Part shown: positions 1 to 64,000 of the stretch, in pieces | Layout of the letters: every line of letters starts with the position of its first letter | How positions within the stretch are numbered: the first letter of the stretch is position 1 | Assembly: GCF_900114385.1 (NCBI RefSeq) | Contig: NZ_FOSW01000010.1 | Span: 62,001 to 126,000, forward strand | Length of the DNA: 64,000 nt | Direction of reading: 5' to 3' | Source of the DNA: Geodermatophilus ruber | Lineage (GTDB): Bacteria > Actinomycetota > Actinomycetes > Mycobacteriales > Geodermatophilaceae | Position numbers and translations under genes: made by a program | The notes under the pieces: model-generated | Databases searched by the model: none | The model's input: the letters and a program-made list of their open reading frames with translations, nothing else | What the model was told of the DNA's origin: nothing

Positions 1-112
1 CCCAGGTGTCGAAGTAAGCACCCGTGTACGGCTGGCCGTAGTAGATCTGCAGATAGCGAAGCGCTTGACCGAGATCGCTGCGGGCAAGGCAGTCCGGCAG
101 TCGAATGTTCAT
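1..112 (-). CDS. N-terminal part of a small hypothetical protein (possibly DUF6308)
   Basis: Only the first 37 codons are present; the gene continues off the left edge. The ATG is at 112. The peptide contains ALRYLQIYYG followed by PYTGAYFDTW. The YTGA-x-F motif after a short helix recalls actinobacterial DUF6308 proteins, but the fragment is too short to be certain. The terminal repeat of the IS3 element begins only 12 bp upstream of this start codon, so the native promoter has probably been displaced. No function can be assigned. Confidence 0.45.
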   Translation of the reverse strand, partial: MNIRLPDCLARSDLGQALRYLQIYYGQPYTGAYFDTW

Positions 113-138
113 ATCCGCCTCTCTGTCCCGCCCCGGGT

Positions 139-1395
<1,257 letters not shown>

Positions 1396-1656
1396 GTGGA
1401 TTGAGAGACTCCATCAGACCCGGGGCGGGACACCAGCGGTGCTTGTCGCGCCGATCCGACTCGAACCGGTGACCTAAAGGTCGAGTCGGTCACGATTGTC
1501 GTGACTAGATGGCAAGCTCCAGTGACCCGGCGCAACAAGTGGCCGAGACGTCCCGACAGGAGCTCGCATGCCTGCCCCGATCAGCCCTGCGCTGTGTGTC
1601 GACGATGACCGCAGACGGTGGAGTGAAAGCTCTACTGGGCAGGGGGCGGGGATTCG

Positions 1657-3891
1657 GTGACCCAGGTTCTCCCGCGGGTCACCGGGGACCCGAGTGAACA
1701 CCCCGACATGCCGTACGAGCAGGCCTACATCTCGCGGGCCTACCAGCTCCTCGACCGCGGGCTGGCGACCGCGGAGCACACGTACAACACGTACGACGAG
1801 CTGAACCGCTCGACCGCGTCGGCCCTCAAGCGGTCGCTCGAGATCCTCAAGAACGCCCGAGGCGCAGGCCAACTCGTCGTCGGGCGGATGGACCGTGACG
1901 GCGAGACGCTCTACGTCGGGGTCCGTCGCGTCCACGACGAGCACAAGGACCTGGTCGTGGCCAGCTGGCACGCGCCCGCAGTCGTCCCCTACTACGAGGC
2001 GACGCCTCAGGACCCGCAGGGCATCGAACTCAAGCGGGTCTTCGTCGAAGAAGACCGCGTCCTCAAGTCCGTGGTCGATGAGATCGTCAGCCGCGCGGCA
2101 GCGGACGTCACCGATCCGGACGCCACGGCGCCGTCCTCGGTCAGCGACGCACTCCTCAACGAGCTCGACCGGTCCCGTGACGGGGCTATGCGTGAGGTCG
2201 TCGCGACCATCCAGAGCGAGCAGTTCCGCATCATCCGTGCCGAGCGCGACGTCGTCCTGGTCGTCCAGGGCGGCCCCGGCACCGGCAAGACCGTCGTCGG
2301 TCTGCACCGGGCCGCCTACCTGGCGTTCAACGACGAGAAGCTCCGCCGCGAGGGCATGCTCGTCGTCGCTCCGAACCAGGCGTTCCTCAGCTACATCAGC
2401 GGCGTGCTGCCCTCGCTCGACGCGTCGGACATCCTGCAGATCGACCTCGCCAGCCTCTACACCGGTGAGGCCGGCGTCGTTGCCACAGAGGATGTCGACG
2501 TCGCGAGAATCAAGGGCAGCGCGGCCATGGTCACCGTTCTGCGTCGTGCGCTGCAGGCGCGCACAGGATGGGGCAGCGGGAACCTCGAGTTCTCACTCGG
2601 CGGTGCACGGACCACTCTGCCGGGTAGCCGCATCCAAGAGCTCATCGCTGACGTCGAGCGCCGCAACCTGCCGCACAACCGCGCACGTGAGGTCCTCCGC
2701 CAGTCACTCTCGGCTGCCGCCTATGAGGCATACCGCACCGCCCAGAACGCCGCCGGACGAGCAGTGATCGCCACCGAGTCGTCCATTCGGCGGCTGTCCA
2801 CCTTCACCAACGCGCTCGACCGGATGTGGCCCTCGTTTACGCCGGAGGACCTGCTGCGCAGCCTGTACGGCACCCAGTCCTGGCTGGTGTATGTCACAGA
2901 GGGCGTCCTGTCGGCGGACGAGCGTGCACTCCTGTATCGGGAGCCACGCGAGAACATCTCCGAGGAGCCCTGGACCGTCAGCGACCTGTTCTGCCTCGAT
3001 GAGCTGGCTCACCGACTCAACGGCGAGCTCCGTACCTACGGCCACATCGTCGTCGACGAGGCTCAGGACCTCTCACCGATGCAGGCGCGTGCTCTCGCCC
3101 GGCGGTGTCCTTCCGGCTCGTTCACCGTCCTCGGCGACCTGGCGCAGGCCACCGGACCCTGGGTGCGGGACAGCTGGGACGAGCTGACCGACCACCTCGC
3201 CTCCACCGAGGTCCGCGTCGAGACACTGAGCATCGGATACCGAGTGCCCGGTCCGGTCCTCGACCTCGCCGCCCGGCTCCTCCCCCTGATCTCACCGGGA
3301 TTGACCGCTCCGCGCTCGGTGCGACAAGGCGCCGGCGAGCCCTCGGTGCATCTGGATGACGTCGTCCCCGACGTGGACAGGGCGATCGAGCTGGCGGCCG
3401 AGGACGTACGGGCGGGCCTGACCACCGCGCTGATCGTCCCCGACGACCGCTACGACGAGTGCGTCCGGCGCTGCAGGTCGGCCGGTCTGAGCGTGGGGGA
3501 CGGGCGCGACGGCGACTTCGCCTCCGACCTCACTGTCGTCCCGGCCACCGCTGCCAAGGGCCTCGAGTTCGACTCGGTCGTCCTCCTGCGACCCACCCAG
3601 GTGGTCGGTGCGTCCATCGACGGGCGCCGGGTCCTGTACGTGGCGATGACCCGGTGCACCCAGCAGCTGCGTCTCGTCGAGGAGGACCAGCTCCCCGAGG
3701 GACTTCGGCACCTCCTACCGCCCACCGAGGCGGACGACGAGCTCGACGTCCTGGAGTGGGACCAGGCCCCGGACGCCGAACTGGACCGCATCATCCGCCT
3801 CTTGGCCGAGCTCTCCCCGGAGGACCTGGAGCTTGTCGGCTCCCTGGTTCGACGGTTGTCGTCGAAGGACGGAAACCACCAGCGTGACTGA
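1657..3891 (+). CDS. HelD-like superfamily-1 ATPase (UvrD/Rep-type)
   Basis: This 744-residue protein has the HelD/UvrD layout. A charged helical N-terminus (residues 18-60; EQAYISRAYQLLDRG) resembles the antiparallel coiled coil of HelD proteins that enters RNA polymerase channels. A GRMD...YVGVRRV...W...VVPYYEA segment follows, then Walker A GGPGTGKT near residue 205, Walker B VVDEAQD near 464, motif V KGLEFDSVVLL near 634 and motif VI YVAMTRC near 661. The length matches actinobacterial HelD/HelR proteins (about 720-760 aa), which release stalled RNA polymerase using ATP. The GTG start at 1657 follows a purine-rich AGGGGGCGGGG; an in-frame ATG at 1708 is an alternative. The stop overlaps the start of the next gene by 8 bp, implying translational coupling. 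Whether it acts on RNA polymerase or has been recruited to defence cannot be told from sequence. Confidence 0.85.
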   Translation: MTQVLPRVTGDPSEHPDMPYEQAYISRAYQLLDRGLATAEHTYNTYDELNRSTASALKRSLEILKNARGAGQLVVGRMDRDGETLYVGVRRVHDEHKDLVVASWHAPAVVPYYEATPQDPQGIELKRVFVEEDRVLKSVVDEIVSRAAADVTDPDATAPSSVSDALLNELDRSRDGAMREVVATIQSEQFRIIRAERDVVLVVQGGPGTGKTVVGLHRAAYLAFNDEKLRREGMLVVAPNQAFLSYISGVLPSLDASDILQIDLASLYTGEAGVVATEDVDVARIKGSAAMVTVLRRALQARTGWGSGNLEFSLGGARTTLPGSRIQELIADVERRNLPHNRAREVLRQSLSAAAYEAYRTAQNAAGRAVIATESSIRRLSTFTNALDRMWPSFTPEDLLRSLYGTQSWLVYVTEGVLSADERALLYREPRENISEEPWTVSDLFCLDELAHRLNGELRTYGHIVVDEAQDLSPMQARALARRCPSGSFTVLGDLAQATGPWVRDSWDELTDHLASTEVRVETLSIGYRVPGPVLDLAARLLPLISPGLTAPRSVRQGAGEPSVHLDDVVPDVDRAIELAAEDVRAGLTTALIVPDDRYDECVRRCRSAGLSVGDGRDGDFASDLTVVPATAAKGLEFDSVVLLRPTQVVGASIDGRRVLYVAMTRCTQQLRLVEEDQLPEGLRHLLPPTEADDELDVLEWDQAPDAELDRIIRLLAELSPEDLELVGSLVRRLSSKDGNHQRD

Positions 3892-6800
3892 CAAGCACAA
3901 CGCCACCGTCGGGCAGTCCGACGGACCCGAACTGTCGGATCAGCAGGCAGCCAAGTTGAAGCGCCAGCTCGATCTGTGGCGACGGGACCTCGTCGCGCTG
4001 GACCGCCGGCAGCGGCTTCTGTACTTCAAGCACACGCGCTCCGCCTCGCTGGAGATCGCCTCGCCGGCGGTCGAACAGGTGCTCGTGCTGGTCGACGGGG
4101 GGCGTTCTCCTGTCGAGCCGCGACCAGAGGTGGAGGGCGTGGGTCGCCCCGAGCCGGGCCGATCACCCGAGCCGATCGTCGTCGCCAATAAGTCGGCGAA
4201 GGACCTGCCGGCATCCCTGCGGCGGCTGGACCAGCACAGCCAGAACACCTACGCGGACAAGGGGTTCTGGACGCTCTACCTCGGTCTCGGCGTGCTGCAG
4301 TGGGTCGACCCCAGGGACGACAAGCCGGCCCACAGCCCGTTGCTGCTCGTCCCTGTACGACTCAAGCGGGAGGCAGCGCACGAGCCCTATGTCCTGGTGC
4401 GAACCGAGGACGAGGCCGTCGCCAACCCGGCTCTCGACCTCAAGCTGCAGCAGGACTTCGACCTCGAGCTGCCCGACCTCGACCCGGAGGCCTTCGACGT
4501 CGCCACCTACCTGGCGCAGGTCGAGAGGACCATCCGTGGGCGGGCAGGTTGGGAGATCCAGCCTCGGGTGGTCCTGACGACCTTCAGCTTCCACAAGGAG
4601 GCGATGTACCGGGACCTGCTCGAGCACGAGGAGCAGGTGCTCGCTCACCCGATGGTCCAGCTCGTCGCCCTAGGCCCGGACTCTCCAACGGCCGGGGGCT
4701 TCGCCTTCGATCCGGTGTCCGACGAGGAACTCGACCAGGTCCTCCCACCGGAGCAGCTGTTCAGCATTCTCGACGCCGACGGCAGCCAGCGGAAGTGTGT
4801 CCTCGCCGCCCGGGACGGCCGCAGCTTCGTCATGGACGGTCCGCCCGGCACCGGCAAGAGCCAGACGATCGCCAACATCATCGTGGAACTCATCGCCGCC
4901 GGCCGGACCGTTCTCTTCGTCAGCGAGAAGGCCGCCGCGCTGGACGTGGTCCGCAATCGACTGAGCGCAGCGGAGCTGAGCCCCTTCCTGCTCGAGCTGC
5001 ACAGTCACGCCGCGACCCGCAAGCAGGTCGTCATGGAACTCGACAAGGCGCTCACCCAGAGCGTGACGGCGAGTCGGCAGTTCACCTCGGCGGATGAGAA
5101 GACCCTCTCGACCAGTCGCACGCAGCTGTCCGACTACGCCCGAGCGGTCAACGACGTGCGTCCCGGGCTGGGCCGGAGTCTCTTCGACGTCCTGGGGCGC
5201 TTGGCCTCGCTGGACGACGTCAGTGACTACGCCGGGCCGGTCGGCGAGAGCTGGGCGCGCCTCGACGCGGCGACCTTCAGCGAGATCCGCTCGCACGGGG
5301 AGCGCCTGGCGCGAGCCTGGCGACCGGTGTCGGAAGGTGACGCCTTCATGTGGCGGGACCTGGCCGACCCTGACGTCCAAGGCGCGGCCGTCGAACAGAT
5401 GGGGCGCGTGGCGGCATCGGCTCACGCGGCAGTCGGCGCGCTGCGGGACCGGGCGACTGCGGTCGACGACGACCTCGGAAAGGCGTTCGGCCCATCGCTC
5501 GGCGACGTCGTCCGTCGCCGCGATCTGCTCGCGCACGTCGAACAGCGGCCTGCCGCGGTACTGGCCGGGTGGTTGACCGTTGATGACGATGCGTTCACCA
5601 GGCTCCGTGGTCGAGCGGTCGAGTTGCAGGACCTGACGACCGAGTACAAGTCGTTGGCCTCACGACTCTTGCGGAACGCCGGCCCTGACTGGCAGACGCT
5701 CGACGCGGACTTGGCAGACGTCGTCGCCGACCTGCTTCGTGCCGGCGAGCAGGGCTGGGCGCCGGCACGACACACGACGGCGACGACGCTGCGCGCACTG
5801 GTGAACTGGCTCGACGGTGCACCGTCGCGGCTGGCTGACATGCAGGAATCGAGCAAGCGACTCGCGGCGATGCTGGGGATGAGCTGGTCTGCACCCAGTG
5901 CCGCGGAGGCACAGCGCCTCGTGGGCCTGGCGCTCCTCGGTGAGGGAACAGCGCCGCCGGAGTCGTTCTGGCTGCACCCGTCGATCCAGGCTGCTCTTGA
6001 CGAGTCCGCCAACGTCCTGGCGCAACTCGTCGTTGCTGTGCAGGAGCGCGAGCAGGCGCTCGCACAGACGTTCACCCGTGACGCGCTGCAACTGGATCTG
6101 GCCGCCCTGGATGTCAGGTTCCGCGAGACGCACAAGGGAATTCGCAAGTGGTCGAGTCAAGCCCGTGCCGACCGCAAGGCGCTCAGGGCCGTCACGACGT
6201 CCGGCAAGGTGGACGAGACCGTGCTGGCACGGCTCGGTGAAGCCGTTGCATGGCAGCGCGCCGAATGGTCCCTGAGTGCCGGAGAGCATGACCACGCGCC
6301 CCGGCTCGGCAGCTACTACCGCCGTACGCAGACCGACTTCGGTCGCGTGGCCCAGGCCATCAACGCGGCTCACGAGGCCGTTCGTCTCGCGGGAGAGGAC
6401 CTCAACGCCCAGGCGCTGGCTCAGCAGCTCGCGCTCGGGGGGCAGCAGGACCCGGCGCTCAACACGGTCGGACACCGGCTCGACGGAGACCTGTCCCGTT
6501 GGTCGGAGGAAGCGGTTCTCCACCTCGGGGACTTCGCCGCCCAGTTGCAGGGGCGGACGTTCCTCGAGGTCGCCGAGTGGTGCATGGCCCTGGCCGAGCG
6601 ACTGCGTCCCGGCCTGATCGCTGTCGAACACGTGGCACAGGTGACGAAGCGGGACATCACCGTCCACGAGTCCAAGGCCCTTCTCCGCGAGGCCGGCCGG
6701 GTGGCGGAGTGCAACGCGCGGATCTTCGAGGCCTTCGAGGAGGACGTCGCCCTCTTCGGATCGGCCTACGAGGCTGTGGAGACGGACTGGACGACGATCG

Positions 6801-9397
6801 CTCAAGCCCTCGACTGGACCGCCACTGCCCGTGGCTTGCTCGGCGGTGCGGTGCCGCCGGTCGTCGGCGAGCGCGTACTGGCCCCCACGCTGACCGCAGC
6901 CGATCTGTCGCAACGACTCCACGAGTGGTCCTCGGCCCGCGGCGCCCTGCTGGCCTACTTCCTCCCGGCGCGCGCCCAAGAGCTAGCGGAAGAGTTCGCC
7001 CACGACCTCGGGATGGCCCTCGATCTCACCGATGAACTCGTCGAGACCGCGGCTCGCGACATCGAGGAGTGGGGCGAGCACACCCGCGTCCGCGCATGGC
7101 TTGCCGACGAGGGCTTCAGCGACGTGCTCGGCCAGCTAGAGACCCGTCTGACGCCGGCGGACGACGTTCCGCGAGTGATCGAGCGGGCGGCCCTGCTTGC
7201 CTGGACCGACGCCACGGTCAAGGGCGATCCGGCCCTCCGGCGCTACCGCGCCGGTGACCGGGACGCCTTGGTCGCAGCCTTCCAGGACCTCGATCGTCGA
7301 CTCGTCGCCGACGCTCACGGCGCGGTCGTCAACGCCTGCTCGGCGCGCCGCCCACGGAACGCGAACAGCAAGGCGGCGCAGATCATCCGACGAGAGGCGC
7401 AGAAGAAGTCGCGGCACAAGCCGGTGCGGTGGGTGCTCGGGGAAGCCGCGGCTGTCGTCCAGGAGCTCAAGCCCTGCTTCATGATGAGCCCGCTGTCGGT
7501 CTCCCAGTTCCTCCCGGGAGGCATGCGATTCGACGTCGTCATCTTCGACGAGGCCTCCCAGGTGCTGCCCTCTGACGCGGTCAACTGCATCTACCGGGGA
7601 AGCCAGCTGATCGTCGCCGGCGACCAGAAGCAGCTGCCGCCGACGAACTTCTTCGCCCAGTCCATGGACGACGACCTGGTCGCGGACGAGGAAGAGGAAG
7701 CCCCGGACAACTTCGAGTCGGTCCTGGACGTGTGTAAGGCTGCCGGCGCGCTGCCTTCCCTGCCGCTCCTGTGGCACTACCGGAGCAAGCACGAGGCACT
7801 GATCACTTATTCGAACTACAAGTTCTACGAAGGCGAGCTGCACACTTTCCCCGGGGCCACGTTCGAGGCGCCTGACTTGGGGGTTGAGGCCTTCTTCGTC
7901 AACGGCGTCTACCGACGGGGCGGAGGACGCGACAACGTCATTGAGGCGGAGAAGGTCGTCGACCGGCTACTCCACCACCGGACGGTGCACCCGGATCTGT
8001 CCATCGGCGTCGTCACGTTCAGCGCCGCTCAGGAGGACGCCATCCAGGCCGCCATCGAACGACGGGCGCTGGACGAGCCCCTTCTGAACGGACTCCTCAA
8101 CGAGCACGACCGTCTCGACGGCTTCTTCGTCAAGAGCCTGGAAAACGTCCAGGGCGACGAGCGGGACATCATCCTGTTCAGCATCGGTTACGGCCCGGAC
8201 GAGGCCGGGAAGTTCACGATGAACTTCGGCCCGCTTAACCGAGAGGGGGGATGGCGCCGCCTCAACGTCGCGATCACCCGTGCCCGGCGTCGGGTCGAGG
8301 TGATCTCCTCTTTCCGGGCCGGCCAGATCTCGGGGACCACGTCCAAGGGCGTTCTGCACCTGCAGGGCTACCTCGACTTCGCCGAGCGCGGCACGGCTGC
8401 ACTGGCGCTCGACGTCGGCACGGATCATCGCGACGCCGAGAGCCCGTTCGAGGAAGACGTCATCCAGGTCATCCGGGAGCTCGGGTACACCCCCGTGCCA
8501 CAGGTCGGTGTGGCCGGCTATCGCATCGACATAGGCATCCGCCATCCGGATCGGCCGGGGGAGTACGTCCTAGCAGTCGAGTGTGACGGTGCGGCCTACC
8601 ACTCGGCGAAGGCCGCCCGAGACCGCGATCGCCTGCGCCAACAGGTGCTCGAGGGCCTGGGTTGGACGGTGCACCGGATCTGGGGGCTTAGCTGGGTCCG
8701 TGACCGGCGGGGGCAGATCGAGCGCTTGAGGCTCGCCATCGAGGCGGCCGTCACGGGCGGCAAGGTCCAATCGGCGGCCGTCGTGACACCGCGGAGGGCC
8801 AGCATCGTGGTCGAGGACGTGGACCTCGACGCCCCACCGGCGTGGGCGGTCCCGTATCAGCGTGGCGTGGCAACCCCGGACCGGTGCCCGTACGCGCCAC
8901 AGTCGACCGAGGCTCGCCCCTACCTGCGGCGGTACTTCGAGCGGCTGATCGGCGTGGAAGCACCGGTGCACGAGGACCGACTCCTGGCAGCATTCCGTGA
9001 GGACTGGGGGGTGGGGCGGGTCGGCCACGTCATCAAGGACAACATCCGCGCCGCTCTGGCGCGGGCCACGAGCGGTGGCCTGGCCATCAAGCGCGATGAC
9101 GCCGGCTTCTACCGCGTCGAGGATTCCCGGTTCGACAAGGTCCGGGTGCCCGTAGACGCCGACACCCTGCGTCCGGTCAGCCAGGTGCCTCCAGAGGAGA
9201 TCGACGTCGCGGTCCGGGGCATTGTCGGCGACGCCCGCTTCATCGAGGACGAGATCGTGGCCCAGACAGTCGCCCGACTCTTCGGCTGGCGTCGTCAGGG
9301 ACTGGACATCCAAGCCGCCGTCTACGGATCGATCTCACGGCTGCTGAACCAGGGCCGTCTGACGCGGACGGACGAAGGGCTGCTGCGACTTACCTGA
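3884..9397 (+). CDS. DUF4011-helicase-Vsr-DUF3320 giant defence protein (Hhe type)
   Basis: A protein of about 1837 aa. Order of parts: DUF4011 motif (LWRRDLVALDRRQRLLYF, residues 20-40); SF1 helicase Walker A GPPGTGKSQT near 318; a long insert of helices (about 400-1100); Walker B FDEASQVLPSDA near 1221 with GDQKQLPP; motif VI VAITRARRRVEV; a Vsr/MTES_1575-type PD-(D/E)XK nuclease near 1525-1600 with intact YRIDIGI and AVECDGAAYHS; and a C-terminal DUF3320 winged-helix-like domain (VHEDRLLAAFREDWGVGRVG, about 1692-1750). This architecture is the one I recall as the single-gene anti-phage system Hhe. The GTG at 3884 is chosen because GGAAGGACGGAAA precedes it and GTGACTGA overlaps the upstream stop; a longer start at 3833 would overlap more. 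Unlike the two other paralogues here it has no transglutaminase-like N-terminus. Confidence 0.9.
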   Translation: MTDKHNATVGQSDGPELSDQQAAKLKRQLDLWRRDLVALDRRQRLLYFKHTRSASLEIASPAVEQVLVLVDGGRSPVEPRPEVEGVGRPEPGRSPEPIVVANKSAKDLPASLRRLDQHSQNTYADKGFWTLYLGLGVLQWVDPRDDKPAHSPLLLVPVRLKREAAHEPYVLVRTEDEAVANPALDLKLQQDFDLELPDLDPEAFDVATYLAQVERTIRGRAGWEIQPRVVLTTFSFHKEAMYRDLLEHEEQVLAHPMVQLVALGPDSPTAGGFAFDPVSDEELDQVLPPEQLFSILDADGSQRKCVLAARDGRSFVMDGPPGTGKSQTIANIIVELIAAGRTVLFVSEKAAALDVVRNRLSAAELSPFLLELHSHAATRKQVVMELDKALTQSVTASRQFTSADEKTLSTSRTQLSDYARAVNDVRPGLGRSLFDVLGRLASLDDVSDYAGPVGESWARLDAATFSEIRSHGERLARAWRPVSEGDAFMWRDLADPDVQGAAVEQMGRVAASAHAAVGALRDRATAVDDDLGKAFGPSLGDVVRRRDLLAHVEQRPAAVLAGWLTVDDDAFTRLRGRAVELQDLTTEYKSLASRLLRNAGPDWQTLDADLADVVADLLRAGEQGWAPARHTTATTLRALVNWLDGAPSRLADMQESSKRLAAMLGMSWSAPSAAEAQRLVGLALLGEGTAPPESFWLHPSIQAALDESANVLAQLVVAVQEREQALAQTFTRDALQLDLAALDVRFRETHKGIRKWSSQARADRKALRAVTTSGKVDETVLARLGEAVAWQRAEWSLSAGEHDHAPRLGSYYRRTQTDFGRVAQAINAAHEAVRLAGEDLNAQALAQQLALGGQQDPALNTVGHRLDGDLSRWSEEAVLHLGDFAAQLQGRTFLEVAEWCMALAERLRPGLIAVEHVAQVTKRDITVHESKALLREAGRVAECNARIFEAFEEDVALFGSAYEAVETDWTTIAQALDWTATARGLLGGAVPPVVGERVLAPTLTAADLSQRLHEWSSARGALLAYFLPARAQELAEEFAHDLGMALDLTDELVETAARDIEEWGEHTRVRAWLADEGFSDVLGQLETRLTPADDVPRVIERAALLAWTDATVKGDPALRRYRAGDRDALVAAFQDLDRRLVADAHGAVVNACSARRPRNANSKAAQIIRREAQKKSRHKPVRWVLGEAAAVVQELKPCFMMSPLSVSQFLPGGMRFDVVIFDEASQVLPSDAVNCIYRGSQLIVAGDQKQLPPTNFFAQSMDDDLVADEEEEAPDNFESVLDVCKAAGALPSLPLLWHYRSKHEALITYSNYKFYEGELHTFPGATFEAPDLGVEAFFVNGVYRRGGGRDNVIEAEKVVDRLLHHRTVHPDLSIGVVTFSAAQEDAIQAAIERRALDEPLLNGLLNEHDRLDGFFVKSLENVQGDERDIILFSIGYGPDEAGKFTMNFGPLNREGGWRRLNVAITRARRRVEVISSFRAGQISGTTSKGVLHLQGYLDFAERGTAALALDVGTDHRDAESPFEEDVIQVIRELGYTPVPQVGVAGYRIDIGIRHPDRPGEYVLAVECDGAAYHSAKAARDRDRLRQQVLEGLGWTVHRIWGLSWVRDRRGQIERLRLAIEAAVTGGKVQSAAVVTPRRASIVVEDVDLDAPPAWAVPYQRGVATPDRCPYAPQSTEARPYLRRYFERLIGVEAPVHEDRLLAAFREDWGVGRVGHVIKDNIRAALARATSGGLAIKRDDAGFYRVEDSRFDKVRVPVDADTLRPVSQVPPEEIDVAVRGIVGDARFIEDEIVAQTVARLFGWRRQGLDIQAAVYGSISRLLNQGRLTRTDEGLLRLT

Positions 9398-9407
9398 CTG
9401 ACAGGTG

Positions 9408-9439
9408 TTCGGGCCTCCGGCAGCTGCCGGAGGCCCGAA
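9408..9439. terminator. Perfect palindrome between convergent genes
   Basis: A 32-nt perfect palindrome (arms TTCGGGCCTCCGGCA with a GC centre) fills the gap between the Hhe gene, which stops at 9397 on the plus strand, and the DUF2075 gene, which stops at 9443 on the minus strand. A 15-bp GC-rich stem in this position most likely ends transcription in both directions. There is no long T tract, as is common in high-GC actinobacteria. Confidence 0.75.
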
Positions 9440-9442
9440 TGG

Positions 9443-11332
9443 TCAGGACGTGCGGCCGCTGTTATGAGCGTCGACCAGTGAGTGCAGGAAGGCGTGAGTC
9501 TCCGCATCGGTCGAATACAGCAGCGTGCCTCGCATCCCTCGGCTCAGGAGGACTTTGTAGACGTTCCTCACCAGCGCGTCGAACTCCCGATCACTGACGC
9601 GCATGGCGTTCCGGAAGTCCGGGTCCCGGTTGGCTGACCGGACGGCGACCCACCGGTCGGTACGCCACACCAGGTCCGACCCCAGGAGAACGCCGTTCCA
9701 GTCGTACTCGAAGCCCTGTGCGGTGTAGACGCAGCCGATCTGGCCGAAGCCGGCCGGCTCGCTGGCCCACAGTGCGGACGGGGGCGCGCCGCCGACCGAC
9801 CGCTCGCCCTTGAGGTTCCACGGCCGCGCCCAGTCACCGATCTGGACGTCCGGCACGAGAGTGCCGTCCTTCCGTGGGTCGCTCCAGGGCCAGCAGTAGC
9901 CGGCTGCCATCCGAGCCCCGAAGTGCTCCGCGAGCTTGGCCTCCAGGGCGCGTTCCATGGCCGATGGCGAGTCGACCACCCGTACCTCGAAATTCGGGTC
10001 GCCGTCCCACCGAACAGGGCCGCCGGGCTTGAGTCCGAGCAACCGCTCGACCCAGTCGATGTAGGCCTCCGAGCCGCCGCAGCGGTACTGAGCGCTGAGG
10101 TCCACGTGGTGGACGGCGAGGCCCCGCTTGCGTGCTGCCTTCTCGATGTCCTTAACCGTCCCGAGTTCTCCGGGGCGTACAACCTGGTTCTGGTCCAGAA
10201 GAAAAACCGGGACGCGGGCTGCGTCGATTAACTCGTCGACTTGCGCCTTGCCAGTCCGTTGATCGGCTCGCGTCCAACGGTTTGCCGAGGTCTCGCGGAG
10301 GCGGTGGGCCTCGTCGGCGATGAGGACGTCGAAGCCGTTCTTGTCGGCGTCCGTGAAGCTATTGAAGTACTTGAACAGGGACTGGACCTGGCGGGAGCCC
10401 CTGCCCGCCACCTTGCGCAGCGTCTGGGTGAAGGAACGGGAGCCCGTCGCGTGGATCGCCGACCGTCCCCGCCGGTTCAGCTCCCCTAGCAGCGACAGGG
10501 CGATGACGCTCTTTCCGCTCCCAGGACCGCCGGAGACGATGACGACGCTCTTGTGGTCGCTGGCGCGGGCCTTCTCTACCTCGTGCATCACCAGGTCGAA
10601 GGCGACGCGCTGCTCGTCGAGCAGGACGAATTGCTCCCTTCGACGGACCTCCTCCGCGGCGACGGCCATCAGCTGCTTGCTCGGCGCGATGGTGGAGTGC
10701 AGCAACCGGTCCGCGTGGACACTGCCGTCGGTCGATGCGAACCGGCTGCGCAGGAAGTCGAGCCACTCGCCGTGGTTCTGCCCGGTGAACAGTCGCCCCA
10801 GCTCGTCCTGCGGGTAGTTGAAGAGCTCGCCGACCTTGGCTGTCGTCGCGTTGTGCAGGTAGGCAGCACCGGCGAGAACGTCGGTCGTTCCGTGCAGGAC
10901 CGCGGTGAAGTCCAGCAGGTACTCGGCGTACGCCCGCACCTGCGCGACTGGGTGCAGGATCGGCCGCGGTCCGTATGACGGCTGCAGCACGAGTTCGGCG
11001 TCGTCCTCGAACTCGCTTGCCTCGGTCCACTGCTTGAGCTCGACGATGACGTAGGACGGCGCGTCCCGGTGCGGGTGGCGGCCGGCGAGCACGACGTCGA
11101 TGCGCTTGCTGCTCAACGGCAGCTGGTACTCCAGCAGGACCTCGACCTGCCCCAAGCCCGCCTGCAGCAAGTCGTCGGCGAGCACGCGGAGGCTTGCGTC
11201 CCAAGAGCGCATTTCGGCGGCCGAGGCCCGGCGCTTCAACTGGAAGGACATCTGCTCCGCGAGGGCAGCGCTCGCCCGGCCCTCTCGGGCCAGATCGGCG
11301 AGGCCTCGCGCGGAGGTGCGCAGCAGGGGCAA
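9443..11332 (-). CDS. PD-(D/E)XK nuclease fused to DUF2075 (Schlafen-type) helicase
   Basis: 629 aa. The N-terminal 110 residues contain VEVLLEYQLPLSSKRIDVVL and SYVIVELKQW. That gives Asp79 and Glu98-Leu-Lys100, a complete PD-(D/E)XK nuclease signature. The DUF2075 ATPase follows: Walker A SGGPGSGKSVIALSLL near 266, Walker B VLIADEAHRL near 336, FLLDQNQVV as motif III, AQYRCGGSEAYI, and late motifs GCVYTAQGFEYD and LLSRGMRGTLLY. The start codon appears to be TTG at 11332, because no in-frame ATG or GTG lies just upstream and the N-terminal helix (LLRTSARGLADLAREG) looks native; an ATG at residue 28 is the alternative. It is convergent with the Hhe operon and divergent from the MazG-like gene. 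Related nuclease-DUF2075 proteins are common in defence islands. The precise substrate is unknown. Confidence 0.85.
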   Translation of the reverse strand: MPLLRTSARGLADLAREGRASAALAEQMSFQLKRRASAAEMRSWDASLRVLADDLLQAGLGQVEVLLEYQLPLSSKRIDVVLAGRHPHRDAPSYVIVELKQWTEASEFEDDAELVLQPSYGPRPILHPVAQVRAYAEYLLDFTAVLHGTTDVLAGAAYLHNATTAKVGELFNYPQDELGRLFTGQNHGEWLDFLRSRFASTDGSVHADRLLHSTIAPSKQLMAVAAEEVRRREQFVLLDEQRVAFDLVMHEVEKARASDHKSVVIVSGGPGSGKSVIALSLLGELNRRGRSAIHATGSRSFTQTLRKVAGRGSRQVQSLFKYFNSFTDADKNGFDVLIADEAHRLRETSANRWTRADQRTGKAQVDELIDAARVPVFLLDQNQVVRPGELGTVKDIEKAARKRGLAVHHVDLSAQYRCGGSEAYIDWVERLLGLKPGGPVRWDGDPNFEVRVVDSPSAMERALEAKLAEHFGARMAAGYCWPWSDPRKDGTLVPDVQIGDWARPWNLKGERSVGGAPPSALWASEPAGFGQIGCVYTAQGFEYDWNGVLLGSDLVWRTDRWVAVRSANRDPDFRNAMRVSDREFDALVRNVYKVLLSRGMRGTLLYSTDAETHAFLHSLVDAHNSGRTS

Positions 11333-11460
11333 GGACTGTCTCCGGGCAGCACGAATCGACTCGTGCGGGTGGAGGCATGTCCGGAGAGCGGAAGCCTGAC
11401 GGGCCGCGTCTCCAGACAGTAGTTGGGCAGCTCGGCCGGGCCCGTGCTGATACTCGGTCC

Positions 11461-11808
11461 GTGTCGGACATCGAGGACCTCACCAGTCGTATGCGCCACT
11501 TCACCGAGGCCCGCGACTGGGCACGGTTCCACGACCCCAAGTCACTAACGCTCGCGCTGGTCGGCGAGGTGGGGGAGCTGGCCGAGCTCCTGCAGTGGCT
11601 TCCCCACGAGGAACAGGTGGACGCCGTTCGCTCGCAGCCCATGCACGGCCGGCTGGCGGAAGAGCTGTCCGATGTCCTGCTGTACCTGTTGCGCCTGGCG
11701 GACGTGGTTGGTGTTGACCTCGCCGAGGCAGCCGCGTCGAAGCTCCGAGCGAACGAGGAACGCTTTCCGCCGGACGACCACCGGAGCGTGGCGCCCACCA
11801 AGACGTGA
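11461..11808 (+). CDS. MazG-like nucleotide pyrophosphohydrolase
   Basis: 115 aa, all-alpha NTP pyrophosphohydrolase of the MazG-like/RS21-C6 type. It shows the two metal-binding signatures of the family, GEVGELAELLQW (ExxE) and EELSDVLLYLLRLAD (ExxD), after a short N-terminal helix (DLTSRMRHFTEARDWARFHD). Such enzymes hydrolyse (d)NTPs to monophosphate and pyrophosphate, and some prefer dCTP or modified nucleotides. The GTG at 11461 is chosen because the family begins at this point; the longer open frame from 11194 overlaps the divergent gene. It shares a 128-bp intergenic region with the DUF2075 gene. A role in removing nucleotides during phage infection is inference from context. Confidence 0.85.
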   Translation: MSDIEDLTSRMRHFTEARDWARFHDPKSLTLALVGEVGELAELLQWLPHEEQVDAVRSQPMHGRLAEELSDVLLYLLRLADVVGVDLAEAAASKLRANEERFPPDDHRSVAPTKT

Positions 11809-11962
11809 GCACATCTGTCCGGAGTGTCATCGCGTCCTGAGTGCAGAAGTCTCCGCATAGTGGAGCGGCCGGCGTGGCAAGCGTCGGCATCGCGAGCACG
11901 GCCCAACGGGCTTCCGTCAGGACATGCCCTCACCCGCTGCGAACACCGGACGGCGCGGATGA

Positions 11963-14188
11963 GTGACGCATTGGGTCGGATCGATCTCCTTCGAGCAGCG
12001 GGACAACTGGGAGATCTGCAAACGCACATCTCTCTTCGGCTCTAACACACCGACAGCGCTCGGCGTCCGCGAAGGCGACGAGCTGTTCATCTGGGGTTCC
12101 CAGCAGGGATGGCTCGCTCGGTGTCGGGTCACCGCTGACGCGCGCCGTCCAGGCGGGGTGGATGACGTCCCGTGGCCAGACCCTGAGCGGTATGTCGCGC
12201 TCATCCCCATCGAAGTACTCGGCGAGCCCGAGCAACCCGTGGCGATGTCCGGGTCGGAGATCGAGCGGACCCTCGGGATAGGCACCATCCAGCTGCCGCG
12301 TTTCCCGCGCGTCGACTCCCAGCACGCTGAGCGGCTGACCGTGCTGCTCTCGGAGAGCTACCGGTCCCACGGCCAGCTGAACGCCGCCGCGTCCTCGCAG
12401 CCGACGGCGATTGATCACCCACTTCTGCAAGCGCTCGACGACCTGAAGGTCGACCGTCAGCTGGGCCGGCCCGCGCCGTACCAGCAGCTCGTCCTCCTGT
12501 GGGCCACCGCCGAAGCGGTTCGCGGTGGTGACCGCTTGCGGTCGTTCTCGTCTGCGCGTGACGAGTTGCGCGCTCTCCTTGCGCCCTTCGCGGTGGGCGA
12601 GAGTGCGCCAGACCCCGAGCTGCCGTGGTTTGCCCTGCGGAGGTCTCCCTGGTGGCAGCTGTCTCCCGAGCCGGACGGTCCGGTCAGCCGCGGGGGTAGG
12701 GACTTTGTTCGGCGTGAGGATCCAGTCGCCGGATTGACCCGCGAGGTCCACCGCCTCGTTCGAGACAACCCGGCCTTCCGTCAGCGCGCCATCGAGAAGC
12801 TGACTACGCCGCTGGCCGGTCACGCTGCGCTGCAAGCCGCCATGGCGTCCCTCTTCTCGGCGCCAGCTCCGGAGCCAGGAGTACATGGCGAGGCCGTCAC
12901 CGTCCTCACCGAGCTCGTGGGTCGGCGGCTTAGGACGGCGACCGGTCAGGTGAACCGGGTCCTCAGGGTGGAGCCAGCCGTCGTCATCGTCGCCACGGAG
13001 CGGTCGCCGCAAGGCCAGCCGGTGCCGATCTCCGACGTTCAGCGCGCACTCGACATCCTGCGTCGGGACGGCGCTGTGACGATCGACGTGCCGACGCTGG
13101 GACATCGCAGCTCCTTCGTCGGCGCAGTGCTGGCCACTCGTGAAGACGTCTCGATCGACGGATCTCCGCCAGTTGCGTCGCTCGTTCGCGCTCCAAGGTC
13201 GCCGGGCGCCGAAGGTGCCGCATCTGTTTCAGAGCCGCCCGCCGAGCAGTCGACCGGGTCTGCGGCAAGGACGTCTGAGCAGGATGTCGCTGCACGGCCC
13301 GGTGCGGCGAAGGACCGGTACTTCGGTGAGCTTCCTGGTGTTCCCGCCGGTGCTACCTGGGCGACGCGTGCCGAGGTCGCTGCAGCGGGTGTGCACCGAC
13401 CGCTTCAGGGCGGAATCAGTGGCACACGAGCTGAAGGCTGCGACTCGATCGTCGTCAGCGGTGGCTACGAAGACGATTACGACGACGGCCACGAGATCAT
13501 CTACACCGGAGCCGGTGGGAATGATCCAGCGAGCGGCAAGCAGATCGCTGATCAGACACTTGACCAGCCAGGTAACGCGGGCCTTGTTACGAGCCAGAAC
13601 CTCGGTCTTCCGGTCCGCGTTGTGCGGGGAGCCAAGGGAGACCCGGTGCACTCACCGGCCACTGGCTACCGCTATGACGGGCTCTATCGGGTAGCTGACC
13701 ACTGGAGCAAGCTCGGCAAGAGCGGATTCCGGGTCTGGCAGTTCCGGCTGGTGCGCATTTCGGACCAGGAGTCGACTCCGTACGTCCCTCAGGAGAACGC
13801 TCCAGGTGGGCGGCAGACGCCGAAGGTTGCCCAGGGTGTGACTACTCGGGTCATCCGAGACACGAAGGTCTCCGTATTCATCAAGAAGCTGTACGAGAAC
13901 GCGTGTCAGGTCTGCGGCACACGGCTGGAGATCCCTGGTGGCTCAGTCTCCGAAGGTGCACACATTCGAGCGCTGGGAAGGCCGCACCTCGGTCCGGACA
14001 CTGTCGACAACATCCTGTGTCTCTGCCCGAATCACCACACGCTGTTCGACCAGGGGGGCATCTACGTAAGCGACGACCTGAAGGTCCACGATCACCATGG
14101 GGCGGTCATCGAAGTTCTCACCAAGCATGCAAGGCACCCCATCGACCTTGCCCATCTGAAGGCCCATCGCGAGCGGTGGGGCTATTAG
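11963..14188 (+). CDS. ScoMcrA-like type IV restriction enzyme: EVE-SBD-SRA-HNH
   Basis: 741 aa. Residues 1-125 look like an EVE/PUA-type modified-base pocket (HWVGSISFEQRDNW, then REGDELFIWGSQQGWLARCR). Residues about 150-270 resemble the DNA sulfur-binding domain of ScoMcrA (PYQQLVLLWATAEAV, later LPWFALRRSPWWQLSPE). From about 453 (YFGELPGVPAGATW through GGYEDDYDDGHEIIYTGAGG) is an SRA-YDG domain that flips modified cytosines. From about 640 is an HNH nuclease (CQVCGTRL, EGAHI, DNILCLCPNHHTLFD). ScoMcrA of Streptomyces cuts phosphorothioated or 5-methylcytosine-containing DNA. The GTG start at 11963 gives the EVE domain from its first strand. The replacement of the usual ScoMcrA head domain by an EVE-like domain is noteworthy. 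I am confident of SRA and HNH and somewhat less of EVE and SBD. Confidence 0.87.
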   Translation: MTHWVGSISFEQRDNWEICKRTSLFGSNTPTALGVREGDELFIWGSQQGWLARCRVTADARRPGGVDDVPWPDPERYVALIPIEVLGEPEQPVAMSGSEIERTLGIGTIQLPRFPRVDSQHAERLTVLLSESYRSHGQLNAAASSQPTAIDHPLLQALDDLKVDRQLGRPAPYQQLVLLWATAEAVRGGDRLRSFSSARDELRALLAPFAVGESAPDPELPWFALRRSPWWQLSPEPDGPVSRGGRDFVRREDPVAGLTREVHRLVRDNPAFRQRAIEKLTTPLAGHAALQAAMASLFSAPAPEPGVHGEAVTVLTELVGRRLRTATGQVNRVLRVEPAVVIVATERSPQGQPVPISDVQRALDILRRDGAVTIDVPTLGHRSSFVGAVLATREDVSIDGSPPVASLVRAPRSPGAEGAASVSEPPAEQSTGSAARTSEQDVAARPGAAKDRYFGELPGVPAGATWATRAEVAAAGVHRPLQGGISGTRAEGCDSIVVSGGYEDDYDDGHEIIYTGAGGNDPASGKQIADQTLDQPGNAGLVTSQNLGLPVRVVRGAKGDPVHSPATGYRYDGLYRVADHWSKLGKSGFRVWQFRLVRISDQESTPYVPQENAPGGRQTPKVAQGVTTRVIRDTKVSVFIKKLYENACQVCGTRLEIPGGSVSEGAHIRALGRPHLGPDTVDNILCLCPNHHTLFDQGGIYVSDDLKVHDHHGAVIEVLTKHARHPIDLAHLKAHRERWGY

Positions 14189-14342
14189 GGACTCGGCAGA
14201 CTGAAGCTGAACACGGTCCCAAAATGGGACGTCACCCCAGCATCGGTTAGCGAGGCGCTGGCTCGGTCGACGGACTGGGCGGGCATCCAAAGGTGAGCAG
14301 ATGTCCCTGTAGTGGAACTCGGTCGAGCTGAAGTGCCCCGGG

Positions 14343-14558
14343 TACTCGATGACGTCGACCAGCGCAGACGACGCGCCCCGCGGGGTCTCCTTCCTCTACG
14401 ACCTGAACCGGCTCAACGTGGCGGTGTCCCGGGCCAAGGCGCTGGCCGTCGTCGTGATGAGCGAGCAGCTGCTGGACGCCGCGGTCCGCACGCCCGAGCA
14501 GCTGCGTCAGGTCAACGCGCTGTGTCGGCTCGTCGAGATGGCGTCTGTGCTCGGCTGA
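14343..14558 (+). pseudogene. 3' remnant of a TM0106-type RecB-like nuclease/helicase gene
   Basis: This fragment encodes MTSTSADDAPRGVSFLYDLN and continues through NVAVSRAKALAVVVMSEQLL to a TGA. It is the last 71 codons of the helicase motif VI region of the gene at 30571-33819, with about 93% nucleotide identity (roughly 15 mismatches in 216 bp by eye, mostly synonymous third positions). Homology starts abruptly at 14343, inside the coding sequence. No start or upstream part remains. The flanks 14189-14342 and 14559-14747 hold no recognisable gene. It looks like a junction scar at the right edge of the 1.6-14.2 kb island. Confidence 0.9.
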
Positions 14559-14747
14559 GATCGGCCTCCGCGGCGACACCGCGCCGGGCGAAGGCGACAG
14601 AGGGCACGGAAGACCAGCTGGGTTCCAACTACGTCACCGTGTCGCCCGTTCGAGGGCCCACGGTCGGGGCCACCGCTCAACCGTCTCGCGGAACAGGCCG
14701 ATAGGACCCCCAGTCGGATCAGCGGACGGATTGCAGGGGGATCGCCA

Positions 14748-15695
14748 GTGCAGCCTGACTCTGGGCGAGGACGTGTCCCCGATGGGCTGCGTTCCTCACC
14801 CACTGGCCGCGTCCCCCAGTGGGTCCTCGACGAGGCGAGCGGTAGGCGCGACGTCGCCGTCCCGTGGCGGGCCTGGTCGCCTGCTGGACCGACGGCTGGC
14901 GCACGACCTCTCCGCAGACGACGCCGAGCCGTCCTCCTCGCCATCGTGCTCGGGCTGATGTTCGCCGCCGCACTGCTCGACCCCCTTGACCTCGGCGGCA
15001 GCGGGGCAGGTGGGGCACGGGCCGCATGGCCGACACCTGGATTCGAGGAGGCGGATGCTCCACTCGGTACTCCGATGGCGGCCCCGGCCCATGGAGGCGC
15101 ACACGCGTTCGTCGCGGTGCAGGAGGACGGGCAGCGGCCAGTGACCTACGACCCGTGCCGGCCCATCCACTACGTCATCCGGCCGGACAACGCTCCGGCG
15201 GGCGGAGACGGGTTCGTCCACGAGGCGTTCGCACGGATGGCGAACGTGACCGGGCTGCAGTTCGTGTACGACGGTCCAACCGACGAGGCGCCGTCGCAGG
15301 AGCGGGAGATCTTCCAGCCCGACCGCTACGGCGACCGGTGGGCGCCTGTGCTGGTCTCGTGGCAGACCGAGGCGGAGTCTCCGGAGTTCGCCACGGACGT
15401 CGCCGGTCGCGCGGGCAGCACCGCGGTGTCGCCGCCGGCCGGACCGCAGGTGTTCGTCACGGGAACCGTGGACCTGGATGCAGCGGCATTCAGCCGCATG
15501 TTCGCCGACGAGGCCGGGACGGCAGTGGCCCGCGGGATCCTTCTGCACGAGCTCGGCCATCTCGTCGGTCTCGACCACGTGTCCGACACCGGCCAGCTCA
15601 TGTACCCGACGACGAGCACCGTGGTTGACTTCGCCGCCGGGGACCTCGCCGGACTGGTGGAACTCGGACGAGGCGAATGTGTGCCAGGCGTCTGA
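14748..15695 (+). CDS. Membrane-anchored matrixin-like zinc metalloprotease
   Basis: 315 aa. A basic stretch (PLRRRRR) precedes one hydrophobic helix at about 60-77, so the protein is probably a type II membrane protein or secreted with a signal anchor. The zinc-binding motif HELGHLVGLDH lies at about 267-277 with the matrixin Met-turn LMYP near 284. The region YDPCRPIHYVIRPDNAPAGG followed by FARMANVTGLQFVYDG is the usual N-terminal part of these small extracellular peptidases. A GTG at 14748 follows AGGGGGATC. Substrate unknown. It stands alone between two defence loci, and no regulatory partner is apparent. Confidence 0.85.
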   Translation: MQPDSGRGRVPDGLRSSPTGRVPQWVLDEASGRRDVAVPWRAWSPAGPTAGARPLRRRRRAVLLAIVLGLMFAAALLDPLDLGGSGAGGARAAWPTPGFEEADAPLGTPMAAPAHGGAHAFVAVQEDGQRPVTYDPCRPIHYVIRPDNAPAGGDGFVHEAFARMANVTGLQFVYDGPTDEAPSQEREIFQPDRYGDRWAPVLVSWQTEAESPEFATDVAGRAGSTAVSPPAGPQVFVTGTVDLDAAAFSRMFADEAGTAVARGILLHELGHLVGLDHVSDTGQLMYPTTSTVVDFAAGDLAGLVELGRGECVPGV

Positions 15696-15848
15696 CGACG
15701 AGCCCGGCCTCAGTACGGATACTTGGCGAGCAGGCTGCGAATAGCTGCCATGTCTCCCTCGAGTTCACGCGTGGTGTCCGCCGTCCACGCCATGGCCGAC
15801 CTCGGCGCCTGAGCCCGTCGTGCCGCGGCGCCGCTCGACGTGCCGGCA

Positions 15849-18800
15849 CTATCTCGGCGCAGCCGGGATCAGACCGGACGGGGTGTCGGTCAGCCGGTCC
15901 TCGACCAGCGCCTGGCTCAGCGCCACCTCCAGCAACGGGAACAGCACCGGGTGCGGACGGCGGTGGCCGAAGACGGCGAGGCTCGCGTGGAAAAGGTCGT
16001 TCCGCGTCCCGCCGGCCCCGGCCCGGGACAGCGCCACCATGGCGTTTCCGATCTCCTCCGGCGCGATGTGCTCCAGGGGGCGGTCGGCGCTCCAGCGTTG
16101 CCGACGGAATCCGGTCCAGCCGGCGCGGTGCAGGTCCGCCGGCCACAGGAACTCGCCGACGGCGGTGGCCGACTCGGGAAGCACCGCCAGGATCGACTCC
16201 CGCAGCGCGGCGGGCACGCGGTCGATCCCGAACGCCCAGGCGGTCAGCCGGGCCAGCCGGTTCGCGTGCACCGGCCCCTCGGCCCGCAGCCCTTCCTCCA
16301 GCACCCGGCGCACCGTCGCTGCTGCCGTCGCGGACGGCAGCAGGTCCAGCAGCCGGGCGTCACCCGCCGGCTCCGGCGTCCACGGCCGGAAGGGCACCTC
16401 GCCCTCGAGCCGGGCCGGGGCCACCGCGGGCCGGGCCGCGGTTCGGACCGGGGCGGCCGGCTCCGCCGGCGCCGCCCCGTTCCCGGGTCCGCGCCGCGGC
16501 GTCCCGGGCGGCCACCTCCAGCCGGTCGAGCACGCCCTCGCGGTCGGCCAGCCACGCCGGCAGCCACACCCGCTCGACCCGCGCCCACCCCTGCCGGCCG
16601 GCCAGCACGTCGGCCGGCAGCGCGTCGCGGTCCCAGACCGTCGGCCGCCGCGCCCACGCCGGGCCGTCCAGCAGCACCGCCGCCTCCGGCGCCCCCGGAG
16701 CCGGGGCGACCGCCAGGTCGATCCGGAACTCCGACAGCCCGACGTCCGTCCGCGCCGCCAGCCCGCGGGCACGCAGCGCCGCGGCGATCTCCTCCCGGTG
16801 CGGGTCCGGGAGGCGCACGGTGCGTCCGTCCCGCGGAACCCCAGCCGGCCCGAGCGCCGCCAGGTCCAGGTAGGCCCGCAGCAGACGGATCCCCGGTGAC
16901 GACGTCTCCTCGGCCGGCAGCGCCGCCGGGTCGAACGAGCAGAAGACCACCACCTCCCGCCGCGCCCGGGTCACCGCCACATTCAGCGCCTGCGGCCCCC
17001 GCGGCCCGGCGAGCGGCCCGACGTCCGGTGCCGGCACGCCGCGCTCGTCCACGCCGAGGACCACCGAGAGCAGCACGGTCTCGCGCTCGTCGCCCTGCGC
17101 GTGCTCGACGTCCGTGACGCACACTCCGTCAGGGGCGTCCAGCGCCTCGACCAGCAGCCGGTCCCCGGCGTCGCGGAGCATCCCCTCGACCAGCGACCGC
17201 TGCTGGGGCGTCAGCGTCACCACGGCCAGCGACGGGACGGCGTCCGATACGGCGGCGAAGCGTCGCCGCACCTCGGCCACGACCGCCGCGGCCTCGCCCG
17301 GGTTCGTCCCGCGCAGCCGCCCCGTGCGGACGAACGTCCCGTCCGTCCGCACCAATGAGATCCCCGTCCCCTCGGACGGCGCCGGGAAGCTCTTCAGCCC
17401 GCCGCCGTAGACAGCGGTGTTGCTGAACGCGATCAGCGCCTCGTCCCGGCTGCGGTAGTGCCACGACAGCTCCAGCCGCGGCACGCCGGCCCGCGCGCAG
17501 GCCGCCAGCAGGCCCTCCGCGCCGTCCGGCGGCGGCAGCTGCCGGCGGTCCCCGACGACGACGGCTGCCCGCGCGCGACCCAGCCCGCCGGCGGCCGCGG
17601 CCACCGGCAGCCGGGACGCCTCGTCGAACACCACCAGGTCGAACCGCTCGCCGGCCGGGAGCAGGCGCGCCACGGCGTCGGGGCTCGCCAGCACGCAGAC
17701 CCCCCGCGCGCCGGCCACCCGGGCGGCCCGGGCCGCCCGGGTGGCCGCGACGAACTGCCGCCGCGTCCGCTCGTGCTCCTCGCCGTCGAACGCGTCGAGC
17801 CCGGTCGCCGCCCGGCGCTCGGCCATCGCGGTCTCCGCCAGCCCGCGGGCGAACGCCCGGGCCGCGTCCTCGGCCGGCACGGCCCCGGCGAGCAGCACCT
17901 CCCGCGCCTCCTCCAGCCCGGCGGCGCGGAACAACTGGAGCCGGTCGAGCAGGTCGAGCCAGCCGCGCAGCGCGGGCAGCCCGGGGAGGTCGGCATCCCG
18001 CTGCTCCGCGGTGGCCCGCCACCGAGCCGGCAGGCCGTCGGGGCCTGCCCAGGCGGCGAGCTGCTCGGACGTCGTCCGGCCGGCCGACAGCAGCACCTCC
18101 ACGGCGTCCCGGAGCCGGGCGACCGCGACCGCCGCGGCGGGCGCCGGCCCGACGGCCGCCTCCCGCAGCACGCGGGAGAAGCCGGTCGACCCGGCCACCG
18201 CCGTGCCGGCCCGGCGCAGCTCCTGCACCCGGCGGGCGAGCAACCCGCCGTCGGTGAGCGGGGTCCACCCGGACGGCGGCGCCAGCCCCGGGACCGCCGC
18301 GGCCCGCTCCAGGAGCTCGCCGGCGGCGGCCTGCGCCTCCCGCAGCGCCGCGGTCAGCTGCGGCAGTTCGTGGGGATCCACCTCGGCGTCCGCCCGCAGC
18401 CCCGGCGCCAGCCGGGCGAGGACCGCCAGCAGCCGCCGGCGCCGGGCCAGCGGGTTCGCCGCGGCGGCGTCCCGCGCCGCGGCGGCTAGTTCGGCCAGGG
18501 GCAGGTCGAGCACGGCCGGAGTCGCCTGTGCGAGCACGGGATGCGCGGCGGGGAAGGCGGCCGTCCGGGCGCCGACCGCGGCGGCGCTCGCCGACCAGCC
18601 CGCCGTCCGCGTCGCGTCGAACACGTCGAGCGGAACGGCGGGGGCGGCGAGGACGGCGGCGAGCGCGTCCAGGTCCTCCGGCGTCCGCACCTCGGCCAGG
18701 ACGGCGGCCGGCGGACCATCGGCCGGTAGCTCCGCGACCGCCCGGTCGACGGCGACCGCCGCCTGGGCCACCTCGTACGGATCGGCGTCGGGGTCGTCGA

Positions 18801-21234
18801 GGAACCCCCACGGGGAGCGGGAGCGGGGGCCGGCCCCCGCAGCGGGTCCCGGTAATTCGCCCAGGGTGCGGCGCAGCCGGTCCACCGTCTGCGGGGAGCT
18901 GCTGGTCACGAACCCGGGCGGCACCGGCAGGGCCGGGACGTCGTCCCCGGCCGCCAGCATCCCGGCCCATGCCGACCAGTAGGACAGCCCGGCCCGGTTC
19001 TCCTCGTGCAGCCGGCGCGCGTAGTCGGCCAGGGCTCGGCGGGCGGCGTGCCGCCGTTCCGGATCGGCGCCGTGCTCCCCGGTGGCCGGGGCCGCGGCGC
19101 TGACGGTGGCCGGCCGGTGCAGGGGGAGCACCGTGCTGCCGAGGCCGGCGGTCTCCAGCCGGCGGGCGACGACGTCCAGCGCCGTCCGCTTCCCGGCCAC
19201 CACGAGCACCCGCCTGCCCTCGGCGACCGCCCGGGCGGCAAGGTTCGCGATCGTCTGCGACTTCCCGGTGCCGGGGGCGCCCTCGAGCACGAAGGTGCGG
19301 CCCGCGGTGGTCTCCGCGACGGCGCGCAGCTGGTCGGCGTCGGCCGGCAGCGGGCAGCGCGCCGCCAGCTCGTCGAGGTCGACGCGGGCGGGCTCCGGAA
19401 CGGGATCGGCGAAGGCGGTCCGCGCCGCCAGCGCGGCGAGCAGCGGATTGCGCGCGAAGTCGGCCCAGTGCGCGGCGAGGTCCCGCAGCTGCCGGGACGC
19501 GGCCACCGGCAGGAACGCGAGCTCGGCGGTCGGCTGCACGCGCCAGGGGAGACCGGTGACGGCGCGGGCGACCGCCTCCAGCTCGGCTACCGGGTCGAGC
19601 CGGCTCCCGCCGGGCTCCGGCTCCGGAACGAGCAGGCCGTGTACCCGGCGCAGCGCGTCCAGCAGCTCGCCGTTGCGGGTGACGGCACCAGCACCGGCCA
19701 GGGCGATCCGGTAGGCGCCGGTATCCGGATCACCGGAGAGCACCACCGGCACCAGCACCAGGGGCGAGCGCACCGGCCTGCCGTCGAGCTCCCAGACGAG
19801 GCTGCCGAGGCAGAGGTGCAGGTCGACGGCGCCGGTCTCGGCGACCGCCGTCCGGGCCCGCGCGGCGAGCTCCCGCAGCCGGGCCGGATAGTCGGCTGCC
19901 AAGACACCCGCCCGCACCGCCGCGTCCTCGAGCAGTGCGCCGGCCGGCACCTGGCGCGGCCGGTTCGAGGGCACGAGCGTCACCGGCGCCCCGGAGACGA
20001 CGAGCTCCGCGAGAGGCGCCAGGTCGTCCCCGGGCACCGACAGGGCCAGGCCGGAGTCCGGGGAAACGTCGAGCAGCCGGCGCCGCGGGTCGCCGCCCGG
20101 CCACCGCCACCGCCCGGCCGACGCCCGCCGCGTCGCGGCCCGGCTGTGCACGGCCGGGTCGTAGCCGACCTCGGTGTCCTCCCCGTCCGCCCCCCGGATC
20201 CGGACGGGGAGGGGCGCGATGCCCGCGAGCCGCGCGCGGACGACATCGGTGACCCCGAGGACCCCGAGCAGGTCGCCGGTCAGCCAGGCGGTGTAGGGGG
20301 CGCGGTGCAGGTCGCCGAAGGTCGCCGGCCCGGCCGCGTCGGTCAGCAGCGCCGGCTCGACCAGTGCGATCCGCCCGCGGTCGACCAGCTCGGTCAGCGC
20401 GGCGACGTCGGGCGTGACGGCGCCGCCGGTGCGGTCGCGCTCGCGCCAGTAGCCGAGGAAGGCGTGGTCCGCGGTCAGCCAGAGCAGCGGCTCCAGCCCG
20501 GCCTGCTCGAGGGCGGCCGCGAGCACGGTGACCAGGTCCAGCGGGGTGGCGATGCGGTCCTCGAGGACGGCGACCGGCGAGCGGATCGGCCGCCCCAGCT
20601 CGCCCCGCTCTGCCGCCCCGGCGGCGCGGACGCCCCGGCGGCGCACGGCGTCCACGACCGCCCCGGCGACCTGGTCGATCCGCTCGGGGTCGGCTGCGGA
20701 GGCCGCCATCGCCGGATCCCCGGTGCGCGCGGCGAGGATGTCGGCGGCGGCCCCGACGAGCGCGGTGACCGCCGGGTGCTGGGGCAGGACGTGCGCGGCG
20801 AGCAGCTCCGAGGAGAGCGGCCGCGGGAGGGTCGGCCACTCGCCGGCAGCGAGCACCCGCACCGGGACGCTCCGGTCGGCCAGCAGCCGGTCGCCGTCCC
20901 GCACCTCCACGTCCATCGTCCCCGCGGACCCCCGTCCGATCCGGCTCATCACCGCCGGGTCCAGCCGCAGGCCGGCGTCCGGGACGACGACCGTCCGCCC
21001 CGGCTCGAGGTCCACGCGCAGCTCGGCGTCGGGGCCGAGCGGACCCTCCGCCGTCCGCACGGAGAGCGTGACCGACGCCGCCTGCACCGGCTCGCCCGCA
21101 CACGTGAGGGCCAGGCGGGACACCACCGGCACCCCACCGGCCGCCAGCGCCAGGCTCAGCACGGGGGTCGGCGTCACGTCGATCCCCACGGGCGGCGGAG
21201 CCGGACGGGGACCGGCTCCCGGGGGACTGCCCAT
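15849..21234 (-). pseudogene. Second Hhe-like TGase/DUF4011/SF1 helicase/Vsr/DUF3320 protein, frameshifted
   Basis: The main frame (21234 to about 16500) encodes an Ig-like N-terminus (VLSLALAAGGVPVVSRLALT), a transglutaminase-like region near 225, a reduced DUF4011 region, Walker A GAPGTGKSQTIANL near 649, Walker B VVFDEASRLPVAAA near 1203 and a Vsr-like fold near 1480-1560. The DUF3320 domain (APEEIGNAMVALSRAGAGG) continues in another frame down to the TAG at 15849. The total span is one base more than a multiple of three, so a single extra base between about 16440 and 16510, in a very GC-rich stretch, would explain it. If repaired the product is about 1794 aa. Several catalytic positions are changed: ATPLD where the paralogue has GTCLD, and VLLDGPAW where the active nuclease has VECDGAAY. 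It is either a decaying gene or a sequencing indel in a structural paralogue. It is divergent from the NERD-helicase operon. Confidence 0.82.
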
Positions 21235-21405
21235 GAATCCTGTCTACCCGCGGAGGGCCGCCGAGCCCGGGAAGGCGAGGTCGCGACGGAGTTGCGGACG
21301 AGCTGGAGGCGACACCCGGGAGGGACACGGGGCGCCGATCTCGGGGACCGGGGCCCGCGGGTGTCAGGCTGCCGGGCGGGAGCTGTGACCAACGGGGGAG
21401 TAGAT

Positions 21406-23049
21406 GTGACCGCGCGCAGATATCCGGACGAGCCGGTGTTCGGCTCGCCCGCCGAGCAGCTGTTCGTCGAGGCGCTGCAGGAGAACCTGCCCGACGACGC
21501 TGTCCTGTTCTGCAACCTGCGCTTCAGCGACGGCAGAGAGGACCGCGAGGCTGATCTGATCGTCGCCTGGCCGGGCGTCGGCGTCGCCGTCGTCGAGGTC
21601 AAGGGCGGCAGCGTCTCGCTGCAGCGCGGGGAGTGGCGCCAGATCGGGGACGGCGTCGACCGCGTCATCCACCCGGTCGACCAGGCGGTCGCGTGCAAGT
21701 ACCTGCTCTGCGACTACCTGGCGGAGCACCCGCGCTGGTCCGCCGGCCGCCCGCGCGCCGCGCACCTCGTCGCGGTGCCGGCCACCACGCTGCCCGCGGA
21801 GTTCATCGCGCCCGGCCTGGCCCGCTGGATGGCGATCGACAAGACCGACATCCCGCACGCCGCCGCGCGGATCCGTGCGGCGCTGCAGAAGGTCCGCGAC
21901 GAACCCGAGCCGCCGACCGCTCAGGACGTGGCCGACCTCGTCGACTGCCTCGCCGGGACGGCGATCCCCCAGCAGCACCTGCTGGCGCGGCTCGCCGAGC
22001 GGGAGGCGGCCTGCGACCTGCTGACCAAGGACCAGGCCAAGCTGCTGGATTTCCTGGACGGGCGGCACCGGGTCGAGATCACCGGAGGCGCCGGTTCCGG
22101 CAAGACCTGGCTGGCCGTGGAGAAGGCTCGCCGGCTGGCCGCCGACGGCCAGCGGGTGGCGCTCATGTGCTACTCGCGCGGCCTGGCGGAGTTCCTGAGG
22201 CGCCGGGTCGAGAAGCTGCCGAAGCGTCAGCGGCCGCACTACGTCGGCACCTTCCACAACCTCGGCATCGGCTGGGGTGTCTTGCAGGGGTCGGACGACG
22301 ACAGCCGGTACTGGGAGGAGTTCCTGCCGGCCGAGATGGTGTCGCTGGCCGGGGCCCTGCCGGAGTCGGAGCGTTTCGACGCGATCGTCATCGACGAGGC
22401 GCAGGACTTCGCCGAGAGCTGGTGGGACGCCGTCCTCGCGGCGTTGCGGGACCCCGAGAAGGGGGCGCTCTACGTCTTCTCCGACGAGGGGCAGCGGATC
22501 TTCGCGCGGCAGGGGCGGCCGACCGTCGACCTGGAGTCGTTTCCCCTCATCGAGAACCTGCGCAACACCAAGCAGATCGCCGGCACCTTCTCCAGTCTGG
22601 CGCCGGGGATGAAGGCCCGTGGGCTGCCCGGCGTGCCGGTGCGCTTCGTGGATTGCAGTTCGGAGGAGGCGATCGGCGCGGCCGACGACGTCGCGGACGC
22701 GCTGCTCGAGGAGGGCTGGCCGCCGGAATCGCTGGCCCTGCTGACCACGCACCGGCGGCATCCGGTGCAGGTCGAGCGCCAGGCCGAGGGGCAGGACGCC
22801 TACTGGGCGACCTACTGGCAGAACGACGACCTCTTCTACGGGCACGTCCTCGGGTTCAAGGGGCTCGAGCGGCCGGCCGTCGTGCTGGCGGTCAACGGCT
22901 TCCGGGACGAGGCCCGTGCCCGGGAGATGTTGTACGTCGGCCTCTCCCGCGCCCGCGACCTGCTGGTCGTCTGCGGGGACGCGGAGCTCATCCGCCGCGT
23001 CGGCGGCGAAGCGGTGGCCCATCGCCTGTCCAAGTCGGTTGCGGGTTGA
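21406..23049 (+). CDS. NERD nuclease-domain/UvrD-like helicase
   Basis: 547 aa. The N-terminal NERD domain (about 15-130) contains SPAEQLFVEALQENLPDDA, EADLIVAWPGVGVAVVEVKG (Asp...Glu-x-Lys) and a Gln/Lys helix after it. An SF1 ATPase follows with Walker A GGAGSGKTWLAVEKARRL near 226, Walker B IVIDEAQDFAESW near 329, a motif IV-like region LIENLRNTKQIAGTF, GFKGLERPAVVLAV and motif VI MLYVGLSRARDLLVV near 507. The GTG at 21406 is preceded by CGGGGGAG at good spacing; a GTG at 21385 is a less likely alternative. It is first in a three-gene operon: the next start is 8 bp after its stop. NERD-helicases are thought to process DNA or RNA and are frequent in defence islands. Confidence 0.88.
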   Translation: MTARRYPDEPVFGSPAEQLFVEALQENLPDDAVLFCNLRFSDGREDREADLIVAWPGVGVAVVEVKGGSVSLQRGEWRQIGDGVDRVIHPVDQAVACKYLLCDYLAEHPRWSAGRPRAAHLVAVPATTLPAEFIAPGLARWMAIDKTDIPHAAARIRAALQKVRDEPEPPTAQDVADLVDCLAGTAIPQQHLLARLAEREAACDLLTKDQAKLLDFLDGRHRVEITGGAGSGKTWLAVEKARRLAADGQRVALMCYSRGLAEFLRRRVEKLPKRQRPHYVGTFHNLGIGWGVLQGSDDDSRYWEEFLPAEMVSLAGALPESERFDAIVIDEAQDFAESWWDAVLAALRDPEKGALYVFSDEGQRIFARQGRPTVDLESFPLIENLRNTKQIAGTFSSLAPGMKARGLPGVPVRFVDCSSEEAIGAADDVADALLEEGWPPESLALLTTHRRHPVQVERQAEGQDAYWATYWQNDDLFYGHVLGFKGLERPAVVLAVNGFRDEARAREMLYVGLSRARDLLVVCGDAELIRRVGGEAVAHRLSKSVAG

Positions 23050-23057
23050 GGAGCGAC

Positions 23058-24368
23058 GTGGCTTTCATCCTGAACGGCGTCCACTGCGAGCTGGACGCAG
23101 GGACCGTGCGCTCCGCTCTGCGGGGTGTCACTCCGGACGCCGTGCGTGAGCACTGGGTGGACGTCGATGGCGTGCACTGGCCGCCGAAGCAGGTGTTCGC
23201 GCTGGCCACCGGTCTTGAGCGAACCGAATTCACCTCCCACACGGCGCTGCGCCAACTTCAGCGTCTAGGTCTCCGGACCAGCAAGTGGGGCCCGTCCGGG
23301 ACCTCTCCGAAGCCGGCTCCCGAGCCGCTTCCGGAAGCGACCCCTGCATCGACGCACCACGGCGCGGAGGCCGCCACGTCGTCGCTCCGCGTCGTCCTCG
23401 TCGGTTGCTCGAGTTCCAAGGCCCCAACCCCTCGGCCGGCGGCCGAGCTGTTCACCGGAGGTGCCTTCGGCAAGGCGCGGGACCTGGCTCGCAGCTCTGG
23501 GCTGCCCTGGTATGTGCTGAGTGCCAAGTGGGGCCTGCTCGACCCTGATGAGGTGGTTGCTCCCTACGACGTCTACCTGGGAGACCGCTCGACTGAGTAC
23601 CGGACGGCGTGGGGCGCGTGGGTGGTTGCCCAGCTCGCCGATCGTCACGACCTGCGCGGTGCTGTGGTCGAGGTCCACGCCGGCCGGACGTATTGCGACC
23701 CGCTCGCGGCTCCCCTCGCCGCCGCGGGAGCGACGCTGCACCAGCCACTCGCCGGGCTCCGGCAAGGGGAGCGGCTGGCCTGGTATGCCCGGACGCCGGC
23801 GGCCGACGACATCCCACTGACACGAGATCCGTACGTCATCCCCGACGTCAGTTGGCTGCTCGACCCTGAGCACGCCGTCGCGCCTGCCGACTTCCTCGCG
23901 GCGGGACGCGCCAATGTCGACCGTCCCGGGCTCTACAGCTGGTGGGTCGATGCCGAGGGAGCCCACGCACTTTCCGCCGCTCTCGGCGACCTGGTGGATC
24001 CCGGACTCGTCTACGCCGGTCGGGCAGGAGGCGTGCGACCCAACGGGTCGTCCTCGACGAACACGTTGTGGGGCCGGGTCGCGGAGATGCACCTCGGAGG
24101 CAACCGGTCGTTCTCCACGTTCCGGCTGACCCTCGCCGCGTGTCTCTCAGCGGCGGCCGGGCGAGTTGTCACCGAGGCCGAGCTGAGCGCCTGGATGCAC
24201 GAGCACCTGCGCGTCGCCGTCCTGCCGCTCGAGCCCGACGAGGTGAGCGCGGGCGAGACGGAGTTGCTGAAGGTGGCGGATCCGCCGCTGAACCTGAGCG
24301 GCGTGGCCCGCACGCCGCTGCGACAGACACTCAGCCGACTGCGGTCGGCCCTCAAGGAGACGGTATGA
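23058..24368 (+). CDS. Fusion of ScoMcrA-type head domain, DUF6884 and GIY-YIG-like nuclease
   Basis: 436 aa with three parts. Residues 1-75 (FILNGVHCELDAGTVRSAL, then VHWPPKQVFALATGLERTEF and TALRQLQRLGL) resemble the N-terminal head domain of ScoMcrA-like restriction enzymes. Residues about 108-265 (RVVLVGCSSSKAPTPRPAAE, WYVLSAKWGLLDPDEVVAPY) are DUF6884. From about 290 (PGLYSWWVDAEGA, GLVYAGRAGG, LWGRVAEMHLGGN, STFRLTLAACL) is a GIY-YIG-like nuclease core with the two Tyr motifs and the basic/Asn helix. The GTG at 23058 lies 8 bp after the previous stop, behind GAGGAG. Its own stop overlaps the next start (ATGA). A link to recognition of modified DNA is inference from the head domain. I know of no characterised protein with this exact order. 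Confidence 0.8.
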   Translation: MAFILNGVHCELDAGTVRSALRGVTPDAVREHWVDVDGVHWPPKQVFALATGLERTEFTSHTALRQLQRLGLRTSKWGPSGTSPKPAPEPLPEATPASTHHGAEAATSSLRVVLVGCSSSKAPTPRPAAELFTGGAFGKARDLARSSGLPWYVLSAKWGLLDPDEVVAPYDVYLGDRSTEYRTAWGAWVVAQLADRHDLRGAVVEVHAGRTYCDPLAAPLAAAGATLHQPLAGLRQGERLAWYARTPAADDIPLTRDPYVIPDVSWLLDPEHAVAPADFLAAGRANVDRPGLYSWWVDAEGAHALSAALGDLVDPGLVYAGRAGGVRPNGSSSTNTLWGRVAEMHLGGNRSFSTFRLTLAACLSAAAGRVVTEAELSAWMHEHLRVAVLPLEPDEVSAGETELLKVADPPLNLSGVARTPLRQTLSRLRSALKETV

Positions 24369-25288
24369 CGACGGCCGACATCGCACACGTGGCATCGGAC
24401 AACGCGATCACGCGGCGCGAGCGGCGACGACAGTCGCAGTTCCGCGGGCAGGTGCTCGGCCTCCCCGCCGGGACTGACCGGAGCGGTCGGACTCTCGGCA
24501 ACTACCTGCCGGCCGAGCACTGGCGACGCAACTTCCTCAGCGAGGAGGCCGCCGAGTACGCCGAGCGGCGCGCCGAAGCCGTTCAGGCCGAAGGCGGACA
24601 GCTGGAGAAGACCCGCCTGTTCACCAACATGCTGAGCTCCATGCCCTTGGCCTTCAGTGTCTTCGGGCACCTGAGGACGCACCGCGATGCCGCAGTCCGC
24701 GTCCTGAGTGATCTGCTGGATGTCGAGATCGCCGAGCTGGTACCCGTCCGAGTCGGCCACCGGGCCATCGACGGCATCGAATGCGAGTGGGCGCCTGAGC
24801 GACGCAAGCACCTGGACGACCGGTCCGCGTTCGATGCTGTGGTCTCGACCCGGCTGGCGGACGGCCGCACTTTGCTGGTGGCGGTGGAGACCAAGTACGT
24901 CGACAACTTCAGCCGCGACCCCGAGAACGCCGACGCCGACCGGAAGTACGACCGCTTCTGCCGACAGTTCGGCATGGCGGAGGGCGCCTTCGAGCGGCTC
25001 GGGAGATTCCCGACGCGGCAGCTGCTGCGGAACGTGCTGCTCACCGAGAGCGTCCGGCGCGGCGGAGCAACCGGGTCACCGATCTTCGACCAGGCGGTGA
25101 CGGTCGTCCTGGCTCGGGACGACGACACGACGGCGCGCGCCGCGGTCGACGCACTGGACGCCGACCGCGGCGACATGCCGACAACGGTCCGCTTCATCGG
25201 CCACGGGGAGCTCGCGTCAGCGGCAGACCGGGTGCCTGAGCTCGCCGCGTGGAGCCGGGACTTCCGGCGGCGTTACGTCGGCGAGTGA
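24365..25288 (+). CDS. PGN_0703-type putative restriction endonuclease (PD-(D/E)XK)
   Basis: 307 aa. The pattern LFTNMLSSMPLAFSVFGHL followed by an extended strand pair, GIECEWAPERR, then SAFDAVVSTRLADGRTLLVA and VETKYVDNF fits the PGN_0703 family of predicted restriction nucleases. Asp near 155 and Glu-Thr-Lys near 172-174 are the candidate catalytic residues. It is translated from an ATG overlapping the previous stop by 4 bp, so it belongs to the NERD-helicase operon. No methyltransferase is encoded nearby, so classical restriction-modification is unlikely. It could be an effector or a modification-dependent nuclease. Confidence 0.82.
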   Translation: MTTADIAHVASDNAITRRERRRQSQFRGQVLGLPAGTDRSGRTLGNYLPAEHWRRNFLSEEAAEYAERRAEAVQAEGGQLEKTRLFTNMLSSMPLAFSVFGHLRTHRDAAVRVLSDLLDVEIAELVPVRVGHRAIDGIECEWAPERRKHLDDRSAFDAVVSTRLADGRTLLVAVETKYVDNFSRDPENADADRKYDRFCRQFGMAEGAFERLGRFPTRQLLRNVLLTESVRRGGATGSPIFDQAVTVVLARDDDTTARAAVDALDADRGDMPTTVRFIGHGELASAADRVPELAAWSRDFRRRYVGE

Positions 25289-25348
25289 CCCCCAGTCGGG
25301 GCTGATCAACCTCCGCCTCGGCTCACCGAGGGGAGTGCTCGATAGCCC

Positions 25349-25867
25349 TTACAGCCACGCTTCGATCTCATCGAGTTGCTCGTGGGTGAGCCCGACGAAC
25401 AGATCCGGCGCGACCACCAGCACGTGCGGATGGGCGGCCAGCCACCCGCCGGTGTCGGCGGCCTGCATCGCCAGGTCGTCGTCGATCCACACGATGCGCC
25501 GGTCGGGCTCCGCCTCGGCCACCGCGCGGGCGAGGTCGAGCTTCCGCCAACCCGCCTGGCCACCGAAGACCCCGAGGAACCCGGTCGGCGCGGCTTCCTC
25601 CCGGGCGTGCACCTTCAGCCCGCGCGGCAGCCCCATCGGCTCGGCCAGCAGGCGGTCGGCGTCCCCGGCCCACGTGCTCAGCCACTGGATCTCCACCCGG
25701 CCGGACTCGTGCAGCTCCCGCAGCCGAGCCGTGACCGTCGGGTCCCACGACAGCACGAACCCGTTGAAGGTCCCCCGCTTCCACCCCTGAGGCAGGTCCA
25801 CCCGGGCCGCGTTGAGCACGCCGTCGACGTCCAGCAGCAGGATCGGGACGTCGTCGCTCTCTGCCAC
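25349..25867 (-). CDS. HAD-like phosphatase (SAK-type HAD domain)
   Basis: 172 aa. Motif I LLLDVDGVLNAA is at residues 9-20, VEIQWLSTWAG carries the Thr/Ser motif, and RIVWIDDDLAM near 130-140 is motif III/IV. This is the small HAD type found as stand-alone hydrolases and fused to RNA-repair proteins; substrate unknown. The GTG at 25867 is preceded by GGAGGTGATC at normal spacing, a near-perfect ribosome binding site that favours it over the longer frame. It is convergent with the nuclease operon; a small 6-bp stem (25316-25331) lies between the stops. Confidence 0.8.
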   Translation of the reverse strand: MAESDDVPILLLDVDGVLNAARVDLPQGWKRGTFNGFVLSWDPTVTARLRELHESGRVEIQWLSTWAGDADRLLAEPMGLPRGLKVHAREEAAPTGFLGVFGGQAGWRKLDLARAVAEAEPDRRIVWIDDDLAMQAADTGGWLAAHPHVLVVAPDLFVGLTHEQLDEIEAWL

Positions 25868-26049
25868 GGGGATCACCTCCAGCCCGATGCCGCTGGGTCG
25901 TCCGTACCCCTGCGCTCGCACCTTCGGGTGACGGGCCTTTCGTCCGCCGGTTACGCACCGTGACACTGAGGGTCAGGAGTCGATCGTGTTCGAGAGAACG
26001 CATCGGCGCACGGGGGACAGGCGCGGTCACGCCGCGCAACGGGGGAGAC

Positions 26050-26949
26050 ATGTTCCGGGAACCACTGCGGCGTGATCCGCTGGTCATCGGCTGGGCGCTG
26101 GTCATGCTCGTCGCAGGCCTCGTGGCGCTGAGCAACAACACCGAGTGGAGCGGGCAGCTCGAGGCCGACCGCGTCGCGGGTTTCCTCAAGGACCTCGCCG
26201 AGGCCTTCCTCTGGTCCTTCCTCCTCCTGCTCCTCCTCGCATGGCTGCGCGCCCGGGGCTGGCGGCGGCTGGACGCCGGCGCCCGGCCGGCACGAGGCGG
26301 GACGGCGCACAGCGCCGCACAGCCGTCCTCGCCGCTGCCCTGGACCGACCGCTGGATCCGGGACTGGCGCGAGGCCGAGGCCCAGCAGGGTGCCGCTGCT
26401 GACGAAGCCGGGGACGTCCCCGCGGCCGTCGCCTGCCGGCACGGCGTACGAGTAGACGCCGAGACGCCGGTCGAGCAGGCGCCGGTGCTGCGCGCACTGT
26501 CGGTGAGCCACACGATCGTCCGCCCCGGTTCGGACGTGAGTGTCACCTGGTGCTTCGAGCACGCCCGGGACGTCGCCGTCGACGGCCGGAGCGGCTACCC
26601 GGCCTGCGGCCAGGCCCTCGTCCGCGTCGACTCCACCCGGCGGATCGAGGTGATCGGACGCAACCGGCACGGGACGACGCCCGTGGCCACCGCCGCCGTC
26701 GTGGCCATGGCCGTGCCGCAGCTCGACCTGCCCACCGTGGCGTCACCGCCTCCGGTGGCCCTCCGGGCCGACGTCGTGGCCACGGTCGGCGCACCCCCGC
26801 CGATCACCCAGCGGCTCGACGCCTTCTGGACGACGCAGGACAGCCTGCGGCCGCGCCTCGAGGCCTCCCCGCGGTTCGTGGGCGTGCCGGCGCCGGTCGT
26901 CGACGGCCTGCGGCGAGTGGGTCGCAACGGTGAGGGCGAGGCGAAGTGA
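26050..26949 (+). CDS. Two-TM membrane protein with Ig-like C-terminal region
   Basis: 299 aa. Hydrophobic helices at about 13-29 (VIGWALVMLVAGLVAL) and about 50-68 (AFLWSFLLLLLLAWL) are followed by a linker. A region with the rhythm of an Ig-like beta-sandwich comes next (VSHTIVRPGSDVSVTWCFEH, then RRIEVIGRNRHGTTPVATAA). I do not recognise a named family. The ATG follows GGGGGAG. The stop overlaps the start of the DUF4407 gene by 4 bp, so the two are translationally coupled and their products may act together at the membrane. The sequence shows no enzymatic motif. Confidence 0.75.
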   Translation: MFREPLRRDPLVIGWALVMLVAGLVALSNNTEWSGQLEADRVAGFLKDLAEAFLWSFLLLLLLAWLRARGWRRLDAGARPARGGTAHSAAQPSSPLPWTDRWIRDWREAEAQQGAAADEAGDVPAAVACRHGVRVDAETPVEQAPVLRALSVSHTIVRPGSDVSVTWCFEHARDVAVDGRSGYPACGQALVRVDSTRRIEVIGRNRHGTTPVATAAVVAMAVPQLDLPTVASPPPVALRADVVATVGAPPPITQRLDAFWTTQDSLRPRLEASPRFVGVPAPVVDGLRRVGRNGEGEAK

Positions 26950-28391
26950 CAGTGAGGACGGAACGGTCGTCGGTTCGCCGCCGGGTGACCCGGCGCGCCA
27001 TCGCCGAGCAGCTGCTCACGGTCTCGGGTGCGAACCGCGACGTCCTGCGCGACGCACCCAAGGAGCGCACCAAGCAGGTCGCGATGGGCGCGGTGCTCCT
27101 CTCCACGGCCGCCATCGCCGCGGTGTCGGCGTCCTACGCCCTGCACCTCGCTCTGCACTTCTGGTGGCCGTTCGCCGTCCTCGGCGGGGTTGCCTGGGGC
27201 CTGGTCATCCTCAACCTGGACCGCTGGCTCGTCGTCTCGACCCCGCGGCTCAAGACCAAGCTGGGCACCATCGCGATGGCGCTCCCGCGCGTTCTCCTCG
27301 CCGTGCTCATCGGCGCGGTCATTTCGACCCCGCTCACGCTGGCCGTGTTCAGCGCGGAGATCAGCACCGAGGTCCAGGTCATGGCGGCCGAGGACGAGGC
27401 GGCCTTCAACGACCAGCTCGAGCGGGACAGCCGTTACGGCCGGCTGCCGGAGATGCGTGAGCAGATCACGGACCTGGAGCGCGAGCTGAGAGAGGACCCC
27501 ACCGAGGCCGACGTCAACAGCGACCCGGCCGTCGCGGACCTGCAGCGGCGGCTGGATGAGGTCACCCGGCAGTACAACGAGGCGGCCGCAGCAGTGCAGT
27601 GCGAGATCGACGGCACCTGCGGCACGGGCGTCCCGGGGATCGCGGCCGCCGCAGAGCAGAAGATCGCCGAACGGGACCGGCTGCGCGCGGAGCGGGACGA
27701 CCTGAGCCGGCAGATTGAGGAGCTGAAGCCCCAGGTGGTTGAGCAGCGCCAGCAGCAGGACGAGCGCGAGAACGCGGACGCTCAGGCGGACCTGGCGGAC
27801 CTCCGGGCAGACCTCGCGGACATCGAGGAGCAGCGGGCGCGGGAGATCGCCGACCACCGGGCGGCCGTCGGAGACAGCGACGGGATCCTGGCCCGGCTGG
27901 CCGCGCTCGGGCGCATCAGCGACGCCGACCCCGTGCTGCACACGGCGCACCTGCTGCTGTTCCTCTTCATGACCGCGCTGGAGTGCCTGCCGATCATCTT
28001 CAAGACGATGCTCGCGCTGGCGCCGCCGTCCCTCTACGAGCGGCTCGTCTCGCTCGAGGAGGAGAAGGTCGAGCAGCGCATCCGGCTGCGTCTGCAGACC
28101 GAGTACGAGGAGGCTGAGACGCTGGCCCGCTCGGCGCTGGCGGCCGCGGAGGCCCGGGCGGCCAGGACGCTGGAGGCGGAGTCCCGGGCCACGGGCATGG
28201 TCCTCGACGCCCAACTGGACGTCACCCGCGACGGCGTGCACCGCTGGCGGGACGAGCAGCTCGGGCGGACGACGGCGTCGCGAGGGGCTTCCTCCGCCGA
28301 CGACCTCGACTCCCTGTACTCGACCGACTCGTTCGGCTCCGAGGACCCGCAGGACAGCCGGCTGGCCGGCTCGTCGTCGGCTCCCGTTTGA
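26946..28391 (+). CDS. DUF4407 membrane protein with long coiled coil
   Basis: 481 aa. Hydrophobic segments near 48-66, 70-88 and 110-133 are followed by a long charged coiled coil (about 150-320, rich in Glu, Arg and Gln). A further hydrophobic segment lies near 336-362 (HTAHLLLFLFMTALECLPII). A second helix with Ala/Glu heptads and an acidic, Ser-rich tail follow. This order matches DUF4407 proteins, whose role is unknown. It starts with a GTG inside the stop of the preceding membrane protein gene (GTGA overlap). The topology suggests a membrane-anchored coiled-coil scaffold. Confidence 0.85.
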   Translation: MTVRTERSSVRRRVTRRAIAEQLLTVSGANRDVLRDAPKERTKQVAMGAVLLSTAAIAAVSASYALHLALHFWWPFAVLGGVAWGLVILNLDRWLVVSTPRLKTKLGTIAMALPRVLLAVLIGAVISTPLTLAVFSAEISTEVQVMAAEDEAAFNDQLERDSRYGRLPEMREQITDLERELREDPTEADVNSDPAVADLQRRLDEVTRQYNEAAAAVQCEIDGTCGTGVPGIAAAAEQKIAERDRLRAERDDLSRQIEELKPQVVEQRQQQDERENADAQADLADLRADLADIEEQRAREIADHRAAVGDSDGILARLAALGRISDADPVLHTAHLLLFLFMTALECLPIIFKTMLALAPPSLYERLVSLEEEKVEQRIRLRLQTEYEEAETLARSALAAAEARAARTLEAESRATGMVLDAQLDVTRDGVHRWRDEQLGRTTASRGASSADDLDSLYSTDSFGSEDPQDSRLAGSSSAPV

Positions 28392-28402
28392 GTCCTGCGA
28401 CC

Positions 28403-28430
28403 CGGGAGGCGGCCAGGTGACCGCCTCCCG
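28403..28430. terminator. Hairpin after the DUF4407 gene
   Basis: CGGGAGGCGG pairs perfectly with CCGCCTCCCG across an 8-nt loop, 11 bp after the DUF4407 stop and just before the minus-strand alcohol dehydrogenase remnant. The position suggests an intrinsic terminator usable from both sides. Confidence 0.65.
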
Positions 28431-28435
28431 GCGCG

Positions 28436-28600
28436 TCACTCCCCGGGAACGACGACGGCGCGGCCGCCCACCGTGCCCTCGTGCAGCTTGCGGTAGGCCG
28501 CGGGTACCTCTCGAGTGAGTACCGCTCGACCTCCATGTGGATCGCGCCGGCCCGCGCGAGGTCGAGCACCACGCATATGGGCTCCTCCGTCCGGAATGGG
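28436..28600 (-). pseudogene. C-terminal remnant of a zinc-type alcohol dehydrogenase/quinone reductase
   Basis: Reading minus strand from about 28600, one frame gives VVLDLARAGAIHMEVERYSL and ERYP. A second frame then continues with AYRKLHEGTVGGRAVVVPGE and a TGA at 28436. Together this is the typical last helix and strand of medium-chain alcohol dehydrogenases (LARAGxIHxEVERxSL...AYRxLHEGxxxGRAVVVP). A frameshift near 28505-28515 separates the two halves. No upstream dehydrogenase sequence is visible, so this is a decayed tail. Confidence 0.6.
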
Positions 28601-28683
28601 TCGGCGTCCCCGTATCCGGGGTACCTGCGAGGACCCGTGGCTACCGGCGAGGTCCGCGCCGTCGGCCCTCACCAGGAGCGCTC

Positions 28684-30366
28684 GTGACCCAGATCGACGT
28701 GTCGGGGCAGCCGCTGTCCCGCACCGTCCGGTTCGCCGGCAGAGCGCTGGGCCGCCGCTGGCGGCTGCCGGCGCCGACCGGGCCGGTGCGGCTGCTGCGG
28801 GACGTCGGCGTGCCGATGCGCGACGGCGCCGTCCTCCGCGCCGACGTCCACCTGCCGGCGACCGGCGGTCCGCACCCGACCGTCCTGCTGCGGACGCCCT
28901 ATGGCCGCGGCCCCGTCTCCACCGTCGCCATGGCGCTGCCGTACGCGGCGCGCGGCTACGCGGTGCTGCTGCAGAGCGTGCGCGGCACGTTCGGCTCCGG
29001 CGGCGAGTTCGCGCCTGTCGTCAACGAGGAGCACGACGGTCAGGACACCGTCGCGTGGCTCCGCGACCAGCCCTGGTTCGACGGGCGGCTGGCGACGCTC
29101 GGCCCCAGCTACCTCGCCTACACCCAGTGGGCCCTGGCGCTCGACCCGCCGCCCGAGCTGAAGGGGATGGTCCTCCAGCTCGGGCCGCACGACCTCGCCG
29201 CGGCCGGAATGATCGACGGCGCCTTCCAGCTGCTCAACCTGGCCACCTGGACCGAGCTGATCGCCCACCAGGAGCGCTTCGGGGTGGTGCGCGGGACGCT
29301 CCGGCTGATGACGGCGGAGCGGCGGCTCGCCCCGCACCTGCACCGGCTGCCGCTGCAGGGGCTGGCCGAGCGCTTCGGCGGGACGCCGGCGCCGTGGTTC
29401 GACGAGTGGCTCGCCCACCCGGACCTCGCCGACCCCTACTGGGACCGCTACCGGGCGACCCCGGCCGTGCACTCCTCGACCGTCCCGGCCCTGCTCATCG
29501 GCGGCTGGCAGGACTGGTTCCTGGAGCAGACGCTGTTCCAGTACGCCGCCCTCCGCGACCGCGGGGTCGACGTCGAGCTGGTCGTCGGACCGTGGGCCCA
29601 CCTGGGCCTCGACACCGCGGTCACCACCTCGGCGAGCCTGGCCTGGCTGCGCAGGCACCTACCGGTTGACGGCGCGCCGCCAGGGCCCCGGCCGGACCGG
29701 GTACGGGTGTATGTCACGGGCGCGCGCGAGCTGCGCGGAATGCCGGACTGGCCGCCGGCCGGGCGCATCGACCGCACCTGGTTCCTGGGCTCGAGAGGCC
29801 GGCTGGCCGACCAACCGCCGACCGAGACCGGCGCGGCGACCACCTTCCGGTACGACCCGATGGACCCCACCCCGTCGGTCGGCGGCCGGGCTCTGGCCCG
29901 CCGCGCCGGGCGGCGGGACAACCGCCGGCTGGAGGCGCGGGCCGACGTCCGCACCTTCACCACCGCGCCGCTGGAGACACCGGTCGACCTGCTCGGCGGT
30001 GCGCGGGTGCGGCTGTTCCTCACCTCGGACAACCCGTACGCCGACGTCTTCCTCCGGCTGTGCGACGTCGACCCGCGGGGCCGGTCGGTCAACGTCACCG
30101 ACCGGCTGGTCCGGCTCGACCCGGCCGAGGGGGAGGAACCACGAGCGGGGGAGCGGACCGTCGAGGCGACCCTGCCCGACACCGCGCACCGCTTCCTCGC
30201 CGGCCACCGCATCCGGCTGCAGGTCTCCGGCGGGGCCCATCCGCGCTACGCGCGCAACCTCGGCACCGGCGAGCCGCCCGGCCGGGCCACCCGCGGGGTG
30301 CCGGTGACCCACCGGATCGGACACTCCGCCGCGTCGCCGTCGCAGATCACCCTGCCGACCGGCTGA
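28684..30366 (+). CDS. CocE/NonD-family alpha/beta hydrolase (S15-like)
   Basis: 560 aa. The order is DVGVPMRDGAVLRADVHLP at the N-terminus, LLRTPYGRGP, the oxyanion/tyrosine region VRGTFGSGGEF, then the nucleophile elbow LGPSYLAYTQW near 141, GGWQDWF near 273 (Asp) and VGPWAHLG near 302 (His). The C-terminal jelly-roll domain (VDLLGGARVRLFLTSDNPYA, TVEATLPDTAHRFLAGHRI) is complete. Family members hydrolyse esters or acyl-peptide bonds; the substrate cannot be told. GTG at 28684 after AGGAGCG is the start. No signal peptide is evident, so it is probably cytoplasmic. Confidence 0.9.
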   Translation: MTQIDVSGQPLSRTVRFAGRALGRRWRLPAPTGPVRLLRDVGVPMRDGAVLRADVHLPATGGPHPTVLLRTPYGRGPVSTVAMALPYAARGYAVLLQSVRGTFGSGGEFAPVVNEEHDGQDTVAWLRDQPWFDGRLATLGPSYLAYTQWALALDPPPELKGMVLQLGPHDLAAAGMIDGAFQLLNLATWTELIAHQERFGVVRGTLRLMTAERRLAPHLHRLPLQGLAERFGGTPAPWFDEWLAHPDLADPYWDRYRATPAVHSSTVPALLIGGWQDWFLEQTLFQYAALRDRGVDVELVVGPWAHLGLDTAVTTSASLAWLRRHLPVDGAPPGPRPDRVRVYVTGARELRGMPDWPPAGRIDRTWFLGSRGRLADQPPTETGAATTFRYDPMDPTPSVGGRALARRAGRRDNRRLEARADVRTFTTAPLETPVDLLGGARVRLFLTSDNPYADVFLRLCDVDPRGRSVNVTDRLVRLDPAEGEEPRAGERTVEATLPDTAHRFLAGHRIRLQVSGGAHPRYARNLGTGEPPGRATRGVPVTHRIGHSAASPSQITLPTG

Positions 30367-30570
30367 CCGGGCTGCACGGGCGCCCCAGAATCTCAGGGCA
30401 GGCGGTCGCGGACGGCGATGCTGTCCGCCCGGGTGGCCTGCCACGGCGCGGCACCTGCCGGCACGGCGCCCTCCGTGACAGCCTCCTCGAGGCTCTGCAC
30501 GCTGCACCACGGGGGAACGTTGTCGCACTCATCCCTGCCCGCCGCCGTCCGCTCGAACGAGAACTGAGCC

Positions 30571-33500
30571 GTGTACCGCGTCGACGGGCGGCTGGTCCTC
30601 AGCCCCAGCGACCTGACCCGGCACCAGGAGTGCCACCACCTCACCGCGCTCAATCTCGCCGTCGCCGGCGGCGGGTTGCAGCCGCCGGCCGAGGGGGCGA
30701 GTGATCAGACGGTGCTCGTCGCCGACCTCGGCCTGGCCCACGAGCTGCGCTACCTGGAGTCGCTGGAGGAGCAGGGCCTGACGACGGTCCGGCTGCAGGG
30801 CCGCCGCAGCGAGGCGGCCACCGTCGAGGCGATGCGCGCCGGGGTCGACGTCATCCACCAGGCGACCCTGTTCGACGGCACCTGGGGCGGCCAGGCCGAC
30901 TTCCTGCTGCGCATCGACGAGCCGTCCGACCTCGGCGACTGGTCCTACGAGGTGGCCGACGCCAAGCTGGCCCGCCGGATCAAGGTGCCGGCGCTGCTGC
31001 AGATGGCCACCTACGCCGACCGGCTGGCCACCCTGCAGGGCCGCACGCCCGAGCGCATCAGCGTCGTCACCGGCGACGGCGAGACCCGTCCCTGGCGGCT
31101 GGTCGACGTCGCCGCCTACGCCCGCCGCGCCCGCACCCGCCTCGAGCAGTTCGTCGACGACGTCCCATCCACCGGCCCCGTGCCGATCGCGCACTGCGAC
31201 CAGTGCACCTGGCAGGCCCGCTGCGCCGACGAGCTGCGCACCGGCGACGACCTCAGCCTGGTCGCCGGCATGCGCCGCGACCAGCGCGCCGCCCTCCTCG
31301 ACGCCGGGGTCGCCACCCTCGAGCAGCTCGCCGCGGCCGACGACGAGACCCTCAAGGCCACCGGCATCAGCCGAGGCACCCGCGAGCGGCTGCGGGACCA
31401 GGCCCGCGAGCAGCTCCGCGGCCGCCGCGCAGGCGAGCCGACCCGCACCCTGCTGGCACCCCAGCCGGCCCAGGGCCTGCTGCGCCTCCCCGCGCCCAGC
31501 CCCGGCGACCTCTACCTCGACTTCGAGGGCGACCCGCTGGCCGGCGACGGCGAGGGGCTGGAGTACCTGGCCGGCCTCGGCGACCGGGAGGGCCGGTTCA
31601 CCGCCCTCTGGGCGCACGACGCCGCCGAGGAGCGCCGCATGGTCGAGGACCTCATCGACCGCATCGTCGAGGCCTGGCGCGCCGACCCCGGCATGCACGT
31701 CTACCACTACGCCGCCTACGAGGTCAGCGCGCTCAAGCGGCTCACCGGCCGGTACGGCGTCCGCGAGGCCGAGCTGGACCAGCTGCTGCGCGCCGAGCGG
31801 TTCGTCGACCTCTATCCGGTCGTCCGCCAGTCGATGCGGATCAGCAAGGAGTCCTACTCGATCAAGAAGGTCGAGGCCTTCTACGGGCGCGAGCACACCG
31901 GCGACGTCGCCGACGCGATGTCCAGCGTCGTCGAGTACGAGCAGTGGCTGGCCGACCGCGACCCGGCCCGCCTGCAGGCCATCCACGACTACAACCGGGA
32001 CGACGTCGACTCCACCCGCGAGCTGCACGACTGGCTGGAGACCCAGCGCGCCGAGCTGGAGGCCGAGCACGGTGAGCTGCCGCGCCCGATGCTGTCCGAG
32101 ATCGACGCCCCGGCGCCGCGGTCGGACGCCGAGGTCACCGAGCTGGCGCTGGTCGAGCGGCTGCAGGACACGGGCCACCCGCTGCTCGGCGACCTGGTGC
32201 AGTGGCACCGACGCGAGGCCCGGCCTGGCTGGTGGGAGTTCTTCAGCCGCGGCGAGCTGGAGGACGAGCAGCTCGTCGAGGACCGCACCGCGCTCGGCGC
32301 GCTCTCCGGCGGCGCCGAGATCGGCACCGAGAAGCGCAGCAAGCTCTACGAGTTCACCTTCCCGCCGCAGGACACCAAGCTGTCGGTCAAGTCCGTGGCG
32401 TTCGACGTCGACACCCGCGTCCGGGTCGGCGAGGTACGCGAGATCGACGCCGTCGCCGGCCGGGTCGTGGTCAAGAGCGCCAAGCCGCCGGCGCCGCCGC
32501 GCGGCCTCGGCCCGGAGGGCCCGCTGGACGACAAGGCCATGCGGGCGGCGATCGCCGCGACCGCGGACGACGTCCTCGCCGGCCGGCCCTGCCTCGGGCG
32601 GGCGCTGCTCGACCGCGTCGTCCCGGCCGACTGCCGGCGGCTGCCGGGGGAGGAGGCCGGGGACGCCGTCGTCCGGCTCGGGCTGGAGCTTGAGGGGCAG
32701 GTGCTCGCCGTGCAGGGGCCGCCCGGCAGCGGCAAGACGCGGGCGGCCTCGCGGCTGATCCGCGCGCTGCTCGACGCCGGCAAGAAGGTCGGCGTCACGG
32801 CGACCTCCCACGCGGTGATCGGCAACGTGCTGCGTGCCGTGGGCCGCCCGGCGCTGCAGAAGTGCGAGGAGCACCAGGCCTGCGGGGCGCCGGACGTCGA
32901 GTGGTCGAAGGACTCGGGCGAGGTGGCCTCCCGGCTGCTGGACGGGTCGGCGTCGCTGGTCGGCGGGACGGCCTGGTTCTGGTGCCGGCCGGATTTCGCC
33001 GAGGCGGTCGACGTCCTGGTGGTCGACGAGGCGGGGCAGTTCTCGCTGGCCAACGCGGTCGCCGTCGCCCGCTCGGCCCGTTCCCTGGTGCTGCTCGGTG
33101 ACCCGCAGCAGCTGGCGCAGCCGACGCAGGCCGTGCACCCGGGGGAGTCGGGGCTCTCCGCGTTGGAGCACCTGCTGGAGGGGCACCCGACCGTGCCCGA
33201 GGACCGCGGCGTCTTCCTCGACCGGACCTACCGGATGCACCCGGCGCTGACCGCGTTCGTCTCCGACCTGGCCTATGAGGGGCGGCTGGAGTCGGCGGCC
33301 GACCGCGAGCGGATCGCGGTGCGCGGCTGGGCCAGCGGCCTCGCCGTCCGGTTCGTCGCGCATACGAAGCCGGCGGCGGCCGCATCGGACGACGAGGCGG
33401 CCGCCGTGGCGGAGCTGTGGCGGTCGCTGCAGGGCGTCGTCTGGGTCGACCACGAGCTGGTCGAGCGGCCGATCGGGCCCGAGGACGTGCTGGTCGTCGC

Positions 33501-33819
33501 GCCGTACAACAACCAGGTCGCGCGCATTCGAAGCCTGCTGCCGGACGGCGCGCGGGTCGGCACCGTGGACAAGTTCCAGGGCCAGGAGGCGCCGGTCGTC
33601 GTCTACTCGATGACGTCGACCAGCGCCGAGGACGCCCCCCGCGGGGTCTCGTTCCTCTACGACCTGAACCGGCTCAACGTGGCGGTGTCGCGGGCCAAGG
33701 CGCTGGCCGTCGTGGTCATGAGCGAGCAGCTGCTGGACGCCGCCGTCCGCACGCCGGAGCAGCTGCGTCAGGTCAACGCGCTGTGCCGGCTCGTCGAAAT
33801 GGCGACCGTCGTCGGCTGA
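30571..33819 (+). CDS. TM0106-type RecB-like nuclease with RNase H-like domain and SF1 helicase
   Basis: 1082 aa. The N-terminal RecB-like nuclease (LSPSDLTRHQECHHLTALNL; YEVADAKLAR as the D/K pair; CDQCTWQARC near 208 with the iron-sulfur-type Cys cluster) is followed by helix-hairpin-helix-like repeats. A DEDD/RNase H-like exonuclease domain comes next (LYLDFEGDPLAGDGEGLEYL ... VYHYAAYEVSALKRL ... IHDYNRDDVDSTREL). The C-terminal SF1 helicase has Walker A GPPGSGKTRAA near 715, Walker B VVDEAGQFS near 816 and motif VI LNRLNVAVSRAKALAVV. GTG at 30571 is used. It is a stand-alone gene. Its last 72 codons are duplicated in the remnant at 14343. A DNA repair or defence role is plausible; no partner is seen. 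Confidence 0.88.
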   Translation: MYRVDGRLVLSPSDLTRHQECHHLTALNLAVAGGGLQPPAEGASDQTVLVADLGLAHELRYLESLEEQGLTTVRLQGRRSEAATVEAMRAGVDVIHQATLFDGTWGGQADFLLRIDEPSDLGDWSYEVADAKLARRIKVPALLQMATYADRLATLQGRTPERISVVTGDGETRPWRLVDVAAYARRARTRLEQFVDDVPSTGPVPIAHCDQCTWQARCADELRTGDDLSLVAGMRRDQRAALLDAGVATLEQLAAADDETLKATGISRGTRERLRDQAREQLRGRRAGEPTRTLLAPQPAQGLLRLPAPSPGDLYLDFEGDPLAGDGEGLEYLAGLGDREGRFTALWAHDAAEERRMVEDLIDRIVEAWRADPGMHVYHYAAYEVSALKRLTGRYGVREAELDQLLRAERFVDLYPVVRQSMRISKESYSIKKVEAFYGREHTGDVADAMSSVVEYEQWLADRDPARLQAIHDYNRDDVDSTRELHDWLETQRAELEAEHGELPRPMLSEIDAPAPRSDAEVTELALVERLQDTGHPLLGDLVQWHRREARPGWWEFFSRGELEDEQLVEDRTALGALSGGAEIGTEKRSKLYEFTFPPQDTKLSVKSVAFDVDTRVRVGEVREIDAVAGRVVVKSAKPPAPPRGLGPEGPLDDKAMRAAIAATADDVLAGRPCLGRALLDRVVPADCRRLPGEEAGDAVVRLGLELEGQVLAVQGPPGSGKTRAASRLIRALLDAGKKVGVTATSHAVIGNVLRAVGRPALQKCEEHQACGAPDVEWSKDSGEVASRLLDGSASLVGGTAWFWCRPDFAEAVDVLVVDEAGQFSLANAVAVARSARSLVLLGDPQQLAQPTQAVHPGESGLSALEHLLEGHPTVPEDRGVFLDRTYRMHPALTAFVSDLAYEGRLESAADRERIAVRGWASGLAVRFVAHTKPAAAASDDEAAAVAELWRSLQGVVWVDHELVERPIGPEDVLVVAPYNNQVARIRSLLPDGARVGTVDKFQGQEAPVVVYSMTSTSAEDAPRGVSFLYDLNRLNVAVSRAKALAVVVMSEQLLDAAVRTPEQLRQVNALCRLVEMATVVG

Positions 33820-33956
33820 CCGCGGGCTCAGCCCGCTGCATGTTCGGTGGCCCGCTCGCCCCGGGCACCACGTCCGTTTCGCGCTCCCGGCACGCCCCTG
33901 TGGGAGCCGGTTCCGGTACGTAGGCTGTCCATGACCGAGCGTGAAAGGACGGCATC

Positions 33957-34121
33957 GTGGGCAAGCACCTGCTCGACGAGACGGCGGAGTTCAAGCTGCC
34001 CTGGGTCGGCCGGCACGCGGCCGAGGACGACGGCGAGCTCGAGATGACGCAGCGGTCCGACCCCGGCTTCCGGCGGCGGCCCCCCGTTCCCGAACCGCAG
34101 TCGGAGAAGGGTGCGTGGTGA
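33957..34121 (+). CDS. Small hypothetical protein (54 aa)
   Basis: A short frame (MGKHLLDETAEFKLPWVGRH at the start, ending KGAW) opens with GTG after GAAAGGA. The composition is balanced at the N-terminus and Pro/Arg-rich at the C-terminus. No domain is recognised. Support is a good ribosome binding site and a non-biased N-terminal half; it could still be spurious. Confidence 0.55.
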   Translation: MGKHLLDETAEFKLPWVGRHAAEDDGELEMTQRSDPGFRRRPPVPEPQSEKGAW

Positions 34122-34265
34122 CCCTCCGGGGCGAACGAGGGCCCAGCGGCGGCGGACACGGGCCGTGCTCAGCCGTCGCGCGCTGCTGCGGGCGAGCGTT
34201 CGCCCCGACGCCCGGATGATGCCGCGGGGCGCTTGACCGCTGAGGCCAGGAACGCCGCGCCACCT

Positions 34266-34676
34266 TCACGATCGGCGTGAGGTGGAGCTCCCGGGGTCCC
34301 GACCTTCGAGGGAGGTCGCCAGCTCGCGGTCGATCCAGCGCCCGATCACCTCGACCACGTAGGACCGCTCGGCGCGGTCGAGCCGTTGCCCCTTGGCGAT
34401 GCCGTGCCACGTCTCCAGGCAGCTGCGGCAGCAGGTCGCGGTGGCGTGCTGGGCCACGAAGACCGGGTGGTTGCGGTAGGGGGTCTGCCGGCCGTCGTTG
34501 CGGGGCTCGGCCGGCGCCAGCCGCTCGGCGATGATCTCCGCGGCGTGAGCCCGCATCGTCTGCGGACCGCGCAGCTCAGCCGTGGCCCGCTCGCGCCCGC
34601 GCAGGTGGAACCGCCGCCCGAAAGGCCGCGCGCTCGCGCGGTCGATCCGTTCATCGATCTCGGCGCGGTCGGGCAC
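34266..34676 (-). CDS. DUF4186 protein
   Basis: 136 aa. FGRRFHLRGRERATAELRG, TMRAHAAEIIAERLAPAEPR, NDGRQTPYRNHPVFVAQHAT, ATCCRSCLETWHGIAKGQ and SYVVEVIGRWID follow the conserved line of DUF4186 proteins, with the Cys-Cys-x-x-Cys and the His residues that could bind a metal. The start is GTG at 34676. Function unknown. It diverges from the AI-2E transporter gene. Confidence 0.85.
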   Translation of the reverse strand: MPDRAEIDERIDRASARPFGRRFHLRGRERATAELRGPQTMRAHAAEIIAERLAPAEPRNDGRQTPYRNHPVFVAQHATATCCRSCLETWHGIAKGQRLDRAERSYVVEVIGRWIDRELATSLEGRDPGSSTSRRS

Positions 34677-34825
34677 GCCCCCAGACTAGGCACGGCACGG
34701 TGGCCGACGACGAGGAGAAGACCGGCCGGGTCCCGGCGCGGCTGCGAACCGGCCTGCTGCGTCCGACCGGCGGCTCACCCCTGCGAGGTGACGCCGGGGC
34801 CGCTCGTGGCGTCGACCGTGAGGGC

Positions 34826-36034
34826 ATGGCCGAACCCGAGGTCGAGATCCGACGCACCCTTCCGCTGTGGCTCACCGTCGTGCTCGGCGTGGCCGGCACG
34901 GCCGTCGCGCTCTGGGGCATCCGCGCCGCTGCGCCGATCCTGGGCCCCGTCGTCCTGGCCTTCGTCCTGACCGTCACGGTCCACCCGCTCGTCGGCGCGC
35001 TGGTCCGCCGCGGGATGCGGCGGGGACTCGCCGTCGCGGTGGCCGTGCTCGTCGTCAACGGCGGGCTGATCGCCTTCGCGCTCGCCCTCATCGTCTCCGT
35101 CGGCCGGCTCGCGACCGTGCTGCCGGAGTACTCCGACGAGTGGCAGCACATGCTGGACGGGCTGCGCTCCGCCCTGGCTGGTGCGGGGATCGGCCGGCAA
35201 CAGGTGGAACAGGCACTCCACTCCGTGCAGCTGGGGACGGTCCTCTCCGCGCTCGTCAGCGTGCTGTCGAGGACGGCCCTCGCGGTCGGCGCGCTCGCCC
35301 TGGTGCTGGCGACCGTCGTCTTCATGGCCGTCGACGCGACCGGCATGCCGGAGCGACTGGCCGAGGTTCCCGGGACGTCGCGTCTCCGCGCGGCCCTCGA
35401 TGACTTCGCGAGGAACACCCGGCGCTACCTGGTGACGACGACCGTGTTCGGCTTCGCCGTCGCCGTGGTGGACACGATCGCCCTCGTCGTCCTCGGGATC
35501 CCGCTGGCCCTGCTGTGGGGCCTGCTGTCGTTCCTCACCAACTACGTGCCGAACATCGGGTTCTTCCTCGGCCTGGCGCCGCCGACGATCCTCGCTCTCC
35601 TCGTCGGCGGGCCAGGGACGGCGGTCCTCGTGGTCGTCATCTACGTCGTGGTCAACTTCGTCCTCCAGTCGGTCCTCCAGCCGCTCGTCGTCGGGGACGT
35701 CGTCGGCCTCTCGGTGACCCTGACCTTCCTGTCCGTCATCGTGTGGACGGTCGTCCTCGGACCCCTCGGCGCGGTCCTGGCGATCCCGTTGACGCTCCTC
35801 GTGGTCGCCGTCCTGGTCGCCCAGGACCCGGACCGACGGTGGGCCAGGACGCTGCTGGCAGGGGCGTCGGGCGCCGACCGTGCAGGCAAGCGCCCGGCCC
35901 GGGAGGGCCGGAGGCGAGACCGCGCCCGGCGGTCGGTCCCCACGCCACGCTTGGCCCCGGGTGACGCGGCCGTACCCGCCGGCGCGCCGGCGCAGGAGGT
36001 GCGCGAACAGCCGGACGCCGAGGACGGCGCCTGA
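34826..36034 (+). CDS. AI-2E family transporter (PerM-like membrane protein)
   Basis: 402 aa from the ATG at 34826; an upstream in-frame GTG at 34700 would add 42 non-conserved residues. About eight hydrophobic helices are visible, including LPLWLTVVLGVAGTAVALWG, PILGPVVLAFVLTVTVHPLV, LLSFLTNYVPNIGFFLGLAP and LQPLVVGDVVGLSVTLTFLS; the last is the typical AI-2E/PerM signature. The basic C-terminal tail (KRPAREGRRRDRARRSV) is cytoplasmic. The family contains exporters of autoinducer-2 and Na+/H+ antiporters; the substrate here is not predictable. Confidence 0.88.
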   Translation: MAEPEVEIRRTLPLWLTVVLGVAGTAVALWGIRAAAPILGPVVLAFVLTVTVHPLVGALVRRGMRRGLAVAVAVLVVNGGLIAFALALIVSVGRLATVLPEYSDEWQHMLDGLRSALAGAGIGRQQVEQALHSVQLGTVLSALVSVLSRTALAVGALALVLATVVFMAVDATGMPERLAEVPGTSRLRAALDDFARNTRRYLVTTTVFGFAVAVVDTIALVVLGIPLALLWGLLSFLTNYVPNIGFFLGLAPPTILALLVGGPGTAVLVVVIYVVVNFVLQSVLQPLVVGDVVGLSVTLTFLSVIVWTVVLGPLGAVLAIPLTLLVVAVLVAQDPDRRWARTLLAGASGADRAGKRPAREGRRRDRARRSVPTPRLAPGDAAVPAGAPAQEVREQPDAEDGA

Positions 36035-36061
36035 CGCGTGGGGGTCACCATCCGCGGGCAG

Positions 36062-36940
36062 TCACTCTCCGGTCTCGAGCGGCAGGTCCCGGTTCGCCGC
36101 CCACTCGGTCATCGAGCCGTCGTAGACGGCGACGTCGTCACGGCCCAGGCGGGCGAGCGAGAAGGCGCTGTAGGTCGCCGCGATCCCCGAGCCGCAGTAG
36201 GTGATGACCTGCCTGTCGTCATCGAGCGCCCCGGTCCCGGCGAATGCCTCCCGGATCTGCTCCGGCGTCGCCACCTGGCCCGGGGCGCTGTACAGCGACA
36301 TCGCGGGGACGTTCCTCGACGCGGGGATGTGCCCGGGTCGGGCGTAGGTCACCCGCTCGCCGCGGAAGGTCTCCGGGTCCAGCACGTTCACCAGCAGGGT
36401 GCCGTCGGCCTGCGTGGCGGCGAGCACCCGCTCTACGTCCGCCCGCAGCTCCGGACGCCGGCGCGCGGTGAACGCCTTCGGCTCGCGCGTCTCGTCCCCG
36501 GTGGCCACCGGCAGGCCGGCGTCCCGCCAGGCGGGGAAGCCGCCCTCGAGAACGGAGACGTTGTCGAAGCCCTCGAAGCGCAGGTTCCACCACAGGCGGG
36601 TGGCCCACATGAGCGCTCCCTGGTCGTAGATCACCACGTGGTCGTTGCCGATGCCGAGCCGGCCGATCCGCTGGGCGAACGTCTCCGAGTCCAGCGCGGT
36701 GAACGTCGTGGGCGCGGCCTCGTCGGCGAGGTCGTGGAGGAGGTCGGCGAACACCGCCCCAGGGACGTGGCCCTTGCGGTAGGCCTCACGGCCGGACTCG
36801 ACGTCGTAGTAGCCGTCGCCCTCCGGGAAGGTGAGGAACGTCGTCGCGTCGACGACGACGACGCCTGGGTCGTCCTTGTGGGCGGCCAGCCAGTCGACGT
36901 CGACGACGAGTGGCGTGGTGGTGGTCTTCTCGGTGGTCAT
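36062..36940 (-). CDS. Two-domain rhodanese (thiosulfate/3-mercaptopyruvate sulfurtransferase)
   Basis: 292 aa. Domain 1 (about 10-150) has VVVVDATTFL, GHVPGAVF and the inactive loop IYDQGALMWATR. Domain 2 (about 165-285) has LLVNVLDPETFRGERV, GHIPASRNVPA and the active loop VITYCGSGIAAT, where the Cys is the persulfide acceptor. The CGSG loop resembles mercaptopyruvate sulfurtransferases more than thiosulfate ones. ATG at 36940 is preceded by AGGAGGAGCACG, an ideal ribosome binding site. A likely role is sulfur transfer or cyanide detoxification. Convergent with the AI-2E gene. Confidence 0.92.
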   Translation of the reverse strand: MTTEKTTTTPLVVDVDWLAAHKDDPGVVVVDATTFLTFPEGDGYYDVESGREAYRKGHVPGAVFADLLHDLADEAAPTTFTALDSETFAQRIGRLGIGNDHVVIYDQGALMWATRLWWNLRFEGFDNVSVLEGGFPAWRDAGLPVATGDETREPKAFTARRRPELRADVERVLAATQADGTLLVNVLDPETFRGERVTYARPGHIPASRNVPAMSLYSAPGQVATPEQIREAFAGTGALDDDRQVITYCGSGIAATYSAFSLARLGRDDVAVYDGSMTEWAANRDLPLETGE

Positions 36941-36996
36941 CGTGCTCCTCCTGATCGAGGGCTGCGCGCGCAGCAGTTGGCGCTGACGGTCTGCTG

Positions 36997-37572
36997 TCAG
37001 GGCGGCGGCAGGAGGCCGTCGAGCTCGTCGGGCGCGAACCCGAGCGCCTGCCGGATCCGTCGACGAGCCCTGAGGAACATCGTCGCCCTCCTGCCGGGAG
37101 GGTCCTCGCTGTCGGTCTCGAGCCCCTCGAGGAGCCAGCGCAGCCCCAGGCTCATCCATCGGTTGGCCGCGGCGAGGTCACCGGCGGCCTCGTAGTCCTC
37201 AGCGATCAGCAGGTAGACGTCCGCGTCGGTCGGCCGGGAGCGCCGGACCTCCTCGGCGAGCCGGCGGGCCGCGTCGACGTCACCGACCGCGATCAGGCCG
37301 TGGTGGAGGTAGCAGCGGACGTCCGGGACGACGTCGCCCTCCGCGCGGATCGCGCGGCGATACAGGTCGAGGGCGGCCTCGTGGTCCCCGACCATGGCCA
37401 GCAGCTCCCCGGCGTGCACCAGCAGCATCGCCGGGGTGACCTCCGCGTCGTCCTCCGGGTGGGGCTGCTCCGACCACGTCACCAGCCGGGCGGCCGTCGC
37501 CCGGCACTGCTCCGGCGTCCGGACGGCCAGGTCCAGTTCCTCGACGTCGTCCAGGCTCAGCGGGCCACGCAT
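36997..37572 (-). CDS. TPR-like protein
   Basis: 191 aa. Helical repeats AMLLVHAGELLAMVGDHEAA with LDLYRRAIRA, YLHHGLIAVGDVDAARRLAE and YLLIAEDYEAAGDLAAANRW are tetratricopeptide-type, followed by a short helical tail (RRATMFLRARRRIRQALGF). The ATG at 37572 lies shortly after the divergent promoter region. Probably a cytoplasmic protein-protein interaction scaffold. No partner is obvious. Confidence 0.75.
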   Translation of the reverse strand: MRGPLSLDDVEELDLAVRTPEQCRATAARLVTWSEQPHPEDDAEVTPAMLLVHAGELLAMVGDHEAALDLYRRAIRAEGDVVPDVRCYLHHGLIAVGDVDAARRLAEEVRRSRPTDADVYLLIAEDYEAAGDLAAANRWMSLGLRWLLEGLETDSEDPPGRRATMFLRARRRIRQALGFAPDELDGLLPPP

Positions 37573-37690
37573 GCGCTGACCGTAGGGCCGCGACCGCCGG
37601 CACGGCCGAGCCGGCGCTCGCCGTTGCGGAGGGGCAACGAGGTGCGTTCGACCCTGGTGCCGTAGCGGTCCGTTCCTACGCTCGAGGCGC

Positions 37691-39349
37691 ATGGGCAGTC
37701 CCTTGCTGGTCGCCGTCGACGACGATCCTGACCTGCTGCGCGACGTCGAGCGCGAGCTGCGCAAACGGTACGAGCCCGACTACCGCGTCTGCTGCCTGAG
37801 CTCGCCGGACGAGGCGCTCGTCGCGCTGGAGGAGCTGGCGGCGGCCGGCGAGGACGTCGCCCTGGTGCTCGCCGGCGAGGCGGTCGCGGGGGCACCCGGC
37901 GCGGAGGTGCTGGCGGAGGTGCGGCGGCTGTTCCCGCACGCCCAGCGCGCCCTGCTCATCGGGTGGGGCCACCTGGGGGAGCCGGACACCGGTGATGCGA
38001 TCTTCGAGGCGATCGCCCGCGGCCGCATGGACCAGTACCTGGTGCGGCCGGCCTCGCCACCGGACGAGCAGTTCCACCAGGCCGTCGCGAGCTTCCTGCT
38101 CGCCTGGGCCGAGGCCCGCCGCCTCGCCCCGCACACGATCGAGGTGGTCGGGGAGACCTGGTCGGGCCGGGCGTACGAGCTGCGCGAGGTGCTCGGGCGG
38201 TGCGCGATGCCGCACCGCTTCCACCTGGCCGGTTCCGACGAGGGGCGCGCCGTCCTCGCCGGTGCCGGCGCGAGCGGGAAGCTGCCGGTCCTCGTCATGC
38301 CCGACGGGCGGGTCATGGAGGACCCCAGCGACGCCGACATCGCGCGGGCGTCCGGGACGGCGATCGACCCCTCGGGGGACCGGTACGACCTGGTGATCGT
38401 CGGCTGCGGACCCGCCGGCCTCTCCGCGGCCGTCTACGGCGCCTCAGAGGGGCTGCGCACCCTCGTCATCGACTCGGGCAGCATCGGCGGGCAGGCCACG
38501 GCGAGCTCGTCGATCCGCAACTACCTGGGCTTTCCGAGGGGCCTCAGCGGCGCGGACCTGGCCCGCCGGGCCTATCAGCAGGCGTGGGTCTTCGGCGCCC
38601 GCTTCGCCTTCATGCAGCAGGTCACGCAGCTGGCGCGCGAGCGCGACGGCATCGTCGTCGGCCTGGACACCGGCGGGGTCGTGGTGGCCCGCGCCGTCGT
38701 CCTGGCGATGGGCGCCAGCTACCGCCGCCTCGGCGTCGAGCCGCTCGAGGCGCTGCGCGGGGCCGGCGTCTTCTACAGCGCCGCCGCCTCCGAGGCACCG
38801 CTGGTGGCGGGGGAGGAGGTCTACATCGTCGGCGGCGCGAACTCCGCCGGGCAGGCCGCCCTCCACCTGGCCCGCTACGCCAAGCGGGTCACGCTGCTGG
38901 TACGGGCCGCCCGGCTCGACGCCGGGATGTCGCACTACCTCGTCCGCGAGGTCGAGGAGGCCCCGAACATCGAGGTCCGGACGTCGACCGAGGTCGTCGA
39001 CGGCGGCGGCGACGGCCGGCTGGAGCACCTGGTGCTGCGCGACCGCGCGGACGGCGCGGAGGAGACCGTCAGCGCCTACGCGCTCTTCCTGATGATCGGG
39101 GCCCGGCCGCACACCGAGTGGCTGCCCCCGACGGTCGAGCGGGACCCCGCCGGCTTCGTCATGACCGGGGCGGACCTGAGCGCCGAGGCGCTCCTGGGGT
39201 TCGGGCGCCCGGCCCTGGCGCTGGAGGCGAGCGTTCCGGGAGTCCTCGCGGCCGGCGACGTCCGGCACGGCTCGGTGAAGCGCGTGGCCTCCGCCGTCGG
39301 CGAGGGCTCGATCGCGATCCAGCTCGCCCACCGGCTGCTCGCCGTGTGA
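37691..39349 (+). CDS. Receiver-like/thioredoxin-like/FAD-dependent reductase fusion
   Basis: 552 aa. Residues 1-125 look like a response-regulator receiver (VAVDDDPDLLRDVERELRKR), but the expected phospho-acceptor position reads LVLAGEAVAG, so the Asp is absent. Residues about 140-215 are a glutaredoxin/thioredoxin-like module (EVVGETWSGRAYELREVLGR, LPVLVMPDGRVM). From about 233 is a thioredoxin-reductase fold: FAD site VGCGPAGLSAAVYGASEG, NADPH site IVGGANSAGQAALHLARYAK and second FAD motif GVLAAGDVRHGSVKR. The redox CxxC is replaced by SAAASE. Related fusions are widespread in actinobacteria; a role as NAD(P)H-dependent flavoenzyme other than a disulfide reductase is inferred. Confidence 0.85.
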   Translation: MGSPLLVAVDDDPDLLRDVERELRKRYEPDYRVCCLSSPDEALVALEELAAAGEDVALVLAGEAVAGAPGAEVLAEVRRLFPHAQRALLIGWGHLGEPDTGDAIFEAIARGRMDQYLVRPASPPDEQFHQAVASFLLAWAEARRLAPHTIEVVGETWSGRAYELREVLGRCAMPHRFHLAGSDEGRAVLAGAGASGKLPVLVMPDGRVMEDPSDADIARASGTAIDPSGDRYDLVIVGCGPAGLSAAVYGASEGLRTLVIDSGSIGGQATASSSIRNYLGFPRGLSGADLARRAYQQAWVFGARFAFMQQVTQLARERDGIVVGLDTGGVVVARAVVLAMGASYRRLGVEPLEALRGAGVFYSAAASEAPLVAGEEVYIVGGANSAGQAALHLARYAKRVTLLVRAARLDAGMSHYLVREVEEAPNIEVRTSTEVVDGGGDGRLEHLVLRDRADGAEETVSAYALFLMIGARPHTEWLPPTVERDPAGFVMTGADLSAEALLGFGRPALALEASVPGVLAAGDVRHGSVKRVASAVGEGSIAIQLAHRLLAV

Positions 39350-39385
39350 CCCCCGCGGACACGGGAAGCGGCGCCGGTGGCCGCC

Positions 39386-40786
39386 TCAGCCGTCCGGCCG
39401 GAGGCGGTGCAGCGCGGCGGTGAAGCTGTCGTTCCACAGGCCCAGGTGCGGCCACCGCTCGGCGACGTGCGCCGTCGCCGCCTGGACCGACATCCCCTCC
39501 TCGCGCACCAGCCAGCCGCGCAGCACCAACCCGGTCCGCGAGGCGCCGCCGTGGCAGTGCACGAGCAGCCGGTGCCCCTCGGCGCGCAGCGCGGCCATGT
39601 CGTCGAGGATGTCGGCCAGCACCGCGTCGATGTCGGCGTTGTGCTCGTTGTCGGCCAGGTAGGCCAGCCGATGAACCGGGTGCGGGAACGGATCGCCCAG
39701 CCGGCACAGCGAGATGACGGCGAAGTCGCCCTCGCTGTAGCGGGCGCCGTCGAGGTTGCCGGCCCAGATGCCCGGCAGGACCTCGGCGGGCCCGATCCGC
39801 GGGATCACCCCCGGGTCGTAGCTCTGCTGCACGCCGCCGTCGAGCGCGGCCGCCAGCTGCTGCAGGTCGGCCAGCCGCCACAGCCGGTTGCCGTGGCCGG
39901 GGATGCGGCCGTGCACGACCGACGCCCACCGCATCGGGATGCCGCCCATCCCGAACACCGCCCCGGCCAGCCCGCCGGCCACCGCGGCCACCGTGTCGGT
40001 GTCCCCGCCCAGGTCGATGACCAGCCGCAGCACCTCGGCGAAGTCCCGGCCGTGGCGCAGCGCCCACACCGCCTGGCCGAGCGTCGGCCACACCGCGCCG
40101 TTGGACTCCGTCGCCTGCTCCGGCGTCCAGTCCTCCGCCAGGACGGCGGCCCACCGCGCCCGGTGCTCGGCCGGCACCGCGATGAGCGCGAAGGGGAGGA
40201 AGGCCAGCGGGTCCTCGCCCTCGAGCGCGACCCGCATCAGCTCGTGGAAGATCGCGCAGCCCTCACCGGTGGCCGGGTCGCCGTGGGTCAGCGCCGAGAT
40301 CCGGCGGGCGGCGTCCAGCGTGGCCGCGCGGCCCTCGCGGGCGAACCGGATCGCCGCGGGCGTCGTGCGCATCAGGGACCCGTTGCCGGCCGCGCGGCCG
40401 GTCCGGCGGAAGTGCTCGGCCGCGGCGGCGTCCCAGGCGAGCCCGGAGCCGAGGACGGCGCGGGTCTGGACGCCGACGTCCGGGGGATCCGCGGCCGCCC
40501 ACCCGCGGAACCGGTCGAACAGGTCGGCCTCGTCCAGGCCGTCGCGCTCGACCAGGGAGGTCGCGACGAGCAGCGCCATCTGCGTGTCGTCGGTGAACTC
40601 ACCGGGCTCCCACCCGAGCGAGCCGCCGCCGCACATCTCGGTGTGCGCGCCCCGCGCCGGGGAGGGAAAACGCGCCGAGAACCGGCCGGCCGGGCCGAAC
40701 TCGAAGGGGGCGCCCAGGGCGTCGCCGACGGCCGAGCCGACCAGCGCGCCGGCGACGCGGTGCGAACGGTGCATGCGCGGGATCAC
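39386..40786 (-). CDS. ADP-ribosylglycohydrolase fused to dual-specificity-type phosphatase
   Basis: 466 aa. Residues about 5-290 are an ADP-ribosylglycohydrolase: GALVGSAVGDALGAPFEF, EFTDDTQMALLVA, GNGSLMRTTP and LGGDTDTVAAVAGGLAGA, including the Asp residues that bind the two Mg ions. Residues about 315-460 are a Cys-based phosphatase: IWAGNLDGARY and the P-loop HCHGGASRTG near 411 with Cys and Arg in place. GTG at 40786 follows GCAGGA at good spacing; an ATG four codons further in is an alternative. The combination suggests removal of ADP-ribose and of a phosphate from related targets, which is inference. Confidence 0.88.
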   Translation of the reverse strand: MIPRMHRSHRVAGALVGSAVGDALGAPFEFGPAGRFSARFPSPARGAHTEMCGGGSLGWEPGEFTDDTQMALLVATSLVERDGLDEADLFDRFRGWAAADPPDVGVQTRAVLGSGLAWDAAAAEHFRRTGRAAGNGSLMRTTPAAIRFAREGRAATLDAARRISALTHGDPATGEGCAIFHELMRVALEGEDPLAFLPFALIAVPAEHRARWAAVLAEDWTPEQATESNGAVWPTLGQAVWALRHGRDFAEVLRLVIDLGGDTDTVAAVAGGLAGAVFGMGGIPMRWASVVHGRIPGHGNRLWRLADLQQLAAALDGGVQQSYDPGVIPRIGPAEVLPGIWAGNLDGARYSEGDFAVISLCRLGDPFPHPVHRLAYLADNEHNADIDAVLADILDDMAALRAEGHRLLVHCHGGASRTGLVLRGWLVREEGMSVQAATAHVAERWPHLGLWNDSFTAALHRLRPDG

Positions 40787-40937
40787 TCGGGCATCCTGCG
40801 AGGGAAACTCCGCCGCGGCCACACTCCGGCGGACACCCACACGGGGGACTTGTCCGTCACAGGCGTTAGTTCCCCGCACCGACGGGACATGACCGTGCTT
40901 CGCTGAGAGTCGAGTGCAGACCCCGGGGGAGCCGCAG

Positions 40938-41315
40938 ATGTCCGACCACCTCGAGCCGCATCCCGCCGCGTGCCGGGTCGACTCGACGAGCACGTGCCGG
41001 CGCTACGCCCGCGGGCACGCGCCGCACCCGGTGCTCGTCCAGCTCGCGCAGAGCGGCCCGGACGAGCACCGGCTGCCGGTCATCGTCATGGGCGCCGTCG
41101 GGGACGTCGTCACGGTGGCGGCCGGCGACGAGCTGCGCCGCTACCGCAACCACGAGGCCGCGCGGATCACCGAGGTGACTCGCGCCACCGGACCGGAGGC
41201 GCTGCTCAACACGCACCACGGCGTGCTGTTCCTCCGCTCCTGGCCGCGCGACCGGGGCGCCGTCTTCTCGCTGCAGCCCGCCGACGAGGTCACCGAGAGC
41301 TGCCGGCAGGACTGA
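40938..41315 (+). CDS. Hypothetical protein (125 aa)
   Basis: A soluble protein with strands HRLPVIVMGAVGDVVTVAAG followed by DELRRYRNHEAARI and VLFLRSWPRDRGAVFSL. No family is recognised. ATG at 40938 follows GGGGGAG. It shares a 151-bp divergent region with the ADP-ribosylglycohydrolase gene and ends at a strong bidirectional hairpin. Confidence 0.7.
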   Translation: MSDHLEPHPAACRVDSTSTCRRYARGHAPHPVLVQLAQSGPDEHRLPVIVMGAVGDVVTVAAGDELRRYRNHEAARITEVTRATGPEALLNTHHGVLFLRSWPRDRGAVFSLQPADEVTESCRQD

Positions 41316-41323
41316 GGAACAGC

Positions 41324-41361
41324 GCTGCCCCGGCCGCTCGAAGACGAGCGGCCGGGGCAGC
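41324..41361. terminator. Strong bidirectional terminator hairpin
   Basis: GCTGCCCCGGCCGCTCG at 41324-41340 pairs perfectly over 17 bp with its complement at 41345-41361 across an AAGA tetraloop. It lies between the convergent stops at 41315 (+) and 41368 (-). Confidence 0.85.
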
Positions 41362-41367
41362 GGTGCA

Positions 41368-41880
41368 TCAGGCGATGCGACGCGCGCCGACGAAGCCGGG
41401 CATCGAGTCGAGCTTGATGGTCTTGACCGTCTGGCCGGGGGTCGGGGCGTGCACCATCTGGCCGTTGCCGATGTACATGCCGACGTGGCTCACCGGGCTG
41501 TTGAAGAAGACCAGGTCACCGGGCTGGAGGGCGGCCTTGGACACCGGGGTGCCGAAGCCGGCCTGCGCCTTGGAGGTGCGCGGGATGGTGATGCCCGCCG
41601 CCTTGTAGGCGAAGGTGGTCAGCCCCGAGCAGTCGAAGGCGTTCGGGCCGGTCGCGCCCCAGACGTAGGGGTCGCCCCGCTGGGCCAGGGCGGTGTTGAC
41701 GGCGATCTGTGCCTTGCCGCTGGAGGCGGCGGCCGGAGCGGCGGCGACGGCGGCGCCGCCACCCCCGCCCGCGTTGGCGGAGGCCGGCAGGGTGGTCAGG
41801 GCGATGCCGGCAGTGGCCATGAGGGCGACGGCGGCACCGCGGAGCGAGCTACGGGCGACGGACTTGCGGGCAGTCGTCAT
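41368..41880 (-). CDS. Secreted NlpC/P60 (C40) peptidoglycan endopeptidase
   Basis: 170 aa. A signal peptide is clear: basic start, hydrophobic core GAAVALMATAGIALTTLPA, cleavage near ASANA. A Gly/Ala linker leads to the NlpC/P60 domain: ALAQRGDPYVWGATGPNAFD, catalytic Cys in FDCSGLT, His in VSHVGMYIG and second His in MVHAPTPG. It is a single-domain peptidoglycan hydrolase acting outside the cell. ATG at 41880 follows GGAAGGAACAGGAG. Expression is very likely controlled by the c-di-AMP riboswitch directly upstream, which links wall hydrolysis to cyclic di-AMP. Confidence 0.93.
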   Translation of the reverse strand: MTTARKSVARSSLRGAAVALMATAGIALTTLPASANAGGGGGAAVAAAPAAASSGKAQIAVNTALAQRGDPYVWGATGPNAFDCSGLTTFAYKAAGITIPRTSKAQAGFGTPVSKAALQPGDLVFFNSPVSHVGMYIGNGQMVHAPTPGQTVKTIKLDSMPGFVGARRIA

Positions 41881-41905
41881 CGACGACGGTTCTCCTGTTC
41901 CTTCC

Positions 41906-42052
41906 GTCCGCCTACCGAGTTAGCTGACGGGTTCGGGCGGGGAGGTCGCCCGGCGCAGCCTGAAAAAGGCTGCGCTTCACCCCAGTGCTGCGGTGGGTCC
42001 CCGGTCCGGCGTCGGCAGAGGGCCGACGCCCAGTTCGGCGGTGTCCGACGGA
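41906..42052 (-). ncRNA. c-di-AMP riboswitch (ydaO-yuaA type)
   Basis: On the minus strand the leader contains, in order, CACCGCCGAACTGG, a stem GGCGTCGGC...GCCGACGCC, CCGGGGACCCACC, CTGGGGTGAA, a stem GCGCAGCC...GGCTGCGC, and the diagnostic 3' block CCCGAACCCGTCAGCTAAC followed by TCGGTAGGCGG. These are the conserved blocks of the ydaO/c-di-AMP riboswitch, which in actinobacteria typically precedes cell-wall hydrolase genes. Its 3' end lies about 25 nt before the NlpC/P60 start codon. In known cases ligand binding turns the gene off. Confidence 0.93.
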
Positions 42053-42075
42053 GGTCACTACGGACCAGTGACTAA

Positions 42076-42115
42076 GGGCCCCGTCCGGACTGAGATCGAA
42101 GGTAAGACGGGGCCC
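42076..42115. promoter_or_regulatory. Perfect 10-bp stem upstream of the riboswitch
   Basis: GGGCCCCGTC at 42076-42085 and GACGGGGCCC at 42106-42115 can form a hairpin with a 20-nt loop. It lies about 24 bp upstream of the riboswitch on the minus strand and 258 bp from the plus-strand small gene at 42374. It may be a protein-binding site or a 5' stabilising stem. The rest of the gap, 42116-42373, shows nothing I can name beyond the ribosome binding site of the next gene. Confidence 0.35.
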
Positions 42116-42373
42116 AAGGTCCCTGCGTGCTTCAAGCACCTCGGGGGGACGACGGCGGTCGCACCGGGAAACCCCACCCCCACCTCTGAGGACGACGGAG
42201 GGTCACCGCCCTGCGAGCACGAACGCCCAGGTCAGAAAGTAGGGACCAAAGTCGTCGCTCACGGAGCGCCGTCACAACACGTACCTGATCCACAGCAATG
42301 AGTGGTGGAACCGGAAGGGTTGGCCGGAGCGTTGGGCGGGCACGATCACGGTCAACCGACGAGGAGGTAGACG

Positions 42374-42538
42374 ATGGCAGGCATGCTCCGGAAGGTGCTG
42401 GCGTCCGGAATCGCGGCGAAGGTCTTCCAGGAGGCCCGCAAGCCGCACAACCAGGAGAAGATCAAGAAGTTCATCTCCGACTTCCAGGCCAAGCAGAAGG
42501 GCGGCGGGAAGGGCTACGGCAAGGGCTTCCCCCGCTGA
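42374..42538 (+). CDS. Small basic hypothetical protein (54 aa)
   Basis: MAGMLRKVLASGIAAKVFQE followed by a Lys-rich helix and a Gly/Lys tail ending GKGFPR. The ATG is preceded by GAGGAGG at ideal spacing, which makes the call more secure than its length would. Predicted amphipathic helix plus basic tail; nucleic-acid or membrane contact is possible but unproven. Confidence 0.75.
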   Translation: MAGMLRKVLASGIAAKVFQEARKPHNQEKIKKFISDFQAKQKGGGKGYGKGFPR

Positions 42539-42606
42539 ACCAGGCGCACGGCGGCCCCCGCTCGGCACCCGCCGGGCGGGGGCCGCTGCACGCGGACAGG
42601 GGCACC

Positions 42607-43563
42607 GTGCACCGCATCGCCGTCCTCGACGACTACCAGGCCGTCGCCGCCGACTTCTGCGACTGGACCCAGCTCCCCGAACCGGCCGAGGTCACCTACT
42701 TCGCCGACCACCTCGTCGACGAGGACGCCCTCGTGCAGCGGCTGGAACCCTTCGACATCGTCGTGGCCATGCGCGAGCGCACCCCGTTCCCGCGCAGCCT
42801 CCTCGAGCGGCTGCCGAACCTGCGGCTGCTGGTCACCACCGGCCCGCGCAACGCCGCCATCGACGTCCTGGCGGCCACCGAGCGCGGCATCACCGTCTGC
42901 GGCACGCGCTCCCGCGCCTCGGGCCCGGTCGAGCTCACCTGGGCGCTGATCCTCGCGGTGGCCCGGCACGTGCCGCAGGAGGACGCCGCCATGCGGGCCG
43001 GCGGCTGGCAGCACACCCTCGGCGCCGACCTCGCCGGCGCCCGCCTCGGCGTCGTCGGCCTCGGCCGGCTCGGCACCCGGGTGGCCCGCCTCGGGCAGGC
43101 CTTCGAGATGGACGTCGTCGCCTGGAGCCCGAACCTCACCGACGAGCGCGCCGCCGAGGCCGGGGTCCGCCGGGTCGGCAAGGAGGAGCTGTTCGCCACC
43201 GCCGACGTCGTCACCCTCCACCTGGCGCTCTCCGACCGCACCCGCGGCCTCGTCGGGCGCGACGAGCTGACCCGCATGAAGCCCACCGGGATCCTGGTCA
43301 ACACCTCCCGCGGCCCCATCGTCGACGAGGCCGCCCTGCTCCACGCGCTGCGCTACGGCCGCATCGCCGGCGCCGGCCTCGACGTCTACGACCGCGAGCC
43401 CCTCCCGCCCGACCACCCGCTGCGGCGGGAACCCCGGGCCGTCCTCACCCCGCACCTGGGCTACGTCACCCGGGACACCTACGCGATCTTCTTCCGCGAC
43501 GCCGTCGAGGACGTCGCCGCCTGGCTCCACGGCGCACCGGTTCGAGTTCTCCCGCCCAGGTAG
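42607..43563 (+). CDS. D-isomer-specific 2-hydroxyacid dehydrogenase
   Basis: 318 aa. N-terminal catalytic half (HRIAVLDDYQAVAADF, VVAMRERTPFPRSLLERLPN) and NAD-binding Rossmann insert (GARLGVVGLGRLGTRVARLG). The catalytic triad is visible as Arg in VNTSRGPIVDEAAL, Glu in YDREPLP and His in LTPHLGYVT. It probably reduces 2-keto acids or oxidises D-2-hydroxyacids; the substrate is unknown. GTG at 42607 follows an AGGGG. It lies 68 bp after the 54-aa protein and may be cotranscribed with it. Confidence 0.92.
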   Translation: MHRIAVLDDYQAVAADFCDWTQLPEPAEVTYFADHLVDEDALVQRLEPFDIVVAMRERTPFPRSLLERLPNLRLLVTTGPRNAAIDVLAATERGITVCGTRSRASGPVELTWALILAVARHVPQEDAAMRAGGWQHTLGADLAGARLGVVGLGRLGTRVARLGQAFEMDVVAWSPNLTDERAAEAGVRRVGKEELFATADVVTLHLALSDRTRGLVGRDELTRMKPTGILVNTSRGPIVDEAALLHALRYGRIAGAGLDVYDREPLPPDHPLRREPRAVLTPHLGYVTRDTYAIFFRDAVEDVAAWLHGAPVRVLPPR

Positions 43564-43592
43564 CCAGGAGGGCGAGCACGAGGAGGCCCGCG

Positions 43593-43817
43593 ATGACCGA
43601 GGGCAACATGACCGGTCGCCCCCACGGCGGCGTCAACAAGCCGCCGGACGACGACGTCCTCCCGGGCGAGAAGCCCGCGCCCGGCGAGGTCGGGCCGCCG
43701 CCTCCCCAGCAGGAGCCGCGGGCCGCGCGGGAGGGCGAGATGTCCCGCCACCCCGGCGAGCCCGGCAGCGGCGTGCCGAACCCGGACGACCCGCCGGTCG
43801 GGGACGACCGGAGCTGA
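43593..43817 (+). CDS. Small Pro/Gly-rich disordered protein (74 aa)
   Basis: MTEGNMTGRPHGGVNKPPDD continues in a Pro-, Glu- and Asp-rich, low-complexity sequence without hydrophobic core. ATG follows GAGGAGG. It starts 29 bp after the dehydrogenase stop and is likely cotranscribed. Similar short disordered proteins occur in related actinobacteria; no role is known to me. Confidence 0.65.
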   Translation: MTEGNMTGRPHGGVNKPPDDDVLPGEKPAPGEVGPPPPQQEPRAAREGEMSRHPGEPGSGVPNPDDPPVGDDRS

Positions 43818-43930
43818 CACCACCCCTGGCCAACCGTTCCCACGGCCGGCAGTGCCGGGCGGCCACGTGTTTCGCCGCGTCGCCGGCGTCCTCACCGGGT
43901 CGCGCTACCCCGGCCCCCAGTGGGTCCTCC

Positions 43931-43980
43931 GCGGAAGCTCGTGCTCTGCCCACCACGGTGGGCAGAGCACGAGCTTCCGC
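43931..43980. repeat. Palindromic repeat, copy 1 (probable bidirectional terminator)
   Basis: A perfect inverted repeat with 24-bp arms and a 2-nt centre (24-2-24). The inner 17 bases of the left arm are CTCGTGCTCTGCCCACC and the outer seven are GCGGAAG. It lies between convergent genes (stops at 43817 and 44001). A second copy with the same core and geometry is at 54286-54335. Confidence 0.9.
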
Positions 43981-44000
43981 AGACCACGTTGCCGCCCGGC

Positions 44001-45164
44001 TCAGTCGCCCTTCACGTTCACGATCTGGCGCAGCGTGTGGCGCGGCTCGACCAGATCGGCGGCGTCGGCCATCACTCGATCGATGGGCTTGTAGGCGTCC
44101 GGGTGCTCGTCGAGGAACGCGTCCGACCGGCCCCACGCGATGCCCGCCATCCGCCGGTCCAGGTCGGCCCGGCTGAACATCCGCCGCGCCTCGCCCCGCG
44201 AGTGGTTGCGGCCGGCCCCGTGCGGTGCGGACTTCAGCGCCATCTCGTTGCCCTTGCCGACGACGACGTAGGACGCCGCCCCCATCGACCCGGGGATGAG
44301 CCCGTCCTGCCCCTCGTACGCGGCGATCGCGCCCTTGCGGGTCAGCCACACCTCGCGGCCGAAGTGGGTCTCCCGCTCGGTGTAGTTGTGGTGGCAGGAG
44401 ATCTCGGTGCGCCGCTCCACCTCGATGCCCAGGAACCGGGAGACCTGCTCGGCGAGGCGGTCCATCATCTCCGCGCGGTTGAGGAAGGCGAACCGCTGCG
44501 CCCACCGCAGCGCCTCGATGTACGCGTCGAACGTGGGCTCGCCCTCCTCCAGCCAGGCCAGGTCGCGGTCGGGCAGGTCGAGGTGCTCGGCCCGCGCCCG
44601 CTCCTGCGCCACCCGGATGTGCCTGGACGCCAGCTTGTTGCCCACCCCGCGCGAGCCCGAGTGCAGGAACAGCCACACCCGGTCGGCCTCGTCCAGCGAC
44701 ACCTCGATGAAGTGGTTGCCCGAGCCCAGCGAGCCCAGCTGCAGCGGCCAGTTCGGCGCGGCGGCGTCCGCCTGCCCCGCCCCGGGCAGGTCGCGCAGCT
44801 CGGCGACCCGCCCGGCCGCGGTGTCCCGCACCTTGCGGTTGTGGTGCCCGGCCGACAGCGGGATCGCCCGCGAGACCTGCTCGTGCAGCACCGCCAGGTT
44901 GCGCCCGCCCAGGTCGTCGGCGGTGAACTGGGTCCGCACCGCGTTCATCCCGCAACCGATGTCCACCCCCACCGCCGCCGGGATGATCGCGCCGTCGGTC
45001 GGGATCACCGACCCCACCGTCGCGCCCTTGCCCAGGTGCGCGTCGGGCATCAGCGCCACGTGGGGGTACATGAAGGGCAGGGACGCCGTCCGCTCGGCCT
45101 GCAGGCGGGTGGTCGGCTCCAGGATCGACGCCCAGTTGTACAGGCGGTCGTTGATCTTCTCCAC
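44001..45164 (-). CDS. rtcB: RtcB-family RNA ligase
   Basis: 387 aa. The metal/GMP-binding signatures are present: PDAHLGKGATVGSVIPT, GVDIGCGMNAVRT (Cys ligand), LGSGNHFIEV, LHSGSRGVGN, ISCHHNYTE and the final SAPHGAGRNHSRGEARR. RtcB joins 2',3'-cyclic phosphate or 3'-phosphate RNA ends to 5'-OH ends using GTP and Mn, in RNA repair. GTG at 45164 is chosen because the family begins EKINDRLYNW. It follows the aldehyde dehydrogenase gene on the same strand with a 70-bp gap. No archease gene is adjacent. Confidence 0.92.
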   Translation of the reverse strand: MEKINDRLYNWASILEPTTRLQAERTASLPFMYPHVALMPDAHLGKGATVGSVIPTDGAIIPAAVGVDIGCGMNAVRTQFTADDLGGRNLAVLHEQVSRAIPLSAGHHNRKVRDTAAGRVAELRDLPGAGQADAAAPNWPLQLGSLGSGNHFIEVSLDEADRVWLFLHSGSRGVGNKLASRHIRVAQERARAEHLDLPDRDLAWLEEGEPTFDAYIEALRWAQRFAFLNRAEMMDRLAEQVSRFLGIEVERRTEISCHHNYTERETHFGREVWLTRKGAIAAYEGQDGLIPGSMGAASYVVVGKGNEMALKSAPHGAGRNHSRGEARRMFSRADLDRRMAGIAWGRSDAFLDEHPDAYKPIDRVMADAADLVEPRHTLRQIVNVKGD

Positions 45165-45234
45165 GCCCCGCCGGTACCCGCGGGGGCCCGCCGGACTCCC
45201 GCCGGCGTCGGACCAGCCGCAGCGGCGGAGGAGA

Positions 45235-46719
45235 TCAGCCGAGCTGGAACGGGTCCCGGGTGCCGCCGGTGAGCTCGACGAGGACCGACTTCGTCTCGGT
45301 GTACTCGTGCAGCGCCTCGATGCCGTTCTCCCGGCCGAGGCCGCTGGCCCCGAAGCCGCCGAAGGGCATGTTCGGCGCGACCACCCGGTAGGCGTTGATC
45401 CACACGGTGCCGGCGCGCAGCCTCGCCGCGACCCGGTGCGCGCGGTGCACGTCCGTGGTCCAGACCGCACCGGCCAGGCCGTAGGGGGTGTCGTTGGCCA
45501 TCGCCAGCGCCTCCTCCTCGGAGGTGAAGGGGACGACGGCGAGCACCGGCCCGAACACCTCCTCGCGCACGATCGTGTGCTCGGGGGTCACGCCGGTGAC
45601 GACCGTGGGGCGGACGAACAGCCCGTCGGGGCCGGCCGCCGGCTCGCCGCCGCAGGCGAAGGTGGCCCCCTCCTCGCGCGCGCCCTTCAGGTGACGGAGC
45701 ACCTTCTCGTACTGCGGCCGGTTGGCGACCGGCCCCATCTCGGTGTCGGGATCGGTCGGGTCGCCCAGCGCGATGGTGTTCGCCCGGGCGACGATCTTCT
45801 CGACCAGCGCGTCGTGCACGTCCGCGTGGACCAGCAGCCGGGAGCCGGCCATGCAGGTCTGCCCCGCGGCCGCGAAGACGCCGGCGACCAGCCCGTTGGC
45901 GGCCGCGTCCAGGTCGGCGTCCGGGAAGACCAGCTGGGGGCTCTTGCCACCCAGCTCCAGCGTCACCCGGTTGACGTTGGCCGCGGCCGCCTGCGCGACC
46001 TGGACCCCGGTGGCCGTCGAGCCGGTGAAGGCGACCTTGTCCACGCCGCGGTGCCCGGCCAGTGCCGCGCCGGTGGACCGGTCCCAGCCGGTGACGACGT
46101 TGAGGACGCCGGCGGGCAGCCCCGCCTCGTGCAGCACCTGCGCGAAGGCGACGGTCGATGCGGGGGAGTGCTCCGAGGGCTTCGCCACCATCGTGTTGCC
46201 CGCGGCCAGGGCCGGCGCGAGCTTCCAGGTGAGCAGCAGCAGCGGCGAGTTCCACGGCGTGATCGCCGCGACCACCCCGACCGGCTCGCGCCGGGTGTAG
46301 CCGAAGTAGGCGGGGTTGACCGGCGGGACGGTGCGCCCCTCCAGCTTGTCGGCCAGCCCGGAGAAGTACAGGAACCACTGCGGCAGCACCTGCAGCTGCC
46401 CGCGCATCTCCCGCAGCAGCTTGCCGGAGTCGCGCACCTCCAGCAGCGCCAGCCGCTCGGCGGAGTCGGCGATCGCCTCGGCGCAGGTCCGCATCACCGC
46501 CGCCCGCTGGAAGCCGGTCAGCGACCCCCACTCGCCGTCGAACGCGGCGCGGGCGGCGGCGACGGCGCGGTCGACGTCCTCGGCACCGCCGTCGGCGATC
46601 CGGGCCCAGGGACGCCCGAGGTAGGGGTCCTGCGACTCGAACGTCCGACCCGACAGCGCGTCGACGGGCTTACCGTCGATGAAGAGCCTGAACTCCTCCA
46701 GCTCACCGGTGGCGGTCAT
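45235..46719 (-). CDS. NAD(P)-dependent aldehyde dehydrogenase
   Basis: 494 aa. Complete family order: ITPWNSPLLLLTWKLAPALA, KPSEHSP, FTGSTATG (cofactor Gly motif), LELGGKSPQLVF with the catalytic Glu, AAGQTCMAGSRLL with the nucleophilic Cys, EEVFGPVLAV and PFGGFGASGLGRENG. ATG at 46719 is preceded by GGGGAG. Substrate unknown; the sequence resembles betaine-aldehyde/medium-chain types. It diverges from the AceE-like gene with a 134-bp shared upstream region. Confidence 0.93.
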   Translation of the reverse strand: MTATGELEEFRLFIDGKPVDALSGRTFESQDPYLGRPWARIADGGAEDVDRAVAAARAAFDGEWGSLTGFQRAAVMRTCAEAIADSAERLALLEVRDSGKLLREMRGQLQVLPQWFLYFSGLADKLEGRTVPPVNPAYFGYTRREPVGVVAAITPWNSPLLLLTWKLAPALAAGNTMVAKPSEHSPASTVAFAQVLHEAGLPAGVLNVVTGWDRSTGAALAGHRGVDKVAFTGSTATGVQVAQAAAANVNRVTLELGGKSPQLVFPDADLDAAANGLVAGVFAAAGQTCMAGSRLLVHADVHDALVEKIVARANTIALGDPTDPDTEMGPVANRPQYEKVLRHLKGAREEGATFACGGEPAAGPDGLFVRPTVVTGVTPEHTIVREEVFGPVLAVVPFTSEEEALAMANDTPYGLAGAVWTTDVHRAHRVAARLRAGTVWINAYRVVAPNMPFGGFGASGLGRENGIEALHEYTETKSVLVELTGGTRDPFQLG

Positions 46720-46853
46720 CGGCGGTCTCCCCTCGGTGCTGTGTGGTGGGGTGTAGAACACCTTCCGGCCGCCGCCGGCGCCAGGCATCGGCGCGCGGCG
46801 CGCCCGGGGACGGCCGTCGCACGCCGGCCGACGAGTACCGAGGAGCGCGACCC

Positions 46854-49193
46854 ATGAGCGGAACGGACGCCCGGAGCGGGCTCGGCGTGCGGCCGCAGGA
46901 GGCCGAGCGGGACCGGGCCCTGCGGGCCGTCGAGCAGCGGGTGCTGTGGCTGGCGACCGCGATCGTCGACCACGCCAACCGGGTGCGGCCGAACCCGGGC
47001 GGGCTCAAGGTCGGCGGGCACCAGGCGTCCAGCGCGTCGATGGTCACGATCATGACGGCGCTGTGGCTGGAGCAGCTGCGCGCCGAGGACCGGGTGTCGG
47101 TCAAGCCGCACGCCTCGCCGGTGCTGCATGCGCTGGAGTACCTGCTCGGTCAGCTCGACCGGTCCTACCTGACCACGCTGCGCGAGTTCGGCGGGCTGCA
47201 GAGCTACCCCAGCCGCCTCAAGGACCCGGTGCCCGCCGACTACTCCACCGGGTCGGTGGGCATCGGCGCGACGGCGCCGATCTGGGGTGCCCTGGCCCGC
47301 CGCTACGTCAACACCCAGCTGGGCGCGGGCGGCACCGGCCGGCAGTGGTCGCTGGTCGGGGACGCCGAGCTCGACGAGGGCGCCGTGTGGGAGGCGGTGC
47401 TCGACCCGATGGTCGCCGAGCTCGGCGAGGTCGTGTGGGTGGTCGACCTCAACCGGCAGTCGCTGGACCGCGTCGTCCCCACCTTCGGCGCGCCCCGCCT
47501 GCAGGGCATGTTCGCCGCGGCCGGCTGGCAGGTGCTCACCGTCAAGTACGGCCGGCTGCTCGAGGAGCTGTTCACGCGGCCGGGCGGCGCCGCGCTGCGC
47601 GCCCGGATCGACGAGATGTCCAACGCGGAGTACCAGCGGATGCTGCGCCGCTCGCCCGCCGAGCTGCGCACCGCGCTCACCGGCACCGGGCCCGATGCCG
47701 ACGCGATCGCCGCGCTGGTCGCGGACGTGCCCGACGCGGAGCTGGCCGCAGCGGTGCGCAACCTGGGCGGGCACGACCTCGGTGCGCTCCGCGAGGCCTT
47801 CGCGCAGATCGACGACACCCGCCCGACGGTGATCCTCGCCTACACGCTCAAGGGATACGGCCTGGCCACCGAAGCCCACCCGCAGAACCACTCCGCGCTG
47901 CTCACCGAGGCGCAGCTGGGCGAGCTGGCGGAGCGGCTGGGCACCGACCCGGCCGACCCGTGGGTCGCCTTCGCCGCCGACAGCGCACCCGGCCGGCTGC
48001 TCGCCGACGCGGCACGGCGGCTGCGCCGCACCGCGCTCTCCGCGGAGCAGGTCCCGGCGGTGCCCGGGGACCTCGGGCGCACCCCGCACGGGACGGCGAC
48101 CACCCAGGCGGCGCTCGGCCGGACCCTGCTCGACCTGCACCGGGCCGCTCCCGAGGTGGGCCGCCGCGTGGTGACCGTCAGCCCCGACGTCAGCTCCAGC
48201 ACCAACCTCGGCGGCTGGGTGAACAAGGTCGGCGTCTGGTCGCACGAGGACCGCCGCGACTGGTTCGCCGACGACGCCGAGACGATCCTGCACTGGCGGG
48301 AACGGCCCACCGGGCAGCACATCGAGCTCGGCATCGCCGAGACCAACCTGGTCGGCGCGATCAGCGAGCTGGGGGCCACCTGGAGCCGCTGGGGCCAGCC
48401 GTTGCTGCCCATCGGCGTGCTGTACGACCCGTTCGTCGAGCGGGCGCTGGAGCCCTGGTCGTTCGGCATCTACGCCGGCGGGCAGTCGATCCTGGTCGGC
48501 ACGCCGTCCGGGGTGACGCTCGCGCCGGAGGGCGGCGCGCACCAGTCCATCACGACCCCCTCGATCGGCCTGGAGCAGCCCGGCTGCGTCACCTACGAGC
48601 CGGCGTTCGCCCTGGACACCGAGTGGTGCCTGCTCGCCGCGATGGCGCAGCTCGGCAAGCCCGGCGGCAGCTCGGCGTACCTGCGGCTGTCCACCCGGCC
48701 GGTCGACCAGGCGCTGGCCGCCGTCCCGGAGGACCCGGCGGCGCGCGAACGGCGCCGGCGGCAGGTGGTCGCCGGCGCCTACCCCCTGCGGCGGACGCCG
48801 CGCCCGGCGGTCACCCTGGTCGCCATGGGCGCCGTGGTGCCCGAGGTGCTCGCCGCCGCCGACCGGCTGGCCGGACTCGGCTTCCCCGCCGACGTCGTCT
48901 GCGTGACCAGCCCGGGGCTGCTGTTCCGGGCGCTGCGGGCCCGGCGCGGCCTGGACGACGCGCCGGGCTGGGTGCTCGACACGGCCTTCCCGGCCGACCG
49001 GGCGGCGCCGATGGTGACCGTGCTCGACGGGCACCCGCACACGCTGGCGTTCCTCGCGGGGGTGCGCGGGGTGCCGGCCGCGCACCTGGGCGTGACGTCG
49101 TTCGGGCAGAGCGGCGACCTGGCCAGCGTCTACCGGCACCACGGGCTGGACACCGAGTCGGTGGTGGGTGTGGCCCTCGACCTCGTCGACTGA
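46854..49193 (+). CDS. AceE-like thiamine-diphosphate enzyme (transketolase/pyruvate dehydrogenase E1 fold)
   Basis: 779 aa. N-terminal TPP domain: NPGGLKVGGHQASSASMVTI, TGSVGIGATAPIWGAL and the pyrophosphate/Mg site GDAELDEGAVWEAVLDPM with VVDLNRQSLD. The pyrimidine-binding domain contains GQHIELGIAETNLVGAISEL with the Glu that activates TPP. The transketolase C-terminal domain follows. The sequence is closest in feel to homodimeric pyruvate dehydrogenase E1 (AceE), but shorter than the usual 880-920 aa, with no E2/E3 gene nearby. It could act on another 2-oxo acid. ATG at 46854 follows GAGGAG. Confidence 0.85.
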   Translation: MSGTDARSGLGVRPQEAERDRALRAVEQRVLWLATAIVDHANRVRPNPGGLKVGGHQASSASMVTIMTALWLEQLRAEDRVSVKPHASPVLHALEYLLGQLDRSYLTTLREFGGLQSYPSRLKDPVPADYSTGSVGIGATAPIWGALARRYVNTQLGAGGTGRQWSLVGDAELDEGAVWEAVLDPMVAELGEVVWVVDLNRQSLDRVVPTFGAPRLQGMFAAAGWQVLTVKYGRLLEELFTRPGGAALRARIDEMSNAEYQRMLRRSPAELRTALTGTGPDADAIAALVADVPDAELAAAVRNLGGHDLGALREAFAQIDDTRPTVILAYTLKGYGLATEAHPQNHSALLTEAQLGELAERLGTDPADPWVAFAADSAPGRLLADAARRLRRTALSAEQVPAVPGDLGRTPHGTATTQAALGRTLLDLHRAAPEVGRRVVTVSPDVSSSTNLGGWVNKVGVWSHEDRRDWFADDAETILHWRERPTGQHIELGIAETNLVGAISELGATWSRWGQPLLPIGVLYDPFVERALEPWSFGIYAGGQSILVGTPSGVTLAPEGGAHQSITTPSIGLEQPGCVTYEPAFALDTEWCLLAAMAQLGKPGGSSAYLRLSTRPVDQALAAVPEDPAARERRRRQVVAGAYPLRRTPRPAVTLVAMGAVVPEVLAAADRLAGLGFPADVVCVTSPGLLFRALRARRGLDDAPGWVLDTAFPADRAAPMVTVLDGHPHTLAFLAGVRGVPAAHLGVTSFGQSGDLASVYRHHGLDTESVVGVALDLVD

Positions 49194-49204
49194 TCCGCCC
49201 CCGG

Positions 49205-50899
49205 TCAGCCGCGGCGGGACCTGCGGCCGCGGCGCGCCGGGGTGCCGTCGGCGGGCCCGCGGGCCAGCGCCTCGGCCACCGCGCGCGGCCAGCCGTCGTC
49301 GGCCAGCAGCAGCGCCAGGTGCCGGTCGAGGATGCCGGCGACCTCGGCCGGCGGCAGCTCCGCGCCGAACACGACCTCCCGCAGCGCCCACCCGTTGCCG
49401 GCGGTCGCCCCCGTGGCGACCGCCGCCGCCAGCCGCTCCACCCCCGGGACGTCCAGCCGCAGCGACGCCCACCGCAGCACCGCCGGCAGCCCCGACGGCG
49501 GGACGGCGTCGGCCAGCCGGTCCAGCCAGCCGACGTCGGCCACGAGCAGGTGCCCGAGCAGCGCGCGGTGCTGCTCGTCCCAGGCGGTCCAGGACGCCCG
49601 CCACTGCTCCGCCAGCGCGTCACCGACCACCGGGCGGCGGCCGGCCAGCAGCGCCAGCTCCCAGTGGTCGCCGGTGAGCGAGAGCAGCGGGAGCGGGAAG
49701 CCCAGGCTCAGCGCCTGCTCCACCAGCAGCCCGGCCGCGGGGTCCAGGTGCGCGATCCGCCGGCCGGCGGCGGCGGCGTCGGCCAGCGCGGCGCACAGGT
49801 CGCCCTGGGTCAGCCCGGCCAGCTCCACCGCCTGCTCCTCCGGGCCCGCAGCGCCGTCGAAGACCTCGTCGAGCAGCGCCCGCAGCACCTCCGCGCGAAC
49901 GCGGGCGGCCGCCCCCGGGTGCCGCTCGACCGCCGCCCGCAGCGCCGCGCCGAGCGGCCGGCTGGTGGCGACGGCGTCCAGCGCGGCGCGGGCGTTGCCG
50001 CCGCGGTCCAGCCAGCGCGGCGCGGCGTCGGACTCCAGCACGCAGGCCACCTGCTCCGCGGTCAGCTCGGCGGCGTCCTGCTCGGCCCACGTGCCGGCGA
50101 ACAGCCAGCGGTCCAGCCGGTGCAGGTCGGCGCACTCGTCCGGGGGCAGCTCGCCCTTGCTGGCCGCCTCCAGCAGGGTGCGGGCGCGCTCGGTGTCGAT
50201 CGCCTCCGCGGCCAGCCGCCGCCCGCCCGCGGCGGCCCGCGCGACCGGGACGTCGTCGAGCTGCACCGTGACCGCCGCGCGGTCCCCGGCGTCCCCCGGT
50301 GCGCCGCAGCGCAGCGTCACCGCCGCGGTCAGCGCCCGGGGCAGCACGTCGAAGACGACGTCGGCCGGGGCGCGGCCGGCCGCCGTCCGCCGCGGGAGGG
50401 CGACGGCGCCCTCCCCGGCGGCGAGCGCGGCCAGCAGCAGCGCCAGGCCGGGGGTGAGGGCCTCGATCTCGTCGGTGGTCAGCGCCGGCGGCGTCCGCGG
50501 CGCGAACGGCACCCGCAGCGGCGGGAGGTCGCGCGTCGGCGACGCGCCGTCGGGCAGCGCGTCGAGGAACCGGCCGGCCCGGCGCAGCCCGAGCAGGTCG
50601 CGCACCCCGAGCCGGTCGCTGTCGTCCCACAGCAGGTGGACCAGGTAGTTGCCGTCCCGGCCGAAGCCGTCCGCGCGGACGGCGACCTTCCGGAACAGCA
50701 CCCGCCCGGCGTCCCGCTGCACGACGCCGAACGCCTCACCGGCCTCGGCGGCGAAGCCGACCAACGCGCCCAGGGCGGTGCGGGTGCGGCCCAGCTCCGC
50801 CGGCCAGTCCGGGGACAGCGCGAACACGCCGAAGCCCGGGCCCTCCAGCGTCCGCCGGGCGGAGGTGTAGACCGCCTGCGGGCAGGCGCGGCCGCTCAC
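49205..50899 (-). CDS. GTPase-associated protein 1-like (GAP1-N2/M type)
   Basis: 564 aa. The N-terminus (ACPQAVYTSARRTLEGPGFG, VFALSPDWPAELGRTRTAL) and the strand/helix run up to about 230 match the GAP1-N2 domain found beside bacterial conflict GTPases. The C-terminal half is a long alpha-helical Leu/Ala-rich array (about 250-550), possibly a repeat scaffold. The basic tail is GRRSRRG. GTG at 50899 overlaps the stop of the GTPase gene by 4 bp, so the two are translationally coupled. Function is predicted only from this association; no catalytic motif is seen. Confidence 0.75.
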   Translation of the reverse strand: MSGRACPQAVYTSARRTLEGPGFGVFALSPDWPAELGRTRTALGALVGFAAEAGEAFGVVQRDAGRVLFRKVAVRADGFGRDGNYLVHLLWDDSDRLGVRDLLGLRRAGRFLDALPDGASPTRDLPPLRVPFAPRTPPALTTDEIEALTPGLALLLAALAAGEGAVALPRRTAAGRAPADVVFDVLPRALTAAVTLRCGAPGDAGDRAAVTVQLDDVPVARAAAGGRRLAAEAIDTERARTLLEAASKGELPPDECADLHRLDRWLFAGTWAEQDAAELTAEQVACVLESDAAPRWLDRGGNARAALDAVATSRPLGAALRAAVERHPGAAARVRAEVLRALLDEVFDGAAGPEEQAVELAGLTQGDLCAALADAAAAGRRIAHLDPAAGLLVEQALSLGFPLPLLSLTGDHWELALLAGRRPVVGDALAEQWRASWTAWDEQHRALLGHLLVADVGWLDRLADAVPPSGLPAVLRWASLRLDVPGVERLAAAVATGATAGNGWALREVVFGAELPPAEVAGILDRHLALLLADDGWPRAVAEALARGPADGTPARRGRRSRRG

Positions 50900-52059
50900 C
50901 GCGACCACTCGCCGCGGGCGGTGGACTCCTCCGGGTCCAGCCCCTCGTCGGTGAGGAAGCCGTGCCGGGCCAGCAGCACCAGCAGCGGCTCCAGGCAACC
51001 CACCGGGGCGATCCGCGGGTAGCCGCCGTCGCGCGCGTCGGCGCCGGTGGCCGACACCGCGTGCACGGTCGGCTGCGGAAGCCGGTTGAGCACGGCGGTC
51101 AGCAGGTTGGAGCCCCCGTTGACCTCGAGGAAGTCCACGAGCCGGGAGCTGGTGCGCCGCACGTCCTCGAAGCAGGCGGCCAGCGGCATGCTCGCCAGGT
51201 CGGCGTCGCGCAGCACCTCGGCCGGGAAGCCCTCGACGTCGCGCACCTTGTCCGCCTTGCTCAGGACGACCGCGGTGGAGACGCCCTCCAGGTGGCTGTC
51301 GGGGTGCAGGTTGCGCGCGCTGCGCAGCAGGGTGGCCAGGTTGACCACCATCTGGGTGTGCCGGGACAGCCCCATGCCCTCCTCGCCGGGGTCGGCCAGG
51401 TGCCGCAGCCGCGGGAAGACGCCGGGGGAGAGCAGCACGAGCACCGAGGACGTCGCGTAGAGGAACTTGCCGTACTGCCCCATGTCCTCGCTGCGGTAGA
51501 GCTGCTCGCCGGAGGCGTCGAAGAACACCAGGTTGATCGCCCGCTCGGTGCCGCTCCGCCCGGGGCCGCGGAGCACGAGCACGAACGGCTCCGGTGAGCT
51601 GCCGGCGCCCAGCAGCGGCGGGGTCAGGGGCAGCTGCCGCCGCTCCACCATCAGCCGGTAGCGGTGCTCGTCGAAGCGGGCCGCGCTGTCCTCGTCCATC
51701 TCCACCGAGATCCCCAGCGGCGCCAGCGCCCCCTCGTGCAGCAGGTCGATCAGCACGGTCAGGTAGGTGCTCTTCGACGCCCCGGTCAGCCCGACCAGGC
51801 CGACGACGGCGGCCGGCCGGTCCAGGAAGGCCGGCGGCAGCCGGTGCCCGTTCGGGCAGGTGGGGCTGACGTTCGCGGCCGCGGCGCCGGCGGCGGCCCT
51901 GGGCGTGGGCGCTGGAGGCGCGTCGCCCAGCAGCGGATCGAGGAAGCGCTGCCACCGGGTGCGCCGCGCCACCGGCGGCGGCTGGGGGCGGCCGACGGCG
52001 TCGCGCCACACCGGGGTGTGCAGCGCCTCCAGGCAGCGGGGGCAGACGCGGCGCGGCAT
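50896..52059 (-). CDS. Double-GTPase-type (TRAFAC) P-loop protein with zinc ribbon
   Basis: 387 aa. Zinc-ribbon Cys pairs begin the protein (CPRCLEAL near 6-9 and CPNGHRLP near 68). The P-loop is VGLTGASKSTYL near 90, with Ser-Lys-Ser-Thr in place of the usual Gly-Lys-Ser/Thr. NLVFFDASGEQLYRSEDM is the switch II/Walker B region and LSKADKVRD near 266 is the NKxD-like guanine-specificity motif. This fits the DO-GTPase2 type described in GTPase-centred bacterial conflict systems. ATG at 52059 lies 5 bp after the small membrane protein gene. Confidence 0.82.
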   Translation of the reverse strand: MPRRVCPRCLEALHTPVWRDAVGRPQPPPVARRTRWQRFLDPLLGDAPPAPTPRAAAGAAAANVSPTCPNGHRLPPAFLDRPAAVVGLVGLTGASKSTYLTVLIDLLHEGALAPLGISVEMDEDSAARFDEHRYRLMVERRQLPLTPPLLGAGSSPEPFVLVLRGPGRSGTERAINLVFFDASGEQLYRSEDMGQYGKFLYATSSVLVLLSPGVFPRLRHLADPGEEGMGLSRHTQMVVNLATLLRSARNLHPDSHLEGVSTAVVLSKADKVRDVEGFPAEVLRDADLASMPLAACFEDVRRTSSRLVDFLEVNGGSNLLTAVLNRLPQPTVHAVSATGADARDGGYPRIAPVGCLEPLLVLLARHGFLTDEGLDPEESTARGEWSR

Positions 52060-52064
52060 CGCGG

Positions 52065-52202
52065 TCAGCGGACGAAGACGGCGAAGAAGACGATCGCCGT
52101 CGCGCAGAACACGGCCACCAGGACGCGCTGCCGCTCGCGGAAGCGGTGCCGGCGCGCGTCCAGCCGCTGCTGGGCGAGGGCCCGTTCGTACATCCCGGAC
52201 AC
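52065..52202 (-). CDS. Small single-pass membrane protein (45 aa)
   Basis: Starts with GTG after AGGGAGG. The N-terminal half is basic (MYERALAQQRLDARRHRFRE, then RQR) and the end is a hydrophobic helix (VLVAVFCATAIVFFAVFVR) running to the C-terminus, so it is a tail-anchored-like peptide. Spaced 29 bp after the kinase gene and 5 bp before the GTPase gene, it is clearly an operon member. It may anchor the GTPase to the membrane; this is inference. Confidence 0.75.
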   Translation of the reverse strand: MSGMYERALAQQRLDARRHRFRERQRVLVAVFCATAIVFFAVFVR

Positions 52203-52231
52203 GGCTCGACCTCCCTCAGAAGACCATCTGC

Positions 52232-53338
52232 TCAGACCGCCATGTGCCACAGCACGGCCAGCACCATCGCGGCGACGATCCCGAGCACCGCGGCGGCCCC
52301 GAGCGCCGCGGCGTACCCCCACCGGGTGTCCGCGACCGCCCGCTCCAGCCGGGCCAGCTCGAACCGCGCCGCCTCGACCACCCCGCCGAGGGACTGCAGG
52401 TCGGCGAACGTCGTCCGCGGGTCGGGGATCTGCGAGGCCTGCCCCAGCCACCGGGTGCTCTGCTCGACCTGCCGGGCCAGCCGGGCCACCGACGGACGGC
52501 GCTCCGGGGCGTACCGCAGCGCCTGCGACACGCTGTCGAGCAGGTTGGCCGGCACCGCCGACAGGTTCAGCCGGCCCGCGCGCAGGGCGAGGAAGTACTC
52601 GGCGTCGGGCAGCACGTCGTCGGGGTCCACCGGGTGGACGGCGCCGGCGGCATAGGCGATGACCATCCCCCAGCTGTAGACGTCGCTGGCCTCGGTGAGC
52701 ACCGCGCCCTGCAGCTGCTCGGGGCTGGCGAACAGCTTGGTCCCGAGCGCGGCCATCCCGGTCGTCGCGGTGCCCGACGGGGGCTCCGGCTCGAGGGATG
52801 CGCTGATGCCGAAGTCGACCAGGTAGACGTCGGTGCCGGAGATGATGATGTTGCCGGGCTTCACGTCCCGGTGGACCACCCCGGCGGCGTGCACGTCGCG
52901 CAGCGCGCGCAGCAGGCCGATCGCGATCCGGCGCAGCTCCTCGGCGTTGAGCCCGGCCGAGCCGCGCTGCGCGAGGAACTCGTCGAGCGGGGTGCCCGCG
53001 ACGTACTCCTGGACGTAGTACGGCGCCCCGGCCGCCAGGTCCTGGTCGACGATCCGCGCCACGCGCGGGCTCTTGACCCGGCCGGCGTTCTCCACCTCGC
53101 GGGCCAGCCGGCGGCGGGCGCGGTTCGGGGCGCCCTCCGGCAGCCGCTTGATGACCACCAGCGGGCTGCCGGGGGACACCGAGCCGACGAACACGTCCGC
53201 GCCCTGGCCGCCCCGGGGCAGCCGGCAGAGCAGGCCGTACGGGCCGATCCGCTCCGGGTCGCCGGGCTCCAGGAGCTCGAGCCGGCGGGTGCCGGCCAGC
53301 GCCGCGACCGTCCCGGCGGAGTCCAGCGCGTCGTCCAC
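52232..53338 (-). CDS. Membrane-anchored Ser/Thr protein kinase (Hanks type)
   Basis: 368 aa. Kinase motifs in order: glycine-rich loop LPRGGQGADVFVG, VIKRLPEG (VAIK-like Lys), HRDVKPGNIIISG near 151, DFGIS near 172, SPEQLQG (APE) and SDVYSWGMVI. After the kinase domain a helix leads to one transmembrane segment (AAALGAAAVLGIVAAMVLAV) with a very short C-terminal end. GTG at 53338 follows GGGAGGG. As first gene of the GTPase/GAP1 operon it probably relays a signal to the complex by phosphorylation. Confidence 0.9.
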   Translation of the reverse strand: MDDALDSAGTVAALAGTRRLELLEPGDPERIGPYGLLCRLPRGGQGADVFVGSVSPGSPLVVIKRLPEGAPNRARRRLAREVENAGRVKSPRVARIVDQDLAAGAPYYVQEYVAGTPLDEFLAQRGSAGLNAEELRRIAIGLLRALRDVHAAGVVHRDVKPGNIIISGTDVYLVDFGISASLEPEPPSGTATTGMAALGTKLFASPEQLQGAVLTEASDVYSWGMVIAYAAGAVHPVDPDDVLPDAEYFLALRAGRLNLSAVPANLLDSVSQALRYAPERRPSVARLARQVEQSTRWLGQASQIPDPRTTFADLQSLGGVVEAARFELARLERAVADTRWGYAAALGAAAVLGIVAAMVLAVLWHMAV

Positions 53339-53456
53339 GGTCCGGCCCTCCCGTCGGCGGCAGGTGGGGCGACGGTAGAGCGCGAAGCTGTGAATTCCCA
53401 CGGGTTCGGCGCCCGTCGGCTTGCCTTCGGCCGTCGGCGCAGGTCAGGTTGCCGGT

Positions 53457-54251
53457 ATGAGCGATGCGCAGCGGTACGGGTCCGGACTGGTCGTCGAGCA
53501 GCGCGGGCACGTCCGCCTGCTCACCCTCGACCGGCCCGAGCGGCGCAACGCGCTCTCGACCGCGCTGCAGGCCGACCTGGTCGAGGAGTTCCTCGCCGTC
53601 GCGACCGACGGGCGCACCCGGGCCGTCGTCCTCACCGGGAACGGGCCGGCCTTCTGCGCCGGGTTCGACCTCAAGGAGATCCGGGAGGCCGACGAGCGCG
53701 GCGAGCCGTTCCGGCCGCCGATGAACCGGCCCGGACGGAACCTGTTCGAGGTGGTCACCGAGACGCCGGTGCCGGTGATCGCCGCGCTGGCCGGGGCCGC
53801 GGTGGCCGGCGGGTTCGAGCTGGCGCTGGCCTGCGACCTGCGGGTGGCCGCCTCCGGCATCCCGATGGGGCTGCCGGAGGCGCGGATCGGGATGGGCGCG
53901 AACTTCGGGTCGGTCGTGCTGCCCAAGCGGATCCCGATGGGCATCGCGCTGGAGCTGCTGTTCACCGGCGAGAACGTGACCAGCGAGGTGGCCGAGCGCT
54001 GGGGGCTGGTCAACCGGCTGGTGCCCCGCGAGCAGGTGCTGCCGGCCGCGCTGGAGCTGGCCGAGGGGATCGCGGCCAACGCGCCGCTCTCGGTCCGCCG
54101 GATGAAGGAGACCGCGGTGAAGGGGCTGGAGCTGCCGCTGTGGCAGGCGCTGCGCCTGGACGTGGGCCCCAACCCCTACCTGAGCGAGGACCGCCGCGAG
54201 GGGATCGCCGCGCGGCTGGAGAAGCGCGCCCCCCGCTGGTCCGGCCGCTAG
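53457..54251 (+). CDS. Enoyl-CoA hydratase/isomerase (crotonase) family protein
   Basis: 264 aa. RPERRNALSTALQADLVEEF and FCAGFDLKEIRE form the oxyanion-hole CoA site. AALAGAAVAGGFELALACDL carries the second conserved Gly region, and MGLPEARIGMGANFG the catalytic Glu position. The C-terminal helix is complete. Probably acts in fatty-acid or aromatic acyl-CoA breakdown. ATG at 53457 has only a weak ribosome binding site, suggesting a leaderless or alternative start. Divergent from the kinase operon. Confidence 0.9.
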   Translation: MSDAQRYGSGLVVEQRGHVRLLTLDRPERRNALSTALQADLVEEFLAVATDGRTRAVVLTGNGPAFCAGFDLKEIREADERGEPFRPPMNRPGRNLFEVVTETPVPVIAALAGAAVAGGFELALACDLRVAASGIPMGLPEARIGMGANFGSVVLPKRIPMGIALELLFTGENVTSEVAERWGLVNRLVPREQVLPAALELAEGIAANAPLSVRRMKETAVKGLELPLWQALRLDVGPNPYLSEDRREGIAARLEKRAPRWSGR

Positions 54252-54285
54252 CCGCTCGCGGCGTCCGGGCCGCGGAACCTCTCCT

Positions 54286-54335
54286 GCCGAACCTCGTGCT
54301 CTGCCCACCAGGGTGGGCAGAGCACGAGGTTCGGC
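54286..54335. repeat. Palindromic repeat, copy 2 (probable bidirectional terminator)
   Basis: Again a perfect 24-2-24 inverted repeat with the core CTCGTGCTCTGCCCACC. The outer seven bases are GCCGAAC. Compared with copy 1, two outer positions differ and both are compensated in the opposite arm. It lies between convergent genes (stops at 54251 and 54374). Confidence 0.9.
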
Positions 54336-54373
54336 GGACACAGGTGGTCCGTCCCCCTCCGGGTGCCGGACCG

Positions 54374-54853
54374 TCAGCCCCTGATGGCGGCTCTGGCCAG
54401 GTACTCGACGAGAACTCCGGCGCCGCCGCGGCGCGGGTTCCGGCTGATCCGCGAGAGCGATGCACCCCTGCCGTGGGGGCTCTCGGTCGTGGTCTGCAGC
54501 AGATGGTCGCCACGCCAGAACGTGATGACGCGGGCGGTGATCGTTCGCTGGTCGAGGCGGAGCTCCGTGGCGCCGGTGGTGAGCAGCTCCTCCGCGCCTC
54601 GCCTCAGCTGGGGCGCCCAGCGCCGCTTCGCGTCGGCGAGCGCGGTCTCGCGGTCGCCGTACCGGGCGGCCTGCTCTGCCGGTTCCGCGCGTCGGGCGCC
54701 GATGGCCGCCGGGGGGCTACCCGGCGCGCCAGGCGCGGGGAGGGCGAGCTGCCAGGAGGCGGCATGCCGACCGGCCTCCAGGTCGCGCCGGTAGTGCTCG
54801 AGGTACACCTGCGCGGGGTCGACGACCCGCAGGAGAAACCTCGGCAGCGCCAT
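54374..54853 (-). CDS. Hypothetical protein (159 aa)
   Basis: Starts ALPRFLLRVVDPAQVYLEHY and ends EYLARAAIRG. A Pro/Ala linker splits an N-terminal strand/helix from a second part with ETALADAKRRWAPQLRRG and TITARVITFWRGDHLLQTTT. I do not recognise the family. ATG at 54853. It lies 76 bp downstream of the third Hhe-like gene on the same strand and might be cotranscribed with it. Confidence 0.65.
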   Translation of the reverse strand: MALPRFLLRVVDPAQVYLEHYRRDLEAGRHAASWQLALPAPGAPGSPPAAIGARRAEPAEQAARYGDRETALADAKRRWAPQLRRGAEELLTTGATELRLDQRTITARVITFWRGDHLLQTTTESPHGRGASLSRISRNPRRGGAGVLVEYLARAAIRG

Positions 54854-54929
54854 CTGTCGACGGTAGCGGCCCGGCGGGCCGGTGAGGGGCCGGACGGTCC
54901 GCCGTACCGGTGGGCGAGCCGGTGTCCGG

Positions 54930-57900
54930 TCAGCTGACAGCCAGCAGGCCGTTGTCCTGCAGGGTGAGCCGGCCGGCGTCGACCACGGGTGCCAGCGCGG
55001 CCTCGAGCAGCGGCGTCAGGGAGGGCGTGCGGCGGCGGTAGCCGAAGACCTCCGTCGTCCGCAGGAACAGCTCCTCCTGGCTCATCCCGGCGCTGGCACG
55101 GCACAGCGCGACCATCGCGTTGCCGATCTCCTCCGGCGCGACGTGCTCCAGCGGCCGGTCGGCGCTGGCCGCCTGGCGGCGGAAGTACGCCCAGTTCGAC
55201 CGGTCCAGGGTCTCGGGCCACACGAAGTCGCCGACGTGGACCGACGGCGGCAGCAGCGCGAGCAGCGCGTCGCGGCGGGCCTCGCTGACCCGGGAGAGCC
55301 CGAACGCGCTCGCGGTCAGCCGGGCCAGCCGGTCGCGGTGGACCGGCCCCTCGGCCTTGAGACCGGCGGTGAGCACCCGCTTGACGGTGCGCGCGATCCG
55401 GGCGTCGGCGAGCTGGTCGAGCACCTTGCGGTCCCCGGCGGTCTTGGGCTCCCACGGGATGAAGGGCATCTCGCTGTCCAGCGGCGCCGCGGCGGGCACC
55501 TTCCGCGGCGCCCGCCGGGCGGGCCGGGCCGGCGGCGCGACCTCGGCCGTCTCCGCCACGGGGGCCGGGGCCGGCAGCGGCTCGATCACCGCCGGCGCCG
55601 CGGCGCGCAGCGGCGGCAGCTGATCTGCGGGGGGAGCGGCCGGCGCGGGGACGACGGAAGCCACCTCGACGGCCGGCTCGGGGTCCGCGGGTTCGTCGGC
55701 GGCCGGCGCGGGGTCCGTGGGCTCGTCGGCGGCCGGTGTGGCCACACAGGCCGGTTCCTCGGGCGCCGCCGGTTCCTCGGGCGCCGCCGGGGTGGGGGTG
55801 GGAGCGGGGACGGCGTCCACCGCCGCCACCAGCCGGTCGAGGACCGCGGCGCGGTCGCGCAGCCAGGTCGGCAGCCAGACCCGCTCCACCGCCGGCCAGC
55901 GCAGCATCCCGGCCAGCACGTCGACCGGCAGCCCGTCCCGGTCGCCGACGGTCCGCCGGCGGGCCCAGGCGGGACCGTCGAGCAGCACCGCCATCACCGG
56001 CGCGTCCGGGGCGTCGGCGCGGGCGACCGACAGGTCGACCCGGAACTCCGAGAGCCCCACGTCGGTGCGCACCACCAGCCCGCGCGACCGCAGCGCGGCC
56101 GCGATCTCCTCGCGGTGCCGGTCCGGGACGGCGACCGGGCGGGCGTCGCGCGGCAGTGCGTCGGTGCCCAGCGCCGCCAGGTCCAGGTAGGCGCGCAGGT
56201 GCTTGATGCCCACCGACGCGGTCTGCTCGGCGCGCAGCTGCGCGGGGTCGAACGAGGAGAACACGACCACCTGGCGCCGGGCGCGGGTGACGGCGACGTT
56301 GAGCCGCCGCTCGCCGCCGACCCGGTTGAGCGGGCCGAAGTTCAGCGGCAGGAACCCGCGGTCGTTGACGCTGAACCCGGTCGAGAACAGGACGACGTCC
56401 CGCTCGTCGCCCTGCACGTTCTCCAGGTTCTTGACGAACAGCCCCTCGCCGTCGGTGCGGTCCAGCGCCTCGACCAGCCGCTCGTCGCCGGCGTCGCGCA
56501 GCAGCCCCTCGATGTAGGTCCGCTGCTGGGCGTTGAAGGTGACCACGCCGATCGACGGCAGCTCGCACGGCGAGGCCTCGAAGCGGCGGCGGACCTCCGC
56601 GACCACCGCCTTGGCCTCCATCGGGTTGGTGCGCAGCAGCCGCCCGGCGCCGGAGCGGTGGAAGGTGCCGTTGACCCGCACCAGCGAGATGCCCCGCCCG
56701 TCGACGTCGGCCGACGGCCGCCCGTGGGTCGGCGCCGGGAACGAGGAGAGCCGGTTCTCGTAGTAGTTGGCGTTGCTGAACGCGATCAGCGACTCGTCCT
56801 GGCTGCGGTAGTGCCACGACAGCCACTGCCGCGGCACCCGGGCCTGCACGCACTCGGAGAGGATCGACTCCTCGTCCTCCACCGCGGTGCCCAGCAGCTC
56901 GATCAGGTCGTCCTCGGCCGACCCGGAGGACGGCTCGGCGAAGGACGTCGGCGGCATCTGCCGGCTGTCGCCGACGACGACGGCGGCCTTCGCCCGGCCG
57001 AGCGCGCCGACCGCGTCGGCCACCCGGATCTGCGAGGCCTCGTCGAACACCACGAGGTCGAACAGGCCGGCCTCGGCGGGGAAGAACCGGGCGACGGAGT
57101 CCGGGCTGACCAGCACGCACGGCATGACCGCGGTGACCAGCTCGCCGTACTGCGCCAGCAGCCCGCGCACGCCCAGCCCGCGGCGGGACTTGGCCAGCTC
57201 CCGCTGCAGCGCGCCGACCTGCCCGTTGCCGCTCTGCGCGTCGAACGGCCGCGCGGCGAGCACCGCGCCCGGCACCGCCGTCCGCAGGTGCTCGCGAACC
57301 GCGCGGGAGGCGGCGGTGAACCGGTGGATCGCCTTCTCGTGCGCCTGCGCGTCGAACGCCTCCAGGCCGCTGGCGTCGCGCCGCTCGGTCACCGAGGACA
57401 GCGCCACGCCGTGCTCGAACGCGCGGACGGCGTCGTCGGCGGGCAGCTCGCCGCTCCGCAGCAGCGCCCGCGCCTCGTGCAGCCCGGCCGCGCGCAGCGG
57501 CTCCAGGGTGTCGATGAAGTCCGCCCACCGGCGCAGCGACATCAGCCCGGTGTGCTCCACCCCGCGCTCGGGGCGGGTCATCTGCCAGCGCAGCACCAGC
57601 CCGTCGTCCCCGGACCAGTCGGCCAGCCGCCGGTCGTCGCTGCCGACCACCTGCAGCAGCGCCGCGACGGCGTCCCGCAGCCGGGCGACGGCCGCGGCGG
57701 CCGCACCGTCCGGGCCCGGGCCGGCCACGACGTAGCGGCGCAGCGCGACGGCGAACTCGCTGGCGCTGTCGGTGGCGGCGCCGGCCGTGCGCAGCCACGC
57801 GACCTGCCCGTCGAGCAGGGCCGGCTCGACCAGCGGGTTCCACGCCGGCGGGACGGCCAGGCCCGGGATGACCGCCGCCCGGGCCACCAGCGCCTGCGCC

Positions 57901-60900
57901 GCCTGCTGCACGTGCCAGAGCGACGCGGTGAGCTGCGGGACGTCCGCGAGCGGGACCTTCACACCCTCCCGCAGCACCGGGGCGAGCTGCTCGCGGACCG
58001 CCTTGAGCCCCTTCCGGCGGGTGAACCAGCGCCCGGCCTGCGCGGTCTGGGCGGCGACGTACAGCTCCGCCAGCGGCAGCTCCAGCGCCGCCGGGGTGGC
58101 CAGCTCCAGGCCGGGGTGCACGGCGGCCGCGAACGCGGCGACCTCGCCGAGCAGCGCCGTCGTCGCCGCCGTCCACCGCTCGGTGGGCACCTCGTCGAGC
58201 ACGTCGAGGCTCGTCACCGGGCCGGCGAGCAGGTGGGCGAGGGCGTCGAGGTCGCCCGGCGTGCGCACCTCGCGCAGCGCGCGGGCCAGGTGCGGCTCGG
58301 TGGGCAGGTCGCGGATCGCCGCGTCCACGGCGGCCGCGGCCTGCTGCGCGGCGAGCAGGTCGACCTGCGCGGTGTCGACGAACGCCCACGCGTGCCGGGG
58401 GGAGGGGCGCACCAGGTCGGCGATGTCGGGCAGCAGCGCCAGCGCCCGGCGCACCGCGGTCATCGTCTCGGCGGTGGCCGCCGCGACGAACACCGACGGC
58501 AGCGGCAGCGTCGGGGTGTCCTCCCGCGCCGAGAGCACCGCCGTCCGCGCCGAGTAGAACGACAGCCCGGCCGCGTTCTCCGCGTGCAGCCGGTCGGCGT
58601 AGCGGGCCAGGGTGCGGCGGGCCGCGCGGAGGTCCACGCTGTCGGCGGCCAGGCCCTGCTCGTCGACGGCGACCGCGTGCTCCAGCGCCGCCTTGATCTG
58701 CGCCCGCACCACCGGGGTCTTGCTGCCCTTGTCGTGCAGGTCGAGGGCGAACGGGCCCATGCCGACGGCGTCCAGCCGGCGGGCGACGACGTCCAGGGCC
58801 GCCCGCTTCTCGGCGACGAACAGCACCCGCTTGCCGTCGGCGACCGCGCGGGTGAGCAGGTTGGTGATGGTCTGCGACTTGCCGGTGCCGGGCGGGCCCT
58901 CGAGCACGAAGGTGCGCCCGGCGGCGGCCTCGGCGACCGCGCGCAGCTGCGAGGCGTCGGCGGGCACCGGGCACTGCGCGGCCAGCTCGTCCAGGTCGAC
59001 CCGGCCGGCGGTGTCCGGCGCCGGGTCGGCGAAGGCCTCGGTCGGCCGGTGCACCAGGTGGGCGACGAGCGGGTTGGCCGCGAAGTCGGCCCAGTGCTCG
59101 TCGAGGTCCTTCCAGAGCCGGTACTTGGCGAACTGCAGGACGGCGAGGTCGGCGGTCGGCTCGACCCGGTAGGGGAGGCCGGCGTCGGCCAGGGCCTGGC
59201 GCGTGGCCTGCAGCGCGCGGTCGAGGTCGATGCCGGCGCCGTCCTCGGCGGGCTCGGCCAGCCCCGGCACGGTCAGCCCGTGCAGCTGGCGCAGCTTCTC
59301 CAGCAGGCAGTAGTTCGGGGTGCTGGTGCCGGTGTCGTCGAGGGCGAGCCGGTAGACGCCGTTGCGGCTGGTCGGGGTGAGCGTCACCGGGACGAGCACC
59401 AGCGGGGAGCGCAGCGGCCGGCCGTCGAGCTCCCACGCCAGGCTGCCCAGCGCGAGGTAGAGGTTGTTGGCGCCGGTCTCCTCGCGCACCGTCTTGGCCT
59501 TGTAGGCGAGGTTGCGCAGCCGGGGCAGGTAGCCGCCCTCGGTGACGTCGGCGTGCACCGACCGCCGCTCGACCAGCAGCTCGGCGAGCTGGTCGGCGGG
59601 CAGCTCCCGCGCCGAGCGCAGCCCCCGCTCGTGCTGGACGGCGGCGATCCGGTCGGCCGGGAGCAGCGAGATCGCCGTCCCGTTGTGCAGCAGGTTCTCC
59701 AGGGTGGCCAGGTGCGCGGCGGGGACGGCCAGCGGCAGCCCGCCGCGCTCGGTGTAGTTGATCAGCCGGTTGCGCAGCGACAGGTCCAGCAGGCTGTTCT
59801 TCCACTGCTGGATCCGCGCCGGGGCCTCCGGCCGGCCGCCGGCCACCGGCGGCACGGGCACCCGCTCGACCGGCTTCGCGGCGACGCTGTGCACCGCCGG
59901 CCGGTACTCGAACACCTGCACCACGCCGTCGCGCCCGCGGGTGCGGGCCGGCAGCGGCACGATGCCGTCGCGCCGCGCGCGGTGGACGTCGGTGACGCCG
60001 AGGACCCGGTCGAGGTCGCCGGCCAGCCAGGCGGAGTAGGCGGCCTGGTGCAGATCGGCGTCCGCGGCCGGCGCCCGGCTGGTCAGCAGCGTCGTCTCGA
60101 CCAGGCGGACCAGGCCGAGGTCGACCAGGTTGACCAGCGGCGCGACGTCGGTGGTGGCGGCGCTCTCCGCGCCGCGCTCCTCGCGCCAGTAGCCGAGGAA
60201 GGCGTGCCCCTCGGCCAGCCACAGCAGCGGCCGGATGCCGGCCTGCTCCAGCGCGGCGGCGAGGGTGACGACGGTGTCCAGGCAGGTGCCGACCCGGCCG
60301 TCGAGGACGTCGCCGGGGTTGCGCACCTTCTGCCCGACGTCGGCCCAGCTGGCCGGCGGCTCGCTGTAGCGGATCTCCCGGCGCCGCATCGCCTCCACCA
60401 GCGCGGCGACGATCTCGTCGACCCGCTCCGGCCCGGACTGGTAGCCCTGCACCGACGCGCTGCCGGTGCGCTCCTCCAGCAGCGTGCTGGCCTCGCCGAT
60501 CAGCGCGGTGATGGCCGGGTGGTTGGGCAGCACGTGGGCGGCGAGCATCTCCAGCGCCAGCGGGATCGGCGCGGCCAGCCACTGGTTGGCCGCCAGCACC
60601 TGCACCGGGACGGCGGTGCCGCCGACGTCCTCGCCGTCCACGAGCAGGTCGATCTCGATCGAGCCGGGGCGCTGCTCCTCGATCTGCAGCATCGCCGCGG
60701 GGTCCATGACCAGCCCGACGTCGCTGAGCACCGTCGTCTGGCCGGCGTCGAGATCGACCAGCAGCTCCACGGGGGTGCCGATCGGCCCCTCGGCGTCGCG
60801 GACGCCCAGCCGGACCGTCGCCGCGCGCACCGCGCCGCCGTGGTTGGTGAAGGCCAGCCGGGAGACGACCGGCACCCGGTTGTGCGCCAGGGCGTAGCTG

Positions 60901-60980
60901 AGGACCGGGGTCGACGTCGCCTGGATCGCCACGGCCGGCCGGTCGGCGGTCTCGGTGGGCCGGAGGTCCGTGGTGCTCAT
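54930..60980 (-). CDS. Third Hhe-like giant: TGase-like/DUF4011/SF1 helicase/Vsr-like/DUF3320
   Basis: About 2016 aa from the ATG at 60980. The order is an Ig-like N-terminus (STPVLSYALAHNRVPVVSRL), a transglutaminase-like domain with GTCLDTVVTLAAALEQAG near 231 and WLAEGHAFLGYW (Cys/His), and DUF4011 with WKNSLLDLSLRNRLINY near 392. Walker A GPPGTGKSQTITNLL near 692, a long helical insert, and Walker B VVFDEASQIRVADAV near 1308 with GDSRQMPP follow. LNVAVTRARRQVVVF is motif VI. A Vsr-like fold near 1620-1690, a Pro/Ala/Glu-rich linker and DUF3320 (PEEIGNAMVALCRASAGMSQ) finish the protein. In the nuclease, the Glu of the usual ECDG motif is replaced (VLLDGPAWA), so cleavage is doubtful. It aligns along its whole length with the 15849-21234 gene. 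The longer frame to 61247 has no supporting start. Confidence 0.9.
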   Translation of the reverse strand: MSTTDLRPTETADRPAVAIQATSTPVLSYALAHNRVPVVSRLAFTNHGGAVRAATVRLGVRDAEGPIGTPVELLVDLDAGQTTVLSDVGLVMDPAAMLQIEEQRPGSIEIDLLVDGEDVGGTAVPVQVLAANQWLAAPIPLALEMLAAHVLPNHPAITALIGEASTLLEERTGSASVQGYQSGPERVDEIVAALVEAMRRREIRYSEPPASWADVGQKVRNPGDVLDGRVGTCLDTVVTLAAALEQAGIRPLLWLAEGHAFLGYWREERGAESAATTDVAPLVNLVDLGLVRLVETTLLTSRAPAADADLHQAAYSAWLAGDLDRVLGVTDVHRARRDGIVPLPARTRGRDGVVQVFEYRPAVHSVAAKPVERVPVPPVAGGRPEAPARIQQWKNSLLDLSLRNRLINYTERGGLPLAVPAAHLATLENLLHNGTAISLLPADRIAAVQHERGLRSARELPADQLAELLVERRSVHADVTEGGYLPRLRNLAYKAKTVREETGANNLYLALGSLAWELDGRPLRSPLVLVPVTLTPTSRNGVYRLALDDTGTSTPNYCLLEKLRQLHGLTVPGLAEPAEDGAGIDLDRALQATRQALADAGLPYRVEPTADLAVLQFAKYRLWKDLDEHWADFAANPLVAHLVHRPTEAFADPAPDTAGRVDLDELAAQCPVPADASQLRAVAEAAAGRTFVLEGPPGTGKSQTITNLLTRAVADGKRVLFVAEKRAALDVVARRLDAVGMGPFALDLHDKGSKTPVVRAQIKAALEHAVAVDEQGLAADSVDLRAARRTLARYADRLHAENAAGLSFYSARTAVLSAREDTPTLPLPSVFVAAATAETMTAVRRALALLPDIADLVRPSPRHAWAFVDTAQVDLLAAQQAAAAVDAAIRDLPTEPHLARALREVRTPGDLDALAHLLAGPVTSLDVLDEVPTERWTAATTALLGEVAAFAAAVHPGLELATPAALELPLAELYVAAQTAQAGRWFTRRKGLKAVREQLAPVLREGVKVPLADVPQLTASLWHVQQAAQALVARAAVIPGLAVPPAWNPLVEPALLDGQVAWLRTAGAATDSASEFAVALRRYVVAGPGPDGAAAAAVARLRDAVAALLQVVGSDDRRLADWSGDDGLVLRWQMTRPERGVEHTGLMSLRRWADFIDTLEPLRAAGLHEARALLRSGELPADDAVRAFEHGVALSSVTERRDASGLEAFDAQAHEKAIHRFTAASRAVREHLRTAVPGAVLAARPFDAQSGNGQVGALQRELAKSRRGLGVRGLLAQYGELVTAVMPCVLVSPDSVARFFPAEAGLFDLVVFDEASQIRVADAVGALGRAKAAVVVGDSRQMPPTSFAEPSSGSAEDDLIELLGTAVEDEESILSECVQARVPRQWLSWHYRSQDESLIAFSNANYYENRLSSFPAPTHGRPSADVDGRGISLVRVNGTFHRSGAGRLLRTNPMEAKAVVAEVRRRFEASPCELPSIGVVTFNAQQRTYIEGLLRDAGDERLVEALDRTDGEGLFVKNLENVQGDERDVVLFSTGFSVNDRGFLPLNFGPLNRVGGERRLNVAVTRARRQVVVFSSFDPAQLRAEQTASVGIKHLRAYLDLAALGTDALPRDARPVAVPDRHREEIAAALRSRGLVVRTDVGLSEFRVDLSVARADAPDAPVMAVLLDGPAWARRRTVGDRDGLPVDVLAGMLRWPAVERVWLPTWLRDRAAVLDRLVAAVDAVPAPTPTPAAPEEPAAPEEPACVATPAADEPTDPAPAADEPADPEPAVEVASVVPAPAAPPADQLPPLRAAAPAVIEPLPAPAPVAETAEVAPPARPARRAPRKVPAAAPLDSEMPFIPWEPKTAGDRKVLDQLADARIARTVKRVLTAGLKAEGPVHRDRLARLTASAFGLSRVSEARRDALLALLPPSVHVGDFVWPETLDRSNWAYFRRQAASADRPLEHVAPEEIGNAMVALCRASAGMSQEELFLRTTEVFGYRRRTPSLTPLLEAALAPVVDAGRLTLQDNGLLAVS

Positions 60981-61282
60981 GGCGACGTGTCTACCGGTCC
61001 GGACGGACCGGTCCGGACAGGCGCGGGGCGCGTCTGGGGCGGGTGTGGCGGGAGCGTCCGGACGGGTGGTGATTTCCGTCCCGGACACCGCTCGGAGGGT
61101 CACGGAGCGATGCCGAGGCGCCGAACGGGAGTGCTCCGGCCGCGGCCGGACGACGAGGGTGCCCGGACCGCGCGTCGGGGACTGGCCGGGTGCCTTAACA
61201 CAACGGCAACCAAGAACTTTCAGCGGGTTTACGCCAACCCCTTCCAATGTCGTACTTCACAGCGCTACCTTCTGCTCTCCCA
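60981..61282. other. Intergenic region without recognisable gene
   Basis: The first 200 bp are as GC-rich as the genes. The part from about 61195 is clearly less GC-rich (CCTTAACACAACGGCAACCA and onwards) and may carry the promoter of the catabolic operon. I see no clear -35/-10 pair or small gene. Confidence 0.4.
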
Positions 61283-61303
61283 GATCCGGGATCCTGGATC
61301 CAA
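61283..61303. promoter_or_regulatory. Three tandem GATCC heptamers, possible GntR operator
   Basis: GATCCGG, GATCCTG and GATCCAA follow one another without gaps, creating overlapping GGATCC palindromes. The cluster ends 43 bp upstream of the monooxygenase start, where a repressor would act. The GntR/FCD regulator encoded at the end of the operon is the obvious candidate to bind it; this is inference. Confidence 0.45.
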
Positions 61304-61346
61304 GACGCAAACGTGCAGGTCAGTGACCTAGACGCGGAGGTAGCGC

Positions 61347-62492
61347 GTGCCCAGAACAGCGGAAATCGCCGGTGCGGGGCTGTCCGGTCTCGTGCTCGCC
61401 ACGAGGCTGGCTCAGCTCGGGTGGAAGGTGCGGCTGCACGAGCGCAACCCGGAGTTGCGGATGTTCGGTGCGGGCATCTGGATCTGGGAGAGCGGCCTGC
61501 GGACGCTGGAGACCATCGGCGCCTTCGACCAGGCGACGGCCAAGGCCCGGAGCATCGCCGAGTGGCGGATCGCCGACCGCAACGGCGGCGTCCTCATGTC
61601 CCGGCGCACGACTCCGGACGACCGGCTGCTCCTCCCGCCGCGGGCCGACCTCTATGAGGCCCTGATCACCCAGGCCGAGCACTTCGGCGTGCAGATCGAG
61701 ACCTCGTCCCTCGCGGTGGGGGCCTCGCCGGAGGGCCGCCTGCAGATGGAGAACGGCAAGGAGTACTCGGCGGATCTCGTGGTCGCCGCGGACGGCGCCT
61801 ACTCCCGGCTGCGCGAGTCGATCTTCTCCACCGCCTGGATGGACTTCGGCACCGAGGCCGGCATCCGGATGATGATCGAGCGCGACGAGGGTGACCCCGA
61901 GGACACCATCATCGAGTACTGGCACGGTAGGCGTCGGCTGCTGTACAACCCCTGCACCGACGGTCAGGACTACATCTTCCTGAGCGCTCCGGTGTCCGAC
62001 GAGCGGGCGAGCCGGATGCCCGTCGACCGCGACCTGTGGCGGACGCAGTTCCCCGCCGCTGCCCACCTCGTCGACCGGTTCGCCGAGGCCAGCCGCTGGG
62101 ACCGCCTGGTCAACGTCCGCTGCCGCTACTGGTCCAAGGGGCACGTCGCAGTCATCGGCGACGCCGCCCATGCCATGCCCCCGAACCTCGGCCAGGCCGC
62201 CAACACCGCCTTCATCAACGCGATGGCGCTGGCCATGACCCTCGAGCGCGAGAAGGACGTCCCCACGGCCCTGGGCCGGTGGGAGCGCGAGAACCGCGCG
62301 CTCACCGACCACGTGCAGTGGTGGTCCTACCTCTACGGGTTCGTCGTGGCGAAGGTCCCCGAGCGGATGGACGGCGTGCGTGCCCGTCTGCTGCGTTCGG
62401 TGTCCGGCAGCCGGCCCTTCCAGAACGGCCTGAACAAGGGGGCCCGGCACGTGCCCGCCGGCGCCCGCACCACGTCCCTGACCCCCGCCTGA
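61347..62492 (+). CDS. FAD-dependent aromatic monooxygenase
   Basis: 381 aa. N-terminal FAD fold IAGAGLSGLVLATRLAQLGW with VRLHERNPELR, the DG motif VVAADGAYSRLRES near 150 and the second FAD motif VAVIGDAAHAMPPNLGQAAN near 268-287. This is the group A flavin hydroxylase family (salicylate or 3-hydroxybenzoate hydroxylase type). GTG at 61347 follows GGAGG. With the FAH-family hydrolase behind it, a ring-hydroxylation step in aromatic breakdown is likely; the substrate is unknown. Confidence 0.9.
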   Translation: MPRTAEIAGAGLSGLVLATRLAQLGWKVRLHERNPELRMFGAGIWIWESGLRTLETIGAFDQATAKARSIAEWRIADRNGGVLMSRRTTPDDRLLLPPRADLYEALITQAEHFGVQIETSSLAVGASPEGRLQMENGKEYSADLVVAADGAYSRLRESIFSTAWMDFGTEAGIRMMIERDEGDPEDTIIEYWHGRRRLLYNPCTDGQDYIFLSAPVSDERASRMPVDRDLWRTQFPAAAHLVDRFAEASRWDRLVNVRCRYWSKGHVAVIGDAAHAMPPNLGQAANTAFINAMALAMTLEREKDVPTALGRWERENRALTDHVQWWSYLYGFVVAKVPERMDGVRARLLRSVSGSRPFQNGLNKGARHVPAGARTTSLTPA

Positions 62493-62540
62493 TCCCGTGA
62501 TCCGACCCCGTGCCGCGCGCACGGACCTGGAGGCTGCCTC

Positions 62541-63446
62541 GTGAAGTACGTGTCGTTCCTCGGCGACGCCGGTCCCGGCGTCGGGGTGGTGCTCGGCGAC
62601 CACGTGTTCCCCGTTCCCCACGGGTACGCGGTCAGCTCCGACGGCGCCCCCATGGGGCTCCTCGAGCTGATCCAGCGGGGGACGCCGGGCTCCGTGCCCT
62701 GCTCGACCACGCCCCTCCCGCTGGCCGACGTCCGGCTGCTGGCGCCCATCCCGCGGCCGCCCCGCAACGTGATCTGCGTCGGCCAGAACTACCACCAGCA
62801 CTCGCTGGAGTTCGACGCCTCCGGGTACAACTCCACGCCCAGCAACGGCGTGCCCGACCGCCCCGTCGTCTTCACCAAGGCGCCCAGCTCGGTCATCGGC
62901 CCGGGCGAGGTCATCCCGCTGCACGACAACCTGACCACCGAGCTGGACTACGAGGCCGAGCTCGGCGTGATCATCGGCAAGGGCGGGCGCGGCATCCCCG
63001 CCGAGGAGGCGCTCAGCCACGTCTGGGGCTACACGATCATCAACGACGTGACGGCCCGCGACGTCCAGCGCGACCACCGCCAGTGGTTCCTCGGCAAGTC
63101 GCTGGACGGCGCCTGCCCCATGGGGCCGTTCGCGGTCACCGCCGACGAGGTGGACCTCACCGATCTGCTCGTCGAGACCCGGATCAACGGGGAGCTGCGG
63201 CAGAGCGCGAAGACCGCCGACCTGATCTTCGACGTCCCCACGCTCATCGCCACGATCAGCGCCGGCATGACCCTGGAACCCGGTGACGTGATCGCCACGG
63301 GCACGCCTGCGGGTGTCGGCATCGGTTTCGACCCCCCGCGGTTCCTGAGCGCAGGCGACACTGTCGAGGTCAGCATCACCGGGCTGGGTACGTTGATCAA
63401 CACGGTCGGGGGCCCGCCGCAGACCGGCGAGGGAGAGCCCGCATGA
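62541..63446 (+). CDS. Fumarylacetoacetate hydrolase family protein
   Basis: 301 aa. A short N-terminal domain is followed by the FAH fold: NVICVGQNYHQHSLEF, VVFTKAPSSVIGPGEVIPL, ELDYEAELGVIIGKGGRGIP with the metal-binding Glu pair, GYTIINDVTARDVQ, and the C-terminal ISAGMTLEPGDVIATGTPAG with VGIGF. Members cleave C-C bonds in acylpyruvates or isomerise catabolic intermediates, for instance in gentisate or homoprotocatechuate pathways. GTG at 62541 follows GGAGG, 48 bp after the monooxygenase stop. Confidence 0.92.
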   Translation: MKYVSFLGDAGPGVGVVLGDHVFPVPHGYAVSSDGAPMGLLELIQRGTPGSVPCSTTPLPLADVRLLAPIPRPPRNVICVGQNYHQHSLEFDASGYNSTPSNGVPDRPVVFTKAPSSVIGPGEVIPLHDNLTTELDYEAELGVIIGKGGRGIPAEEALSHVWGYTIINDVTARDVQRDHRQWFLGKSLDGACPMGPFAVTADEVDLTDLLVETRINGELRQSAKTADLIFDVPTLIATISAGMTLEPGDVIATGTPAGVGIGFDPPRFLSAGDTVEVSITGLGTLINTVGGPPQTGEGEPA

Positions 63447-64000
63447 GCACTGACCCCACGGCCGCCGGCGCGCTGGCCGGGTTCTCCCCGATCCAGCGCG
63501 GCACGATCCGCGACGCGACCCGGGACGCCCTGCGCGATCTGATCATCAGCGGCGGCGTGGAGGTCGACACCCCGCTGCGCCAGGACGAGCTCGCCGCCCG
63601 GATGGGCATCAGCCGCACCCCGCTGCGGGAGGCCCTGCACGCGCTGGCCAGCGAGGGCCTGGTCACCTTCGACGCCCACCGCGGTGCCGTGGTCACCCGG
63701 CCGTCGGTGCAGCAGCTGCTCGACCTCTACGAGATCCGGGAGCAGCTGGAGGTGCTGGCCGGCCGCAAGGTCGTCGCCGGCACCACGGACGCCCACATCG
63801 CGGCCGTGCAGGAGCTGCACGACTCGATGGACGGCCTCACCGACCCGGTGGCGTGGGCCCAGCTCAACCAGCAGTTCCACGCGACGCTCTACGCGCCGTG
63901 CGAGAACCGGGAACTGATCACCCTCATCAACACGCTCTCGGCCCGGGCCAAGTTCTACGTCCGCATCCTCGTCTCCACCGGACCCTCCGCCGCGGTCGCG
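63443..64000 (+). CDS. GntR-family regulator, FCD type (cut by the window end)
   Basis: The first 186 codons are present. The winged helix-turn-helix (TIRDATRDALRDLIISGG, LRQDELAARMGISRTPLREA, LHALASEGLVTFDAHRGAVV) is followed by the FCD ligand domain (LLDLYEIREQLEVLAGRKVV, NQQFHATLYAPCENRELITL with the metal-binding Asn/His). The ATG overlaps the hydrolase stop by 4 bp (ATGA), so it belongs to the operon and probably represses it until an aromatic intermediate binds. The C-terminal part is off the right edge. Confidence 0.93.
   Translation, partial: MSTDPTAAGALAGFSPIQRGTIRDATRDALRDLIISGGVEVDTPLRQDELAARMGISRTPLREALHALASEGLVTFDAHRGAVVTRPSVQQLLDLYEIREQLEVLAGRKVVAGTTDAHIAAVQELHDSMDGLTDPVAWAQLNQQFHATLYAPCENRELITLINTLSARAKFYVRILVSTGPSAAVA

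Follow-up and report, generated by a model that had tools for sequence, protein, structure and literature searches.

What does an operon of three plus-strand genes do in Geodermatophilus ruber, and does it amount to the fixed defence system that a sequence-only reading had proposed? In the window, the 64,000-nucleotide stretch of DNA that was analysed, the three open reading frames lie at 21406-23049, 23058-24368 and 24365-25288, and our searches confirmed the operon (21406-25288) as a NERD nuclease with a UvrD helicase, a fusion of a head, a DUF6884 domain and a GIY-YIG nuclease, and a PDDEXK_13 nuclease. The 4-bp ATGA overlap of the second and third genes was likewise borne out, as were the 171 bp between the operon start at 21406 and the longest-ORF start (21234) of a giant gene on the minus strand, and the absence of a methyltransferase, for which Pfam was run on all three proteins. 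The 8-bp spacing claimed between the first two genes holds if GTG at 23058 is the start of the middle gene, but not if TTG at 23046, which also fits, is used; this alternative start overlaps the NERD stop by 4 bp, the same layout as in the relative L001. A scan of 20900-25700 for promoters and terminators and a tRNA scan of the whole window found none.

The first gene (21406-23049, plus strand, GTG start) encodes a 547-aa protein that joins a NERD nuclease (Pfam E-value 1.2e-10) to a UvrD-type SF1 helicase (UvrD 1.3e-7, UvrD_C_2 3e-7); its D50/E64/K66 are kept in 48 of 49 homologues (one gap) and its K233, D330 and E331 in all 49. The third gene (24365-25288, plus strand) encodes a 307-aa PDDEXK_13 nuclease of the PGN_0703 type (PDDEXK_13 1.5e-77, REase-ARP 8.1e-24), with D157/E175/K177 kept in 11 of 12 homologues and a gap in the other. 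For NERD, the helicase, GIY-YIG and PDDEXK_13, we take the conserved residues to be catalytic motifs, and those of the three nuclease domains are all present in the window proteins. A Foldseek search of the PDB with the PDDEXK_13 model returned nothing below E 0.001, several of the best rows being nucleases at E 0.06 and worse, and PDB sequence searches gave no useful match.

The middle gene (23058-24368, plus strand) encodes the head (residues 1 to ~75), DUF6884 (112-244; Pfam 4.9e-44) and a GIY-YIG_2 nuclease (314-430; GIY_YIG_2 3.8e-12). The head had been read as an McrA domain, but Pfam gave no match up to E 0.01 and NCBIfam only a sub-threshold one to the SCO5918 family (29.3 bits, cut-off 60). 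Heads vary among the fusions: that of L005 is DUF7669 by Pfam, the head of L006 aligns with it, and L078 begins alike. The DUF6884 domain of the window fusion carries both CxxxK and LSAxxG, motifs of the DUF6884/YaaA fold. Across 22 fusions, CxxxK is kept in 17, unaligned in one and lost in four, the losses (L087, L089-L091) falling among the 11 fusions outside Geodermatophilaceae, while the GIY-YIG motif residues, present in the window fusion, are kept by site in 17 to 22. DUF6884 is described as related to YaaA, with a predicted base-flipping site, in the available part of PMC11701544. A model of the middle protein (pLDDT 74.9, from 9 sequences) found its best PDB match at E 0.3 in Foldseek, with nothing below E 0.001 and no YaaA entry among the best 50 matches listed.

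In agreement with the earlier claim, no PADLOC protein model names the three-gene set, and in the open PMC papers searched we found no description of a NERD helicase with a DUF6884-GIY-YIG fusion. CMoRE / PD-T4-3, a single-gene GIY-YIG type IV enzyme, resembles the fusion in that a GIY-YIG nuclease is joined to a separate modified-base-sensing domain with no methyltransferase (PMC12923530, in the portion available). In CMoRE, however, the nuclease comes first and has a third tyrosine (GIYxY-YIG), whereas that of the window fusion comes last (314-430 of 436) and reads GLYSWW; CMoRE acts alone in that account, whereas DUF6884, the sensor candidate here, sits behind a NERD helicase, and PADLOC gave no PD-T4-3 match. 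DpdC of the Dpd 7-deazaguanine system belongs to the DUF328/YaaA family in the excerpt of PMC12839542, and the GATOR-GC preprint (PMC11888242, likewise in excerpt) places dpdC under DUF6884. The DUF6884 domain of the fusion matches PADLOC PDC-M57A and, weakly, DpdC (2.6e-6), but here it is fused to a nuclease, and neither DpdA nor DpdB was matched by PADLOC among the nine window proteins scanned. In other records, genes annotated as dpdA (in a virus) and dpdB (on a plasmid) are overlapped by a DUF6884 gene; a PF23859 profile search for dpdA scored 0/8 DUF6884 records, a DpdA-annotated one among them, and none of the controls, and was uninformative. Elsewhere in the window, a helicase at 30571-33819 matches DpdJ at 8e-14 in PADLOC. 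The NERD protein shares its two-domain build with the NERD-UvrD helicases of DRT and CBASS (PADLOC RTasNERD-Hel and C3a187, 1e-29 and 8.9e-24), with no reverse transcriptase or CD-NTase model among the PADLOC matches listed for the nine proteins. Matches of the helicase to Gabija GajB models are weak (best 2.1e-10), and GajA was absent from the best 25 of 34 PADLOC matches for the NERD protein.

The giant that faces the operon had been taken for a single intact Hhe-like gene, a claim that was not borne out. Its N-terminal part (DUF4011, AAA helicase, MTES_1575) lies at 16360-21234 on the minus strand (Pfam DUF4011 2.2e-15, MTES_1575 1.8e-14) and its C-terminal DUF3320 part at 15849-16424, on the same strand in another frame (Pfam DUF3320 6.9e-6 on ORF 15849-16772). 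The whole, 15849-21234, is thus split over two ORFs, with the homologues L005 and L057 switching from frame -2 to -3. The layout DUF4011-helicase-MTES_1575-DUF3320 is that of ProA (NF058533) and Hhe (NF042953), but the window giant stays below both cut-offs: its two parts score 942.7 and 71.7 bits against ProA, the best curated match (cut-off 1500), and it scores 299.5 bits against Hhe (cut-off 2000). Other giants pass the ProA cut-off, among them one at 54930-61103 of the window (1762.5) and that of L005 (1752.8). The origin of the NCBIfam name ProA was not found in our search of open PMC papers. SRA-HNH, Schlafen-type and ProA-type genes also occur elsewhere in the window.

Could the giant nevertheless be the core of a ProA-plus-DUF6884 system, to which NERD and PDDEXK_13 are extras? 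Giants lie within 8 kb of 4/10 fusion-linked NERD loci and of 0/42 others, counts in which some 30 NERD loci show only ~4 kb or less upstream and all four giants lie within ~2.1 kb of NERD. In addition, ProA-type giants stand by a DUF6884-only gene in L057, L064, L096 and L098-L103, six of these nine loci having a DEDDh exonuclease of one family. Against this, six of the ten fusion operons have no giant, the window copy is in two frames, two of the four giants near fusion-linked NERD genes (L006, L078) are of another type, and the giant-near DUF6884-only genes have lost the CxxxK pair in eight of ten cases (one kept, one unaligned), for which reason these genes, judged by their sequence, probably do something else. 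We hold this explanation to be very improbable. Since the window giant is ProA-like, split, and of a kind found near only 4/10 operons, it is probably a separate neighbouring gene and not a required part of the operon, and its candidacy as an operon partner is mostly rejected.

How firmly the three genes belong together was evaluated in 112 Geodermatophilaceae genomes. The fusion gene occurs in 11, and in 10 of these it lies behind NERD on the same strand within 2 kb; the exception, G006, carries the fusion but lacks a NERD gene. At eight loci NERD is immediately followed by the fusion or its head, with called gaps of -4 to +10 bp at seven and -29 at one, and 4-bp stop/start overlaps occur in several loci. 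PDDEXK_13 is also close on the same strand in 4/11, in an order that differs each time: upstream, between or downstream. In drafts of three carriers (L007, L079, L115), the fusion or NERD gene is split over frames. Outside the family, this NERD helicase lies within 5 kb of 0/11 fusions, of which L083 and L085 show only ~1.6 kb upstream; BrxC adjoins two of the eleven (L081, L086). At two further outside loci, L084 and L113, DUF6884 and GIY were called as separate genes; these loci do not figure among the fusions, and neither has the NERD gene in view. Recurrence of the set therefore stands for the pair in 10/11 carriers and for PDDEXK_13 in 4/11, but only inside Geodermatophilaceae. A fixed three-gene system shared by unrelated genomes is not supported: none of the outside fusions has this NERD helicase within 5 kb, NERD is usually found with other partners, and with all three together in 4/11 fusion genomes of the 112 such a definition is too narrow. 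The genes in these loci were called with our own codon-usage caller, which over-extended at least the NERD gene of L005 and missed some genes; L049, L062, L075, L076, L077 and L116 duplicate L001, L003, L005, L006, L007 and L002 and were excluded, and in the class sample no more than 4 candidates were scored per genome.

The NERD gene is commoner than the fusion, being present in 49/112 genomes, which rules it out as a core gene of the family, and 39 of these 49 lack a DUF6884-GIY-YIG partner. A DEDDh exonuclease (PADLOC PDC-S48, 5e-132) lies directly upstream in 12/49, while L007 and L126 have an OGG-like glycosylase as partner and G017 has one too, broken into two pieces that lie at contig ends. 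Not counted are the GIY-type genes that precede NERD in L053 and L136, which matched our own-built profile but no Pfam model. PDDEXK_13 occurs in 13/112 genomes. A close copy (64% or more) is found in eight: it adjoins NERD in five (G000, G135, G083, G074, G076), has a position consistent with doing so across a contig break in G017, stands in G019 where there is no NERD gene, and in G093 lies where its position relative to NERD cannot be judged. In a phylum-wide sample, for which no more than 5 candidates were scored in each genome, 3/396 genomes had PDDEXK_13 at 1e-15, the window's own included.

Such distributions could mean that NERD merely marks a landing spot for unrelated defence genes, whose products act alone. 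Over 48 loci, what stands directly behind NERD varies widely, the fusions outside the family stand without NERD, and PDDEXK_13 ends ~0.95 kb before the NERD start in L005. On a NERD tree that leaves out the split gene of L115, the fusion-linked label needs 8 gains or losses and its scatter equals that of shuffled labels, so that the NERD-fusion pairing is not one old adjacency. We nonetheless find a mere hotspot rather unlikely, given the shared strand in 10/10 fusion-NERD loci, the stop/start overlaps, the five of eight close PDDEXK_13 genes that adjoin NERD, and the same few partners repeatedly reassembled beside the helicase in changed order.

By sequence, the NERD partners (OGG-like glycosylase, DEDDh exonuclease, DUF6884) share a DNA-base theme, a point for the restriction reading given below; but a similar domain list would be expected of repair enzymes, which counts against that reading. 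Geodermatophilaceae are soil bacteria tolerant of UV and desiccation, and the operon might be an accessory excision-repair kit, with a NERD helicase, DEDDh, an OGG-like enzyme, a lesion-binding DUF6884 and a UvrC-like GIY-YIG. Every domain has repair relatives; YfjM, which has a DUF6884 domain, turned up among proteins that bind abasic and RNA-base lesions (PMC11701544, in the part available); and the DUF6884 protein L065, from outside the family, ends in what looks by eye like an EndoIII-type glycosylase, where Pfam found only DUF6884. Repair seems unlikely to us, however, in view of the patchy distribution (fusion 11, NERD 49, PDDEXK_13 13 of 112), the restriction-type nuclease PDDEXK_13, the ProA- and SRA-HNH-type neighbours in the window and BrxC beside two fusions elsewhere. 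Operon starts were also scanned for GAACN4GTTC, the SOS consensus, and for a PafBC-type pattern. The exact SOS box was found at 0/49 NERD operon starts against 6/1528 in the background, a weak argument given that the box is rare in the background as well; with up to one mismatch the figures were 7/49 and 141/1528, giving SOS control no support, and the PafBC-type pattern was uninformative at zero in both (0/49, 0/1528).

With evenly balanced confidence, we propose that the operon is an accessory restriction module of Geodermatophilaceae, type IV-like and built round the NERD nuclease-helicase. Its defence role and its dependence on modification are inferred, as is the abortive action that the earlier reading had offered as an alternative, and it probably destroys foreign DNA with unusual bases. 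The head and DUF6884, YaaA/DpdC-like and with predicted base flipping, would recognise a base that is modified or damaged in the incoming DNA; the GIY-YIG domain would nick nearby; the NERD helicase would load at the nick, unwind and degrade; and PDDEXK_13 would cut a second time. The comparable place in sister operons would go to an OGG-like glycosylase or to the DEDDh exonuclease. Host DNA would be spared as it lacks the modification, so that no methyltransferase would be needed. The whole would act as type IV restriction systems do, followed up by a helicase-nuclease, and the predicted domains fit a sensor-plus-nuclease picture: nuclease motif residues are present, the operon has no methyltransferase, and DUF6884 and the weakly SCO5918-like head are candidate sensors. 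The close same-strand spacing, the recurring partners, the BrxC neighbours of two outside fusions and the SRA-HNH, Schlafen-type and ProA-type genes of the window speak for the proposal; the 39 of 49 NERD genomes that lack the fusion partner, the fusions found apart from NERD outside the family and in G006, the four outside fusions that lost CxxxK, the absence of Foldseek matches below E 0.001 and the frame-split genes of three draft carriers speak against it. Brig1 and the restriction glycosylases offer a parallel in base-directed attack on foreign DNA, given the OGG-like glycosylase of the sister operons, but in the excerpts of PMC11078745 and PMC10273834 Brig1 leaves abasic sites, whereas this operon encodes nucleases and a helicase alongside.

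A bolder version of this restriction proposal, which we consider doubtful, is that the fusion is a restriction enzyme for 7-deazaguanine-type DNA and the NERD locus a plug-in platform. In this version preQ0-type bases, formerly the substrate of a DpdC/YaaA-like pocket, would now be read or removed by it in phage DNA, GIY-YIG would cut beside such bases, and the NERD helicase would finish off what is left. Beside a constant helicase, the parts exchanged would be heads, cutters and base readers, the last being DUF6884 or OGG-like. To our knowledge, no dedicated deazaguanine-dependent restriction enzyme has been described. If the restriction proposal itself is right, it shows how type IV-like enzymes are put together, with base readers and cutters exchanged round a helicase-nuclease that stays the same. 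DUF6884, found in Dpd islands, beside a viral annotated dpdA, near BREX genes and in this operon, could then be tested directly as a reader of odd bases, and these operons would provide candidate enzymes for detecting such bases.

The sequence-only reading had proposed an undescribed three-gene defence system, and the operon itself is borne out: the plus strand of this 4.99-Mb genome carries a NERD-helicase gene (21406-23049; Pfam NERD and UvrD above cut-offs), a middle gene encoding a fusion protein (23058-24368; DUF6884 and GIY_YIG_2 above cut-offs), and a PDDEXK_13 gene (24365-25288; PDDEXK_13 above cut-off), with an ATGA common to the end of the middle gene and the start of the last. The middle gene may start at GTG 23058, leaving an 8-bp gap, or at TTG 23046, giving a 4-bp overlap like that of its relative at locus L001; its supposed McrA head came down to a sub-threshold match to the SCO5918 family. 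The window proteins hold their motif residues, as do most homologues: the NERD residues are retained in 48/49 and Walker A in 49/49, the D/E/K of PDDEXK_13 in 11/12, and the GIY-YIG residues in 17 to 22 of 22 fusions, depending on the site.

Across 112 Geodermatophilaceae genomes, the NERD helicase occurred in 49, PDDEXK_13 in 13, the DUF6884-GIY fusion in 11, and an OGG-like glycosylase, mostly distant, in 10. Ten of the 11 fusions lay less than 2 kb from a NERD gene on the same strand; the eleventh genome (G006) had no NERD gene. PDDEXK_13 was also present at four of these fusion-NERD loci, in differing order: NERD-fusion-PDDEXK in the window, PDDEXK-NERD-fusion at L005 (~0.95 kb between PDDEXK and NERD), NERD-OGG-PDDEXK-fusion at L007, and NERD-PDDEXK-fusion at L078. 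Locus L126 (genome G083) reads NERD-OGG-PDDEXK without the fusion, two contig ends in G017 are consistent with that set, and in G105 a more distant PDDEXK_13 lies two genes behind NERD. Counting against linkage, PDDEXK_13 occurred without a NERD gene in three genomes (G019, G003, and G008), ~5 kb from it on the opposite strand in G080, and convergent with it in G062; G093 counts neither way, as both of its genes lie at contig ends. The set thus recurs and rearranges within the family, and what fell away is a fixed trio, PDDEXK_13 joining the other two at four loci and the order varying.

A tree was built from 49 NERD proteins of more than 480 residues, of which nine are fusion-linked. On it the fusion label has to be gained or lost 8 times, and shuffled labels did equally well in 214 of 500 trials. 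Because the label is as scattered as the shuffles, the fusion partner comes and goes and does not reflect one old adjacency; though gained and lost, it repeatedly lands at one place beside NERD. One main rival explanation is that the locus is a mere hotspot, against which the tight same-strand spacing speaks mildly. A gene downstream of NERD was called at 48 loci: eight have the fusion or its head there, three OGG, three a small gene of DUF7662 type (an assignment checked on one member), one PDDEXK_13, and 33 some other gene; at 6 of the 48 it is on the opposite strand. Directly upstream, 12 of the 49 family loci carry a DEDDh exonuclease-BRCT gene (PADLOC candidate PDC-S48), with a 4-bp overlap in seven.

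Outside the family, a class sample of 394 genomes gave matches in 23, including the window's own. None of the 11 outside-family fusions, taken from these matches and the Mycobacterium locus L008, had this NERD gene within 5 kb, with L083 and L085 showing only ~1.6 kb upstream. One fusion (L081) has BrxC/PglY, a DNA methylase, and a TrwC relaxase nearby, another (L086) has BrxC, and a Rhodococcus plasmid copy (H3) sits amid transposase genes. A gene at L065:9809-11161 (+) joins DUF6884 to a C-terminal part in which four cysteines cluster and which, by eye, resembles a glycosylase of the EndoIII type; Pfam did not confirm this.

Comparison of the fusions indicates that their heads are swapped between loci. 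At L005, DUF7669 (4e-22) replaces the window-type head; the L006 fusion aligns with that of L005, the L078 fusion has a like start, and the split copy at L007 has a similar start in another frame. DUF7669 is also found on a giant-paired DUF6884 gene at L057. The same genome carries, some 23-28 kb ahead of the operon, a second gene row (L069:12775-17966) with a DEDDh exonuclease of the family seen at NERD loci, an ATPase-like protein, and a 331-aa protein, lacking any Pfam match, in which the head of the middle gene is joined to a different domain.

The giant facing the operon (15849-21234, minus strand), read as Hhe-like, turned out closer to ProA than to Hhe and below both cut-offs; it consists of two ORFs in different frames, and the break is either genuine or an assembly error. 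An unbroken ProA-type relative (54930-61103, minus strand; NF058533, 1762.5 bits, cut-off 1500) is flanked by ordinary metabolic genes. The left part of the window looks like a defence island, with a DUF4011-type giant (3833-9397, plus strand; PDC-S37, 1242 bits; ProA, 1211.7, below the ProA cut-off), a Schlafen-type helicase (9443-11332, minus strand), and an SRA-HNH gene (11963-14188, plus strand). A 69-aa ORF (14349-14558, plus strand), which matches AAA_12 below threshold, looks like the end of the TM0106-type helicase encoded at 30571-33819 and is perhaps the remnant of a decayed copy.

A ProA-type giant together with a DUF6884-only gene is a separate recurring module: the two adjoin in seven loci of genus g11 (L096, L098-L103), in L057, and in L064, the giant being a fragment in L099 and short in L103, and six of the nine loci also carry the DEDDh exonuclease of the family found upstream of NERD. 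Of 10 DUF6884 genes near a giant, 8 have lost the CxxxK pair, one (L092, outside the family) keeps it, and one is unaligned; among the fusions, 17 of 22 keep it.

As passages of PMC11701544 have it, DUF6884 was related to YaaA by Pfam's authors, and a flipped nucleotide was modelled. PADLOC DpdC matches were weak (2.6e-6 for the window, 1.5e-7 for L005). In the archaeal Halorubrum virus HRTV-29 (L151, 3989-5114), a DUF6884-like gene whose annotation reads peroxide stress protein YaaA overlaps an annotated DpdA gene by 8 bp, and on a Variovorax plasmid, beside a CRISPR type I-E locus, a DUF6884 gene overlaps dpdB by 4 bp; four other phage records and one other plasmid, with most genes unnamed, showed no annotated dpd gene nearby. 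The deazaguanine connection is thus no more than a lead. DUF6884-like stretches occur in 77 phage records, 64 of them from Mycobacterium phages.

Most likely, the fusion would sense a base and nick, the helicase-nuclease would then degrade the DNA, and PDDEXK_13 would act as a second cutter. This mechanism is based on observed gene content, motifs, and linkage; defence, the substrate, the order of events, and the sparing of host DNA are parts that we infer. The other main rival, that the operon performs excision repair, has mildly against it the patchy distribution and the lack of an SOS box upstream of NERD operons (the exact GAACN4GTTC consensus at 0/49 starts, against a background of 6/1528). 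The component families are already known; the combination of NERD helicase and DUF6884-GIY-YIG fusion was not found in searches of the open PMC literature. The gene set is real, recurrent, and rearranging, and a role in restriction is plausible.
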